IMG/VR virus record: IMGVR_UViG_3300031379_000006
Location: 1 to 42,942 of that record
Length of the DNA stretch: 42,942 nt
Strand: one strand, 5' to 3'
Origin: a virus
This document shows, one piece after another, positions 1 to 42,942 of this stretch (position 1 is its first letter; each line of letters opens with the position of its first letter). Below the pieces are notes generated by a model. That model was not told where the DNA came from and searched no databases. It saw only the letters and a program-made list of their open reading frames with translations. Position numbers and translations under genes: made by a program.

Positions 1-33
1 CACACGTAGTGAATTCAAATAATTTTGTTCCAT
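1..33 (-). CDS. start of an unknown minus-strand gene, cut by the window edge
   Basis: Eleven codons (MEQNYLNSLRV) read from an ATG and run off the left edge. The start is supported by a 47-bp imperfect repeat shared with the start of the gene at 1178-1369: both have CTTAGTAAC directly before an ATG that opens with Met-Glu-Gln. Nothing can be said about function. Confidence 0.5.
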   Translation of the reverse strand, partial: MEQNYLNSLRV

Positions 34-71
34 GTTACTAAGTTATTAATTACTAATAATATGTAATAATT
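25..71 (-). repeat. 47-bp start-region repeat, copy 1
   Basis: This leader and start codon match 1361-1407 in length and at both ends. The shared parts are TTGTTCCATGTTACTAAG and TATGTAATAATT in plus-strand reading; the middle differs. It looks like a duplicated translation-start or regulatory leader in front of two minus-strand genes. Confidence 0.6.
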
Positions 72-82
72 AAACATATTTG

Positions 83-109
83 TGCTATGCCTGGGAGTCG
101 AACCCAGGC
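83..109 (-). pseudogene. tRNA T-arm and 3' acceptor remnant
   Basis: On the minus strand there is a perfect T arm (CTGGG, loop TTCGACT, CCCAG, with the invariant A58), followed by GCATAGC-A and then CA, like a tRNA 3' end. The matching 5' acceptor strand GCTATGC is not found upstream, where the 68-residue gene ends, and no convincing anticodon arm can be folded. It is most simply a tRNA remnant, or a tRNA-like 3' end downstream of that gene. Confidence 0.45.
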
Positions 110-123
110 AGATACCATACTGG

Positions 124-330
124 CTATTGCGTACGTAATCCGTGCTGGTTACCGTATGCATGAACACCTTTAGGCCTCTGATATAGTGTTAAGCTATGTA
201 TTCTGCAAAACTCATCCAATACACTACTGTCACCTTTGTAACATGGGTCTAATATACCCTGTGATTGCTTGTAAACTAAACCATTAACTACCTTGTAATC
301 AATGCCATTTAAGTTAAATTTGTCTTTCAT
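124..330 (-). CDS. small protein of unknown function, 68 aa
   Basis: I do not recognise a family. The N-terminal third (KFNLNGIDYKVVNGLVYKQ) aligns with the protein at 5390-5554 (KFYHNNIRYKVIGGLLYTQ), so the two are paralogues with an N-terminal beta-hairpin pattern. The rest is polar with two cysteines. It lies between two tRNA-like elements (83-109 and 356-414) on the same strand, downstream of the 507-1178 gene. The start follows an AT-rich leader. Function unknown. Confidence 0.7.
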   Translation of the reverse strand: MKDKFNLNGIDYKVVNGLVYKQSQGILDPCYKGDSSVLDEFCRIHSLTLYQRPKGVHAYGNQHGLRTQ

Positions 331-355
331 TATAATTGTATTTAATTAAAAGTCG

Positions 356-414
356 TGCCAGTAAAGGGATTCGAACCCTTCGCCCTTATTATTTCAGGCT
401 GCCCGTTAACTGGC
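356..414 (-). tRNA. truncated tRNA-like element without a D arm, Phe-like loop
   Basis: Read on the minus strand, GCCAGTT pairs with TACTGGC (six of seven pairs) and encloses a perfect T arm (AAGGG, loop TTCGAAT, CCCTT), ending in discriminator A. Only 27 nt separate the acceptor from the T arm, against about 40 in a normal tRNA, so a D arm cannot fit. The insert contains CTGAAAT, like a tRNA-Phe (GAA) anticodon loop, but its stem is weak. It may be a decayed tRNA-Phe or a D-armless tRNA-like RNA. Confidence 0.45.
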
Positions 415-506
415 ATTATTATTGTGTAAATGCATATTAGGACGTACTACTCATGCATAGCTTATACACTTTTGCTTTTATATACCGACGTCCCGGCGGC
501 TGTTGA

Positions 507-1178
507 CTAAAAATCAAGATAATAAGGTAATTCAGTGTTTCTGCCTTCTTTTCTCCACAATACCCAGGTAGCTGATTGTAAAATCAGTGGATTGACTTTA
601 AGCTTTGCAGCTGTCCATCTATAGCATTCAACTAAGAACTTGTACTGTCCGGCAGTTAGCTGTAAATACTTCTCTTCACCCTTTGTGATTTTCCTGCCCA
701 GGGCAATAGATATTGCGTGTCTATCCATTGTCAAAGATATTGCTTTGTTAGGATATAAGATATTTAGAAAGAATGCACTTGTCTTTTTGCCTTTCAGGAT
801 ATCTAAAATTGCATCATCGCTGCCATCGCTTAATAAGATAGCCGCTGCTTTGCGAGCATTGGCTTTTAAGCATGCCATATGATCAACTATTATCCACACG
901 TTCAATAACTTAGAGTCTTCAATCAATTCACGTGCCAATTTCTTATTCCGATTCCAATGTACCATCGGACTCAGGGCTGCAATTACACCGCACGCCCTGG
1001 CAACGTCTAAATGATATCCATCATTGCTAGGTGCTATATTAGCCAACCCGTGTGCAAAATCATTTGCAGCCTTATACCAGTCAAAACGGTCCGTCTCATT
1101 GGTTGCGTCCCATACTTTCAGGATATTGTTCTTTACCTGGGTACGGGTGTACTGTTTATTATAAAATTGTTGTTCCAT
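507..1178 (-). CDS. HhH / DNA-glycosylase-like phage protein, 223 aa
   Basis: Motif pattern matches a phage family with a helix-hairpin-helix, glycosylase-like helical fold: an ALSP motif at residues 68-71 followed by W75 and N77, a GKK turn at 130-132 (the hairpin of an HhH), and a TMDRHA segment around 150-155 where such proteins keep a conserved aspartate. The activity is unproven; DNA base excision or simple DNA binding are both possible. Its ATG overlaps the stop of the 1178-1369 gene by one base (TAATG), so the two are translationally coupled. The family assignment is from memory of motifs, not a search. Confidence 0.55.
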   Translation of the reverse strand: MEQQFYNKQYTRTQVKNNILKVWDATNETDRFDWYKAANDFAHGLANIAPSNDGYHLDVARACGVIAALSPMVHWNRNKKLARELIEDSKLLNVWIIVDHMACLKANARKAAAILLSDGSDDAILDILKGKKTSAFFLNILYPNKAISLTMDRHAISIALGRKITKGEEKYLQLTAGQYKFLVECYRWTAAKLKVNPLILQSATWVLWRKEGRNTELPYYLDF

Positions 1179-1369
1179 TATTTACGTTTTAAAGTTATTT
1201 CTTTATAGTTACCAGCACCGCTTTGTTTTAATACGCGGACTGTAGCACCGCCGTAAGTCAAGGTGTAAACCACACCCTTAAATTTGAACTGTGATCCATT
1301 ATGAAAGAAACGGGTAATTTCAAACAGATCTTGTACTTCCTGATTTGTAAACCGTGTTTGTTGTTCCAT
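1178..1369 (-). CDS. small protein of unknown function, 63 aa
   Basis: Unrecognised. The N-terminal part is helical and the C-terminal half looks like beta strands (FKFKGVVYTLTY). This resembles the F-x-G-x-x-Y pattern of other small proteins in the window (124-330, 4927-5121, 5390-5554), but too weakly to claim homology. It is the first gene of a two-gene unit with 507-1178, coupled by TAATG. Its start lies in the 47-bp repeat also found at 25-71. Confidence 0.65.
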   Translation of the reverse strand: MEQQTRFTNQEVQDLFEITRFFHNGSQFKFKGVVYTLTYGGATVRVLKQSGAGNYKEITLKRK

Positions 1370-1407
1370 GTTACTAAGATATTAGAGGTTTATAATATGT
1401 AATAATT
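1361..1407 (-). repeat. 47-bp start-region repeat, copy 2
   Basis: Partner of 25-71. It contains the start codon (1367-1369 in plus coordinates) and leader of the 63-residue gene; both ends of the repeat are identical to copy 1. Confidence 0.6.
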
Positions 1408-1428
1408 GTGAATCTTATTGCTCTCGAT

Positions 1429-1500
1429 GCATAAGGCCTGTAAAGTAATTACACTCTACTACCTGATAAGATCCGATTTAACTGTTTACAGGCCTTATGC
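1429..1500. repeat. perfect 16-bp inverted repeat with 40-nt loop
   Basis: GCATAAGGCCTGTAAA at 1429-1444 is exactly complementary to 1485-1500. It sits just upstream of the leftward gene starting at 1369. No U-run follows on either strand, so a simple intrinsic terminator is less likely than a structured RNA stem, attenuator or protein site. Confidence 0.8.
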
Positions 1501-1790
1501 CGTTTCTCTTATTGTTCCCGGTCGCTCTGTGTTCCGGGGATCTCGTAGCTAACTCGTAGTTAACACCACCAGCTGCTTGTGCTGGTCTGTAGTGTATCTT
1601 TTCAATTGCGGCTGCCTGCCCTGCTCACATCCCGGCGACCCGGGCTGCGCTCTCATGTGTCCTGTTGATATGATTACCACTTACTAACCTACATCCCTAT
1701 GGTACGCGTACCAAATTTGTCTACAGGTCCCCGGTGGGCTTTCACATCTCAGCATGTCAACGAACTGATTGCAATTACGTAATTAATAGT
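1501..1790. ncRNA. candidate structured non-coding RNA (strand undetermined)
   Basis: This block is clearly more GC-rich than its AT-rich surroundings and contains hairpins in series: CCCGG/CCGGG (1517-1538), ACCAGC/GCTGGT (1568-1586), CACAT-CCCGG-loop-CCGGG-ATGTG with a 10-nt bulge (1626-1659) and GGTACGCGTACC (1701-1712). No gene-like reading frame covers it. Large ornate phage RNAs (GOLLD, ROOL) are known to occur near tRNA genes, which is the reason for the idea, but I cannot recognise either consensus here. Confidence 0.3.
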
Positions 1791-1946
1791 GAAAGGTTAA
1801 AATGCTATGTGTCAAGGCGTTAACAAATAGCTGATATCATATGTTATTGATACTGAGCGTGTTGTTGACCTTATTTAGAATCATTCAAAGGTTATAAAAT
1901 AATTTAAAATTAGTTGATGTAACGGCCTGTATTGCCCATGCCCAGT

Positions 1947-2026
1947 GGGCTGCAGAGCATATGTTAAAAAACAAACTAAATGTTTAGGTGAGTGTAGCAT
2001 AATGATACACTTACGCTCTACAGCCC
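1947..2026. repeat. nested inverted repeats (cruciform-like)
   Basis: The outer arms GGGCTGCAGAGC (1947-1958) and GCTCTACAGCCC (2015-2026) pair at 11 of 12 positions. The inner arms GTGAGTGTA (1988-1996) and TACACTTAC (2006-2014) pair at 8 of 9. The inner right arm directly abuts the outer right arm. Confidence 0.65.
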
Positions 2027-2131
2027 AGTGAATAGGTTATCCGGGCCTATTTAGAATAATTCTATCTAATCGTAGTATAATTGTGATATTGTGTACCAGG
2101 TAACATATAATTCTGATTAAATAGTTATTAA

Positions 2132-2180
2132 TATTAGGTTACAGTCTAATATTACTGGTGTATTAGGTTACAGCCTAATA
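2132..2180. promoter_or_regulatory. two tandem palindromic sites, 29 bp apart
   Basis: TATTAG-N8-CTAATA occurs starting at 2132 and again at 2161, with nearly identical spacers (GTTACAGT and GTTACAGC). Two close copies of one palindrome are typical of a dimeric regulator binding site. The regulator is unknown. Confidence 0.5.
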
Positions 2181-2192
2181 TTACTTGTAGTA

Positions 2193-2310
2193 TGACATAA
2201 TGGCAGGTCTGGGTATGGGCAGCATGACATAATGGCAGTAGTTTACCCTTATTCTATGACATAATGGCAGTGTATTTGCCCCTATTTTGTGACATCATGA
2301 CATATTGTCA
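2193..2310 (+). repeat. iteron-like repeats TGACATAATGGCAG, 32-bp period
   Basis: Exact copies begin at 2193, 2225 and 2257, each 32 bp from the last. A degenerate copy (TGACATCATGACA) begins at 2290, next to the palindrome ATGACATATTGTCAT (2297-2311). All copies have the same orientation. A period of about three helical turns would place bound proteins on one face of the DNA, as in replication iterons or operator arrays. Confidence 0.75.
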
Positions 2311-3014
2311 TGTACGAAGACCTTCGTAGTACGTGTCATTAATGCTATGAATGCGTACTGCTGTACTGCCCATGGATAGGGGCTTGTGAGCGTAGCTCTG
2401 TGTACCCTATGAACAGGGGCCTGTAGAGCATGTGAACTATCCGCCGCGCAGGTTTATTTAATTAATTTTATTTAATTTAGATATTGGTATTTCTCCCCGC
2501 ACAGGCAGGCTGTATTATACCTATCCTCCTCAGGCCCAGGCCACTACGCGTCTACTTAACATAATAATAGTTATAGGACTAATTGACCTAACAGGCTGTG
2601 AGTCAGTTAAGAACGTAATAGGGGACCCTACCCTATATAGCCAAGAATTCAACCGAGTTTCCTTCACAAAGAGGCCCCCCCTATACACCCCAAACAGTCC
2701 ACTAAGCATGCTTTTATATATTATTGGGTCCCATACTCAACGTTTACCACTAAATCAGCTTTACTGGCAAACGTTGGGTCCCATCTCCATACATGTTCAC
2801 GGCCCATGAACAAAGTTTATTATTGAACACAATAGGAATCCTATTTCTATTTGTATACATAAATGATGCAAAACAGAAACATAAAGTATAATATATAAAA
2901 TACCAACCGGGGGTTCGCGTCTGTTAACTGGTCCAAGTATCTAATCCTCTAACGACGAAAAGTTTGCAAAAACGTGCAGAATGTCGCAAGTATAGTATAT
3001 ATTCGCGACAAACA

Positions 3015-3060
3015 TGACAAAATGGCAGTGTTAATTCCAAAAAGCCTGACAAAATGGCAG
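3015..3060 (+). repeat. iteron-like repeats TGACAAAATGGCAG, 32-bp period
   Basis: Two exact copies begin at 3015 and 3047, again 32 bp apart. They differ from the 2193-2270 copies at one base (A for T at position 6). They end 45 bp before the TATCTTTG box of the tRNA array, so they could regulate that promoter. Confidence 0.75.
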
Positions 3061-3105
3061 TAGTTATTTATAATCATTCTATGCGGTACTTTCAAATATT
3101 ATGTT

Positions 3106-3113
3106 TATCTTTG
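3106..3113 (+). promoter_or_regulatory. Bacteroidota-type -7 box (TATCTTTG) for the tRNA array
   Basis: TATCTTTG matches TAnnTTTG and lies five bases before the first tRNA, so transcription would start near its 5' end. No good TTTG lies 20 bp upstream; the 32-bp-phased repeats may bind an activator instead. Confidence 0.5.
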
Positions 3114-3117
3114 TACC

Positions 3118-3190
3118 GTTGTCTGTAGCTCAGAGGCAGAGCGTCGGGTTGTGATTCCGAAGGTCGAGATTTCGAAATTCTCCAGGCACC
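3118..3190 (+). tRNA. tRNA-His (GTG)
   Basis: Cloverleaf: acceptor from TTGTCTG with CAGGCAC, D arm GCTC/GAGC, anticodon arm TCGGG-TTGTGAT-TCCGA, T arm GAGAT-TTCGAAA-TTCTC. The extra 5' G (3118) opposite discriminator C (3190) is the tRNA-His identity element. The first acceptor pair and the last T-stem pair are mismatched. Confidence 0.8.
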
Positions 3191-3213
3191 CTTAAAACAA
3201 TAGAAATAATGAA

Positions 3214-3291
3214 ATGGAATATGTAATTTTTAATCAAGACTGGTTGGACATACCAATCCAGGATTATCCTGTTAATAATATAGCGGGGTAG
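3214..3291 (+). CDS. possible 25-residue peptide gene ending inside tRNA-Met
   Basis: An ATG at 3214 opens 25 codons (beginning MEYVIFNQDWL, ending NNIAG) in the gap between tRNA-His and the first tRNA-Met. The stop TAG (3289-3291) is formed by bases 8-10 of that tRNA, exactly as for the gene at 3999-4676. The repeated arrangement makes it more credible than its length alone would. Function unknown; it could be chance. Confidence 0.3.
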   Translation: MEYVIFNQDWLDIPIQDYPVNNIAG

Positions 3292-3360
3292 AGCAGTTGG
3301 TAGCTCGTTGGGCTCATATCCCAAAGGTCGTCATAAACGGTTCGAATCCTACCCCCGCTA
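3282..3360 (+). tRNA. tRNA-Met-like (CAT), abnormal T stem
   Basis: Acceptor AGCGGGG/CCCCGCT is perfect, D arm is GAGC/GCTC and the anticodon arm is TTGGG-CTCATAT-CCCAA. The 3' half of the T arm (TTCGAAT, CCTAC) is normal, but its 5' strand should be about GTAGG; instead 11 nt (GTCATAAACGG) stand there and pair at only two positions. The gene is 79 nt long. It may be non-functional or carry a small insertion. Confidence 0.6.
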
Positions 3361-3469
3361 CAACATATGATAGGCATTGTAAGCTACGTGACCCGTCTTT
3401 CTCCCGGGGATCTGCATGCACCAGAGGACAACCGTTAAGACAACCACAGCCTATTGACGGGGGATCTTT

Positions 3470-3510
3470 GCCGGAGACTGGGCATGGGGGTTCGATTCCT
3501 CACTCCGGCA
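3470..3510 (+). tRNA. acceptor/T-arm minihelix, tRNA-like, no anticodon arm
   Basis: GCCGGAG pairs perfectly with CTCCGGC, followed by discriminator A and C. A T arm (GGGGG, loop TTCGATT, CCTCA) lies directly beneath. Only nine bases (ACTGGGCAT) replace the D and anticodon arms. The shape is the coaxial half of a tRNA that RNase P, RNase Z and CCA-adding enzyme recognise. It is either an internally deleted tRNA or a deliberate minihelix. Confidence 0.45.
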
Positions 3511-3516
3511 CTATGT

Positions 3517-3589
3517 GGCCTTATCGTCTATCGCGTAGGACGTCAGGTTTTCATCCTGGAAAGTGTAGGTTCAAATCCTTCCTTCAGCG
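3517..3589 (+). tRNA. tRNA-Glu-like (TTC), unpaired acceptor stem
   Basis: D arm GTCT/GGAC, anticodon arm TCAGG-TTTTCAT-CCTGG (anticodon TTC, 3550-3552) and T arm GTAGG-TTCAAAT-CCTTC closely resemble tRNA-Glu. The acceptor strands GGCCTTA and CTTCAGC pair only at the first position, so a mature acceptor stem cannot form as written. Probably a decaying tRNA-Glu gene, unless the transcript is repaired or edited. Confidence 0.5.
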
Positions 3590-3613
3590 CAACACAATCC
3601 TTGGAGAAGTGTA

Positions 3614-3689
3614 ACGGGAGTAGCTTAAACCATGGGCCAGAGCGTCGGCGGAAGAGCCGGAGGGGGAGGTTCAAATCCTCTCTCCCGTA
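3614..3689 (+). tRNA. tRNA with Ser/Phe-like anticodon (GGA or GAA)
   Basis: Acceptor ACGGGAG/CTCCCGT and T arm GGAGG-TTCAAAT-CCTCT are sound. The D stem is GCTT/GAGC with an unusually long 13-nt loop. The anticodon stem TCGGC/GCCGG closes a loop of only six bases (GGAAGA) that lacks U33, so the anticodon is ambiguous between GGA (Ser) and GAA (Phe). The short variable loop argues against a standard tRNA-Ser. Confidence 0.55.
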
Positions 3690-3691
3690 CT

Positions 3692-3853
3692 ATGATAAAT
3701 CAAATAATAGAAATTATCCTTCAGGCTTTTAATGAAGTAAGCCGAGAAGTGGCAATAAAGTTTATTATTGATTGGCATGAAGAAGATTATACAAAATATC
3801 CATATAAATTTTGGAGTAAGGTTTTTGATGAATGGAAATCTAAACAGGAATAG
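3692..3853 (+). CDS. small protein of unknown function, 53 aa
   Basis: Unrecognised. It is helical, aromatic and charged (start MINQIIEIILQAF, end DEWKSKQE). The open frame extends upstream into the tRNA at 3614-3689, so the ATG at 3692, two bases after the tRNA, is the sensible start. The next gene begins three bases after its stop. Confidence 0.6.
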   Translation: MINQIIEIILQAFNEVSREVAIKFIIDWHEEDYTKYPYKFWSKVFDEWKSKQE

Positions 3854-3855
3854 CA

Positions 3856-4002
3856 ATGAAAACAGGAGATATTTGCCCTCACTGCGGAATACTTTTATTA
3901 AAAAAGATTAAAGGTAAAAAACCACATACTATTGATTATTTACAGTGTCCTTATTGTAATTCAATATTTGAATGTGCTATAGAAAATAATAAACCCAAAT
4001 GA
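3856..4002 (+). CDS. zinc-ribbon protein, 48 aa
   Basis: Two CxxC knuckles, CPHC at residues 7-10 and CPYC at 31-34, make a short zinc ribbon. Such phage proteins often bind nucleic acids or proteins, but no partner is evident. A basic stretch (KKIKGKK) lies between the knuckles. Its stop overlaps the start of the sulfotransferase-like gene (ATGA), so the two are translationally coupled. Confidence 0.65.
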   Translation: MKTGDICPHCGILLLKKIKGKKPHTIDYLQCPYCNSIFECAIENNKPK

Positions 4003-4676
4003 AAAACATTGTAATTATTGCCTGTTGCCGGTCAGGGCACAACTTTGTCCGACAAATGATCCAATCCTGGTCACCGGAGTTACTCATAATCAATTTTGAG
4101 GACGTACAGCCCCAGGACTACGCACAAGCTCAAAAAAGCATCATTATGGGAACCTGCCAAATTGACAGTGATTTCAGTAGTCACAAAATAAACTGGGCGA
4201 ATAAAACATTTAATATAATCGTTTTCAGGGACTTACTGAACTGGTGGGCTTCTTATTTAAAATGGATACCTAAACCTCTATCGGACTATAAGCGGGACCT
4301 AGCCTTTAAAATCTGGACTTCTCAATTAGAAGAAGCATATACAGGTAAATATCTTAATTACAGCCTATTAGTGGGATACGAAATTTTTCATAGTTCCCGG
4401 TCATTTCGATTAATGGTATGCGATACCCTGAAAGGAGAATATAATGAAGATATGTTAGATATAGTAACCCCACAAGGAAAAGGATCTTCATTTGATGGCC
4501 TAATCAAGAAAGGATTTGAAATGGCTACGGATTTCCGATATAAACAGATAATGGAGTCTGATCTTCGTGGTGAGTACATTAGGGGCCTCCGAGAGAATCC
4601 GGATGCGATAGAGGCTTATAAACGATTTCTTCCTTTAACAGTTGACCAGGAAAACGTTTGCAACCGGGGCCTGTAG
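3999..4676 (+). CDS. sulfotransferase-like P-loop protein, 225 aa
   Basis: The N-terminus has the shape of a sulfotransferase 5'-phosphosulfate loop: a hydrophobic strand, then CRSGHNFVRQM at residues 10-20, like the RSGT-N pattern of the family. The 3'-phosphate-binding strand follows at 72-85 (IIVFRDLLNWWAS) with R77, D78 and S85 in the expected places. PAPS-dependent sulfotransferases move sulfate to carbohydrates, small molecules or proteins; the substrate here is unknown. The length suits a minimal family member. It is coupled to the upstream zinc-ribbon gene, and its stop TAG is bases 8-10 of the tRNA-Met at 4667. A related P-loop kinase is an alternative. Confidence 0.55.
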   Translation: MKNIVIIACCRSGHNFVRQMIQSWSPELLIINFEDVQPQDYAQAQKSIIMGTCQIDSDFSSHKINWANKTFNIIVFRDLLNWWASYLKWIPKPLSDYKRDLAFKIWTSQLEEAYTGKYLNYSLLVGYEIFHSSRSFRLMVCDTLKGEYNEDMLDIVTPQGKGSSFDGLIKKGFEMATDFRYKQIMESDLRGEYIRGLRENPDAIEAYKRFLPLTVDQENVCNRGL

Positions 4677-4740
4677 CTCAGTTGGTTAGAGCATCTGACT
4701 CATAATCAGACGGTCAGGGGTTCAAGTCCCTTCAGGCCCA
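4667..4740 (+). tRNA. tRNA-Met (CAT)
   Basis: Complete canonical cloverleaf: acceptor GGGCCTG/CAGGCCC, D arm GCTC/GAGC, anticodon arm TCTGA-CTCATAA-TCAGA, T arm AGGGG-TTCAAGT-CCCTT, discriminator A. CAT could serve as elongator Met or lysidine-modified Ile. The first ten bases overlap the end of the upstream gene. Confidence 0.92.
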
Positions 4741-4743
4741 CAT

Positions 4744-4819
4744 TGACCTCTGGTGTAACATTTGGTAACACGTTGGATTTTGAATCCAAAGAATCCAGGT
4801 TCGAACCCTGGGGGGTCAG
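4744..4819 (+). tRNA. tRNA-Gln (TTG)
   Basis: Complete cloverleaf: acceptor TGACCTC/GGGGTCA, D arm GTGT/ACAC, anticodon arm TTGGA-TTTTGAA-TCCAA, T arm CCAGG-TTCGAAC-CCTGG, discriminator G. It lies three bases after tRNA-Met. Confidence 0.92.
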
Positions 4820-4822
4820 CAT

Positions 4823-4896
4823 ACTGGTGTAGCTCAGTTGATTAGAGCATCTGCCTGATAAGTAGGAGGTCGGTGGTTCAAATCCGCCCATCAGTA
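4823..4896 (+). tRNA. tRNA-Ile (GAT)
   Basis: Complete cloverleaf: acceptor ACTGGTG/CATCAGT, D arm GCTC/GAGC, anticodon arm TCTGC-CTGATAA-GTAGG, T arm GGTGG-TTCAAAT-CCGCC, discriminator A. Last tRNA of the array. Confidence 0.9.
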
Positions 4897-4926
4897 CAAT
4901 TTAACTTTTCTATAATAATATTTAAA

Positions 4927-5121
4927 ATGGTATCAACAAATTTACGGCGTAACAATTTTCCTCATATTCCAAGAATAGGGGAAAAGTTTAATTATGAAGG
5001 ACAACGTTATACGGTAACGTCTATCCCTACTTTTTCCTCAATAGTAGGAGAAAATGTCAAACCAGCCTCTGGTGAATTTTCTTCAGTGAAGATCACCGCA
5101 AATCAAGCAGAATGGTTTTAA
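4927..5121 (+). CDS. small beta-rich protein of unknown function, 64 aa
   Basis: Unrecognised. The central IGEKFNYEGQRYTV segment looks like a beta hairpin and resembles other small phage proteins in this window. The open frame runs back into tRNA-Ile, so the ATG at 4927 is preferred. The stop overlaps the next gene by ten bases, which suggests coupling. Confidence 0.65.
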   Translation: MVSTNLRRNNFPHIPRIGEKFNYEGQRYTVTSIPTFSSIVGENVKPASGEFSSVKITANQAEWF

Positions 5122-5369
5122 CAATAGGAGAATTTTACGGAGAAAAAGATATTTGCGGGCCGTTAGAATCTAAGCGGACTAATTATGTCCAGAAGCAGAC
5201 AAAAACTCAACAATCACTGAAAACAATTGATAAAATCCAAAACGAACACGACAAGCTGGAGAATGTCGCTAAAAGCATAGAAAAAGAAGCGGCTAATTTA
5301 GACGACAAACTTAAAGAGGCTAAAATCGGGCGCGATATAGTCTACGCTCGTATAGACACCATTAAGTAG
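5112..5369 (+). CDS. small coiled-coil protein, 85 aa
   Basis: From about residue 25 to the end the protein is charged and helical, rich in K, E and D with regular hydrophobic spacing, which predicts a long coiled coil. Such small phage proteins often act as adaptors or inhibitors of host proteins, but nothing here shows a target. It overlaps the preceding gene by ten bases. Confidence 0.6.
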   Translation: MVLTIGEFYGEKDICGPLESKRTNYVQKQTKTQQSLKTIDKIQNEHDKLENVAKSIEKEAANLDDKLKEAKIGRDIVYARIDTIK

Positions 5370-5389
5370 ATATTAAAAAAGGACAAAAA

Positions 5390-5554
5390 ATGAACAAATT
5401 CTATCATAACAACATACGTTATAAAGTTATCGGTGGACTACTTTATACTCAACCTGGCGGTGACACAGCTCCAATATTCCCAGTTTATAATTCTCAAGAC
5501 CTGGCACTCATACGGAGAGCTGAATCATACGGTGCTAAATTTCATAATCAATGA
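5390..5554 (+). CDS. small protein, paralogue of the 124-330 product, 54 aa
   Basis: The N-terminal part (KFYHNNIRYKVIGGLLYTQ) matches the same region of the 68-residue protein encoded at 124-330 on the other strand. The C-terminal part differs. The ATG follows an A-rich leader (GGACAAAAA). It is the last plus-strand gene before the terminators at 5584-5863. Function unknown. Confidence 0.6.
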   Translation: MNKFYHNNIRYKVIGGLLYTQPGGDTAPIFPVYNSQDLALIRRAESYGAKFHNQ

Positions 5555-5583
5555 CACCTGGGGTACCCATCCCATAAAACGTC

Positions 5584-5633
5584 AACGATCTCCCTACGAG
5601 TAATGATATAGTGCCACTCGTAGGGAGATCGTT
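5584..5633. terminator. perfect 17-bp hairpin between converging genes
   Basis: AACGATCTCCCTACGAG (5584-5600) is exactly complementary to 5617-5633, with a 16-nt loop. It lies 29 bases after the last rightward gene. No U-run follows, so it may act as an RNA 3'-end stabiliser or a factor-assisted terminator. Confidence 0.65.
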
Positions 5634-5676
5634 CGTTAGGGGCGCTTAAAACCGATTTTAATTCGAATTCTTCTAT

Positions 5677-5721
5677 AAAATTTGCAGAAAGTGTCGTTTT
5701 TCGGTATTTTCTGTAAATTTT
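5677..5721. terminator. bidirectional intrinsic terminator-like hairpin
   Basis: AAAATTTGCAGAAA (5677-5690) pairs with TTTTCTGTAAATTTT (5707-5721) with one G-T pair. The A-tract on one side and T-tract on the other would act as U-runs in both directions. It separates rightward genes from the leftward protease gene. Confidence 0.55.
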
Positions 5722-5725
5722 TTAT

Positions 5726-5773
5726 ATTCATTAAATATTCATTAAATATTCATTTAGTGATACTTTAATGAAT
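5726..5773. repeat. 11-bp tandem repeats ATTCATTAAAT plus an inverted copy
   Basis: Two exact copies (5726-5736 and 5737-5747), one diverged copy (5748-5758), then TTAATGAAT in inverse orientation (5765-5773). It may be a protein site or simple-sequence drift in an AT-rich gap. The rest of 5555-5880 holds only the three hairpins. Confidence 0.6.
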
Positions 5774-5829
5774 ATATTACTTCTCTAGTGGCGATAAACC
5801 CCATTTTCTTAGGTCTAACGTTACAGGAT

Positions 5830-5863
5830 TAGTAAAATTACTGCAATAATGGTAATTTTACTA
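5830..5863 (-). terminator. terminator-like hairpin after the protease gene
   Basis: TAGTAAAATTAC (5830-5841) is exactly complementary to 5852-5863, with a 10-nt loop. It begins 17 bases past the stop of the leftward gene at 5881. Confidence 0.55.
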
Positions 5864-5880
5864 TCCATATTGAAATTTAA

Positions 5881-7062
5881 TTAACGATTTATGGGTTCAT
5901 ATCCTAGAACCTTGGCTACCGCCTCTTCAATATGAGTACGAAATTGTTCGATACGCTTAAAGAAACGTTGTACTTTATATATCGGAATCTTTGCTTTAGT
6001 ATACCAATCATCTAGCGTATCCACTACATGACAATACACGGCGTCTGGAGATAGTCCGCCAATTTGTACCTTTGAATTAATATAAGATGAATTCTTTAAT
6101 TCATAATATAATTTAGTAGGGGTAATAGGATATTCCAGATTACTATTATGGAAGTTATATTTTGTATTATCAAAATATTGATTATCCCTAATTCCATATA
6201 ATACCCAATTAAATTCACTGGTTATATATCCTCCACTATATCCATACCACCCATCCGTGTAGCCGCCTGGATAGGATGAATAAGAAGCTTCATTCCAATT
6301 GGAGGAAGTTAGAATAGTTGTACGGAACCCAGAAAATTTATTTTGACCTACTGCCATTGATCCAGAATGACAAGTCATCCAATATATTTCACGCTGCTTA
6401 AAATCATCAATCTGATTTATGGCTTTATAAATATCTTCTTTCTCTTGATAAGACTGGTTGGTTCCCCCAATATATGCTCTATATGAATTATATTCATCCC
6501 CCCTGGAACCGTAGGGTATTCCACCATGGCCTACGACCCACTGAATAGTTATTTTATCATGTTTTGTCACATAAAAATCAATATCTTTTAATCCGCTTTT
6601 TATGGTTTCCCAGCTATTATCATAATCAATAATAGTTTTTATTCCGGGAAAATAGGTTTTGATATTATAATGATTATATTGGCTATCGAAATCATGGCCA
6701 GGTCCTTGACCATAAAAAACAAATATATTTTTATGGGTATATCCCTGATCTATATAACTTTTATAAGTCATCAATAAATCATACCAATATTCTGAATGAA
6801 TCATCTCATTATCATATCGTGTTTCACCCCCGGATATTAATACTGCGTATTTTTCACGGGGCTGACTAAAATGTTGGTATAACCAATACGATGTACCTCC
6901 AGCCAAACTTATCGATAAACAAAATATTAAAATTAATACTATCTTTCTAATTCGGAGCCAGCCCCGAACAAAAAAACGTAAAGACTTCTGCAGGGCATTT
7001 ACAAGATACGCCCATAGCTTTTTTAATCGAATTGTTTTTATGCGCTTTAATATTGTTTTCAT
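5881..7062 (-). CDS. membrane-anchored legumain/caspase-fold cysteine protease, 393 aa
   Basis: The fold pattern fits clan CD peptidases, closest to C13 legumain: a first strand KYAVLISGGE (71-80), a second strand after a helix (NIFVFYGQG, 112-120), then a hydrophobic strand ending in the catalytic histidine motif HGG (WVVGHGG, H179), and a strand ending in the catalytic cysteine (IYWMTCHSGS, C231), as in the legumain ACESGS motif. Residues 1-40 are strongly basic and 41-62 form one membrane segment; the positive-inside rule puts the protease domain outside the cytoplasmic membrane. The gene has its own promoter (7101-7132) and terminators on both sides, so it is transcribed separately. Substrate unknown; envelope proteins, host lysis or exclusion are possibilities. 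The residues 232-345 insert is rich in Y, G and S. Confidence 0.7.
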   Translation of the reverse strand: MKTILKRIKTIRLKKLWAYLVNALQKSLRFFVRGWLRIRKIVLILIFCLSISLAGGTSYWLYQHFSQPREKYAVLISGGETRYDNEMIHSEYWYDLLMTYKSYIDQGYTHKNIFVFYGQGPGHDFDSQYNHYNIKTYFPGIKTIIDYDNSWETIKSGLKDIDFYVTKHDKITIQWVVGHGGIPYGSRGDEYNSYRAYIGGTNQSYQEKEDIYKAINQIDDFKQREIYWMTCHSGSMAVGQNKFSGFRTTILTSSNWNEASYSSYPGGYTDGWYGYSGGYITSEFNWVLYGIRDNQYFDNTKYNFHNSNLEYPITPTKLYYELKNSSYINSKVQIGGLSPDAVYCHVVDTLDDWYTKAKIPIYKVQRFFKRIEQFRTHIEEAVAKVLGYEPINR

Positions 7063-7100
7063 GTCACTTAATATAATAAAAAATTAAAAAATTGGAGTGT

Positions 7101-7132
7101 ACAAGATACATCTTTTTTGCTAGTATGTCAAA
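7101..7132 (-). promoter_or_regulatory. promoter of the protease gene
   Basis: On the minus strand TTTG (7132-7129) is followed by exactly 20 bases and TATCTTGT (7108-7101), a near match to TAnnTTTG. The start point would lie about 30 bases before the ATG. Confidence 0.5.
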
Positions 7133-7158
7133 TTAAAATTCAGTGCATAAAATAAAAA

Positions 7159-7189
7159 CCCCCTCCCCGGCATGTAGCCCAAGGAGAGG
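7159..7189 (-). terminator. intrinsic terminator after the holin-like gene
   Basis: On the minus strand CCTCTCC pairs with GGGGAGG (one T-G), with a short inner GGC/GCC, and is followed by GGGTTTTTATTTT. It separates the operon ending at 7220 from the protease gene. Confidence 0.7.
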
Positions 7190-7219
7190 AAAAAACATAG
7201 CATATGAAATAACTCTTTG

Positions 7220-7447
7220 TTATGCTTTTGCTGCAACGTCTTTTGCGAAAATGGCAATGATACCCGCTACGATCTCAACCACACTTTCCACACCCGCGCC
7301 CAGGTTAGTGACCAGCCCTTGAAGCTGACCTGCTTCGTCCAAACTTACTCTTCCGGGGAAGATATAAGGAAATAGACCCACAACGATTAACAATAAACCA
7401 ACCACCGTAGTGATGGGATTTTTCTTAAAATTCAAACTGAATTTCAT
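7220..7447 (-). CDS. probable holin, small two-segment membrane protein, 75 aa
   Basis: Two hydrophobic segments, about residues 11-30 and 54-70, joined by a short polar loop, with a basic N-terminus. Size and shape are those of class II holins, which pore or disrupt the inner membrane at lysis. No sequence signature identifies a named holin family, so this rests on topology and on neighbours (membrane protein, lipoprotein). It is the last gene of its transcription unit, just before the terminator at 7159-7189. Confidence 0.5.
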   Translation of the reverse strand: MKFSLNFKKNPITTVVGLLLIVVGLFPYIFPGRVSLDEAGQLQGLVTNLGAGVESVVEIVAGIIAIFAKDVAAKA

Positions 7448-7499
7448 AGTACAATAGATTTATAAAAGGATTTAATAATTCAATACAAAGATAATCATT

Positions 7500-7661
7500 T
7501 TATTTCTTAATACAATCATCCGCCTCAAATAAAATATCAACAATACACCTATCATCGTGTACATCAATACGATTTATTTGTGCAAACGGGGGTAACATGC
7601 CCTGGCTAATTAAAGCTCGTTCCATATCTGAAATTGTGTAAGTTTTAGTGTGCTTGTTCAT
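7500..7661 (-). CDS. small protein of unknown function, 53 aa
   Basis: Unrecognised. It begins MNKHTKTYTISDMERAL and ends in an acidic segment (EADDCIKK). The first half looks like a helix, the second like two beta strands. The 11-bp gap to the gene upstream and the same direction place it in the same operon as the holin-like gene. Confidence 0.5.
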   Translation of the reverse strand: MNKHTKTYTISDMERALISQGMLPPFAQINRIDVHDDRCIVDILFEADDCIKK

Positions 7662-7672
7662 GATTAATGATT

Positions 7673-7873
7673 TTAAAGGTCTAATTTTAATTGTCCATCA
7701 AATGGTTGTCTAAGTAAATGGCATTCCAATTTCCCCTCTGGGGAGTTTATAGATGCCTGGCTCAACGGTTCGGACGTCTGAGCTGCGGCGGCAAAACAGT
7801 CTTTCAGAAAGTCAACCCAACTGGGTACTTCTGATAACTTATGTGATTCGATTGTGATTACCCAATAGTTCAT
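7673..7873 (-). CDS. small protein of unknown function, 66 aa
   Basis: Unrecognised. A soluble alpha/beta protein beginning MNYWVITIESHKL. It starts two bases after the stop of the membrane protein gene at 7876, so it is co-translated with it. Confidence 0.55.
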   Translation of the reverse strand: MNYWVITIESHKLSEVPSWVDFLKDCFAAAAQTSEPLSQASINSPEGKLECHLLRQPFDGQLKLDL

Positions 7874-7875
7874 AT

Positions 7876-8307
7876 TTATAAGCTAAAGAATGCGGTACCC
7901 GCTAAAAACATCCAGACCAGTTTGGCGATCATGAAGTTCAATCCTGCAGGAAGGCCGAATTGATTAAACACCTTAAAAAATATCCGGTCAAATTTACCCT
8001 GGCCTAGATAGAAAGGATCTCCTGTAAGTCCCAAACTGATCCAATAGTCATGCAAGATCCACCAGAAAAATGCTGCAATGGTATATAATACGCCCATATG
8101 CCACCAAGGCAATGGGAATGAATATTTCCAGGTAATCAAACCAAATATGACTGCAAATTCAACCAGGTTCCATAACCACTTGGGTCGAAGCCAGGCTTTT
8201 TTACCGGATTTAATAAGTTTAAGATCCAAGGCTACTCCTACGGCAGCTGTGAAAGTGGTCGCAAATAGCGTCCACATAAGTAATTTAGCAAGTTCGTACC
8301 AATCCAT
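7876..8307 (-). CDS. integral membrane protein, about four segments, 143 aa
   Basis: Hydrophobic segments lie near residues 8-28, 48-64, 71-88 and 118-140 of the form starting at M(8307), with many tryptophans and charged loops. The frame is open to an earlier ATG at 8361, but that would overlap the upstream gene by 41 bases. The ATG at 8307 lies 13 bases after that gene's stop, follows AATACAACA and is preferred. Family not recognised; a role in the envelope, lysis or exclusion fits the neighbourhood. Confidence 0.6.
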   Translation of the reverse strand: MDWYELAKLLMWTLFATTFTAAVGVALDLKLIKSGKKAWLRPKWLWNLVEFAVIFGLITWKYSFPLPWWHMGVLYTIAAFFWWILHDYWISLGLTGDPFYLGQGKFDRIFFKVFNQFGLPAGLNFMIAKLVWMFLAGTAFFSL

Positions 8308-8320
8308 ATTGTTGTATTTA

Positions 8321-8782
8321 TTAATATTCGTTATTAATTGGTTGTAAAACTGTGAAACCAAGATCTCGCCAGGTTTGAACTATTGAATTTTTATCTTCAA
8401 TGATAAAAGCTGTATTCTTCGTCGTAATACCAGCTTCCTTAAGGAGTTCCGGCTTCACGATACTATCTGATCGATGGTCCTTTATAGACTTTCTCATAAG
8501 CAGCGGAGCCTTCCATAAACCAATATATTCATCAATCCAAGCCCGGGTTTTTTCTCTAAATGTCTCATTTCGGCTGGTGCAAAATACAATATGGTACTTA
8601 TTAGCTATTGCGAGTATTAAATCAATGACCACCCAAAGTGGTTTATCCAATTGACAGTCTTTGAATAATTCTGACCATGGCATCTCCTTAATAGGAGTAA
8701 CCTCCAGAAGCTGGAGAATCTTAGCTTGGCGAGTAGCGCTGTGAGCTACAGTACCATCGATATCTACTATTACATATTTCAT
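8321..8782 (-). CDS. HAD phosphatase, T4 Pnk-type 3'-phosphatase domain, 153 aa
   Basis: HAD motif I is D7-I-D9-G-T, motif II is TSR at 69-71, and EDK at 129-131 fits the acidic motif IV. The segment LLMR (94-97), DHRSD (102-106) and K110 is characteristic of the phosphatase half of phage polynucleotide kinase, which removes 3'-phosphates or 2',3'-cyclic phosphates from nicked RNA or DNA. The kinase half is absent; length matches the phosphatase domain alone. The enzyme is cytoplasmic. A nucleotidase of the same superfamily is the alternative. Confidence 0.75.
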   Translation of the reverse strand: MKYVIVDIDGTVAHSATRQAKILQLLEVTPIKEMPWSELFKDCQLDKPLWVVIDLILAIANKYHIVFCTSRNETFREKTRAWIDEYIGLWKAPLLMRKSIKDHRSDSIVKPELLKEAGITTKNTAFIIEDKNSIVQTWRDLGFTVLQPINNEY

Positions 8783-8792
8783 ATTTGTTGTT

Positions 8793-9392
8793 TTAAAGAT
8801 CTGAATACTCTAATTCCGGAAATTTTGACGCCGGTACCGGGCCGGTAAAGTAAAGTCTATAAGTTGTATACCCAAGTTTCTCAAGATCCTCCTCAGTTAC
8901 TGTAATTATATCATATTTATTATGATACCACCCTCCCATGTGTGATCCATTAGGAGATGATATCATTACAAGATTATGTGTATTCCACACTGAATCAGAT
9001 ATATACGGTCTGAATGAAGCCTGGGCCAGATCCAGTAGTTCAAATGCATCTATGTTAGATAGAAATGTACTATCAACTGTGATTACTGGGGGAATAGTAT
9101 CTTGAAAGAATACATCGAATGATACAGTATCCCGGTTATCTGATATATCCGTTGCAATGATATGGACCTCTACATAAGGATTATCGGTGTCTAATACAGT
9201 ACCGGCAATTGGAGTTTGAGTAATTATTGGTCCAGGACAATTATCTCTTACACGAAAGAAGGGAAGATAGTTCGGAAGGGCAGTTTCACAGCTATCCGTT
9301 GCATATACCGTTTGTGGCGGAACTCGCTGAGGCATAAGACAATTGCAGCTCACTAAAGTAGCAACCATCAAAATAAATAATAGTTTTTTCAT
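8793..9392 (-). CDS. lipoprotein with HYR-like domain, 199 aa
   Basis: A signal peptide ends in LVSC (Cys16), a standard lipobox, so the protein should be lipid-anchored in the envelope. Residues about 45-110 follow the HYR/Ig-like pattern common in Bacteroidota surface proteins (DNCPGP..TQTPIAGT, then VEVHIIATD). The rest is acidic and not recognised. The start overlaps the stop of the gene at 9389 (ATGA). Possible roles are outer-membrane disruption at lysis or blocking receptors; neither is shown by the sequence. Confidence 0.65.
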   Translation of the reverse strand: MKKLLFILMVATLVSCNCLMPQRVPPQTVYATDSCETALPNYLPFFRVRDNCPGPIITQTPIAGTVLDTDNPYVEVHIIATDISDNRDTVSFDVFFQDTIPPVITVDSTFLSNIDAFELLDLAQASFRPYISDSVWNTHNLVMISSPNGSHMGGWYHNKYDIITVTEEDLEKLGYTTYRLYFTGPVPASKFPELEYSDL

Positions 9393-10348
9393 CGTGTTAA
9401 GATTTGATCTTCTGGATGAACCTCATTCCAGATGGTTATTAATATATCTCCTTCAAGGCAATTGTATTGAGCCTCTTTATTGGTAAGGAACCTTATGGTT
9501 CTCCGACAAGCTTCATTAAGAAGAACACCCCAACGAGATCCGGTCGTCTCAAGATACATGAGGACCTGGTCTTTTGTAACCGTCATATCACCACACAGAA
9601 GACGTACAAGATAATTATGCTCACCAGCCATCTTCAAAATAATCTTACTCAACCAACGCTTACCAGGTGAATCCGGATTGATGTAATTTTGCCAAGCTAC
9701 AGTCTCAACTGAATAATATGGGTACATTTTTTCCCGAAGTTTGGCTTGTTTCTCTGTGACATCATAATTGATTCTGGACATTACAAAGTCTATTTGATTG
9801 AGTTCCGGAAGAGTGAAATTACCTCTTTTCAGTAACCAGGCATTCCATGCTTTGGCTAAGCCCATGATTGGAATTTCCAAGATATACCAGATAGTTCTCC
9901 ATCGTTTGTTGAGGATACCCTTCATCCAGGCCCACATATCAATAGTAAATGTATGTCTCTCTGAGATCCGCCAGGTTGAATATTTGATCATATCCTGAAG
10001 ACGGAGGAGAGCCTCATGTCGGCAATCTTCGACGCCGAAGTAAGCTAATAAAAGTAAACCAGTTACATGATCCCTGGACATATCACCAGTGCCCCATTCT
10101 ACGTGCGGGTGCCGGCGATACTGCATATGATATCTATGATCATTAGGACTTTCGAATTCTTTACGCATTAATTGCGTCATGGGTAATTCATAAAGATGAT
10201 AATCCCCCCAGGATTTATAGGCCCTGGCCATCCGGAATCCTACATCTCTCCAGGAATCGGAAACTCCATTAATTACAGCCATATAATGTGCATCAAAGAC
10301 AACATACGTATCCTTGGCTGATGGGTTAAATGTTGAGTATGTAGTCAT
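9389..10348 (-). CDS. phage protein of unknown function, helical, possibly glycosidase-like, 319 aa
   Basis: Not firmly recognised. It is largely helical and rich in W, H and R. The GDMSRDHVTGLLLLAYFG segment (about residues 88-105) resembles the SRD-x-helix start of alpha/alpha-barrel carbohydrate enzymes and of a phage family I recall only as uncharacterised. No signal peptide or membrane segment is evident. It is coupled to its neighbours by overlaps (TAATG upstream, ATGA downstream). A wall-degrading role would fill a gap in the lysis block but is only inference. Confidence 0.45.
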   Translation of the reverse strand: MTTYSTFNPSAKDTYVVFDAHYMAVINGVSDSWRDVGFRMARAYKSWGDYHLYELPMTQLMRKEFESPNDHRYHMQYRRHPHVEWGTGDMSRDHVTGLLLLAYFGVEDCRHEALLRLQDMIKYSTWRISERHTFTIDMWAWMKGILNKRWRTIWYILEIPIMGLAKAWNAWLLKRGNFTLPELNQIDFVMSRINYDVTEKQAKLREKMYPYYSVETVAWQNYINPDSPGKRWLSKIILKMAGEHNYLVRLLCGDMTVTKDQVLMYLETTGSRWGVLLNEACRRTIRFLTNKEAQYNCLEGDILITIWNEVHPEDQILTR

Positions 10349-10554
10349 TATTTTTTCTGTTTTAAGAGTTTTCCGACCTTCACGTATATGGAGTTATCAA
10401 CGCTACATTGATGTCCATAATACTGTGTAATAAACTCAGAGTCTCTACATCTACCATCAAAAAAGCATCCAAGGCATTTTTTACCGGGCTCTTCTTGGGC
10501 CGGCCTAATTTGAAGAACCGTGTTTTTGTAAATTATAAATTTTCCTATTTTCAT
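10348..10554 (-). CDS. small Cys-rich protein, 68 aa
   Basis: CLGCFFDGRC plus a later Cys (GHQC) suggests a zinc-binding knuckle. The layout (C..C.....C, then C, then a short strand such as IYVKV) recurs in the product at 10719-10880, which may be a relative. The frame is open to an upstream ATG at 10641, but the ATG at 10554, two bases after the stop of the tiny membrane gene, fits better. Function unknown. Confidence 0.6.
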   Translation of the reverse strand: MKIGKFIIYKNTVLQIRPAQEEPGKKCLGCFFDGRCRDSEFITQYYGHQCSVDNSIYVKVGKLLKQKK

Positions 10555-10556
10555 TA

Positions 10557-10652
10557 TTATAGTCCTATAGTTGAGCAGGTATTTACTATGAAGATGAATA
10601 GCAACATTGCTATTACAAACATTCCCAGTTGTACAATCCATTTTCTTTTCAT
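10557..10652 (-). CDS. 31-residue membrane or lipoprotein-like peptide
   Basis: Starts MKRKWIVQLGMF, then a hydrophobic stretch to residue 24 and NTC-S, which looks like a signal or anchor with a poor lipobox. It is the first gene after the promoter at 10686-10717 with a 27-nt leader, and its stop is two bases from the next ATG. This gene order supports it despite its size. A small spanin-like or holin-like part is possible. Confidence 0.5.
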   Translation of the reverse strand: MKRKWIVQLGMFVIAMLLFIFIVNTCSTIGL

Positions 10653-10685
10653 GACACTGTTTTTATTGAGAGGTGAAAGTTTCTA

Positions 10686-10717
10686 CAAAGTTAGATACTT
10701 ATTTTGAGAAAAACAAA
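10686..10717 (-). promoter_or_regulatory. promoter of the envelope/lysis-like operon
   Basis: On the minus strand TTTG (10717-10714), exactly 20 bases, then TAACTTTG (10693-10686): a perfect Bacteroidota primary-sigma promoter. It lies just past the stop of the 10719 gene and would start RNA about 27 bases before the ATG at 10652. Confidence 0.75.
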
Positions 10718-10718
10718 C

Positions 10719-10880
10719 TTACTTTTCTTCAATTTTAATGAAATGTTCACAGGTTTCATCTTTACCTGGGGTTTTCAAAAAATATGGTTGATAAATAAAT
10801 TTCATTATGGGCGCATAATGGGCACATTTCAATTTGGCACTACATCCATGCCCTGGACAATATACTGTGTCTTTATTCAT
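10719..10880 (-). CDS. small Cys/His protein, 53 aa
   Basis: Cysteines at 8, 13, 19 and 44 with CAHY and CEHF motifs suggest zinc binding. The frame is open further upstream, but the ATG at 10880 overlaps the preceding gene's stop as ATGAATAA, a usual coupling arrangement, and avoids a long overlap. Possibly related to the 10348-10554 product. Function unknown. Confidence 0.55.
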   Translation of the reverse strand: MNKDTVYCPGHGCSAKLKCAHYAPIMKFIYQPYFLKTPGKDETCEHFIKIEEK

Positions 10881-11067
10881 AAGGCGGTAATTGTTTAGGA
10901 CGCTCGGATACAACGAAATGAATATCACTATGTCTTGTTCCATCAAGGGAATAATGCCCCTTGACTAGAAATGATAGCCCACCTGGGGGCCTGCGTAGAT
11001 CGCTACTCCCGCAAGTGTGGCCCAGTTTCATGCGCTTCAAACGTTGTTCTTCTGTTAGATATTCCAT
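10873..11067 (-). CDS. small basic protein of unknown function, 64 aa
   Basis: Starts MEYLTEEQRLKRMKLGHTCG, a charged helix, then a Gly/Pro turn and a strand-rich end. No family recognised. It starts ten bases after the RyR-domain gene and overlaps the next gene by eight bases, so it belongs to the same operon. Confidence 0.55.
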   Translation of the reverse strand: MEYLTEEQRLKRMKLGHTCGSSDLRRPPGGLSFLVKGHYSLDGTRHSDIHFVVSERPKQLPPYE

Positions 11068-11077
11068 CCAATCGTTT

Positions 11078-11782
11078 TTACTTATTTACTTTAGGGGCCG
11101 GTTTCTTAGCTTTAGATTTAGCTTTAGGCTTAATCTCTTCAATCGAATTAGATACATTTGGATCTAACGCTGATGGAGGATTTCCGCCAAATCTGGTTTC
11201 AGCTGCATCAGTGACTGTGTACCCGGCAGGGTTCTGATCTGTAGTTACTGGCTCATAAATCTTGTCAACTCCATTGATAAGATTATCCGGCTCTGCATTT
11301 TCCTTTTTCAGATCCTCATCATCCTCCACAACGCGGAGTTTGGTATCTTCAGAATCAATAGCTACTGGATCTCCCATTACTTCAGGCATGTAGAACATAC
11401 CCAGACCCCCAACAAAAATGCTGGCAATGCCCATAAATAGATGATCCTTGAACTGTTCTTCAAAAGGAAGTTCGGCATAAGGAATCAAATTGGGATGAGT
11501 TTTTCTGTGCTGGCTATAAACCTTATCCTTGGTCCAGCCGGCGGCCTTCCTAGCCTCACACCAAGCTTGATGAGATGTTTCCGGGGTCTTGGGCTCTTTG
11601 ATCATACTGATGACAGCCTTGATGAGTCCCTGGCGCTCCTCCTCACGAATTTCTTCCCACGATAGATTCTGAATCTTACCGCCGATTGCGTCATTATATG
11701 CTCTATTGGCGCTGTGTATCACCTTAGCAATTAAACCGCAGCGAGCCTCAAAGGAGAGGTCTTGTAATTTCTTTGTTTCCAT
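11078..11782 (-). CDS. RyR-domain protein, 234 aa
   Basis: Residues about 10-115 match the phage version of the RyR domain: ANRAYNDAIG at 25-34, then W42, a TPETSHQAWCEARKAAGW block (67-84) and HPNLIPYAELPFEEQFKD (96-113). The domain was named from ryanodine receptors and is frequent in phages, where its ligand may be a nucleotide derivative; no biochemical role is established here. Residues 115-135 are hydrophobic, and the C-terminal 80 residues are acidic, then Lys/Pro/Ala-rich (KPKAKSKAKKPAPK), probably disordered. Confidence 0.75.
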   Translation of the reverse strand: METKKLQDLSFEARCGLIAKVIHSANRAYNDAIGGKIQNLSWEEIREEERQGLIKAVISMIKEPKTPETSHQAWCEARKAAGWTKDKVYSQHRKTHPNLIPYAELPFEEQFKDHLFMGIASIFVGGLGMFYMPEVMGDPVAIDSEDTKLRVVEDDEDLKKENAEPDNLINGVDKIYEPVTTDQNPAGYTVTDAAETRFGGNPPSALDPNVSNSIEEIKPKAKSKAKKPAPKVNK

Positions 11783-11812
11783 CTTAAATAGTTTTATAAA
11801 AAATTTGTACTT

Positions 11813-11950
11813 TTAATCACGGCCTTTTCCAACTGTCTCACTACCCTTATGTTTGGCATTCCAAATTTTAGCGGCTTTCTCTTCTGCTTCCTTGCGACTG
11901 TATCCGAATCGGATAAATTTGTTCCGTATTTTAATGTAACCTGCCGGCAT
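11813..11950 (-). CDS. small basic helical protein, 45 aa
   Basis: MPAGYIKIRNKFIRFGYSRKEAEEKAAKIWNAKH pattern: a basic start, then one amphipathic helix, ending in Gly/Lys. Short proteins with a GYS-KEAE-KAA-IWNAKH pattern are frequent in phages and unassigned. A 30-base gap follows to the RyR gene. The start ATG is at 11950. Confidence 0.6.
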   Translation of the reverse strand: MPAGYIKIRNKFIRFGYSRKEAEEKAAKIWNAKHKGSETVGKGRD

Positions 11951-11991
11951 GACTTTAATGTATTATTGAAATATTTAAGTAAACTAGTATT

Positions 11992-12225
11992 TTATAACTT
12001 GATTCCGTAGGCGTATAATATATTCTCTTTAGACATCAATCTATTAACAAGAAGCCCATTCTCACCGGCCCTATCAATAATTACATGATAGGCTTTTTTC
12101 TGTAGAGAGGGTATGATCATCATCTGCCAATCGGCAATTCGGAATGCCCGGATTGTCCTGACACTCTCCATTTTTACCCATGGGATTATGTTTGTACTTA
12201 TCATATCAATTTGCTGTTTACCCAT
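11992..12225 (-). CDS. protein of unknown function, 77 aa
   Basis: Unrecognised alpha/beta protein beginning MGKQQIDMISTNIIPW. It overlaps the end of the upstream gene (12201-12428) by 25 bases in another frame. Both frames have gene-like composition and the order of starts is consistent, so I keep both. Confidence 0.5.
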   Translation of the reverse strand: MGKQQIDMISTNIIPWVKMESVRTIRAFRIADWQMMIIPSLQKKAYHVIIDRAGENGLLVNRLMSKENILYAYGIKL

Positions 12226-12428
12226 ATTTCTTCCTTGATTCCGGTAATGGTTTTGATTTCATAATAAATGTACGTATTATAATACTCCGTAACAATTTTT
12301 TGGATTGTCAATGGTATATCTTCATATTCAACGTTAATCAAAATAAATTGTTTAATATGTTTACCTATAGATTTTGCTTTATTATAAAATAAATGTACTG
12401 TTATTCGGTTTCTGTTTGATAGTTGCAT
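12201..12428 (-). CDS. protein of unknown function, 75 aa
   Basis: Unrecognised. Rich in I, Y, K and T with a strand-helix pattern (MQLSNRNRITVHLFYNKAK start). It starts 29 bases after the stop of the gene at 12458. The overlap with the next gene suggests translational coupling. Confidence 0.5.
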   Translation of the reverse strand: MQLSNRNRITVHLFYNKAKSIGKHIKQFILINVEYEDIPLTIQKIVTEYYNTYIYYEIKTITGIKEEIWVNSKLI

Positions 12429-12457
12429 AAGTTTTAAATTTAAAAAAAGCTAGAGAA

Positions 12458-13174
12458 TTACTCTTTGGGTTTTTCTGACTGATCCGTTTCGCCATCTTCC
12501 GGTATTTTGGGTACCTGGATTTCCGGGAGTTTAAATTCTCTAGCCTTTGGCATCCCTTCTTGCTCTATACGATCATATTCACTATTAAGCCATGCCAGTG
12601 ATTGTACAAGGGATACATAAATTTGATTCATGATCGCATTTACGATCATTTGAACATAATTAAATTTTTCAGGATTATTTATAAATTCACCAAAATCTTC
12701 GGTAAGCAGATCTAATTCAGTGACCAGATTAAATACTTTATCTTTGTAAGAGGTTTTTTCCCAACCTTTTTCTCTAACATATTTGAGTTTGGTAAAACTA
12801 AATTTTCCATCACGACCACCCATTAAATCAACAAGTTTATCAAATAATTGATTAACGGAAAGAATATGATTAAGACAATCAGAAAGGGCAAGTGTATGTT
12901 TGGTATTGATAAGGTATTTAACCTCATTGTCAAGTTCGGTAAGCATTTGAGTGAAAGACCGGGAATTTTCATGAAGTGTTTGTTGTTCAATGGGAGAAAG
13001 CTTTTTGTACTTCTCCTCATCCTGCATAATTTCTCTCCATTCTGTCCAATGAATCAGACCTTTATTTCCGAGTTTATTATACTCTTCTACAGTTTTTTCA
13101 TTAATGTTCAGATTATCCAAAAAGGATGTAATGGTTCGTGATCTACCTTGTAACTGTAAAATTTGTTTTTTCAT
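12458..13174 (-). CDS. helical protein of unknown function, 238 aa
   Basis: Almost entirely alpha-helical by composition, with charged amphipathic segments throughout (for example LSPIEQQTLHENSRSF near 79-94) and a proline-rich, acidic tail (VPKIPEDGETDQSEKPKE). No membrane segment, signal peptide or catalytic motif is visible. It lies three bases from the HNH gene upstream. Function unknown. Confidence 0.6.
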   Translation of the reverse strand: MKKQILQLQGRSRTITSFLDNLNINEKTVEEYNKLGNKGLIHWTEWREIMQDEEKYKKLSPIEQQTLHENSRSFTQMLTELDNEVKYLINTKHTLALSDCLNHILSVNQLFDKLVDLMGGRDGKFSFTKLKYVREKGWEKTSYKDKVFNLVTELDLLTEDFGEFINNPEKFNYVQMIVNAIMNQIYVSLVQSLAWLNSEYDRIEQEGMPKAREFKLPEIQVPKIPEDGETDQSEKPKE

Positions 13175-13177
13175 TTG

Positions 13178-13690
13178 TTATATTTTAGCGAGAGTTAATT
13201 TTTTTGTGTGTTTCGATTTTCCATGTAACATCCTCCATACACCGCCATAATTTAAATCATAAAGCTCAATAGCTTCACTTATAGAATCATGGGTAGATTT
13301 AAACTCGCCAGTTTTATAATCGTATACATTAATAGGAATAAGTTTTCGGCCCGAATTCGGTGACCATTTTCTTAAGCCTATATCATAAGCATGTTGATTA
13401 TTCTCAGCTGGCGTCACCCACTCTAAATTAGATACCGTATTGTTGAGTTTATTTCCGTCTTTGTGGTTAATAAATGATTTGTTATCAGGATTAGGGAGAA
13501 AAGCCTGAGCAACTAATCTATGAATAGTTATAGTATACTGCCTTCCATTTCGCCATAAATTTACCTTAAAATATCCGCGCCCGTTGTCACCGGGCTTCAG
13601 GTATTTGTTGCTTTTTAGGCTAAATACTTTACCTGAACAATCTATTAAATAATTTTCAAATCCAGTTATTGGTTTCAAATCTTTTATCAC
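13178..13690 (-). CDS. NUMOD4-HNH homing endonuclease, 170 aa
   Basis: Domain order: NUMOD4-like start (ITGFENYLIDCSGKVFS, 8-24), HNH core with H57, NHKDGN (75-80), N84 and NLEWVT (88-93), then a NUMOD1-like DNA-binding tail (INVYDYKTGEF.., SISEAIELY, 118-150). Such free-standing enzymes cut phage DNA at one site and spread their own gene. The gene looks intact. Confidence 0.85.
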   Translation of the reverse strand: MIKDLKPITGFENYLIDCSGKVFSLKSNKYLKPGDNGRGYFKVNLWRNGRQYTITIHRLVAQAFLPNPDNKSFINHKDGNKLNNTVSNLEWVTPAENNQHAYDIGLRKWSPNSGRKLIPINVYDYKTGEFKSTHDSISEAIELYDLNYGGVWRMLHGKSKHTKKLTLAKI

Positions 13691-13701
13691 GTTTTAGAAA
13701 C

Positions 13702-13926
13702 TTACCTGAAACCCCCGAAGGGGCTCAGGCTCCTAGCTAAGCTGCTTCCTGGAAGCGGCCTTGAGGAATTAGTTGTATAACCTTTGTGCCGGTTAATTAG
13801 CTTCGTCCTCTCCTGATACCCTACTCTCATGCTGTCAAAACATTCATCCCCATATCTTACAATCTTGTAACTTACTCCCCTGTACCAGGGGGGGAAAATA
13901 CGAATCTTCCGGCGGTATATCTTCAT
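13702..13926 (-). CDS. doubtful small Arg-rich protein, 74 aa
   Basis: An ATG at 13926 preceded by GAGGAGC opens 74 codons (start MKIYRRKIRIFPPW) that end 11 bases before the HNH gene. The spacing is gene-like, but composition is Arg/Ser-rich and 83 bases overlap the other open frame at 13844-14155. The 3' part contains two strong hairpins: 13705-13729 (UUCG-loop type on the minus strand) and 13741-13759. It may be a gene, a remnant or structured RNA. Confidence 0.35.
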   Translation of the reverse strand: MKIYRRKIRIFPPWYRGVSYKIVRYGDECFDSMRVGYQERTKLINRHKGYTTNSSRPLPGSSLARSLSPFGGFR

Positions 13927-14155
13927 GCTCCTCAGCATAGACATTTTTGCACGGCGTCGTATTATCCCCCAAGGCCAGAGCCGAATAAACGCCCGGGTGT
14001 GTGATCTTATCCTCACCCCTTTTGGCTACCGGTTGGACTTTTTGTGGAGATGCGGGGCAACGAACCCCGGTCCAAACATGTTTCGAAATATCGATCTCAA
14101 AGAACTTCTGTAAAGCTACAATAAAATATTGGATATTGCAATACCCAATACTTAT
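13844..14155 (-). pseudogene. start-less open frame behind an HNH gene, 103 codons
   Basis: Directly after the stop of the HNH gene at 14156, the same frame stays open for 103 codons and reads like protein (KFFEIDISKHVW, EDKITHPGVYSALALGDN, PPEDSYFPPLVQG) but has no ATG, GTG or TTG start. A simple reading is that the 5' end of a real gene was lost or replaced when the homing endonuclease gene arrived. The family is not recognised. Confidence 0.4.
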
Positions 14156-14656
14156 TTAGAATGATTTTAAATTACGCTGCTTCACCAATAAACGATGTGT
14201 ATTTGATCTGCTGGTACCGTATTTTTTGGCTATGTCTTTCCAATGCATCCCATTTTCTTTATCTAGTAGCATAGCTGCTGCATCTGGTTGATTTGGCCAT
14301 CTGGTATGGGATGCATTTGTAGCAACCTGTAACCTAGCCTCTTTAGGAATATCCCTCATGTTGTCTAGGTGTGTACCTATACCCATGTTATTCCATGAGT
14401 TATCAGTTCTATCCCCATTAAGATGACGTACAGCTATCTCAGGTTTAAATATCTTTAATCCAAATTTATGATATCCCTGAAATCGATGAAAGGGAACACT
14501 GATCTGTTTGTTTGGACTAATGACTACACTAAAGTGCTTATAACCTTTATGAAAACAGGGCTTTATTGGACTACCATGACGGAATACATTTCCTTCTTTA
14601 TCAATAGAAAATCCCTTCTCCGCCGCCATCTTTATAGCTTTATTAACGTTACTCAT
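14156..14656 (-). CDS. HNH homing endonuclease, 166 aa
   Basis: A GKVF-type start is replaced here by KEGNVFRHG, followed by the HNH core: VPFHRF and VRHLNGDRTDNSWNNMGIG, a close match to the H-N-H pattern of phage endonucleases. A C-terminal helix-turn-helix-like part (DIAKKYGTSRSNTHRLL) should bind DNA. An earlier ATG at 14704 would overlap the phosphoesterase gene by 38 bases; the ATG at 14656 lies 10 bases past its stop and is preferred. Confidence 0.8.
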   Translation of the reverse strand: MSNVNKAIKMAAEKGFSIDKEGNVFRHGSPIKPCFHKGYKHFSVVISPNKQISVPFHRFQGYHKFGLKIFKPEIAVRHLNGDRTDNSWNNMGIGTHLDNMRDIPKEARLQVATNASHTRWPNQPDAAAMLLDKENGMHWKDIAKKYGTSRSNTHRLLVKQRNLKSF

Positions 14657-14666
14657 AACTGTCTGA

Positions 14667-15530
14667 TTATAAATACATTGGGAGGTGAATTGGGATTCTA
14701 CCATTATCTAAAATAACGGCACATTCAATTACTGGTTTCTTTTGAGATTTTTTACCATATGCTGCAGCGTAAACTTTGTAATCCATACCACATCCACATT
14801 GCATAGCATATAATCTATCCTTTTCTGAAACAGACCATCGAGTATAAGAACTGGTATGAAAATGTCCTTGTACCACTGATATTCTCCAATGAAGCATTCT
14901 ATTGAAAGCTCCATTAGTTGCACCACCTGGTCCATCACCATGGATATAACGTACATCAAAATGATCAAAATAATCATCCCATATCCATCCAGGAGTTTCA
15001 ATAACATCAGAATAATTTTTAATCCATTTTTCAGATATGCCAGCATCAAATGCTTGACGTCTTATCCGGGCGTCGTGATTTCCAATGCAAACTTCTGCTT
15101 CAGGAAAAGACGAATACCAAGGTTGAAGAATTTCTATAGCCAAATCTATTTCATCTTTTGCTGATAGTCCATCTGGATCTGTTTTCCAAAATGAACTAAA
15201 ATGATTATCTAGGATATCTCCTAAAAATGATACTTTAGTACATTGATATTCATGATAAGCCTGAACGCAGTGTTCAAGAAATCCTTTTTTAACAAATGGA
15301 CTATGAAGATCTGGGATAATCAAACGATTTTCTCCCTGGATCTTATTAGATTGGGTAGTTTGATTATAATTATTTTCTACCATAAAAAAATAGTATCTAG
15401 CTACACGATCTGGAATTTCAAAATGATGACTTAATGATTCTGCATATAATTTGATACCTTGTTCAGCAGAAATTTTATAGAGTTGATACATCTTATGATA
15501 CAACTCTAAATTGAATTGTGCTTTATTCAT
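14667..15530 (-). CDS. calcineurin-like metallophosphoesterase, 287 aa
   Basis: All metal-binding motifs are present: D74-x-H76 (PDLHSPF), GD-x2-D (G104 to D108), GNHD (150-153), H197-G-D, and GHFH (222-225). These coordinate two metals in phosphodiesterases and phosphatases. The N-terminal 65 residues are helical and may bind DNA. The family includes SbcD/Mre11-like nucleases, nucleotide diesterases and protein phosphatases; the substrate cannot be told. It is the first gene of the leftward unit, about ten bases from the predicted RNA start. Confidence 0.85.
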   Translation of the reverse strand: MNKAQFNLELYHKMYQLYKISAEQGIKLYAESLSHHFEIPDRVARYYFFMVENNYNQTTQSNKIQGENRLIIPDLHSPFVKKGFLEHCVQAYHEYQCTKVSFLGDILDNHFSSFWKTDPDGLSAKDEIDLAIEILQPWYSSFPEAEVCIGNHDARIRRQAFDAGISEKWIKNYSDVIETPGWIWDDYFDHFDVRYIHGDGPGGATNGAFNRMLHWRISVVQGHFHTSSYTRWSVSEKDRLYAMQCGCGMDYKVYAAAYGKKSQKKPVIECAVILDNGRIPIHLPMYL

Positions 15531-15546
15531 ATTTTGGATTTGTAGG

Positions 15547-15578
15547 CAAAGGTATTATTAATTTATGACATGTGCAAC
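15547..15578 (-). promoter_or_regulatory. leftward promoter
   Basis: On the minus strand GTTG (15578-15575), exactly 20 bases, then TACCTTTG (15554-15547). The -7 box is perfect and the -33 box has three of four bases. RNA would begin about ten bases before the phosphoesterase ATG. Confidence 0.65.
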
Positions 15579-15688
15579 TAAATGGATAGAAATCGTACAT
15601 TCTCTATAACCGGCCTCGCGCGCGCGTATGTATGCCTATGCGGAATACTGTTTGAATCCAGTAGGATAGAATAGATATAGCTCAGAAA

Positions 15689-15739
15689 GATCAAAAGAAG
15701 ACGACGGATTTGCTAACGCTCCTCCGTCTTCTTTTGATC
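15689..15739. repeat. perfect 15-bp inverted repeat in the divergent region
   Basis: GATCAAAAGAAGACG (15689-15703) is exactly complementary to 15725-15739 with a 21-nt loop. It lies between the leftward and rightward promoters, so it is not the terminator of a gene. It could insulate the two promoters, or bind a regulator. The remaining 15531-15912 sequence contains the promoters, the GTCCGAC sites and a CG run (15617-15626). Confidence 0.7.
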
Positions 15740-15810
15740 ACGAGCGGTTAGGATTTGCCTTATGGGGTGGTATGACCATTACCGGGGATGTTCAGTTGAG
15801 TTTCAGTTTT

Positions 15811-15873
15811 GTCCGACAGTGTCCGACGAGTAAACATGAGGGTTACAGGATGCTTGTCCGACGCTTGTCCGAC
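15811..15873 (+). promoter_or_regulatory. four GTCCGAC direct repeats, operator or activator site
   Basis: GTCCGAC occurs at 15811, 15821, 15856 and 15867: two pairs with 10- and 11-bp spacing, about one helical turn. The last copy ends four bases before the -33 TTTG of the rightward promoter. This geometry suits a regulator touching RNA polymerase, either as activator or repressor. Confidence 0.7.
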
Positions 15874-15876
15874 GGG

Positions 15877-15908
15877 TTTGGTAGTCTTGATTATTGTTCG
15901 TACCTTTG
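15877..15908 (+). promoter_or_regulatory. rightward promoter of the packaging/virion module
   Basis: TTTG (15877-15880), 20 bases, TACCTTTG (15901-15908): a perfect match. The ATG at 15913 lies only five bases after the box, so the transcript should start at or next to the start codon and be nearly leaderless. Confidence 0.8.
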
Positions 15909-15912
15909 TTCC

Positions 15913-16308
15913 ATGGAAACGACAGAGAAGATATCTTTACGGATGTCCAAAACGACACTTGCTCGACTAAAATTTTATCAAACGAGCGGTGATACTAGGA
16001 CTGATGTAATAGAGCAATATGTTAATTATGGTATGGATTGCGCTGATCAGGCCAGACAGGCCATGTCAAATACGCCTATACCTGACCGTGTTGCCCTTGT
16101 AGATCCACCGTCTGTAGATAATAGGTCTGATGATAGAGCCGCTGATGAAATGAGGGCAAACTATGAAAATGCTGCAAAGGTGAGGGATGAGGCAAAAAAG
16201 GCAGACGAGAAGGTTAAGCATGATGAGGCGTTCAGTACCGTGGGTCCTACAGATCTCATGGAGAAGTATGGTGATCGAATACGTAAAGAATATAATATAA
16301 GTAAATAG
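15913..16308 (+). CDS. ribbon-helix-helix protein, 131 aa
   Basis: Residues 5-45 (EKISLRMSKTTLARLKF, then a GDTRTDVIEQYV helix) fit the RHH/CopG pattern: a strand followed by two helices, which binds DNA as a dimer. The rest is charged and helical. The open frame extends upstream to 15772, but that would read through the promoter and operators, so the ATG at 15913 is chosen. As the first gene of the rightward unit beside the GTCCGAC repeats, it could be their regulator. A small-terminase role is another possibility given the neighbours. Confidence 0.55.
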   Translation: METTEKISLRMSKTTLARLKFYQTSGDTRTDVIEQYVNYGMDCADQARQAMSNTPIPDRVALVDPPSVDNRSDDRAADEMRANYENAAKVRDEAKKADEKVKHDEAFSTVGPTDLMEKYGDRIRKEYNISK

Positions 16309-16309
16309 G

Positions 16310-17023
16310 ATGGGTAGACCACGGATTGATATGACAGGAAAAAGGTTCGGTGAGCTTACAGTGATAGAGTTTTCTCACATGCATAAGGACGCATATTGGA
16401 AATGTTTATGTGATTGTGGTAATGAGAAAGTTATACCCGGATATAATTTAAGAAACGGGCACACTAAAAGTTGCGGACACCTCAAAGGTAAGAATAGGCT
16501 TGAATTAAAGGGTCGAAAGTTTAATAGGCTTACAGTGATAGAGTTTTCTCACATGCATAAAAATAAATCATTCTGGAAATGTTTATGTGATTGTGGTAAT
16601 GAGAAAGTTATAAATGGTTCAGCTTTAGTTGCTGAATTAACTACAAGTTGTGGCTGTTTGCAAAAAGACCAGCAATCGCTTCCTGAAGGAATAGCTGCTC
16701 GTAACCGTGTTATGCTTTGGCACAAAAACAGTGCAAAAAAGAGAAATTTAGAACAGGCGTTAACCGACGAGCAAATCCTAATATTACATAAGGGAAATTG
16801 TCATTATTGTGGGTCACCGCCATCAAATATATGTCACCCGTCAGGGGCTAATGGATCATACATCTATAATGGAATTGATCGTAAAGATAATAGTGAAGGA
16901 TATACAATCAATAATTCGGTATCGTGCTGTTTTGTGTGTAACGCGGCAAAAGGCACACTCGGATATGATAAATACTTAAAACATATAAAAGCAACATATT
17001 TACATTTAATAAAAATTAAATAA
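16310..17023 (+). CDS. HNH endonuclease with two zinc-ribbon-like repeats, 237 aa
   Basis: Two copies of a W-x-C-x-C-D-C-G domain (about residues 8-58 and 66-118) with CGH and CGC ends, as in the DNA-binding part of phage homing endonucleases, precede a Cys-type HNH nuclease (CHYCGSP, IDRKDNSEGY, CCFVCNAAKG). The repeats are near identical in DNA too (for example GTGATAGAGTTTTCTCACAT twice), so the duplication is recent. The gene sits between the RHH gene and the terminase block, a usual target of homing. Confidence 0.8.
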   Translation: MGRPRIDMTGKRFGELTVIEFSHMHKDAYWKCLCDCGNEKVIPGYNLRNGHTKSCGHLKGKNRLELKGRKFNRLTVIEFSHMHKNKSFWKCLCDCGNEKVINGSALVAELTTSCGCLQKDQQSLPEGIAARNRVMLWHKNSAKKRNLEQALTDEQILILHKGNCHYCGSPPSNICHPSGANGSYIYNGIDRKDNSEGYTINNSVSCCFVCNAAKGTLGYDKYLKHIKATYLHLIKIK

Positions 17024-17026
17024 CAG

Positions 17027-17296
17027 ATGGCGCAAGTAGGAATGGAAATTGATCCACTCGATTATCTGGATAAGATAGTTGATTATTGTGCGGGGAACGT
17101 TCCCGCAGATGAGGTGGGAGCCAATGAATTCTCCACCCTCCCGGAAGCGCTATCCAAATTAGATAATTCGCCAGGTGACCGCAATGCAGTGCAAGCTGCT
17201 GTCCAATACGTAGGCAAATTAAAATCTAAGGTCGTCTTCTTGGAAGCCCAGCTGTTGATACTGCAGAGGCTGCAAGAACGCGGTATAATCAGGTAA
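17027..17296 (+). CDS. helical protein next to the large terminase, 89 aa
   Basis: Unrecognised. Acidic N-terminal part, then a leucine-rich helix at the C-terminus (KSKVVFLEAQLLILQRLQERG) likely to form a coiled coil. It ends three bases before the terminase start. The position suggests a small terminase or terminase accessory protein, but no DNA-binding motif is evident. Confidence 0.5.
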   Translation: MAQVGMEIDPLDYLDKIVDYCAGNVPADEVGANEFSTLPEALSKLDNSPGDRNAVQAAVQYVGKLKSKVVFLEAQLLILQRLQERGIIR

Positions 17297-17299
17297 ACG

Positions 17300-19621
17300 T
17301 TGGCTATTACGGGCACGGAGGCGTCGAGAAATCGCTATCTTGCATACCTTCATAAGCAATATCAGAAAGGTATTCTTAATCGACAGCAAGTAGAACTGTT
17401 GAGAAGGGAGGGGTATATCAAAGATGGTCCTGAAATTATAAAGCTATCTCCCGGTCAGCAGATCCTACAAAAGAAGATGAAGCGCTGGGAAAATAACCCA
17501 TTTGCACATTCCGGTACATTCTCCAGGTTTAAAGATAATCTTACAAAGGAAGACTGGCTTCCTGAAAGTAACCTTTATCATAGTGATGAATTTATAAATT
17601 GGATCAATTCTATTGTATATGGTCCATTTCCTCAAGCAATCAAATATCCTTTATTCGAGCGGTACAAGGCCCAGGCATTTCGATGGCTGGAGGAGAAAGA
17701 TAATATTACCAATTACAAAGATCCGGACGCTAAACGGGAATATGCAAACCAAGAGCGGGACCGGATAAAAGAAAGTACTTTATATTTTGCAAATAAGTAT
17801 GGAGAATTGAAGGAGGGTGATGCTGCAACCGGTACCATGCGTTACTTTGCGAAGGAGCACCATGCCGTAATTTTCTATTTGTTCGATTGCCGCTATAATA
17901 TAATTGGTGGTAAAGGACGACAGATTGGATTTACTTCTGCCATGGGTATTGTTGCACTCAAGATGATGCTCATTCACAATAACTATTATATAAAATTTAT
18001 TGCTGAGGATAAAGATACAGTTGAGGAGATCTTTACTGATAAATTGAAATATCCGTTTGGGGCCCTTCCCCGATGGCTGCAGCCACCAGTGAAGTCCGAT
18101 AGTGGCCAGAGATTCTGGTTATCAGATAAACCCGGTAAAGGAAAGAAAGGATATCCTAATAGTAGATGTGACGTCGTAGCGCCTAAGAAAACGGCAATCA
18201 ACGGGGGATCTCCTCAGCTGGCCCTCATTGACGAGATTGGGAACATTGGTATCCTGGGTCCAATGCTGAACGAAGCAAGGCCTACCATGTTTTGGAATGA
18301 TCCGGTAACTGGTAAATTTGTATTACGTCGTCAGATCTGGATGTGGGGAACCGGCGGTGAAATGGATAAAGGTAAAGGAGCTTATGAAAAAGAATGGTAT
18401 CGTATTCTAGGTCTGTGGGAAGCCAAGCAGTTTGAAAGCGGTTTTGTACCATTATTCTTTAGCTGGCATGCTAGACTGAGTAAAGAAGATTACCTGAAAG
18501 AACGGGCTTGGTATTACGGCGCCCGAGCGACAGAAAGAGATATTGATTTGGAAACTTCCAAGATCCAGTTCCATCAGCATTACCCATCTACTTTCAAGGA
18601 TATGTTTCTGAGTAATTCTAGTACGTTGGTATCCCGGGAGATTATAGAAGGTGGTCTTGAGCGGTGCAGGGCGCTCGGTTCCCGAGCACGTCCAACACTT
18701 GGATACTTCGAACCAATCTACGATTATGATGATCCCATGCCGCCTGAGAGCGACGTTCCATATCGTATCATAGATGCCAAGTTTACTGCTTTGGATGATG
18801 ATGATCCGGATAGGAAGGGAACAGTTTGGATATTCCAACACCCGGAACAGCATTGGGTAAATCGATACTGGCAGGGAACTGACCCTATTGCTACGGAGTC
18901 TGGGCATTCAAAACAAGCCAGTGCTATATGGGATGATCATCTCAAGACTTGTTCAGCCCTGTTAAATTACCGGAAATCTCATGAACATAAGCAAGTGTTT
19001 TTGCAGACAGTGTTGCTGGGATTATATTATGATGTAGAGAATCAAGTAAAAAGAGGTGTACCAGAATTAGTAGAAGCGAACATTGGAACTAACTATATTG
19101 ATTATAAAGAGCTAAAAGGGTTCCTTGGATCTCTCATTTTTAATACTCAATTGCCGGCTAAAGTTCAGGGGGGTGCAAGAGATATAGGCTTGGATAAGAA
19201 GGGATTACGATCCGATGCAGTCATAGAATATATGACTGAAGTATTCCGAACTTACCATAACAATATTTATATTTCGGTGTTCTTCGATCAATTAAGTACC
19301 TTTGCATACGAGATTAAACCAACTGGGAAAGAAAGTTGGGGGCCGATAAATAAGTTGATGCACTATGATGATGCTTTGGATGCTATCACATATGCCTACA
19401 TTGCTCGTATGGCATGTTCTCATAAGAAGACTTTCAGACAGAACAGTCAGATTAGCAAAACTAGAATAAGATATAAAACGGTACGCGATGCCAATTGGAA
19501 TTTGTCTCGTATAGCAGTGAAGGAAAACTATAATAATTTAACCTATGAGGAAGATATTCGATCCGTACAAGGTCAGGCCCGCAGATTATCGCAGTCGCTA
19601 CCCGGAACTGAAACGAATTAA
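17300..19621 (+). CDS. terL: terminase large subunit, 773 aa
   Basis: The packaging motor, with ATPase and nuclease halves. ATPase: a variant Walker A, GGKGRQIGFTS (203-213), with the lysine shifted toward the start as in many phage terminases, and Walker B LALIDE (307-312). Nuclease: a RuvC-like core with D528 (GTDPI), an acidic residue near E593 (VEAN) and D691/D694 (HYDDALD). Length is usual for crAss-like and related terminases. The start is TTG at 17300, three bases after the previous stop; no earlier start fits. The end overlaps the next gene by 77 bases. It acts with the portal at 20128. Confidence 0.92.
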   Translation: MAITGTEASRNRYLAYLHKQYQKGILNRQQVELLRREGYIKDGPEIIKLSPGQQILQKKMKRWENNPFAHSGTFSRFKDNLTKEDWLPESNLYHSDEFINWINSIVYGPFPQAIKYPLFERYKAQAFRWLEEKDNITNYKDPDAKREYANQERDRIKESTLYFANKYGELKEGDAATGTMRYFAKEHHAVIFYLFDCRYNIIGGKGRQIGFTSAMGIVALKMMLIHNNYYIKFIAEDKDTVEEIFTDKLKYPFGALPRWLQPPVKSDSGQRFWLSDKPGKGKKGYPNSRCDVVAPKKTAINGGSPQLALIDEIGNIGILGPMLNEARPTMFWNDPVTGKFVLRRQIWMWGTGGEMDKGKGAYEKEWYRILGLWEAKQFESGFVPLFFSWHARLSKEDYLKERAWYYGARATERDIDLETSKIQFHQHYPSTFKDMFLSNSSTLVSREIIEGGLERCRALGSRARPTLGYFEPIYDYDDPMPPESDVPYRIIDAKFTALDDDDPDRKGTVWIFQHPEQHWVNRYWQGTDPIATESGHSKQASAIWDDHLKTCSALLNYRKSHEHKQVFLQTVLLGLYYDVENQVKRGVPELVEANIGTNYIDYKELKGFLGSLIFNTQLPAKVQGGARDIGLDKKGLRSDAVIEYMTEVFRTYHNNIYISVFFDQLSTFAYEIKPTGKESWGPINKLMHYDDALDAITYAYIARMACSHKKTFRQNSQISKTRIRYKTVRDANWNLSRIAVKENYNNLTYEEDIRSVQGQARRLSQSLPGTETN

Positions 19622-20105
19622 GGAATTTGAACTTTTAACGGCAATTCAGTTGATTACCATTTGGTGGTATGCAAATCCTACTTCTGAGATCCTTTCTATT
19701 GAGGATAACAAATCTAGGATTATAGAGGCGCTTAAACGAGCAAACTATACGCCGGATAGAACTTTGAAGGCTGAGTTGCTGAAGCTTAATTTTGATGAGA
19801 AATGGGCTTTAGCTATAGATCGTATGTCTGTGGTTGAGCCAGGTATCCGTGAGAAGGCCAGATCAATGATTGAGAAACTTATCTATAATTACGAAAATCT
19901 GTGCGATCTTGAGAAGTATAAGGATAAGGATGATGTCAATGATATAAAGAAATTTGTTGATGCTACTACTAAGATAGCCCAAGAGTTACCGGGCTTGATT
20001 ACAAAGATGGAAGAGGGATTCGGAGTATCCAATAGGGGTGAGGAAGAAGATGAAAATAGCACAGGATTCGATAGAGAGTATTATCAAAACGCAAGTGAAA
20101 AGTAA
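19545..20105 (+). CDS. protein between terminase and portal, 186 aa
   Basis: Unrecognised. Helical, ending in an acidic tail. It starts 77 bases inside the terminase gene; the first residues (MRKIFDPYKVRPADYRSRYPEL) look real and no later ATG is better before residue 90. Position suggests a packaging or head-assembly role. The gap to the portal is 22 bases. Confidence 0.6.
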   Translation: MRKIFDPYKVRPADYRSRYPELKRIKEFELLTAIQLITIWWYANPTSEILSIEDNKSRIIEALKRANYTPDRTLKAELLKLNFDEKWALAIDRMSVVEPGIREKARSMIEKLIYNYENLCDLEKYKDKDDVNDIKKFVDATTKIAQELPGLITKMEEGFGVSNRGEEEDENSTGFDREYYQNASEK

Positions 20106-20127
20106 ACGATATAATAATATATAAGCC

Positions 20128-22335
20128 ATGCTTCAATTAATTCAAACAAAACAAAATAAGCCAAACCGGATTGAAATCCGAGAAGATCTGAAAGATGAGA
20201 AATACCATGTTGAGTATGCTCGTTGGGTAATCGGTGAAGGGTTGCGTCAAAAGCAGATCGAACACATAGCTAAGTATCAAACTAACATGAATTTCTACAA
20301 GAATAAGCAGTGGATCATGAAAGAGGATACTGAGGCATTTTTTAAAGACGAATCTGGACAGGATCGCAATCGTATTAAAGTAACCCGTAATTTCATCCAG
20401 CCCATGATAGAACAATATCGTGGAAACGCAGAACGGATGACATTTGATGTAAAGGTCCAAGCCATATCGCCCATGGCAAAAAGTCGTCGGGATAAGTCTC
20501 TGGCCCGGTTACAAGCGTATGGTTACGCGGCTGAATTATTCCCGGAATTCGGGAAGGAAATGGAGAAGAAGGGGTATCTAACTGGTAAGGATGAGGATGA
20601 TATTGCCATGCGATTCGAGAATAATTATGTGGATAGCTTTGTGGTTGCGATGAATAGGTTACTAAGATATGTAGCCAAGACTTCTAGATTAGACCGGTTT
20701 AAGAAACAACTTGCTGTTGATATCGCTACTGGTGGTATAGGCATTGTTCATCCATACCCGCTTAATGGAGAATGGCAATTCAAAAGAATTCCGGTAGATA
20801 GGTTTGGTTGGGACAGAGGAGCAATAGAAGAAGATCTTTCCGATTCTGAATATTTTTTTGAGTTTGATTATTCCCTGGCTACCGATATTTATGAGCGTCA
20901 TCAAGCATTATCTTTACCCCAGAAGAAGGCTATTGAGGATTATGTATCCCAGACTATAGGTACACAGGCAAATGGACAATCTTTTGATATTCGTCACAGG
21001 GTACCAACATATAATGCAACTTGGAGAGATACGGTTGTGGATACATTTGGGTATGTTACGGATCAATTTGGGCAAAGAATATTGGAAAGACTTAATTATG
21101 TATATGAGGGAGAAGAGGATATAAGGTATACGAGAATGGATGTGATTCCTCTTCAGGATCTAACATCATACCAAAAGAAAGTATTGCGCGGGAGATCTAC
21201 CAGGAATCTGCAGGTTGACTTGTGGAGATTCTGTCGATTTATTCCATATGAGATTCTTTCCGCTTCAAAATATAATCCATCCAAGGCTGTTGAGAGTGTT
21301 GTTTTGGATTTCGGTATTATCCCTTATCAAGAACCTGATCTTTATATGCCAACCAATATGAAACCCCCGTACAAGTGTGGTACATGGGCGTATATGGATG
21401 GGGAGACCATGGCTCCAATTGATGTGGTTATCAATCCACAAAGAATGATTAACCGGTTTATGTCGGTTATGGAGAATCAGATTAATAATGCTGGCGGAGC
21501 TGGAGTTGTGTTTGATATGGATTTATTTGATGAAGGAACTGAAGACGAAGTTGCTGGAAAAATGAAGAGATCTGAGCCAATAGGTATTCGTGGAAGAGCC
21601 CGCGGTGTTAATAATGCTGTAGGGCGTTATGATGCCGGAGTTAAAGAAACTACCCTGGTTTTCTCAGAATTGATTGAAAACTTCCGTCTTGGTATTGAAC
21701 AGATTAGTGGGGTGAATGAGGGATTGAAGGGGCAGCAGAATCCGGATCAATTGGTCGGGGTTATGCAATTGGCCATCCAGAGAGGGTCTATTATGCAGGA
21801 ACCATTTTACGCGGCCATTAATTCGGTATTCAATGGATGCTATCAGAATATAGCTACATCCGGAAAGAGATATTATATAGATATGGATACTGAACTTGTT
21901 GATGCAGTAGGTGAAGAATCTGCAGAAGTCTTAAAAATTTCTAAAGATATGAGACATGAGCAGTTCCGAACTAGTCTTGTTCGTACCATTGATCCAGATA
22001 GTGAGCGTGTATATGTAGATCAAAGAACGATATCATGGTTACAATATGGTTTGATTGATGGAGAGACTGCTGCAACTCTTACAGGCAGGGCTACTGATGA
22101 AGAAGCCTTAGCGGTGCTCAGATCATTTCACCGCAGACTTGCTGAACTTAAACGTAAGCAGTCACAAGTTGGAGAAGATCAGGCTCAGGCACAGGCTCAG
22201 GCACAGGAAGAAACTGGTCAAGTTTTATACGGAGAGAAATTACGAGATGAGGCTAGAGAAGATTCGCAGAAAGATAAGGATCGGGCTACGAAAATTATTT
22301 CCTCTGCAATTAAACCTGGAGCCGGCACTAAATAA
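20128..22335 (+). CDS. portal protein, 735 aa
   Basis: The dodecameric ring through which DNA enters and leaves. Evidence: size, position between terminase and capsid genes, and the typical portal core: a helical start, NFIQPMIEQYRGNAERM around residue 95, a long wing, then a clip/stem region with GINEQISGVNEGLKGQ-like sequence (FRLGIEQISGVNEG near 523) and DQLVG. The C-terminus has a QA repeat encoded by a short tandem DNA repeat (22182-22205). The last residues are basic. Confidence is high for portal, lower for the subfamily. Confidence 0.88.
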   Translation: MLQLIQTKQNKPNRIEIREDLKDEKYHVEYARWVIGEGLRQKQIEHIAKYQTNMNFYKNKQWIMKEDTEAFFKDESGQDRNRIKVTRNFIQPMIEQYRGNAERMTFDVKVQAISPMAKSRRDKSLARLQAYGYAAELFPEFGKEMEKKGYLTGKDEDDIAMRFENNYVDSFVVAMNRLLRYVAKTSRLDRFKKQLAVDIATGGIGIVHPYPLNGEWQFKRIPVDRFGWDRGAIEEDLSDSEYFFEFDYSLATDIYERHQALSLPQKKAIEDYVSQTIGTQANGQSFDIRHRVPTYNATWRDTVVDTFGYVTDQFGQRILERLNYVYEGEEDIRYTRMDVIPLQDLTSYQKKVLRGRSTRNLQVDLWRFCRFIPYEILSASKYNPSKAVESVVLDFGIIPYQEPDLYMPTNMKPPYKCGTWAYMDGETMAPIDVVINPQRMINRFMSVMENQINNAGGAGVVFDMDLFDEGTEDEVAGKMKRSEPIGIRGRARGVNNAVGRYDAGVKETTLVFSELIENFRLGIEQISGVNEGLKGQQNPDQLVGVMQLAIQRGSIMQEPFYAAINSVFNGCYQNIATSGKRYYIDMDTELVDAVGEESAEVLKISKDMRHEQFRTSLVRTIDPDSERVYVDQRTISWLQYGLIDGETAATLTGRATDEEALAVLRSFHRRLAELKRKQSQVGEDQAQAQAQAQEETGQVLYGEKLRDEAREDSQKDKDRATKIISSAIKPGAGTK

Positions 22336-22338
22336 TTT

Positions 22339-22370
22339 TTTGGTAAGTATTAAAACTATATGTACATTTG
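22339..22370 (+). promoter_or_regulatory. promoter of the scaffold/capsid unit
   Basis: TTTG (22339-22342), 20 bases, TACATTTG (22363-22370), a perfect match. It would give a transcript starting near 22377, about 40 bases before the scaffold ATG. Confidence 0.75.
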
Positions 22371-22371
22371 C

Positions 22372-22416
22372 TTAGAATGATTCTAAATAAGAACAACGTG
22401 ATAAAATTAAATTAAG
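22372..22416 (+). promoter_or_regulatory. scaffold gene leader with palindrome and shared start sequence
   Basis: TTAGAATGATTCTAA (22372-22386) is a perfect palindrome around one base, close to the RNA start. From 22396 to the ATG the leader is identical to 25036-25059 over 24 bases including the ATG, in front of another virion gene. This suggests a favoured ribosome-loading leader. Confidence 0.6.
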
Positions 22417-23601
22417 ATGGCAGACGGAAAAGCACCCGCAGATGGCGCACAGGCAGCTAATGCGGCAGGTGGTGTCTTGAGTGCGGACGCACTAGCGGAG
22501 ATTACCAAAGGAAAAGGAACAGGAGCAGGCGCAGCAGCGCCAGGGGCGCCGGCACAAATAGCTGGTCAAGAACCTAAGAAAATAGTACCTAAAGGAGGAG
22601 ACGCAGCAGCAGCAGCAGCGGCCGCCGCAGGGGCAGTTACGAAACCTGTAACACAAGTGGCAGAGCCGGTAACGGTGAAAACTGCTTTTGGAACGAAGAC
22701 ATTTGGAGCAGTAGAGGATGAGGACGGAAACATTACCTTGGCCTCATTCGAAGATGTTCAGGCATTTGCGAAGGCAAATAACCTGGATCTCAAAGAAGTA
22801 AATGATCTGCAAGCACTTATCAAAGAACACGGTAAGTTCAAAGCAGAGGCCGCACAACTTGGCGGACTCCAGACACAAGTTGAAACATATGAACGTACAT
22901 TGAAATCATTGCCAACTGACGTATCGTTAATCATGAATGCGGCGTTGAAAAATCAGGATTATGCACAATTAATCCAGAACATTGCTCAACGCGGCACGTT
23001 GGATTTCTCTAAACCGTTTGGTACTTATATCGATTATGATTTAATCAACCATTACGGTGATAAGAAATATTCACATGAGGAGTTTAAAGAGATGGAAACC
23101 GAGCATTTTAATGCTCTGAAAAATCTGGCTAAAACTAAGTACGAGACGGATCAAATAAGTTACACTGCTACAGTGGAGCAGAATCAGCGAGAAGCAGACG
23201 TGGTCCAACAAACATTCGACCAATCTGTTGAAAACTCTATCAAGCTGCTGAGGAGCAACAACCCTGATATGGGTGAGCCCGAGATAAAGCGGATACGAGA
23301 CATAATGACGTCTGACCTGCAGAACACCTTGTTTAATCCCGATGGATTTAGTTATAAGGCAGAGGCCGCAGAGAGAATTGCAATGCAGGAATTTGGTAAG
23401 GAGGCGATCCTGGCCCAGCAACACACTATTGGTGATTTAGTTGCGAAGGCACAAAATAAGGGACAATCCGCAGCCAATGAACAGATCCTTGAACACAGTG
23501 ATAAACGACCAGCAGCTGGTGTGGGTTCAGGCGGAGCAGATCAAAATCAGATCTCCGCAGCGGTTCAGAAAGAGGTTGGTTTTATGAAGGCCTCAGGATA
23601 A
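22417..23601 (+). CDS. probable scaffold protein, 394 aa
   Basis: Ala/Gly/Pro-rich disordered start (residues 1-85, with a run of nine alanines) then long charged helices and an acidic middle, the usual make-up of a capsid scaffold. It lies between portal and major capsid genes, the normal scaffold position, and shares their promoter. No protease domain is seen. The C-terminus (AVQKEVGFMKASG) may bind the coat. Acts inside the prohead. Confidence 0.7.
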   Translation: MADGKAPADGAQAANAAGGVLSADALAEITKGKGTGAGAAAPGAPAQIAGQEPKKIVPKGGDAAAAAAAAAGAVTKPVTQVAEPVTVKTAFGTKTFGAVEDEDGNITLASFEDVQAFAKANNLDLKEVNDLQALIKEHGKFKAEAAQLGGLQTQVETYERTLKSLPTDVSLIMNAALKNQDYAQLIQNIAQRGTLDFSKPFGTYIDYDLINHYGDKKYSHEEFKEMETEHFNALKNLAKTKYETDQISYTATVEQNQREADVVQQTFDQSVENSIKLLRSNNPDMGEPEIKRIRDIMTSDLQNTLFNPDGFSYKAEAAERIAMQEFGKEAILAQQHTIGDLVAKAQNKGQSAANEQILEHSDKRPAAGVGSGGADQNQISAAVQKEVGFMKASG

Positions 23602-23641
23602 TTAATTAATAATTTTAACTTTTTAAATAATACTTAAGAAA

Positions 23642-24988
23642 ATGGCTGATCCTTTTAACAGTGCAAATTCCTATATTGCCCAACCATCCCCGGTAGAGCC
23701 CGCAGAGGTTCATAATCCGGCACCATGGAACCTGCAACCTATAGGTTCAGAATATGCTTCGGAATTTAGTTATGACGAAACTATTCTGATTCGCAGAGCG
23801 ATAGCTCGTGAAATCTTTGATGCGGTCCCTAAGAAATATTTCACTTTGCGGTTACTTATGGATAAACCCATACAATATGAAGCTAACGATGTGTTTACAT
23901 ATCTTGAGAAGACTTTTGGTAGGGTAGCTCTCAAAGCTGCTGGTGGTGTAGCGGCTGGTGCAACCCAGGCTATTACCATGACAGCTGGTGGTGGATCTAA
24001 TGTAACCATTAATAAAGTTCTTGTATATCCTGATAACAGTAAGGGTATTGTCAAGACCGTGTCCGGTGACGTAGTTACCGTCCAGAAATTTAATGGTGCT
24101 GCTGATCTTACGGCAGTGTCTACCGATGATTATTTCTCTATTCAAGCTGGCGTTATTGCTGACGGTCAGAATTTCCTGACTCATTACGATAGAATGTCCA
24201 AGATTGAGCGGTACAACTATATTCAGTTGATGCACCGTGACAAGCGTTGGAGCCGTAAGGAAATGACTAAATTTGCCAACCTTGCAAATACTAACTACTA
24301 TGAATTGGACAAGAAAGAACAGATGGATCTGTTGCTTCAAGATATGTTCATTTCGTTGTGGAATGGTATGAGGGGTGAAGTAAATATTACAGTACCTGGT
24401 ACTAATGGTGCTGCTCCTTACAAAGCGATGACTATGCAGGGAATCTTCCCGAGTATGGTTGCTGCTGGTTCGGCAAGTGCCTCAGGTGTTACCAAAGCTA
24501 CTCTTCAGGAATCGTTTGAAACTTTGTGTTTTGAGACAGATTATAAATCTGAAGGCGGAGTTCGCTTCGTATTCGCACAGAACGCGCTTCTGTATGAATT
24601 GTCTAAAACCTGGAAAGAAACAGGTTTAAGGTATAAGCCGGATGATAAGATTGGTGATCTGAACCTTCAGATCTATAAGATCGGAGACATGAGTTTCGTT
24701 CCTGTAACAACTGAATTGTTTAAGGAAGTTTCTTGTTTTCCAGTTACCTGGCAACATCGTATTTTTGTTCTTGATATTGAGACTATCCATCCTGTGTGTA
24801 TGCAAGGATACCAGTCCATTGAACTGGGTCAGACTTCTCCTAAGGGGACGAATGGTTCGATTCAGGACTATACAGAATGGTGGGCACAGGGAATGCTGAG
24901 CTTGAAGTTCAACAACCCATTGTCGTCTTTCTATCTTGATACAACTGGTATCACTTCAAATTTGATAACTGCTCATAATCCTCAGTAG
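23642..24988 (+). CDS. major capsid protein, HK97-fold type, 448 aa
   Basis: Identified from position after scaffold, size, strong promoter/terminator pair and HK97-like layout: an N-arm (residues 1-50), a helical P-domain start (DETILIRRAIAREIFDAVPKKYFTLRLL), a Gly/Ala/Thr-rich beta insertion at about 95-165 (AAGGVAAGATQAITMTAGGG), spine helices (HYDRMSKIERYNYIQ, 190-203) and a compact C-terminal half. No scaffold is fused. A terminator follows at 24998-25033. Confidence 0.85.
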   Translation: MADPFNSANSYIAQPSPVEPAEVHNPAPWNLQPIGSEYASEFSYDETILIRRAIAREIFDAVPKKYFTLRLLMDKPIQYEANDVFTYLEKTFGRVALKAAGGVAAGATQAITMTAGGGSNVTINKVLVYPDNSKGIVKTVSGDVVTVQKFNGAADLTAVSTDDYFSIQAGVIADGQNFLTHYDRMSKIERYNYIQLMHRDKRWSRKEMTKFANLANTNYYELDKKEQMDLLLQDMFISLWNGMRGEVNITVPGTNGAAPYKAMTMQGIFPSMVAAGSASASGVTKATLQESFETLCFETDYKSEGGVRFVFAQNALLYELSKTWKETGLRYKPDDKIGDLNLQIYKIGDMSFVPVTTELFKEVSCFPVTWQHRIFVLDIETIHPVCMQGYQSIELGQTSPKGTNGSIQDYTEWWAQGMLSLKFNNPLSSFYLDTTGITSNLITAHNPQ

Positions 24989-24997
24989 GATGATATA

Positions 24998-25033
24998 AAG
25001 TAGGGGGACTTTGGTCCCCTTACTTATTTTTTT
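24998..25033 (+). terminator. intrinsic terminator after the capsid gene
   Basis: AAGTA-GGGGAC pairs with GTCCCC-TTACTT around a TTT-type loop, then seven T's. It would end or attenuate the scaffold/capsid transcript. Confidence 0.85.
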
Positions 25034-25056
25034 ATACGTGATAAAATTAAATTAAG

Positions 25057-25899
25057 ATGCAAAACGAGACAAAAACTACCCCAGCTTCAAAGAAGACTGC
25101 AACGGCTCCAAGGGCTAAACTCAGTGATGGGGACATCAAGCGCCAGAAGGAGCTGATGGAATTGAAGAAAAAGAATGAACAGCTGGAGAAAGATCTCCAG
25201 GCAGCGAAAGAGCAGGCCGCAAATCCTACCCCCAATAAGGTGGAAGTTATGGCACAACCGAAAATCGATCCCAATGAAGCGAAGATAGGGGCCATGGCGG
25301 TTCAAATCAAGTTACTTTCGGATCAAGTGATGCTATCACAATCTATGCAGGTTCAAGGTAAGCCCAGGTATAAGCCTGTGCCTCCTGAAGACTTTCAAGA
25401 CGAAGGCGTCATGTTTTCATCCAGGAGAGTTTTTTATGTAATCGGCTCATACCTTGATCATAGGGGTGTGGAAGTAATGCCTCCATACAAGTTGATCACA
25501 CTTCAGTATGCGTCTAGCGATAGACGTAAGGAGGGACATGAGGAAACGATTGTTAATAATTGTGCCTTTACAACGCATTTGAAAGGAGAGATTGAATTTT
25601 TACGGAATCATCCGTTATATGGTGTTGAATTTTTCGAGAGTTTAAATCAAACCATGCGATCAGATGGTATATATAACGAGTTTCGGGTTAAGGCTGCGAA
25701 TCAAGTAATAGCCATGAAGGATGAGAATGTAATTAATACCTGTTATCAAAAGGGTGTTAATGGTGTCGATAAGATGGGCATCAAAGATTTACGTCGAATG
25801 TTAACAGGCGTATTTGCTGAAGAATATATCGGCGCGGCAAAAGAGCTGCAAAGCGATATAGACAGAAGAAGGTTGTTGGGCCAACCATCAGCTGAGTAA
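25057..25899 (+). CDS. virion-associated protein of unknown function, 280 aa
   Basis: Residues 1-60 are Lys/Glu/Ala-rich and coiled-coil-like; the rest is a compact alpha/beta domain (for example SSRRVFYVIGSYLDHRG near 121). No catalytic motif. Its start leader is identical over 24 bases to that of the scaffold gene. It lies between the capsid and connector genes; a head accessory or adaptor is likely. Confidence 0.55.
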   Translation: MQNETKTTPASKKTATAPRAKLSDGDIKRQKELMELKKKNEQLEKDLQAAKEQAANPTPNKVEVMAQPKIDPNEAKIGAMAVQIKLLSDQVMLSQSMQVQGKPRYKPVPPEDFQDEGVMFSSRRVFYVIGSYLDHRGVEVMPPYKLITLQYASSDRRKEGHEETIVNNCAFTTHLKGEIEFLRNHPLYGVEFFESLNQTMRSDGIYNEFRVKAANQVIAMKDENVINTCYQKGVNGVDKMGIKDLRRMLTGVFAEEYIGAAKELQSDIDRRRLLGQPSAE

Positions 25900-25902
25900 A
25901 AT

Positions 25903-26619
25903 ATGATTCTTACATCAGAGTTGCAGGCGGACTTGGATTTTCTTGTCGATGATGAGAATTCAGATCGCTATAATTTTACTAATGACCATATGCCGGCTAT
26001 TAATGCGGCTGTAAGATATATTATGTCTGCGTTTGACAAAGCGTTTGAGCGTGGCGTACTTGCGCCTACTGTATTTAATGAATTACTTTTTGGAGTAATA
26101 TGCGCTCCTACTCAAATCGACGGTGAGGATGCTGTTAGGGTTCCTATAACAAGTGCTTTAATAGCGGGTGAAACGCTTTGGAGGCTTGTAGGCGTTGATC
26201 CGGTTCCTGTTGTAAGTACGACTGATTATATAATGGCGGGAGCAAGGATGGCAAAATTTATACCATTTATTGATTCCGGTGGCGCGACTGAAGATCCTTT
26301 TGAGCCCGGGTATGCCGAAGTAGCAGATGATATTAATGCTTATTCATACACTCAGATAAATACTATTACCCCAACAGGCTCCCCCGCACAATATTTAGTT
26401 GTGCGTCCGAAACCCCCAGGAAGTGTGGGAATAATTCATCTCAGGACCCCAACGAAGGTAATTGCTGCCAATACTGAGTTTGAGTTTCCGTATGTGTTAT
26501 ACCAACCGGTATTAATGAAAGCTTATCAGTATATGATGATTCAGGCCGGCAAACAGCCGCTTCAGAATATGCAAGTAACTGATAAGGATGTTCAGGAACT
26601 AGTATCATTATTTATATAA
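25903..26619 (+). CDS. putative head-tail connector (ring) protein 1, 238 aa
   Basis: First of three consecutive genes of similar size (225-263 aa) after the capsid gene, overlapping or spaced by 0-3 bases. The N-terminus is helical with AINAAVRYIMSAF (about 33-45), like the adaptor that seats under podovirus portals; the rest is beta-rich. P22 gp4-like adaptors and crAss ring proteins have this position. The family is inferred, not matched. Confidence 0.45.
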   Translation: MILTSELQADLDFLVDDENSDRYNFTNDHMPAINAAVRYIMSAFDKAFERGVLAPTVFNELLFGVICAPTQIDGEDAVRVPITSALIAGETLWRLVGVDPVPVVSTTDYIMAGARMAKFIPFIDSGGATEDPFEPGYAEVADDINAYSYTQINTITPTGSPAQYLVVRPKPPGSVGIIHLRTPTKVIAANTEFEFPYVLYQPVLMKAYQYMMIQAGKQPLQNMQVTDKDVQELVSLFI

Positions 26620-26621
26620 TT

Positions 26622-27299
26622 ATGGCCAGCAACGCAACCATACGACAAGTAGTCTTCGATGTTCTCCGGACAGTTCGTGAGAACCATCCCGAAGCTGACG
26701 TAACCGTAGCTCAAGTGGCTTATTGGGTCATTCTTCATGCGGACCGGTTACGGCGTTATCACATAGGTGAAACGCTTACTGGCCGGTATATGGTTACATA
26801 TCCTAGTATTGACGCTTTGGTTGATCCGGACACAGGTAGAAATTATTGTATAATACCCACGTCTATCTATGACATGAAGGACGATAAGGGAATTAACTAT
26901 CTTAGTTATAAAGCACAATTGGATTTGAATTCACCTACATTCACGAGTGTGGTATTCACCCGTATATCCCCCGCGCAGGCGCGTAGATTATATATGAGTG
27001 AAGATGAGAAGCCATCCGCTAAAAATCCGTATTTCTATACTTCTGGGGATAGGATATACTTTCTTGGATGTGAACAAATAAATTTGACGACTATAGAGGC
27101 GGGTTTATATGTGACCCTTCAGGCATATGATACAGCCATGGATTTGGATCTTGAATTGGATATCCCTCAGGAGTTGATACCAACACTTAAGAACGAATTG
27201 GTTACTATGGGATTATTTATTTCCAAGTTGCCGAAGGAATATGATGAACAAATTAAAGAACAGGCGATTAACGTCGTTACCAATAAAGACCTTGAATAA
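26622..27299 (+). CDS. putative head-tail connector (ring) protein 2, 225 aa
   Basis: Helical start (TIRQVVFDVLRTVRENHPEADVT), then a beta-rich middle with the IPTSIYDMKDDKGINYLSY segment (about 77-95), typical of crAss-like structural proteins as I remember them. Acidic C-terminal helices. Its stop overlaps the next start (TAATG). Confidence 0.45.
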   Translation: MASNATIRQVVFDVLRTVRENHPEADVTVAQVAYWVILHADRLRRYHIGETLTGRYMVTYPSIDALVDPDTGRNYCIIPTSIYDMKDDKGINYLSYKAQLDLNSPTFTSVVFTRISPAQARRLYMSEDEKPSAKNPYFYTSGDRIYFLGCEQINLTTIEAGLYVTLQAYDTAMDLDLELDIPQELIPTLKNELVTMGLFISKLPKEYDEQIKEQAINVVTNKDLE

Positions 27300-28090
27300 T
27301 GACATTCTCTTTTGATGATCTTATTAGTATACAGGAAGTTATAGCCGACGCCACAGTAGATGTGGATGATAAGGAGATGCAGAAATTAACTCCCGGATGG
27401 TACCGGAAGCAAGTGAAGAGAGCTATGGATGAATTATCCTTTGATGTTCCTTTCATTAAAGTAGTTAAGGATATTATAATGCCTGACGATATGAAGGTAC
27501 CTGTCCCCAAGGGATTCTATAATATTGATAAGATACACCTTTTTACCGGGACCCCGGATAATATTGGATATGTTGAGAATGTTTATTGGAAGAAGGGATT
27601 TGAAACCAGGGGTGGAGTGATCAGAGAAGATGAATGGACTGCTTCCGGATACACAGCAAATAATCACGAGAATAATATAACAGACCCATTTTTCAAAGTA
27701 AGCGCATTAAGGCAATCGCCTAGAAATGCTTATTACTTTAATACGCGGAATGGTATAATCTACTTATCCTCAGCGTGTGGCGCCTATGATTATGTCAGAA
27801 TCGTCGGTACAGGTATAGCTACATCTGAGCTGGATATTGACAATATAAAAATAGTTCCGCCGTTTGCGATAAAAGCCGTAACTTTGTGGGTAGTCGAGAA
27901 AGCAGCCAGGGCATTGAAGAGCACAGATGGCCGTGACAGGCGGTATAGAACGATTCAAACTGATGCGGCCTTACAGCTGGATGAGTATGGATTTAATGGA
28001 GCCTGGCATGAGGCCAAGACAAGATTGAAGCAGATTGACACTAAGAAGTGGCGGGATCTTATTGAGTACAATAGTAAAATGACATCATAA
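27299..28090 (+). CDS. putative head-tail connector (ring) protein 3, 263 aa
   Basis: Like its two upstream neighbours: a helical start with WYRKQVKRAMDELSFD (34-49), beta-strand body (GIIYLSSACGAYDYVRIVGTG) and helical end (AVTLWVVEKAARALK). Overlapping TAATG start indicates co-translation. A tail-adaptor role fits the position; family unproven. Confidence 0.45.
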   Translation: MTFSFDDLISIQEVIADATVDVDDKEMQKLTPGWYRKQVKRAMDELSFDVPFIKVVKDIIMPDDMKVPVPKGFYNIDKIHLFTGTPDNIGYVENVYWKKGFETRGGVIREDEWTASGYTANNHENNITDPFFKVSALRQSPRNAYYFNTRNGIIYLSSACGAYDYVRIVGTGIATSELDIDNIKIVPPFAIKAVTLWVVEKAARALKSTDGRDRRYRTIQTDAALQLDEYGFNGAWHEAKTRLKQIDTKKWRDLIEYNSKMTS

Positions 28091-28101
28091 AAATTTAAAC
28101 A

Positions 28102-28662
28102 ATGGAAGGATATAACAGAGTATCGAAATATGGTTCAAGGAGAATAGCAGTTACTGACGTTCCCCATGCCATAGACGCGCACGTTGTTGAAGTAATAACT
28201 GCAGCTACATTTACACATCTGGCAGAGAATGGAAATACTGCTGAGGATACACCTGTTGCGCAGGTTGAGACAGTTACTGTAACAGGTACTAGCGGTACTG
28301 CTACAATAACTGAAGTCGGAGGACTTAGCAAAGTTGTAACGTGGACTACAAACCTCACTGATACAGCTGCTGCTTTTGTAACCTCTTTTGCTGCCGCTTA
28401 CAAATTAGAGGCTATAATTGTTACTAGCTCTGGTGCTGATATTATATTTACAGCAGCTATCGTAGGTACACCAATTGTTGCTCCAGTGATTGCACCTTTA
28501 ACCGGTGACCTGGACGGCACAGTAGCGCATACTACGGCTAACGTTGGTTCCTCATTGGGGGATCATGGCGTATATGGAGAATTAGCAGCTGGGGAGAAAA
28601 TACATGCAAAAACAAAATTTACCTCTGTGATGATATCAGGTGGGGTAATAGTCGCATATTAA
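28102..28662 (+). CDS. beta-domain virion protein, 186 aa
   Basis: Residues about 55-147 form a Thr/Gly/Ala-rich beta domain starting TVTVTGTSGTATIT and ending LTGDLDGTVAHTTAN. The same domain occurs at least once fully and in part again in the next gene, so it is a mobile virion module. Such domains decorate capsids or tails and often bind surfaces. The N- and C-terminal parts differ between the two genes. Confidence 0.6.
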   Translation: MEGYNRVSKYGSRRIAVTDVPHAIDAHVVEVITAATFTHLAENGNTAEDTPVAQVETVTVTGTSGTATITEVGGLSKVVTWTTNLTDTAAAFVTSFAAAYKLEAIIVTSSGADIIFTAAIVGTPIVAPVIAPLTGDLDGTVAHTTANVGSSLGDHGVYGELAAGEKIHAKTKFTSVMISGGVIVAY

Positions 28663-28705
28663 TTTGAATTATCTAAACGTTTAATCATTTATAACAATTA
28701 CTACC

Positions 28706-29596
28706 ATGAAATTATTTAATGAAAAAAATCAAGTTGCTGTTATCCCCGTGGATGGTGATACAGTAACTCTTACCGGTACTTCGGGAACTGCAGCCGTCAC
28801 AGTTAATGGCGTAGGTTATGTAGCTACCTTTGATACCGATTTGGACGAAACCAGTGAAGACTTTCAGGTTACCCATCAGCCCGCTTTAACCCTTCTGGGT
28901 ATTAAGTGTACTGTTATCGGTAGCGTAAAGCAGGTTGATACAATTACCGTAACCGGTAGTTCCGGAACGGCGAATGTAGCTGTCGCTGGGGGCTTAACCA
29001 AGCTTGCAACTTGGGATACCAGCCTTACTAAAACTAATACTAATTTTGTAACGGCTCATGCTGATGCATATTTAGCTGTTGGTATTGTTGTTACCGCTTC
29101 AACGGATACTCTTATTTTCACCTCTGTTAATGCAGGGGAAGAATTTGCTCATCCGACTATTACAAACGTATCTGGTAATCTTGCTGGTTCTGTTGCTAAT
29201 ACAACTGCTCCAGCATCACTCTTAGGTTTTTCTAAGAGACGGCACCTTATTCCAACTGAAAGAGTTATTGTAACTGTTGCAAATTTGACCGGCGACTTGA
29301 ACGGTACTATAGCAGCTACATTTGTTCCTAATCTTGACATAGCCAGAGTATTTCAATTGGCTTGTTCCGAACCTACCACGATTGGTCCAGCTATTAATAT
29401 GCAGGACAATTCGTATTTAAGGCTTGAGATCGTCACGGATGGTAACCATACCATTACATGGGACGCCCAGTATCAATTTGCTGGAGGTACCGAGCCTAGT
29501 CAGACTTCAACGGCTAAAGATATCCTTGAAGGGTTTTATAATAAAGCCGCTGGTAAGTTCTATATGACTAACAGGACAGCTGACGTTAAGGCATAA
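28706..29596 (+). CDS. beta-domain virion protein with repeated module, 296 aa
   Basis: Residues 14-73 and 75-166 each carry the TVTLTGTSGTA/TITVTGSSGTA domain, and a further LTGDLNGTIAATF fragment follows near 190. The C-terminal third is different and ends in a plausible beta sheet. A terminator follows. Probably a capsid decoration or tail-surface protein, made together with the 28102 product. Confidence 0.6.
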   Translation: MKLFNEKNQVAVIPVDGDTVTLTGTSGTAAVTVNGVGYVATFDTDLDETSEDFQVTHQPALTLLGIKCTVIGSVKQVDTITVTGSSGTANVAVAGGLTKLATWDTSLTKTNTNFVTAHADAYLAVGIVVTASTDTLIFTSVNAGEEFAHPTITNVSGNLAGSVANTTAPASLLGFSKRRHLIPTERVIVTVANLTGDLNGTIAATFVPNLDIARVFQLACSEPTTIGPAINMQDNSYLRLEIVTDGNHTITWDAQYQFAGGTEPSQTSTAKDILEGFYNKAAGKFYMTNRTADVKA

Positions 29597-29636
29597 GATT
29601 AGCTACCTCAAGTAGCGTGGCCAGTATAATTAACTG

Positions 29637-29686
29637 ATCCCACGGGTACGGGTACGGGTATATCCATGCCCGCGGGATTTTTTTTT
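29637..29686 (+). terminator. intrinsic terminator after the beta-domain genes
   Basis: ATCCC-A-CGGG pairs with CCCG-C-GGGAT and is followed by nine T's. The loop contains GGGTAC repeated in tandem. Confidence 0.8.
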
Positions 29687-29697
29687 ATTTCATATCT

Positions 29698-32600
29698 ATG
29701 AAACCATTAGAATACATTACCAATTTATTTTTGCGTGGAATAGACGCAGATACTGATGAGAATCTTTTAGTTCCGGATCACAGTTCAATACGACAAGCAT
29801 ACTTGATGCGTAGGACTATTAACGGTACCTATAAAAGAGCGCCGGGGGATGTTATTCACGAAGATAGGGAAGAGGATGCAACACAATATTGTACAGGTCT
29901 ATTCAGTTGGGTAACGGAGAACTATGTAGTAGAGTTTTGGTATAACACATCCACATACGTTAAAACAATTTACGTTTCTGGTACTAAGGTAGCAGAACAC
30001 GCAGACATTCCCGGGTCCCGAATTGGTATGATTGATGCGGCTATAGATGAGGATGATGGGATTATGTATATAACCGACGGCCAGGCTGCACCCGTATATT
30101 ATGATTTATACGATGTAATTAATAGTTTTGCTACTCAAAAATACTTTACGGAATATGATGCAGAGGCTCATAGGTTACAATTAGTAACCCATACAAATCA
30201 GCCAAAATTTATAGGACTTGAATATGTGGGCGCCGGATCTGGACTTATTGGTGGTGGATATACATATGCTGTTCGTTATACTGATCCACAAGGAAATGCC
30301 ACAAATTGGTCACCATCTACTCCTGTGATTCCGGTTCATACAGAGGCTGTAATTACAACTCCAGGTAATACAAAGAATGGAGTGTTTACTACTGGTGATG
30401 AGCCTGGTGGGCTAACAAATAAAGGTATACGAATCAGATTTCGTGTAACTAACGAAGCTGGATTTGCTTATATGCAGATAAAACGTACGGCGCATAACAC
30501 TGGGCAATCTCCTGATTTTAGTCCTAATCCGGAATATCTTAACTTGGTTGCTGATGCTGATGGCGCCGCGGTTGATATATCCTCAACGGTTTATGATATT
30601 ATTGATTTTATTGATAAGGATGGACTTGATTGGTTACCGCTTGATGAAGCTTCAGAATTAGAATCTCAAGCAATTAAATTATGTAAGACAATCAGATTGA
30701 CTGATGGCCGCTTGGTTATAGGGGGTGTTGAATATGAAGCTAGAGATCTTTCTTCATTATCTGATAATGCATTCATTATAGATAGTGAAAGTAAACGCGC
30801 TCAGCCGGTTAATATGGATCTTGGATTTGAGGGTTTTAGTAAAACGTGGAATCAAGTTTATCGAAAGAATTCTACCAGGGGAGAGAGATTCGGATACGCA
30901 ATACAATGTGTAGATGACCTTGGAGGATTAACTTTTGCTGTACCTATACCAGATTTGGAGAATTATCAGATGCCAAATAGGCGTGATGCCATGACGGGGG
31001 TTTCTGAAGTTTTATCCAATCTTTATACCGATGAAAGACCAGAGTATGCTCTTTATGATTCCGATGATACTGATTCCTGGGATAGAGCTTATGAAGTATT
31101 TAGTCGTGTATGGCAGGACACTCAACCTGCGGGAACTTCCAGATCACCTGCAATGCTAGATGTAGATGGCGTCTCAGCGTCATTTGATTCATTTCAACCG
31201 CTATATCCCGCCGGGAAAGGTGATAATAAGGACTGGGGATTTAGATCTGATATGCCATGTGATCAGATGGATGATCACACTTATAATTTTCATCAATCTT
31301 TAAATAATCATATTTGGTCCCTTGGTTGGGCTTTTACGGGTATTAATACAAATCTACTTCCATCTTGGGTAAGGGGTTTTAAGATTGTACGCACCCCGCC
31401 GGCTAATCGCGTATTGGCGCAAGGTCTTGCGACTTATGTTTTTGCTCAACAGGGGAGTCAAAGCCCGGCTGAAAAAGAGGGATCTAAATTGACTTTTTAT
31501 TCCCCTGATATTGATCCATTTTATGGTAATAAAGCTTATCTGTATGACGATATCATTAATAATCCAGATGATTATCAGTTACAATTAGTTAGCGTACTTG
31601 GGTTTAACTCTTCTGCTTTCTCTGGTTCTTATGAGGCGCCGAATTGTTACAGTGTGGATTTATTATCCTATGCTAATATTGCTTATGAGAATTATATTTA
31701 TAATGGCCTGGACCCGCTGGCTAAAATAGGCCGTGGATCTGGTCATGTGACATTCGGCAGATGGCGGAACTACTTGGGATTAGCCGGATCTAATATGGGA
31801 GCAGGAATAACATCCAGATCTCCTGATTATTTGTTTGATATCAGCAGCGTCGAAAAAATCGATGGTGGGCAATATGGTAATTCAGATGGTCGTAGTCATA
31901 TGTTGGAGTTAACGGTGGATGCAGCCGTTTACGCACAATTAGATACTATGACAAAATCTACAGGAAATGATAACGTTAACAGAGTATTTCATGAGCCTGT
32001 TTATATAGTCAACATAGTACATAATAATGCTAATATCCTTACTACCAATACGCAAAGCTACCAAGATACCGGCGTATATCAGAAACTTGAGAGTATTATA
32101 GGAACCGCAATCGGCGGATCTGGTCAAACTTATGCTCTTGTAGATGAGCGTCCGGAAGATGTACATGCCGCTAAGATAGCCGCTGCTGATGCTGATGTGA
32201 GATACATCATGGTTAATGGGCAACGGTGGATGGATGTAACACTTGAAGCTAGTGGTAGTATAACAACTTGGGGCGCAGCTATTAATAGCGGCGGAGGTCT
32301 TGGGACTGGGTATTTTACACTGTACGGTAAGAATTATTACGGCATGTATACCATTACAGCCTCATGGATTAATAATGGGCAGGCCACTATCTTTACAGTT
32401 GATCCGAAGAATCCTGTTACCATTAAATTTGATGTTGTAGCCACTTTAAATTTCTATCCTCCTGAAGGTGATGAGATAAAAGTTGTGTATAATAATAATA
32501 GTCCAATCATAGTATTTGGAGGTGATTCATTTGTTGGTGAAGTGTTTAATGCTGTTGTAGATAATAAAGTTAATGGCGCTAAAAGTATGGGTCAAATTAC

Positions 32601-34215
32601 TGATTCAATACAAGCTGACGCTCCAACTGAACAATTACAGATAAATGGGCCCATGCCTGGGTATACCTATAGAATATCCGGAGTAAATAATGCTGTTTTT
32701 ATTCCGCGTCATGCTAAAGAGGCTCCAGTTTCGGGCGGGGGTGTACAAGCCAGATCAATGTACGATAATGAAAGAACACCTGTTTCTGATATAATACCAG
32801 ATGATTATAATATTACTGTAGATAATATTCGTCAATGGGTATTCGGTTTTATCTGCGAAAGCAAATCAAATACTATTTTAGCGTATGGTGATACTTATCC
32901 GAGACGTAATTATGTGCAGCGGCCTACTAGTTACCCAGCTAGAAATACCGATGAGGAACCAAAGGATTATTATCTTCGTGCTGCTGTCTACAGTGATTAC
33001 TATGATAAATTTGGCGATGAGTACCTGTTATGGGAGCGTGGTGGGTTTGTAACGCCACAGATGCTCAACTATGACTATACCAAAGATGTGTCCGCTAGGG
33101 CCGTTAATAAGCCCTTAGCTGGATATGCAGAGCGGGTTAAGTTTTGGCAGCGTCTAGCCTTTTCTCTGGATAAGAATCCGGCGATACAGAATTCTCCGTC
33201 CCTGAGAACATTTCTTCCGATTAATTATTATGATTTAAAGCGAGCGGATCGTGGACAGATCACTATTTTATATGATGCCGTGAGTGGTCAGGGAAGGAAT
33301 TTATATGCAGTTACAGAGAGTGGCCTTGCATTAGTTCTTACTAATAAAACTGTCATGCGCGGTGCGGTTGGGGAGCAGGTAGGTCTCATAGATTTGGAAG
33401 GTAAGTTTATTCAGGATGAAATCTGGTTAAACACTGCAGTAGGATGTCCAAGTCAGTTATCCAGAAGTAAATCTGAGGGGGTAATGGAGACGGCGGATGG
33501 TCAATTTGTGCAGGCATTATCATGGGTCAATAATAAAGGTGTTATGCTATTCTTTAATAATGATGTTAGGAATATCATAGCAAATTGGAGAGATAGATTA
33601 TATGCTGTATGTAAAGGTTTACCGCACGGTACAAATTATCCGACATTATTAACAGTATTTAATGAAAGGGAAAATGAATTGTGGGTAGAGATGGCCGGCA
33701 ATATGTATGTGTTCAATTTCTTTTTGAATAACTGGACTCATGAACTTCCCCATGATTATGATAGGATGATATTTAAGAATAAAGAATCGGCTACATATAA
33801 TGAATGGCCATATCTTCTTGGAGCCAGGGCTGATAGACTGTACTCAGTTGAGAACGGTACATACACTCTGTTAAGTGATTCAGAAGAAAACATGGACCCA
33901 TATATTGATATCGTAATTAATCCGGATTTACATACATCCTGGGAATTTATTGATTATTTATTGCATGCAAATGCGACTCCAAAAGAAATGATATTTGATA
34001 CAGGTGCATCATCTCCTAATACAGATACGCCGCCTGTAGTAAGGGATCTGAATCCGGGTTTGTACTCTTATATAGGACGCAGGGATTCAGGAGCTAAAGA
34101 TACTAAAGCAATGCAGGGACCATACCTTACCATTAGGATTACATTTGATGGTTCCTTAACTACCGCATACGAAGTGAAGGCGATCCGTGTAGGCTTTAAT
34201 AATATTATTGAGTAA
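29698..34215 (+). CDS. giant tail-stabilisation-like structural protein, 1505 aa
   Basis: Beta-rich over its whole length with many Y, D, G and N and repeated propeller-like strands (for example GIMYITDGQAAPVYY near 120, then YAVRYTDPQGNATNWSPSTP at 192-211). The N-terminus (LFLRGIDADTDENLLVPDHSSIRQA) has the NTDTDE-LLP-pattern I associate with crAss stabilisation proteins, relatives of P22 gp10. It probably closes the tail below the connector rings. No enzymatic motif is evident. An ATG 12 bases after the terminator T-run starts the gene. Confidence 0.6.
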   Translation: MKPLEYITNLFLRGIDADTDENLLVPDHSSIRQAYLMRRTINGTYKRAPGDVIHEDREEDATQYCTGLFSWVTENYVVEFWYNTSTYVKTIYVSGTKVAEHADIPGSRIGMIDAAIDEDDGIMYITDGQAAPVYYDLYDVINSFATQKYFTEYDAEAHRLQLVTHTNQPKFIGLEYVGAGSGLIGGGYTYAVRYTDPQGNATNWSPSTPVIPVHTEAVITTPGNTKNGVFTTGDEPGGLTNKGIRIRFRVTNEAGFAYMQIKRTAHNTGQSPDFSPNPEYLNLVADADGAAVDISSTVYDIIDFIDKDGLDWLPLDEASELESQAIKLCKTIRLTDGRLVIGGVEYEARDLSSLSDNAFIIDSESKRAQPVNMDLGFEGFSKTWNQVYRKNSTRGERFGYAIQCVDDLGGLTFAVPIPDLENYQMPNRRDAMTGVSEVLSNLYTDERPEYALYDSDDTDSWDRAYEVFSRVWQDTQPAGTSRSPAMLDVDGVSASFDSFQPLYPAGKGDNKDWGFRSDMPCDQMDDHTYNFHQSLNNHIWSLGWAFTGINTNLLPSWVRGFKIVRTPPANRVLAQGLATYVFAQQGSQSPAEKEGSKLTFYSPDIDPFYGNKAYLYDDIINNPDDYQLQLVSVLGFNSSAFSGSYEAPNCYSVDLLSYANIAYENYIYNGLDPLAKIGRGSGHVTFGRWRNYLGLAGSNMGAGITSRSPDYLFDISSVEKIDGGQYGNSDGRSHMLELTVDAAVYAQLDTMTKSTGNDNVNRVFHEPVYIVNIVHNNANILTTNTQSYQDTGVYQKLESIIGTAIGGSGQTYALVDERPEDVHAAKIAAADADVRYIMVNGQRWMDVTLEASGSITTWGAAINSGGGLGTGYFTLYGKNYYGMYTITASWINNGQATIFTVDPKNPVTIKFDVVATLNFYPPEGDEIKVVYNNNSPIIVFGGDSFVGEVFNAVVDNKVNGAKSMGQITDSIQADAPTEQLQINGPMPGYTYRISGVNNAVFIPRHAKEAPVSGGGVQARSMYDNERTPVSDIIPDDYNITVDNIRQWVFGFICESKSNTILAYGDTYPRRNYVQRPTSYPARNTDEEPKDYYLRAAVYSDYYDKFGDEYLLWERGGFVTPQMLNYDYTKDVSARAVNKPLAGYAERVKFWQRLAFSLDKNPAIQNSPSLRTFLPINYYDLKRADRGQITILYDAVSGQGRNLYAVTESGLALVLTNKTVMRGAVGEQVGLIDLEGKFIQDEIWLNTAVGCPSQLSRSKSEGVMETADGQFVQALSWVNNKGVMLFFNNDVRNIIANWRDRLYAVCKGLPHGTNYPTLLTVFNERENELWVEMAGNMYVFNFFLNNWTHELPHDYDRMIFKNKESATYNEWPYLLGARADRLYSVENGTYTLLSDSEENMDPYIDIVINPDLHTSWEFIDYLLHANATPKEMIFDTGASSPNTDTPPVVRDLNPGLYSYIGRRDSGAKDTKAMQGPYLTIRITFDGSLTTAYEVKAIRVGFNNIIE

Positions 34216-34267
34216 TGGTAAATTAATTGTATATTGCATATTGATGTGTTAGATAAAGTAAAACGTG

Positions 34268-34570
34268 ATGAAAACTAGGAAAACAACAAAGATTACAAAA
34301 TTGCAGCTAGTTAACGAACTGTCTGAGTATACGACGATTACAAAGGTCCAATGTGACTTTATGTTTGATTCGTTGCTTGCGATAGTTAAGGAACACTTGC
34401 TGAATGAAGATGAAGTAGAATTAAAAACCTTGGGGCGCTTTTGTTTTGCGCAGAAGGGTGCGCGTCCGTCAAACATGACTGGTGATACCATCCCTGCCCA
34501 TAAGCAGCTTAAATTTAGAGTTGCTGACCGACTTAGTCGGGTAATAAGAGTGGACTCAAGAGAATATTAA
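34268..34570 (+). CDS. HU/IHF-family DNA-bending protein, 100 aa
   Basis: Residues about 10-98 follow the HU/IHF fold: two helices (KLQLVNELSEYTTITKVQCDFMFDSLLAIVKEHL region), then VELKTLGRFCF, an arm region (KGARPSNMTGDTIPAHKQLKF) and a C-terminal helix. The GTG at 34265 could also start translation; ATG at 34268 is preferred. Such genes sit in crAss-like structural modules. It may condense DNA or be packaged. Confidence 0.85.
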   Translation: MKTRKTTKITKLQLVNELSEYTTITKVQCDFMFDSLLAIVKEHLLNEDEVELKTLGRFCFAQKGARPSNMTGDTIPAHKQLKFRVADRLSRVIRVDSREY

Positions 34571-34579
34571 ACTAAAGCC

Positions 34580-35335
34580 ATGCCAGACATTAACATTGCT
34601 CATGAAAGTTGGAAGGGAGCCGGCGCTGGGGCCGTATCAGGAGCCGCCACTGGAGCCACTATAGGCTCACTTGGTGGTCCTATAGGTATCGGTTTAGGTA
34701 CCGGTATAGGCGCCGGAATTGGGGCCATTGTAGGATTTTTCGGCGGAAGAGGAAAAGCTAAATCTGCTTATGAAGATCTTAAATCCTCAGAGTCCTCTTT
34801 TGCTCAAGCCAGAGAAACTGCTTTAACCCCAATACCAGATCCAGGTTTTGCAGATTTTGGAAGAGAGCTCAGACGAGAGAAAAGGATGGTGGAGACAGGA
34901 ATGACTCCCGAATTCCAGACGGCCAAGGATTTGCTGGAGAGGACCAGTGCTCAACAAGCCACTGTTGGAATGAAGTATAGCAGTCCAGCGATGGCCATGT
35001 CATTCATGAAACAGTCTGGTATACAAATGGGAGAGAATATTAACAAGCTACTCGGAATGACTGGATCGCAGAGAACTGAATACAACCAGCAACTTATGAA
35101 TGTGATGAGAGCATTATACCAAAAAGGCTCAGTAGAATCGCAACGGGCGCTTGATGTAGATTTATGGGAAGCCATTCAATCCAAAGCCGATTATGCTCAA
35201 TTTGCTTCGGCTATGTTCCAGAATAGGAATATGATGAATATGCAGGCTCTAAGCGAGCTGCCTGGTCTCGTACAGAATGTAGCACCTATGTTTGGAGGCG
35301 GCGGTGGAGGAATCACTTCTACTACTCCAATGTAG
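34580..35335 (+). CDS. glycine-zipper membrane-inserting virion protein, 251 aa
   Basis: Residues 13-56 are a Gly/Ala-rich, GxxxG-type hydrophobic stretch (alternating GAG, GTG, GIGAGIG), which can form a helical membrane pore. The remainder is soluble, helical and Met/Gln-rich, ending in a Gly run. P22 gp7-like injected proteins look alike. Placed between the HU-like gene and two very large virion proteins, it probably opens the host membrane at infection. Confidence 0.6.
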   Translation: MPDINIAHESWKGAGAGAVSGAATGATIGSLGGPIGIGLGTGIGAGIGAIVGFFGGRGKAKSAYEDLKSSESSFAQARETALTPIPDPGFADFGRELRREKRMVETGMTPEFQTAKDLLERTSAQQATVGMKYSSPAMAMSFMKQSGIQMGENINKLLGMTGSQRTEYNQQLMNVMRALYQKGSVESQRALDVDLWEAIQSKADYAQFASAMFQNRNMMNMQALSELPGLVQNVAPMFGGGGGGITSTTPM

Positions 35336-35352
35336 GATAAAAATTTAAAATC

Positions 35353-37206
35353 ATGTCAGAAAATAAAAATCCGAGCGTAGTAAAAGAAGGTGGAACAAGT
35401 AATTATAGTATGTCCAGGAGTGAATTAACGAAGTCTGATGCATCCTATATTGATAAACTACAAAGGAGTTTTCAGGCCCCTTCGCCAGGCGCTCAAGCAA
35501 AAAGTACTTATTTTCCAAGTGCAGATAGACCTTTACAGGCCGGCACATTCGGAAGTAAGTCGTTGGGTAATATTCCTATATTCGTTGCTAATCAGGGTCT
35601 TATACCTATTGGCATGTTGGAAGCTAGACGCAAAGCTGAGCAGGATGCAGCCGTTAAAGAATTTGCGATGTTTGGGCCGGCCAATAATGAGGCCCTTGAT
35701 GCATACATAGAGTTGGTAAATCCGTTAGCCCAGGATGAATTTAATGCTAAATTGCAAACAAACATTAATACTTATCTGGATGAGAAGGCTCATGAACTAG
35801 ATGGCGATTATACTAAGGCTAGAATGCTGACCAAGTATGATCCCGGGTTTAAGAATATGATCAGAGGTTATCAGACATATGCCAGGATGTATAACCAATT
35901 GGCCCCCAAAGCTATGGATATACTTGCCAAAGCCGTTAATTCGGCAGAGAATTACGTTAATGATGACGCTGTTCAAAAAGCTGCGGCTTTTATTCATAAT
36001 CACGATAATCTTGGAACGAAAAGTATTGAGGAATTAAATAAATTTGTTGGTGAATTCCAAGCTTATACCGGCATTAATGACGCCGTTACAGCGTCTCTAG
36101 GCCAGATTAAAAGTAGGGTAACAACTACCATAACAGAGAATGCTAAATTATCAACTGATGCTTATAAGGTATTAGAGCGAGTTCAGCAAGAAGGGTTTTA
36201 CACTGATGATGAAAAAGATATGTTAGTAGAAGATGCTCTACAGTCATATCCTTATTTGGAAAGTGATCCAAAAGCGAAGGCTATATTTAGTAAGCAGTTT
36301 AGGGCTGGTATCAAGCAGACAGAGGATAAGACTGTTACAGCCGTCCGTAGGGAGATGGCTGAAAGACAGAGAAGTATAAATCAATCATTTGGTTTATTTG
36401 GAAACGCTGATCGTGGATACAGTGGAACAAAGATACCAAAATATAGCGATGACGGTCAACGGCAATATGATACTCATCAAATATCTCTCCCCGCAGTTAA
36501 CGCAGGTAAAAGAGCTACTTCTATAGATATCAGTCCTAATGATATAGTTAGTATCCGAACTCAGAAGGGCGATGTTATACGCGGGTATTTTAATTCTCCG
36601 TTGAAGGCCAGACCTACTAATATGTATAAAGATCCTACAGATAAGTTACAAGTATCCAGTACATTGGATATTCAAGCTATGATTGATTATAAAGATCCGG
36701 ACACAGGTAAGGAAGAAGGTCTGAAGAAAGGGAAATTATTCTTTAATGTAGTTGGTCCCACTGATGGAGAGAAAACAATTGATGTTATTGATCTTGGTGG
36801 AGCCGCTGAAGTGATGATACCGGAAGAGCGTTTAATGGGTCAAATGTCTACCCAGTATGGTAAAGCTGTTTGGAATGATGTGAGAAATGCTGCACAGCAG
36901 ACTCCAACTCCAGTATTAGAACCAAGGAAAGAGGGTGGACGTAATAAGTTCATAACTATGGAAGAGGCTACAGAGGATCAAAAAGCGTGGTCTAAAAGTA
37001 AACGAGAAAGACGAGCCAGGGAAGGATTTGCTGAGAGGAAAAAGGAGACTGGCCTTGGTACTTACATAGTAGAGGATCTTGAATTAAAAAACGCAGCGGG
37101 AAAATGGGTGTCGTATGAAAAAATTATTGCCGGGGGTAAATGGACAAGGGAAGATATACTCAAGGGATTAAACGAAGGTACTGCTACAGAATTCCGAATT
37201 AAATAA
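35353..37206 (+). CDS. probable internal virion (cargo) protein, 617 aa
   Basis: Helical, charged and Ala/Lys/Glu-rich, with a disordered start (residues 1-75) and basic tail segment (WSKSKRERRAREGFAERKKE, about 550-569). No membrane segment or enzyme motif is visible. Size and neighbours resemble ejected podovirus proteins that form the injection channel. Function otherwise unknown. Confidence 0.5.
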   Translation: MSENKNPSVVKEGGTSNYSMSRSELTKSDASYIDKLQRSFQAPSPGAQAKSTYFPSADRPLQAGTFGSKSLGNIPIFVANQGLIPIGMLEARRKAEQDAAVKEFAMFGPANNEALDAYIELVNPLAQDEFNAKLQTNINTYLDEKAHELDGDYTKARMLTKYDPGFKNMIRGYQTYARMYNQLAPKAMDILAKAVNSAENYVNDDAVQKAAAFIHNHDNLGTKSIEELNKFVGEFQAYTGINDAVTASLGQIKSRVTTTITENAKLSTDAYKVLERVQQEGFYTDDEKDMLVEDALQSYPYLESDPKAKAIFSKQFRAGIKQTEDKTVTAVRREMAERQRSINQSFGLFGNADRGYSGTKIPKYSDDGQRQYDTHQISLPAVNAGKRATSIDISPNDIVSIRTQKGDVIRGYFNSPLKARPTNMYKDPTDKLQVSSTLDIQAMIDYKDPDTGKEEGLKKGKLFFNVVGPTDGEKTIDVIDLGGAAEVMIPEERLMGQMSTQYGKAVWNDVRNAAQQTPTPVLEPRKEGGRNKFITMEEATEDQKAWSKSKRERRAREGFAERKKETGLGTYIVEDLELKNAAGKWVSYEKIIAGGKWTREDILKGLNEGTATEFRIK

Positions 37207-37214
37207 GAATAATC

Positions 37215-40200
37215 ATGCCAGAAGACGATATCAAAAGTCAGAATACGCAATTACCCGAAGATGATTTTGGGTTTGGACCAGCAGTAGCTCCTCAAGCAGA
37301 GATAGTTCCGGAAGATGATTTCGGTTTTTCTGGCGGGGGTGTGGAGGATATTAAACTGTCTCCAGACGGGCGGCGTATAAAAGAAGAAGTTGATCAGGAG
37401 GATGATCTAAGTCCATGGGAAGAATTATTTGGTGCACGTGGCGAACCTACAAAGGAATTCAGTACAATGGGAATAGCTGGTGGTTTGTTTAATCCAACTC
37501 GTCCAGATTTGGCTGAAGCGTCGCAGAGTAAATTAGAAGAAACATATGTATTTCGCGCTGGATTTAATGGCTCTTTGATGGGTCTGGCTTACGATATATT
37601 GAATGGTGAGGCAATGTATGATCAGGAGGAACTGGATAAAATGGACCCTAATTTTTTACAGGATGTAGCCGCTATATCATTAGGATTTCTTTTTGATGGT
37701 CCGTTATTCGCGGCAGGAGGACTTATAGGTAAAGGCGCTATGATGCTTGGTACAAGGACTGCTTTAGGAAAAGGTATGGCTTATGGCGGATTTAATTTGG
37801 TCCGTAAGGGATTGATGAAAATGGGTGTAAAAGGTGTTCTGGCTGAGGATATGATCGCAGCAGCCGCTACAAAGAATGCAAAAATATTACTCAATCTAGC
37901 GGCTAAAGCTCCACCAGTCATAGAGGGGATGGGCGGTAGTGCGGGAGCTCTGGGATTATATAATGTTGTAGGAGAGACACTTAATCAAATGAATGAGGAG
38001 GATATTCCCATGAGGGAAGTTGAATGGCGTGATGTAAGGAAACAAGGCGTGATCGGAATGAAAATGGGTGTTGCTTTAGGGGCTGTCGGAATAGGTGGTA
38101 AGTATCTGGAATCTGTTATGGCCAAAGGGTTAGGTAAATTTGGTCAACTGAGTGGAAAGGGTATTGCTTTTGGAGCTGAAATAGGTATATTTGGGGCCGG
38201 TGATGCATTTTTGCAGGATAAGCCTTTGAGTAGTATTGACTGGATGCATGCATTAAAGATGGTACTCGGATCTAAAAGCGCTGGTTATGTTCAACACCCT
38301 GAAGCTACCATTAAGAAATATAGTAAATATTTTGAGCAGTCAAAAGCATTTGATAAGCCCGAACGTAAAAAAGAATTCGATGCTGAATTCACCCCATTGG
38401 AAAAGGACATGGTTGAAGGTTACAGACCGGAGGGAGAAATAGGACCTTTCTCGAAAACATTGAATGATAAGACATTTATTGATATAATGGCAGATGAGAA
38501 TATTCCATGGATTACAAAATCTAAATTATTGTACGAACGTACTGGTAAATTTGCTAAAATTACGCCGGAAATAAACAGTGTTGAGATATTTAAAAGTGAG
38601 GAAGGTTACGGCATTAAAGCTTACCAGGTAGACAAAGATGGCAGTAAAATGTTGGTAGATGCTGTTAGGGCAACTACTAAAGGCGAAGCTGAAAAGAGTG
38701 CCAGGTTCCTGGATAAGGAGGCTGTTGACATAGGTAAGCACAGAGAATTCGAAAAGTTATCATTACCTGATAAAGAAGCTGTATCTAATGGTACTATGGA
38801 TAATGGTATAGATCTTAATAAAGTACTGGATGCATGGGAAACCCGGCCCGAACATAGATCAGCTGAACAGGAGAAATTAATGCGGAAATTCTATACCACA
38901 TGGAATGAGTCTTTGAATCCGCCTGAAGGTAAGGAGCGGCCAAAACCAATTACTTTAGAGGGTAAAGAGAAAGCTCCACTTGAGGCCCCAGCTAAACCAG
39001 TTAAGCCGGCCAAAACTGCCAAGATTGAAACACAGTTAAAAGATCCTGAAGTACAAAAAAGATTAGAAGAGACAAAAGAGGGGGGAGAGCTTAAGCCTGG
39101 TGAAGTAACTGATGCTGGATTTGAGGCCAATATACTTGGTATGGATAGAGTATCTGGTAGTCTGACGAAAATTGGAGAGGGTAAATATAAGTTAATTGAT
39201 ACAGAATTATCAGTAGCTGAAGGTAAGACTATTGAATTTGCTACAGAGCATGAGCGTAAGGCTTTACATGATAAGTTTGATAAAGAAATGGCAGCTGCTG
39301 AAGAGGAGCAGGAGGTAAGAAAATTTTCTGATCCTACTATTTCTCGATATAGAATAGGCCGGCGTGGATTTGGAAACAAAGAAGCTTTTATTGAGGCTTT
39401 GGAAAATATGCCGGAAGGCCGAGTAGAGGGTATAATGGAGTCCGTAGTGTTTCCAACTAAAGAAACTTCCTTTAGTGAAGTTGGTAAGGCTATTGAAAAA
39501 GCTAAAGGAAAAAAGGTTGGAGAGATAAGTTTGGAGGATAAATACGCTTCCATGGGTGATGCTGATATTGCAGCCTCTATTAAAATGAATGAGCGTCGAA
39601 AGTGGAGAATCGATCAGGCTGAGATTCGGAAGGCTGAAATTAAACCGGAAGCTAAGCCTACTTTATCAGAGGAGACTAAAAGCAAACTTCAGATAGATGA
39701 AGCCGGTGATGTTACTTTATATCACTGGGGCCCCAAAGAAATTATGGGCGGAAAATTAGAGCCGGGAATGCACGGTACGGCTGCTGGAGCTAAGGATGTC
39801 AAAGCAAATGAAGGCCGTGGCCAGGTAGAGTTTTATATTAATCCGGAAGATGGAGAGAAGAATATAACAAAAGCTGGTCGTACACCATATACTGTTAAGA
39901 TCCCAGCAAATAAGTTGTATGATTTTAATGCAGATCCAAAAGGGTATGTAACAGACAAAACCGGGAATTATGCTAGGGAATATCGGGAAGCTAGCAGGAA
40001 AGCTTATCTGGATGGATATGAAGGTATAGTATCAGACTGGAGAGGAACTAAACGTGTGGACATTCTTTCACCGGTCCGGCCGCAGGAATTGAGAACTCAG
40101 TCACAGCTTCATGCTGAAACTGGTGGATCTACTTTCATGTATGGCGGTAAGCAGGATGGTAAGCCGGGATTTATTAACATGGATAAGGTTAAAACCGAAA

Positions 40201-42942
40201 CTCCATTTGTTATAGGTGAAACCGGAGAGATTATTAAAGGCAAGGAAATTACTGATGAGCGTATTCAGGAGTTCAAGGATAAACATCAAGCTGAATTACA
40301 GGAGAGATATGAGAAGGGTGAAAAGCTCGGAGTGGGAACTTGGTACGACGAGAAAACCGATCAGACTTATATTGACCTGGTTAATTTTGCCAAGACTAAA
40401 GAGGAAGCTCTGAAGCTTGGTGAGAAGTATAATCAGGAAGCCATATATAATATGGAAACTGGTGAGACTACATATGTAGCTAAAGAGCGAGAGATGGAAG
40501 CCAAGGCTATAGAGCGGGCTGCTGTAGAAAAAGCTACTAAGCCTGAGCGTGAATCCCTGGTTAAAGGATGGGAAGATGAATTCAAAATCTACGAAGATAC
40601 CCCGGCTCAAAAGCAAAAGAGGGCAGAAGGTAAGGGAAGGATGATGACTAAGCAGGAAAATAAAGCGATCCGGGGGAAGCTGGAAGATTTCTTGAAGGAA
40701 AATAGAGCGCGGTTTGATCGGTTGAAGATACCGGTACGTACCAGGACACTTCGTCAGATAAATAATATTAGTATTGGTAAGCATGGATGGAACCAGGTTG
40801 AAGCAATTAAGAAAGATTTAACCCGGATGATTCAAGATGCTGAATATCGTTTAAGTAGGCAGCAGGCCGAGAAGTATATTGCTAGTATTCAGAAAGAGGT
40901 AAATCCCAAATCGATGACTGAATTTACTGGTAAAGGCCCAGGTAAAAAGAAAGCTAAGCGGAGTTACTTCAATCCATTGAGCGGATACCAGCGTATTGAG
41001 AAATTTGAAACTATTAGCGGTATCGTAGAAGAGGGATTAACTAATCCGGAATTTCGTGCCAAAGCTTGGGAGGAAATAAGAAAGATTGAAGATCGGGCCG
41101 AGCGGTACACTAAGGATAGAGAACGTGGTGAAGAAATTCCCATGGATGTTGATGCCAATGGTTATACTTTGGATGATGCAGTATTGAAAGAGCAACTAGA
41201 TTATGCTACTATTGGACTTAAGGGACCAGGGGAATTGAAGTTTATGCTTGATAATATCAAAGAATTTAAGAAGACAGATCGTATGGCTTCTGAGAGATTG
41301 AGAGAAGCATGGAAAAAAGATAAAGACCGCAGGAAGGATCTAATGTTTGAACACGCTACTAGGGTTGGAGAAGAGATGCAGATCGGGTCCGAGAAGAAGA
41401 AACCAAAGACCAGACATCCACTTAAGGTAACCGGTGATATGAGTTTCAAATCTTATTTAAGTACTCTGGCCTCTGTTCGAGATCTGACCGGCGATAGGGC
41501 TATTGTATTTAATGATCCACTTAATAGGGAATTTATTCCCGGGGTCAGTAGGTCAGAAGAAACCCATGCCAGAGATAAGGCTGAATTTGTTGAGACTAAG
41601 AAAGCTATGATGAATGATGCTTATGAATTAACTGGTTACAAAGAAAAGGGGAGAAAAGATTTAGGCTTAGAGAATCGTATACAAAAGCCGGATGTGTTAA
41701 GTATTGACCTGGGAGAAGGTAAAATGAAAGAATTACCACTTAGTCAATATGAGGCTGGCCATCTATGGTTAACCTTACAGCAGGAAGGTGCAGAGGTTAC
41801 ATTTCGTAAGCCATTTCAGGAACATGGAATGGGTTGGACAGATAAATCATTTGAACAACTTGAAAGTTTCCTAGAGCCCGGGACTAAAAAGCTTGCAGTA
41901 AAACTGAGAGACAATATGAATAAGTATAATGATGTTAAAGTACAACCGGTATACCGTGCTGAGAATGGTGTAAGTTTGGGAGAGGTGGAGTATTACTGGC
42001 CATTCATTCGTGAGGCCGGCGAGTTCAGTAAAGCTTCCAGCGACATAATGGATAAGCAATCATATCATACCCGAGTAACCAGTGATCATCATATTGAGCG
42101 TAGTAGAAGTACAGATCCGTTTGTATATATGGATATGATGCAAGTATATGATAAATATATGCAGGATCAAATGCATTATGCTAATTGGGCTGAGACAGTT
42201 AGGAGACTTGATGAGACATTCAAAGATCCTAAGGTACGGGCTATGATAGCCCAACATCACGGTACTAATTATGTTGAAACAGCCGATTGGTTCATTGACA
42301 GAATGGCCGGGAAGACACTTAATGATACATGGCAACCATTGGATGGGATGATCCGTCGGATGAGTAAGGGTATATTATATTTGAATAGGGCTGTTGGATT
42401 GAAGCAGACTATTTCTTCTGCAATGTATTTACTTGACATGGACCCTTACCACTGGGGAACTGGGATAGCAAAGATGTTAATGACCACGGGAGGGTATGAT
42501 CTTAAGCAGTATCTGAAGAAGCAACCGTTTGTAGCGGATAGGGGACATGCTCCCCTGGATGCTGATCAGAACTTTGTTCGGAGGCGGGATAGTTATAAGT
42601 ATACTGATAACCTATTTAAAAAGGCTGGCCAGAGGGCACGAATTAATCTTCAGCGAATGTTTAATATTATACCGGCAGATAAGATTGATCGGATAGCATC
42701 TTCTAATATTAAGTACGGTGACCGGTTTCCAATTGTTAATGCCGGCGGTGCGTATGTAATGGATAAGATGAGGAAAGCCGGTACATCCTGGAGCAAAGCA
42801 AATAAAGAAGCCGAAAGGTTAGCTAAGGAAAATGATACCACTAAAGAGACTGAGCTTGATAAAATTATGCAGCCGTTCATTGAGACATGGACATTAATGA
42901 GTGAAGCTACGCAGCAGTCAACCAGGATCTCCAACATATCTA
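37215..42942 (+). CDS. giant virion protein with an ART-like segment, partial (at least 1909 aa)
   Basis: An ATG at 37215, nine bases after the previous stop, opens a frame that stays open to the window end. Layout: an acidic start with two EDDFGF repeats, hydrophobic Gly-rich helices at about residues 155-335 (GPLFAAGG, GVALGAVGIGG) able to insert in membranes, charged helices, an ADP-ribosyltransferase-like part at about 833-956 (LYHWGP 835-840, then VKIPANKLYDFNADP, DGYEGIVSD 933-941, RVDILSP), more coiled-coil helices, and a region near 1780-1909 with GDRFPIVNAGGAYV. It is probably ejected with the DNA. The ART call is by pattern only. Confidence 0.65.
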   Translation, partial: MPEDDIKSQNTQLPEDDFGFGPAVAPQAEIVPEDDFGFSGGGVEDIKLSPDGRRIKEEVDQEDDLSPWEELFGARGEPTKEFSTMGIAGGLFNPTRPDLAEASQSKLEETYVFRAGFNGSLMGLAYDILNGEAMYDQEELDKMDPNFLQDVAAISLGFLFDGPLFAAGGLIGKGAMMLGTRTALGKGMAYGGFNLVRKGLMKMGVKGVLAEDMIAAAATKNAKILLNLAAKAPPVIEGMGGSAGALGLYNVVGETLNQMNEEDIPMREVEWRDVRKQGVIGMKMGVALGAVGIGGKYLESVMAKGLGKFGQLSGKGIAFGAEIGIFGAGDAFLQDKPLSSIDWMHALKMVLGSKSAGYVQHPEATIKKYSKYFEQSKAFDKPERKKEFDAEFTPLEKDMVEGYRPEGEIGPFSKTLNDKTFIDIMADENIPWITKSKLLYERTGKFAKITPEINSVEIFKSEEGYGIKAYQVDKDGSKMLVDAVRATTKGEAEKSARFLDKEAVDIGKHREFEKLSLPDKEAVSNGTMDNGIDLNKVLDAWETRPEHRSAEQEKLMRKFYTTWNESLNPPEGKERPKPITLEGKEKAPLEAPAKPVKPAKTAKIETQLKDPEVQKRLEETKEGGELKPGEVTDAGFEANILGMDRVSGSLTKIGEGKYKLIDTELSVAEGKTIEFATEHERKALHDKFDKEMAAAEEEQEVRKFSDPTISRYRIGRRGFGNKEAFIEALENMPEGRVEGIMESVVFPTKETSFSEVGKAIEKAKGKKVGEISLEDKYASMGDADIAASIKMNERRKWRIDQAEIRKAEIKPEAKPTLSEETKSKLQIDEAGDVTLYHWGPKEIMGGKLEPGMHGTAAGAKDVKANEGRGQVEFYINPEDGEKNITKAGRTPYTVKIPANKLYDFNADPKGYVTDKTGNYAREYREASRKAYLDGYEGIVSDWRGTKRVDILSPVRPQELRTQSQLHAETGGSTFMYGGKQDGKPGFINMDKVKTETPFVIGETGEIIKGKEITDERIQEFKDKHQAELQERYEKGEKLGVGTWYDEKTDQTYIDLVNFAKTKEEALKLGEKYNQEAIYNMETGETTYVAKEREMEAKAIERAAVEKATKPERESLVKGWEDEFKIYEDTPAQKQKRAEGKGRMMTKQENKAIRGKLEDFLKENRARFDRLKIPVRTRTLRQINNISIGKHGWNQVEAIKKDLTRMIQDAEYRLSRQQAEKYIASIQKEVNPKSMTEFTGKGPGKKKAKRSYFNPLSGYQRIEKFETISGIVEEGLTNPEFRAKAWEEIRKIEDRAERYTKDRERGEEIPMDVDANGYTLDDAVLKEQLDYATIGLKGPGELKFMLDNIKEFKKTDRMASERLREAWKKDKDRRKDLMFEHATRVGEEMQIGSEKKKPKTRHPLKVTGDMSFKSYLSTLASVRDLTGDRAIVFNDPLNREFIPGVSRSEETHARDKAEFVETKKAMMNDAYELTGYKEKGRKDLGLENRIQKPDVLSIDLGEGKMKELPLSQYEAGHLWLTLQQEGAEVTFRKPFQEHGMGWTDKSFEQLESFLEPGTKKLAVKLRDNMNKYNDVKVQPVYRAENGVSLGEVEYYWPFIREAGEFSKASSDIMDKQSYHTRVTSDHHIERSRSTDPFVYMDMMQVYDKYMQDQMHYANWAETVRRLDETFKDPKVRAMIAQHHGTNYVETADWFIDRMAGKTLNDTWQPLDGMIRRMSKGILYLNRAVGLKQTISSAMYLLDMDPYHWGTGIAKMLMTTGGYDLKQYLKKQPFVADRGHAPLDADQNFVRRRDSYKYTDNLFKKAGQRARINLQRMFNIIPADKIDRIASSNIKYGDRFPIVNAGGAYVMDKMRKAGTSWSKANKEAERLAKENDTTKETELDKIMQPFIETWTLMSEATQQSTRISNIS

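Follow-up and report, generated by a model that had tools for sequence, protein, structure and literature searches.

A putative membrane-anchored, C13-related cysteine peptidase in otherwise unrelated phages

Why would a phage encode a membrane-anchored peptidase of the caspase fold, and where might such a gene have come from? The question is raised by an ORF in a virus record of 42,942 bases, the whole of which is referred to here as the window. An earlier note had described this ORF as a legumain-type protease with a basic N-tail, a single membrane segment, its own promoter and terminators on both sides.

Gene product and family assignment

The ORF, at 5881..7062, is real, although the earlier note gave it no strand and it is here corrected to minus. 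It begins with an ATG and encodes 393 aa, read here as a C13-related clan CD cysteine peptidase with an N-terminal membrane anchor. The gene is present in five viral records that hold three distinct proteins: the window type, which recurs 100% identical in two IMG/VR contigs (loci L002 and L003), and the proteins of loci L004 and L006, respectively 78% and 55% identical to it in the alignment. Over 17 kb that include the protease, the longer contig with locus L002 (G005, 54,855 bases) and the window are 99.9% identical. Both the basic tail and the single membrane segment are found: residues 1-39 contain 12 K/R and no D/E, and two overlapping hydropathy windows make up one segment, best placed at codons 41-59 (6886..6942, minus), with a predicted N-in, C-out orientation. 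This tail and segment would tether the protease to the inner membrane so that its catalytic domain lies in the periplasm, and on the predicted topology the enzyme in all likelihood faces the envelope. A cytoplasmic role was discarded on the positive-inside rule, which would place the domain elsewhere. A virion or prohead protease was also discarded, as the protein is membrane-anchored and encoded outside the structural gene block.

The peptidase domain, as aligned and modelled, covers residues 64-352 (6007..6873, minus). The predicted catalytic residues are at the positions claimed for them, H179 in GHGG (codon 6526..6528, minus) and C231 in TCHSGS (codon 6370..6372, minus), where the Cys aligns with that of legumain ACESG. 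Together with G180 and G234 they are invariant in an alignment of 14 domains, and His179 and Cys231 would form the catalytic dyad. The reading frame is under purifying selection against both L004 (pN 0.12, pS 0.41) and L006 (pN 0.31, pS 0.73). A caspase-like protein without activity, whose role is confined to binding, would be in keeping with S1 residues unlike those of legumain and with the low confidence of the structural model described below. We consider this very improbable given the invariance of His and Cys in 14/14 domains, the purifying selection and the position of the bacterial relatives near other peptidase genes. From its sequence, the protein is very probably an active clan CD peptidase.

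Searches of family databases with the protease gave no significant match in Pfam (best RNase_H at 0.045) or PHROGs (best 0.16) and zero matches in NCBIfam and PADLOC at 0.1. None of the three distinct phage proteins matches PF01650 at a maximum E of 10, and we therefore file them as C13-related and not as members of Pfam C13. In the MEROPS sense, C13 takes in peptidase units with a significant relation to legumain, either directly or via intermediates, and such relations were found: a direct match to legumain (0.0018), bridging proteins at loci L010 and L023/L038, and a C13 HMM match at 4e-9. The direct match comes from a comparison of a 7-sequence profile with the PDB, which gave 24 matches up to E 10. 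Legumain, VPE or GPI transamidase account for 14 of these, metacaspases for eight and other proteins for two; 22 of the 24 belong to clan CD, and legumain is the best match, with the Cys motif aligned. The bridges are bacterial. The relative at L010 scores 23.1 bits against Pfam C13 (cut-off 22.8), those at L007 and L008 score 15.7 and 15.2, and the L009 relative is absent from the Pfam C13 matches. L023/L038, a second protein in the genome of L009, matches both our A3 profile (E 2.8e-27) and Pfam C13 (44.9 bits). The HMM was built from six bacterial C13-type proteins without the subfamily, with the database size set to 100,000; its E value for the window ORF is 4e-9, as against 3.4 for the best among 5000 shuffles. 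A3 had been the first to pick up four of the six proteins, among them one for which there is no Pfam score; with that protein left out the window ORF scores 1.9e-9 and the shuffles 0.43. In a profile-profile comparison the three phage proteins match the C13 set with a probability of 97.7 and E 2e-12. The relation to clan CD and C13 that the earlier note expected from sensitive profile searches was thus recovered, and the evidence supports a clan CD protease whose nearest family is C13.

Structure prediction points the same way. The domain model (residues 64-352, seven sequences) is of low confidence, with pLDDT 45.6 and pTM 0.49, and a full-length model from three sequences is poor (pLDDT 40.1). 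In the domain model the predicted strands 108-115 and 160-167 finish immediately ahead of H116 and C168, which correspond to H179 and C231, as a caspase-like sheet would have it. The strand-helix order, by our reading, appears to fit such a sheet, and H179-G180 and C231 would fit the clan CD hallmark of a His-Gly and a Cys at strand ends. At E<=0.001 Foldseek matches the model to 23 chains, every one of them of legumain type or from GPI transamidase. The 50 matches listed by VIA-align are all from clan CD (C13 42, metacaspases 6, caspases 2), and among the matches listed the best is GPI transamidase, with Z 10.8 and 4.2 A over 217 residues. The predicted fold thus resembles legumain, as had been anticipated, and also GPI transamidase. 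Since the model is of low confidence, the fold match counts as support, not proof, and it agrees with the sequence evidence.

The rank of GPI transamidase raises the question of whether the phage enzyme might be a transpeptidase or ligase that cuts proteins and joins them to an envelope acceptor instead of degrading them. The catalytic chains of GPI transamidase (PIGK/GPI8), which are themselves C13, are among the best structural matches of the phage domain model, and this subunit, like the phage protease, is membrane-anchored. The eukaryotic enzyme is a multi-subunit complex, however, and its anchor is at the other end. The legumain-type chains (Z 10.3, 9.9 and 9.7) are practically level with it, so the ranking says little, and neither partner subunits nor an acceptor were seen. 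A ligase of this kind is therefore very improbable. The likeness to legumain itself includes a fold match over most of the protease domain and a common Cys motif, C-x-SGS; no counterpart of the legumain C-terminal control domain was recognised. Among the predicted viral structures of BFVD, all six matches at E<=0.001 are giant-virus caspase or metacaspase proteins and none is of phage origin. The giant-virus proteins are annotated as C14 and their hosts are eukaryotic, whereas the phage protease is C13-related.

Bacterial relatives and the S1 pocket

The bacterial relatives are ORFs of about 700 aa from Aminicenantes (L007), Chrysiogenales (L008), Prolixibacteraceae (L009) and Anaerolineales (L010). 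Their domain is 25-29% identical to that of the window and has in common with it HSEYWYD, GHG, MTC-x-SG and E91. Together the bacterial and phage proteins make up a rare C13-like subfamily. At E<=0.001 the A3 profile finds matches in 8/296 genomes of the phylum of L009 and 4/199 of that of L007, both source genomes included, and all other matches are shorter than L007 and L009, and much weaker. In the two phyla searched, Pfam C13 itself was found in 19/395 (17 above the cut-off) and 2/201 genomes. A tree of 14 domains puts the three phage proteins in one group (support 100/99). A 97/96 branch sets the six C13-type proteins apart, with the phage group on the same side of it as the bacterial subfamily; a long branch next to the phage proteins, L024, drew a warning from the program.

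The bacterial proteins continue into a long C-terminal half, where three of the four have a weak match to CARDB, while the phage form consists of the domain on an anchor. An N-terminal hydrophobic stretch is present in three of the four relatives and is below threshold in L009. By our reading of the sequence, the gene lies directly after a gene for a secreted propeller-like protein at all four loci; Pfam, run on the propeller-like gene of L007 only, gave weak, sub-threshold matches of propeller type. A second peptidase is encoded nearby. At L007, L008 and L009 an M14-type carboxypeptidase precedes the propeller-like gene (159 bits in Pfam for L007 only, by sequence resemblance for L008 and L009), and at L010 we read the neighbouring peptidase as subtilisin-like, so that a peptidase cluster appears to recur. 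Because of the N-terminal stretch, the propeller-like neighbour and the nearby second peptidase, the probable ancestor is a secreted peptidase whose catalytic domain, placed on an anchor, would make up the phage form. The gene may thus derive from secreted bacterial C13-like peptidases by loss of the long C-terminal half, the direction of descent being the one that we favour.

The S1 pocket separates this subfamily from legumain. In clan CD, S1 specificity is described in a 2015 review as set by helix 1 (L1), L4 and L5 (PMC4357240). The S1 residues given there for legumain are Arg44, on helix 1, His45, Ser216 and Asp231, while acidic ones are given for MALT1, and in its Table 2 the P1 residue of paracaspases is arginine (PMC4357240). 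In the phage protease the place of the C13 S1 Arg is taken by E91 (codon 6790..6792, minus), an equivalence with Arg44 based on sequence alignment only; in the HMMER alignment with plant legumain a gap opens beside E91. Position 91 is E in all seven subfamily members, three phage and four bacterial, and G in L024; of the six bacterial C13-type proteins, five have R there and the sixth has A. At position 283 all three phage proteins have E, as do 4/6 C13-type proteins. By alignment, then, the subfamily does not have legumain's Arg44 and zwitterionic pocket. The label of legumain-type given in the earlier note holds in the sense of C13-related but not of legumain proper, since there is a Glu at the S1 Arg position and GHG in place of DHG. 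Because of this Glu in 7/7 subfamily members we infer that the protease may prefer a basic P1; an acidic S1 pocket formed by E91, and probably E283, would favour Arg or Lys at P1 over Asn.

The gene unit and its distribution among phages

The presence of a promoter belonging to the gene, as previously proposed, is consistent with the sequence TTGACA-17-TATCTT at 7131-7103 (minus), 40 bases 5' of the ATG. Promoter-like matches of this kind are no commoner in the window than in shuffles (15 found, mean 15.2), and this one recurs at the corresponding position in the related phage L004. Terminators had been claimed on both sides. Upstream the claim holds: an intrinsic terminator at 7190-7159 (minus, z -3.4) lies between the protease and the preceding gene, and L004 has a terminator hairpin with a different stem at the same place (z -3.5). 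Downstream there are two structures, neither of which has the standard form of a minus-strand terminator. One is a long hairpin at 5575-5655 (minus, z -6.84) of 24 pairs with one 2-base bulge and without a clear T-run, kept in L004, which may serve in termination, processing or recombination; the other is an A/T-rich 20-pair stem at 5677-5721, found on the plus strand. Between the gene and the hairpin one block of 100 bases is down to 43% identity with L004.

When viral records were scanned again from the phage sequences, the same five contigs came back, and with a bacterial relative or the bridging C13-type proteins as starting point no viral relative was found; as such scans work from short patterns, they may overlook more distant copies in phages. 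Among INPHARED phages there is no match to the protease (E<=1) or to the portal or a 772-aa ORF (1e-5). The viral records may be fragments. The contig of L006, of 44 kb, has nothing else in common with the window by tblastn at 1e-3: no window ORF of at least 50 aa matches it except the protease, and neither does any ORF of at least 60 aa from the additional 14 kb of the longer copy. Its copy of the gene starts 24 bases after an ORF of 3254 aa and has a different promoter arrangement. This ORF (252-10016, plus) reads like a multi-domain polyvalent protein.

Divergence from L004 also differs between the protease and its neighbours. The dS of the protease is 0.59, while three neighbouring genes have 2.5, 3.1 and a saturated value. 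Raw identity at four-fold sites is 65/101 for the protease and 189/455 for ten other genes (Fisher p 3.9e-5). When corrected for composition the protease has the highest of 11 values, 0.46, followed by 0.37, 0.21 and 0.21. As the runner-up, gene 12458-13174, is also raised, the pattern does no more than support a recent exchange confined to the protease. The GC content of the protease is 0.336 and that of the window 0.401, but two of the ten other window genes compared are equally low (0.333 and 0.338), so a low GC would not by itself point to foreign origin. Two features expected of a moron, a promoter-like site with an upstream terminator and presence in an otherwise unrelated phage, were both found. 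Since L006 shares the protease alone, the unit is conserved and the divergence from L004 has this pattern, the protease is probably a mobile accessory gene that passes between phages, and it may travel as a self-contained unit.

Possible roles in the infected cell

The protease ends a minus-strand block of non-structural genes that includes a metallophosphoesterase, HNH endonucleases, a polynucleotide-kinase-like phosphatase and membrane proteins; by our reading the block also has a lipoprotein-like ORF. The upstream neighbour (7220..7447, minus) encodes 75 aa with two hydrophobic segments and is holin-like by size and layout only.

Such a neighbour invites the idea, also raised in the earlier note, that the gene acts in lysis, the protease weakening envelope proteins late in infection with the small two-segment protein as holin. 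The same type of 75-aa ORF is directly upstream in L004, and the catalytic domain would lie in the periplasm. Yet in both phages a terminator lies between this ORF and the protease, and the L006 protease, in an otherwise unrelated phage, follows the 3254-aa ORF instead. The longer copy, moreover, has an Amidase_3 (46.6 bits) at about 13 kb and a glucosaminidase (50.6 bits) at about 18 kb from the protease, and the amidase gene is followed by one for a 242-aa protein with a single anchor. The protease is thus not encoded together with these enzymes, as it would be in a holin-endolysin-spanin cassette; only the holin-like neighbour, behind a terminator, is close to it. Because the peptidoglycan enzymes are elsewhere the case for lysis is weakened, and we regard it as unlikely.

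Limited cleavage of host envelope proteins appears to be the most economical role for a tethered peptidase of this kind. In the infected cell the protease would cut one or a few envelope proteins, and the likeliest benefit would be a cell surface or DNA-entry machinery altered against competing phages, that is, superinfection exclusion; target and benefit are the least certain parts of this proposal. Cleavage in the envelope might also serve another end, such as removal of a defence or stress-signalling protein in the host membrane or periplasm, or of a receptor so that progeny virions are freed from debris. That an accessory membrane-anchored gene occurs in otherwise unrelated phages, and that it closes a non-structural block with a lipoprotein-like ORF and a membrane protein, would suit such functions. 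The two phage proteins scanned gave zero matches to PADLOC families, however, and the gene context suggests no target, so that we think a role of this sort about as unlikely as one in lysis. Superinfection exclusion is our tentative choice over other envelope functions, a preference that falls somewhat short of an even chance. Taken as a whole, the reading of a mobile, membrane-anchored C13-like peptidase that cuts envelope proteins, most likely for superinfection exclusion, comes close to an even chance. More speculatively, and we would not call it likely, the gene may represent a hitherto undescribed class of phage weapon, a legumain-related, tethered periplasmic peptidase switched to a basic P1 preference and carried as a cassette between unrelated phages, that re-cuts the envelope and so excludes rivals.

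The enzyme family is known. In Table 1 of the 2015 clan CD review, family C13 is given as absent from viruses (PMC4357240), and in a literature search of mostly open-access papers none of the papers listed deals with a C13-type enzyme in a phage. As far as searched, the novelty lies in an enzyme of this family in phages, in its form as a bare domain on a membrane anchor, in the subfamily marked by E91 and in the occurrence in otherwise unrelated phages. The last of these suggests that caspase-fold peptidases may be phage cargo directed against the bacterial envelope. The sequence offers a direct test, with two catalytic residues, one specificity residue (E91) and three natural variants.

Several other features of these genomes may be recorded. 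A 225-aa ORF between tRNA genes (3999-4676, plus) reads to us like a P-loop sulfotransferase and has no PHROG match. The protein encoded at 11078-11782 (minus) of the window has a RyR domain (Pfam, 35.9 bits). In L004 an RNA ligase (8070-9068, plus; 63.5 bits) is found beside the polynucleotide-kinase-like gene; between the genes of the window that match those around it there is no ligase ORF. A sub-threshold CrAss_Ring_2 match (19.5 against 27 bits) at 26622-27299 and an HU/IHF protein at 34265-34570, both on the plus strand, hint that the phage could be a distant crAss-like podovirus. Finally, blastn finds two direct repeats of about 85 bp, 91% alike, at 16354-16435 and 16528-16612.
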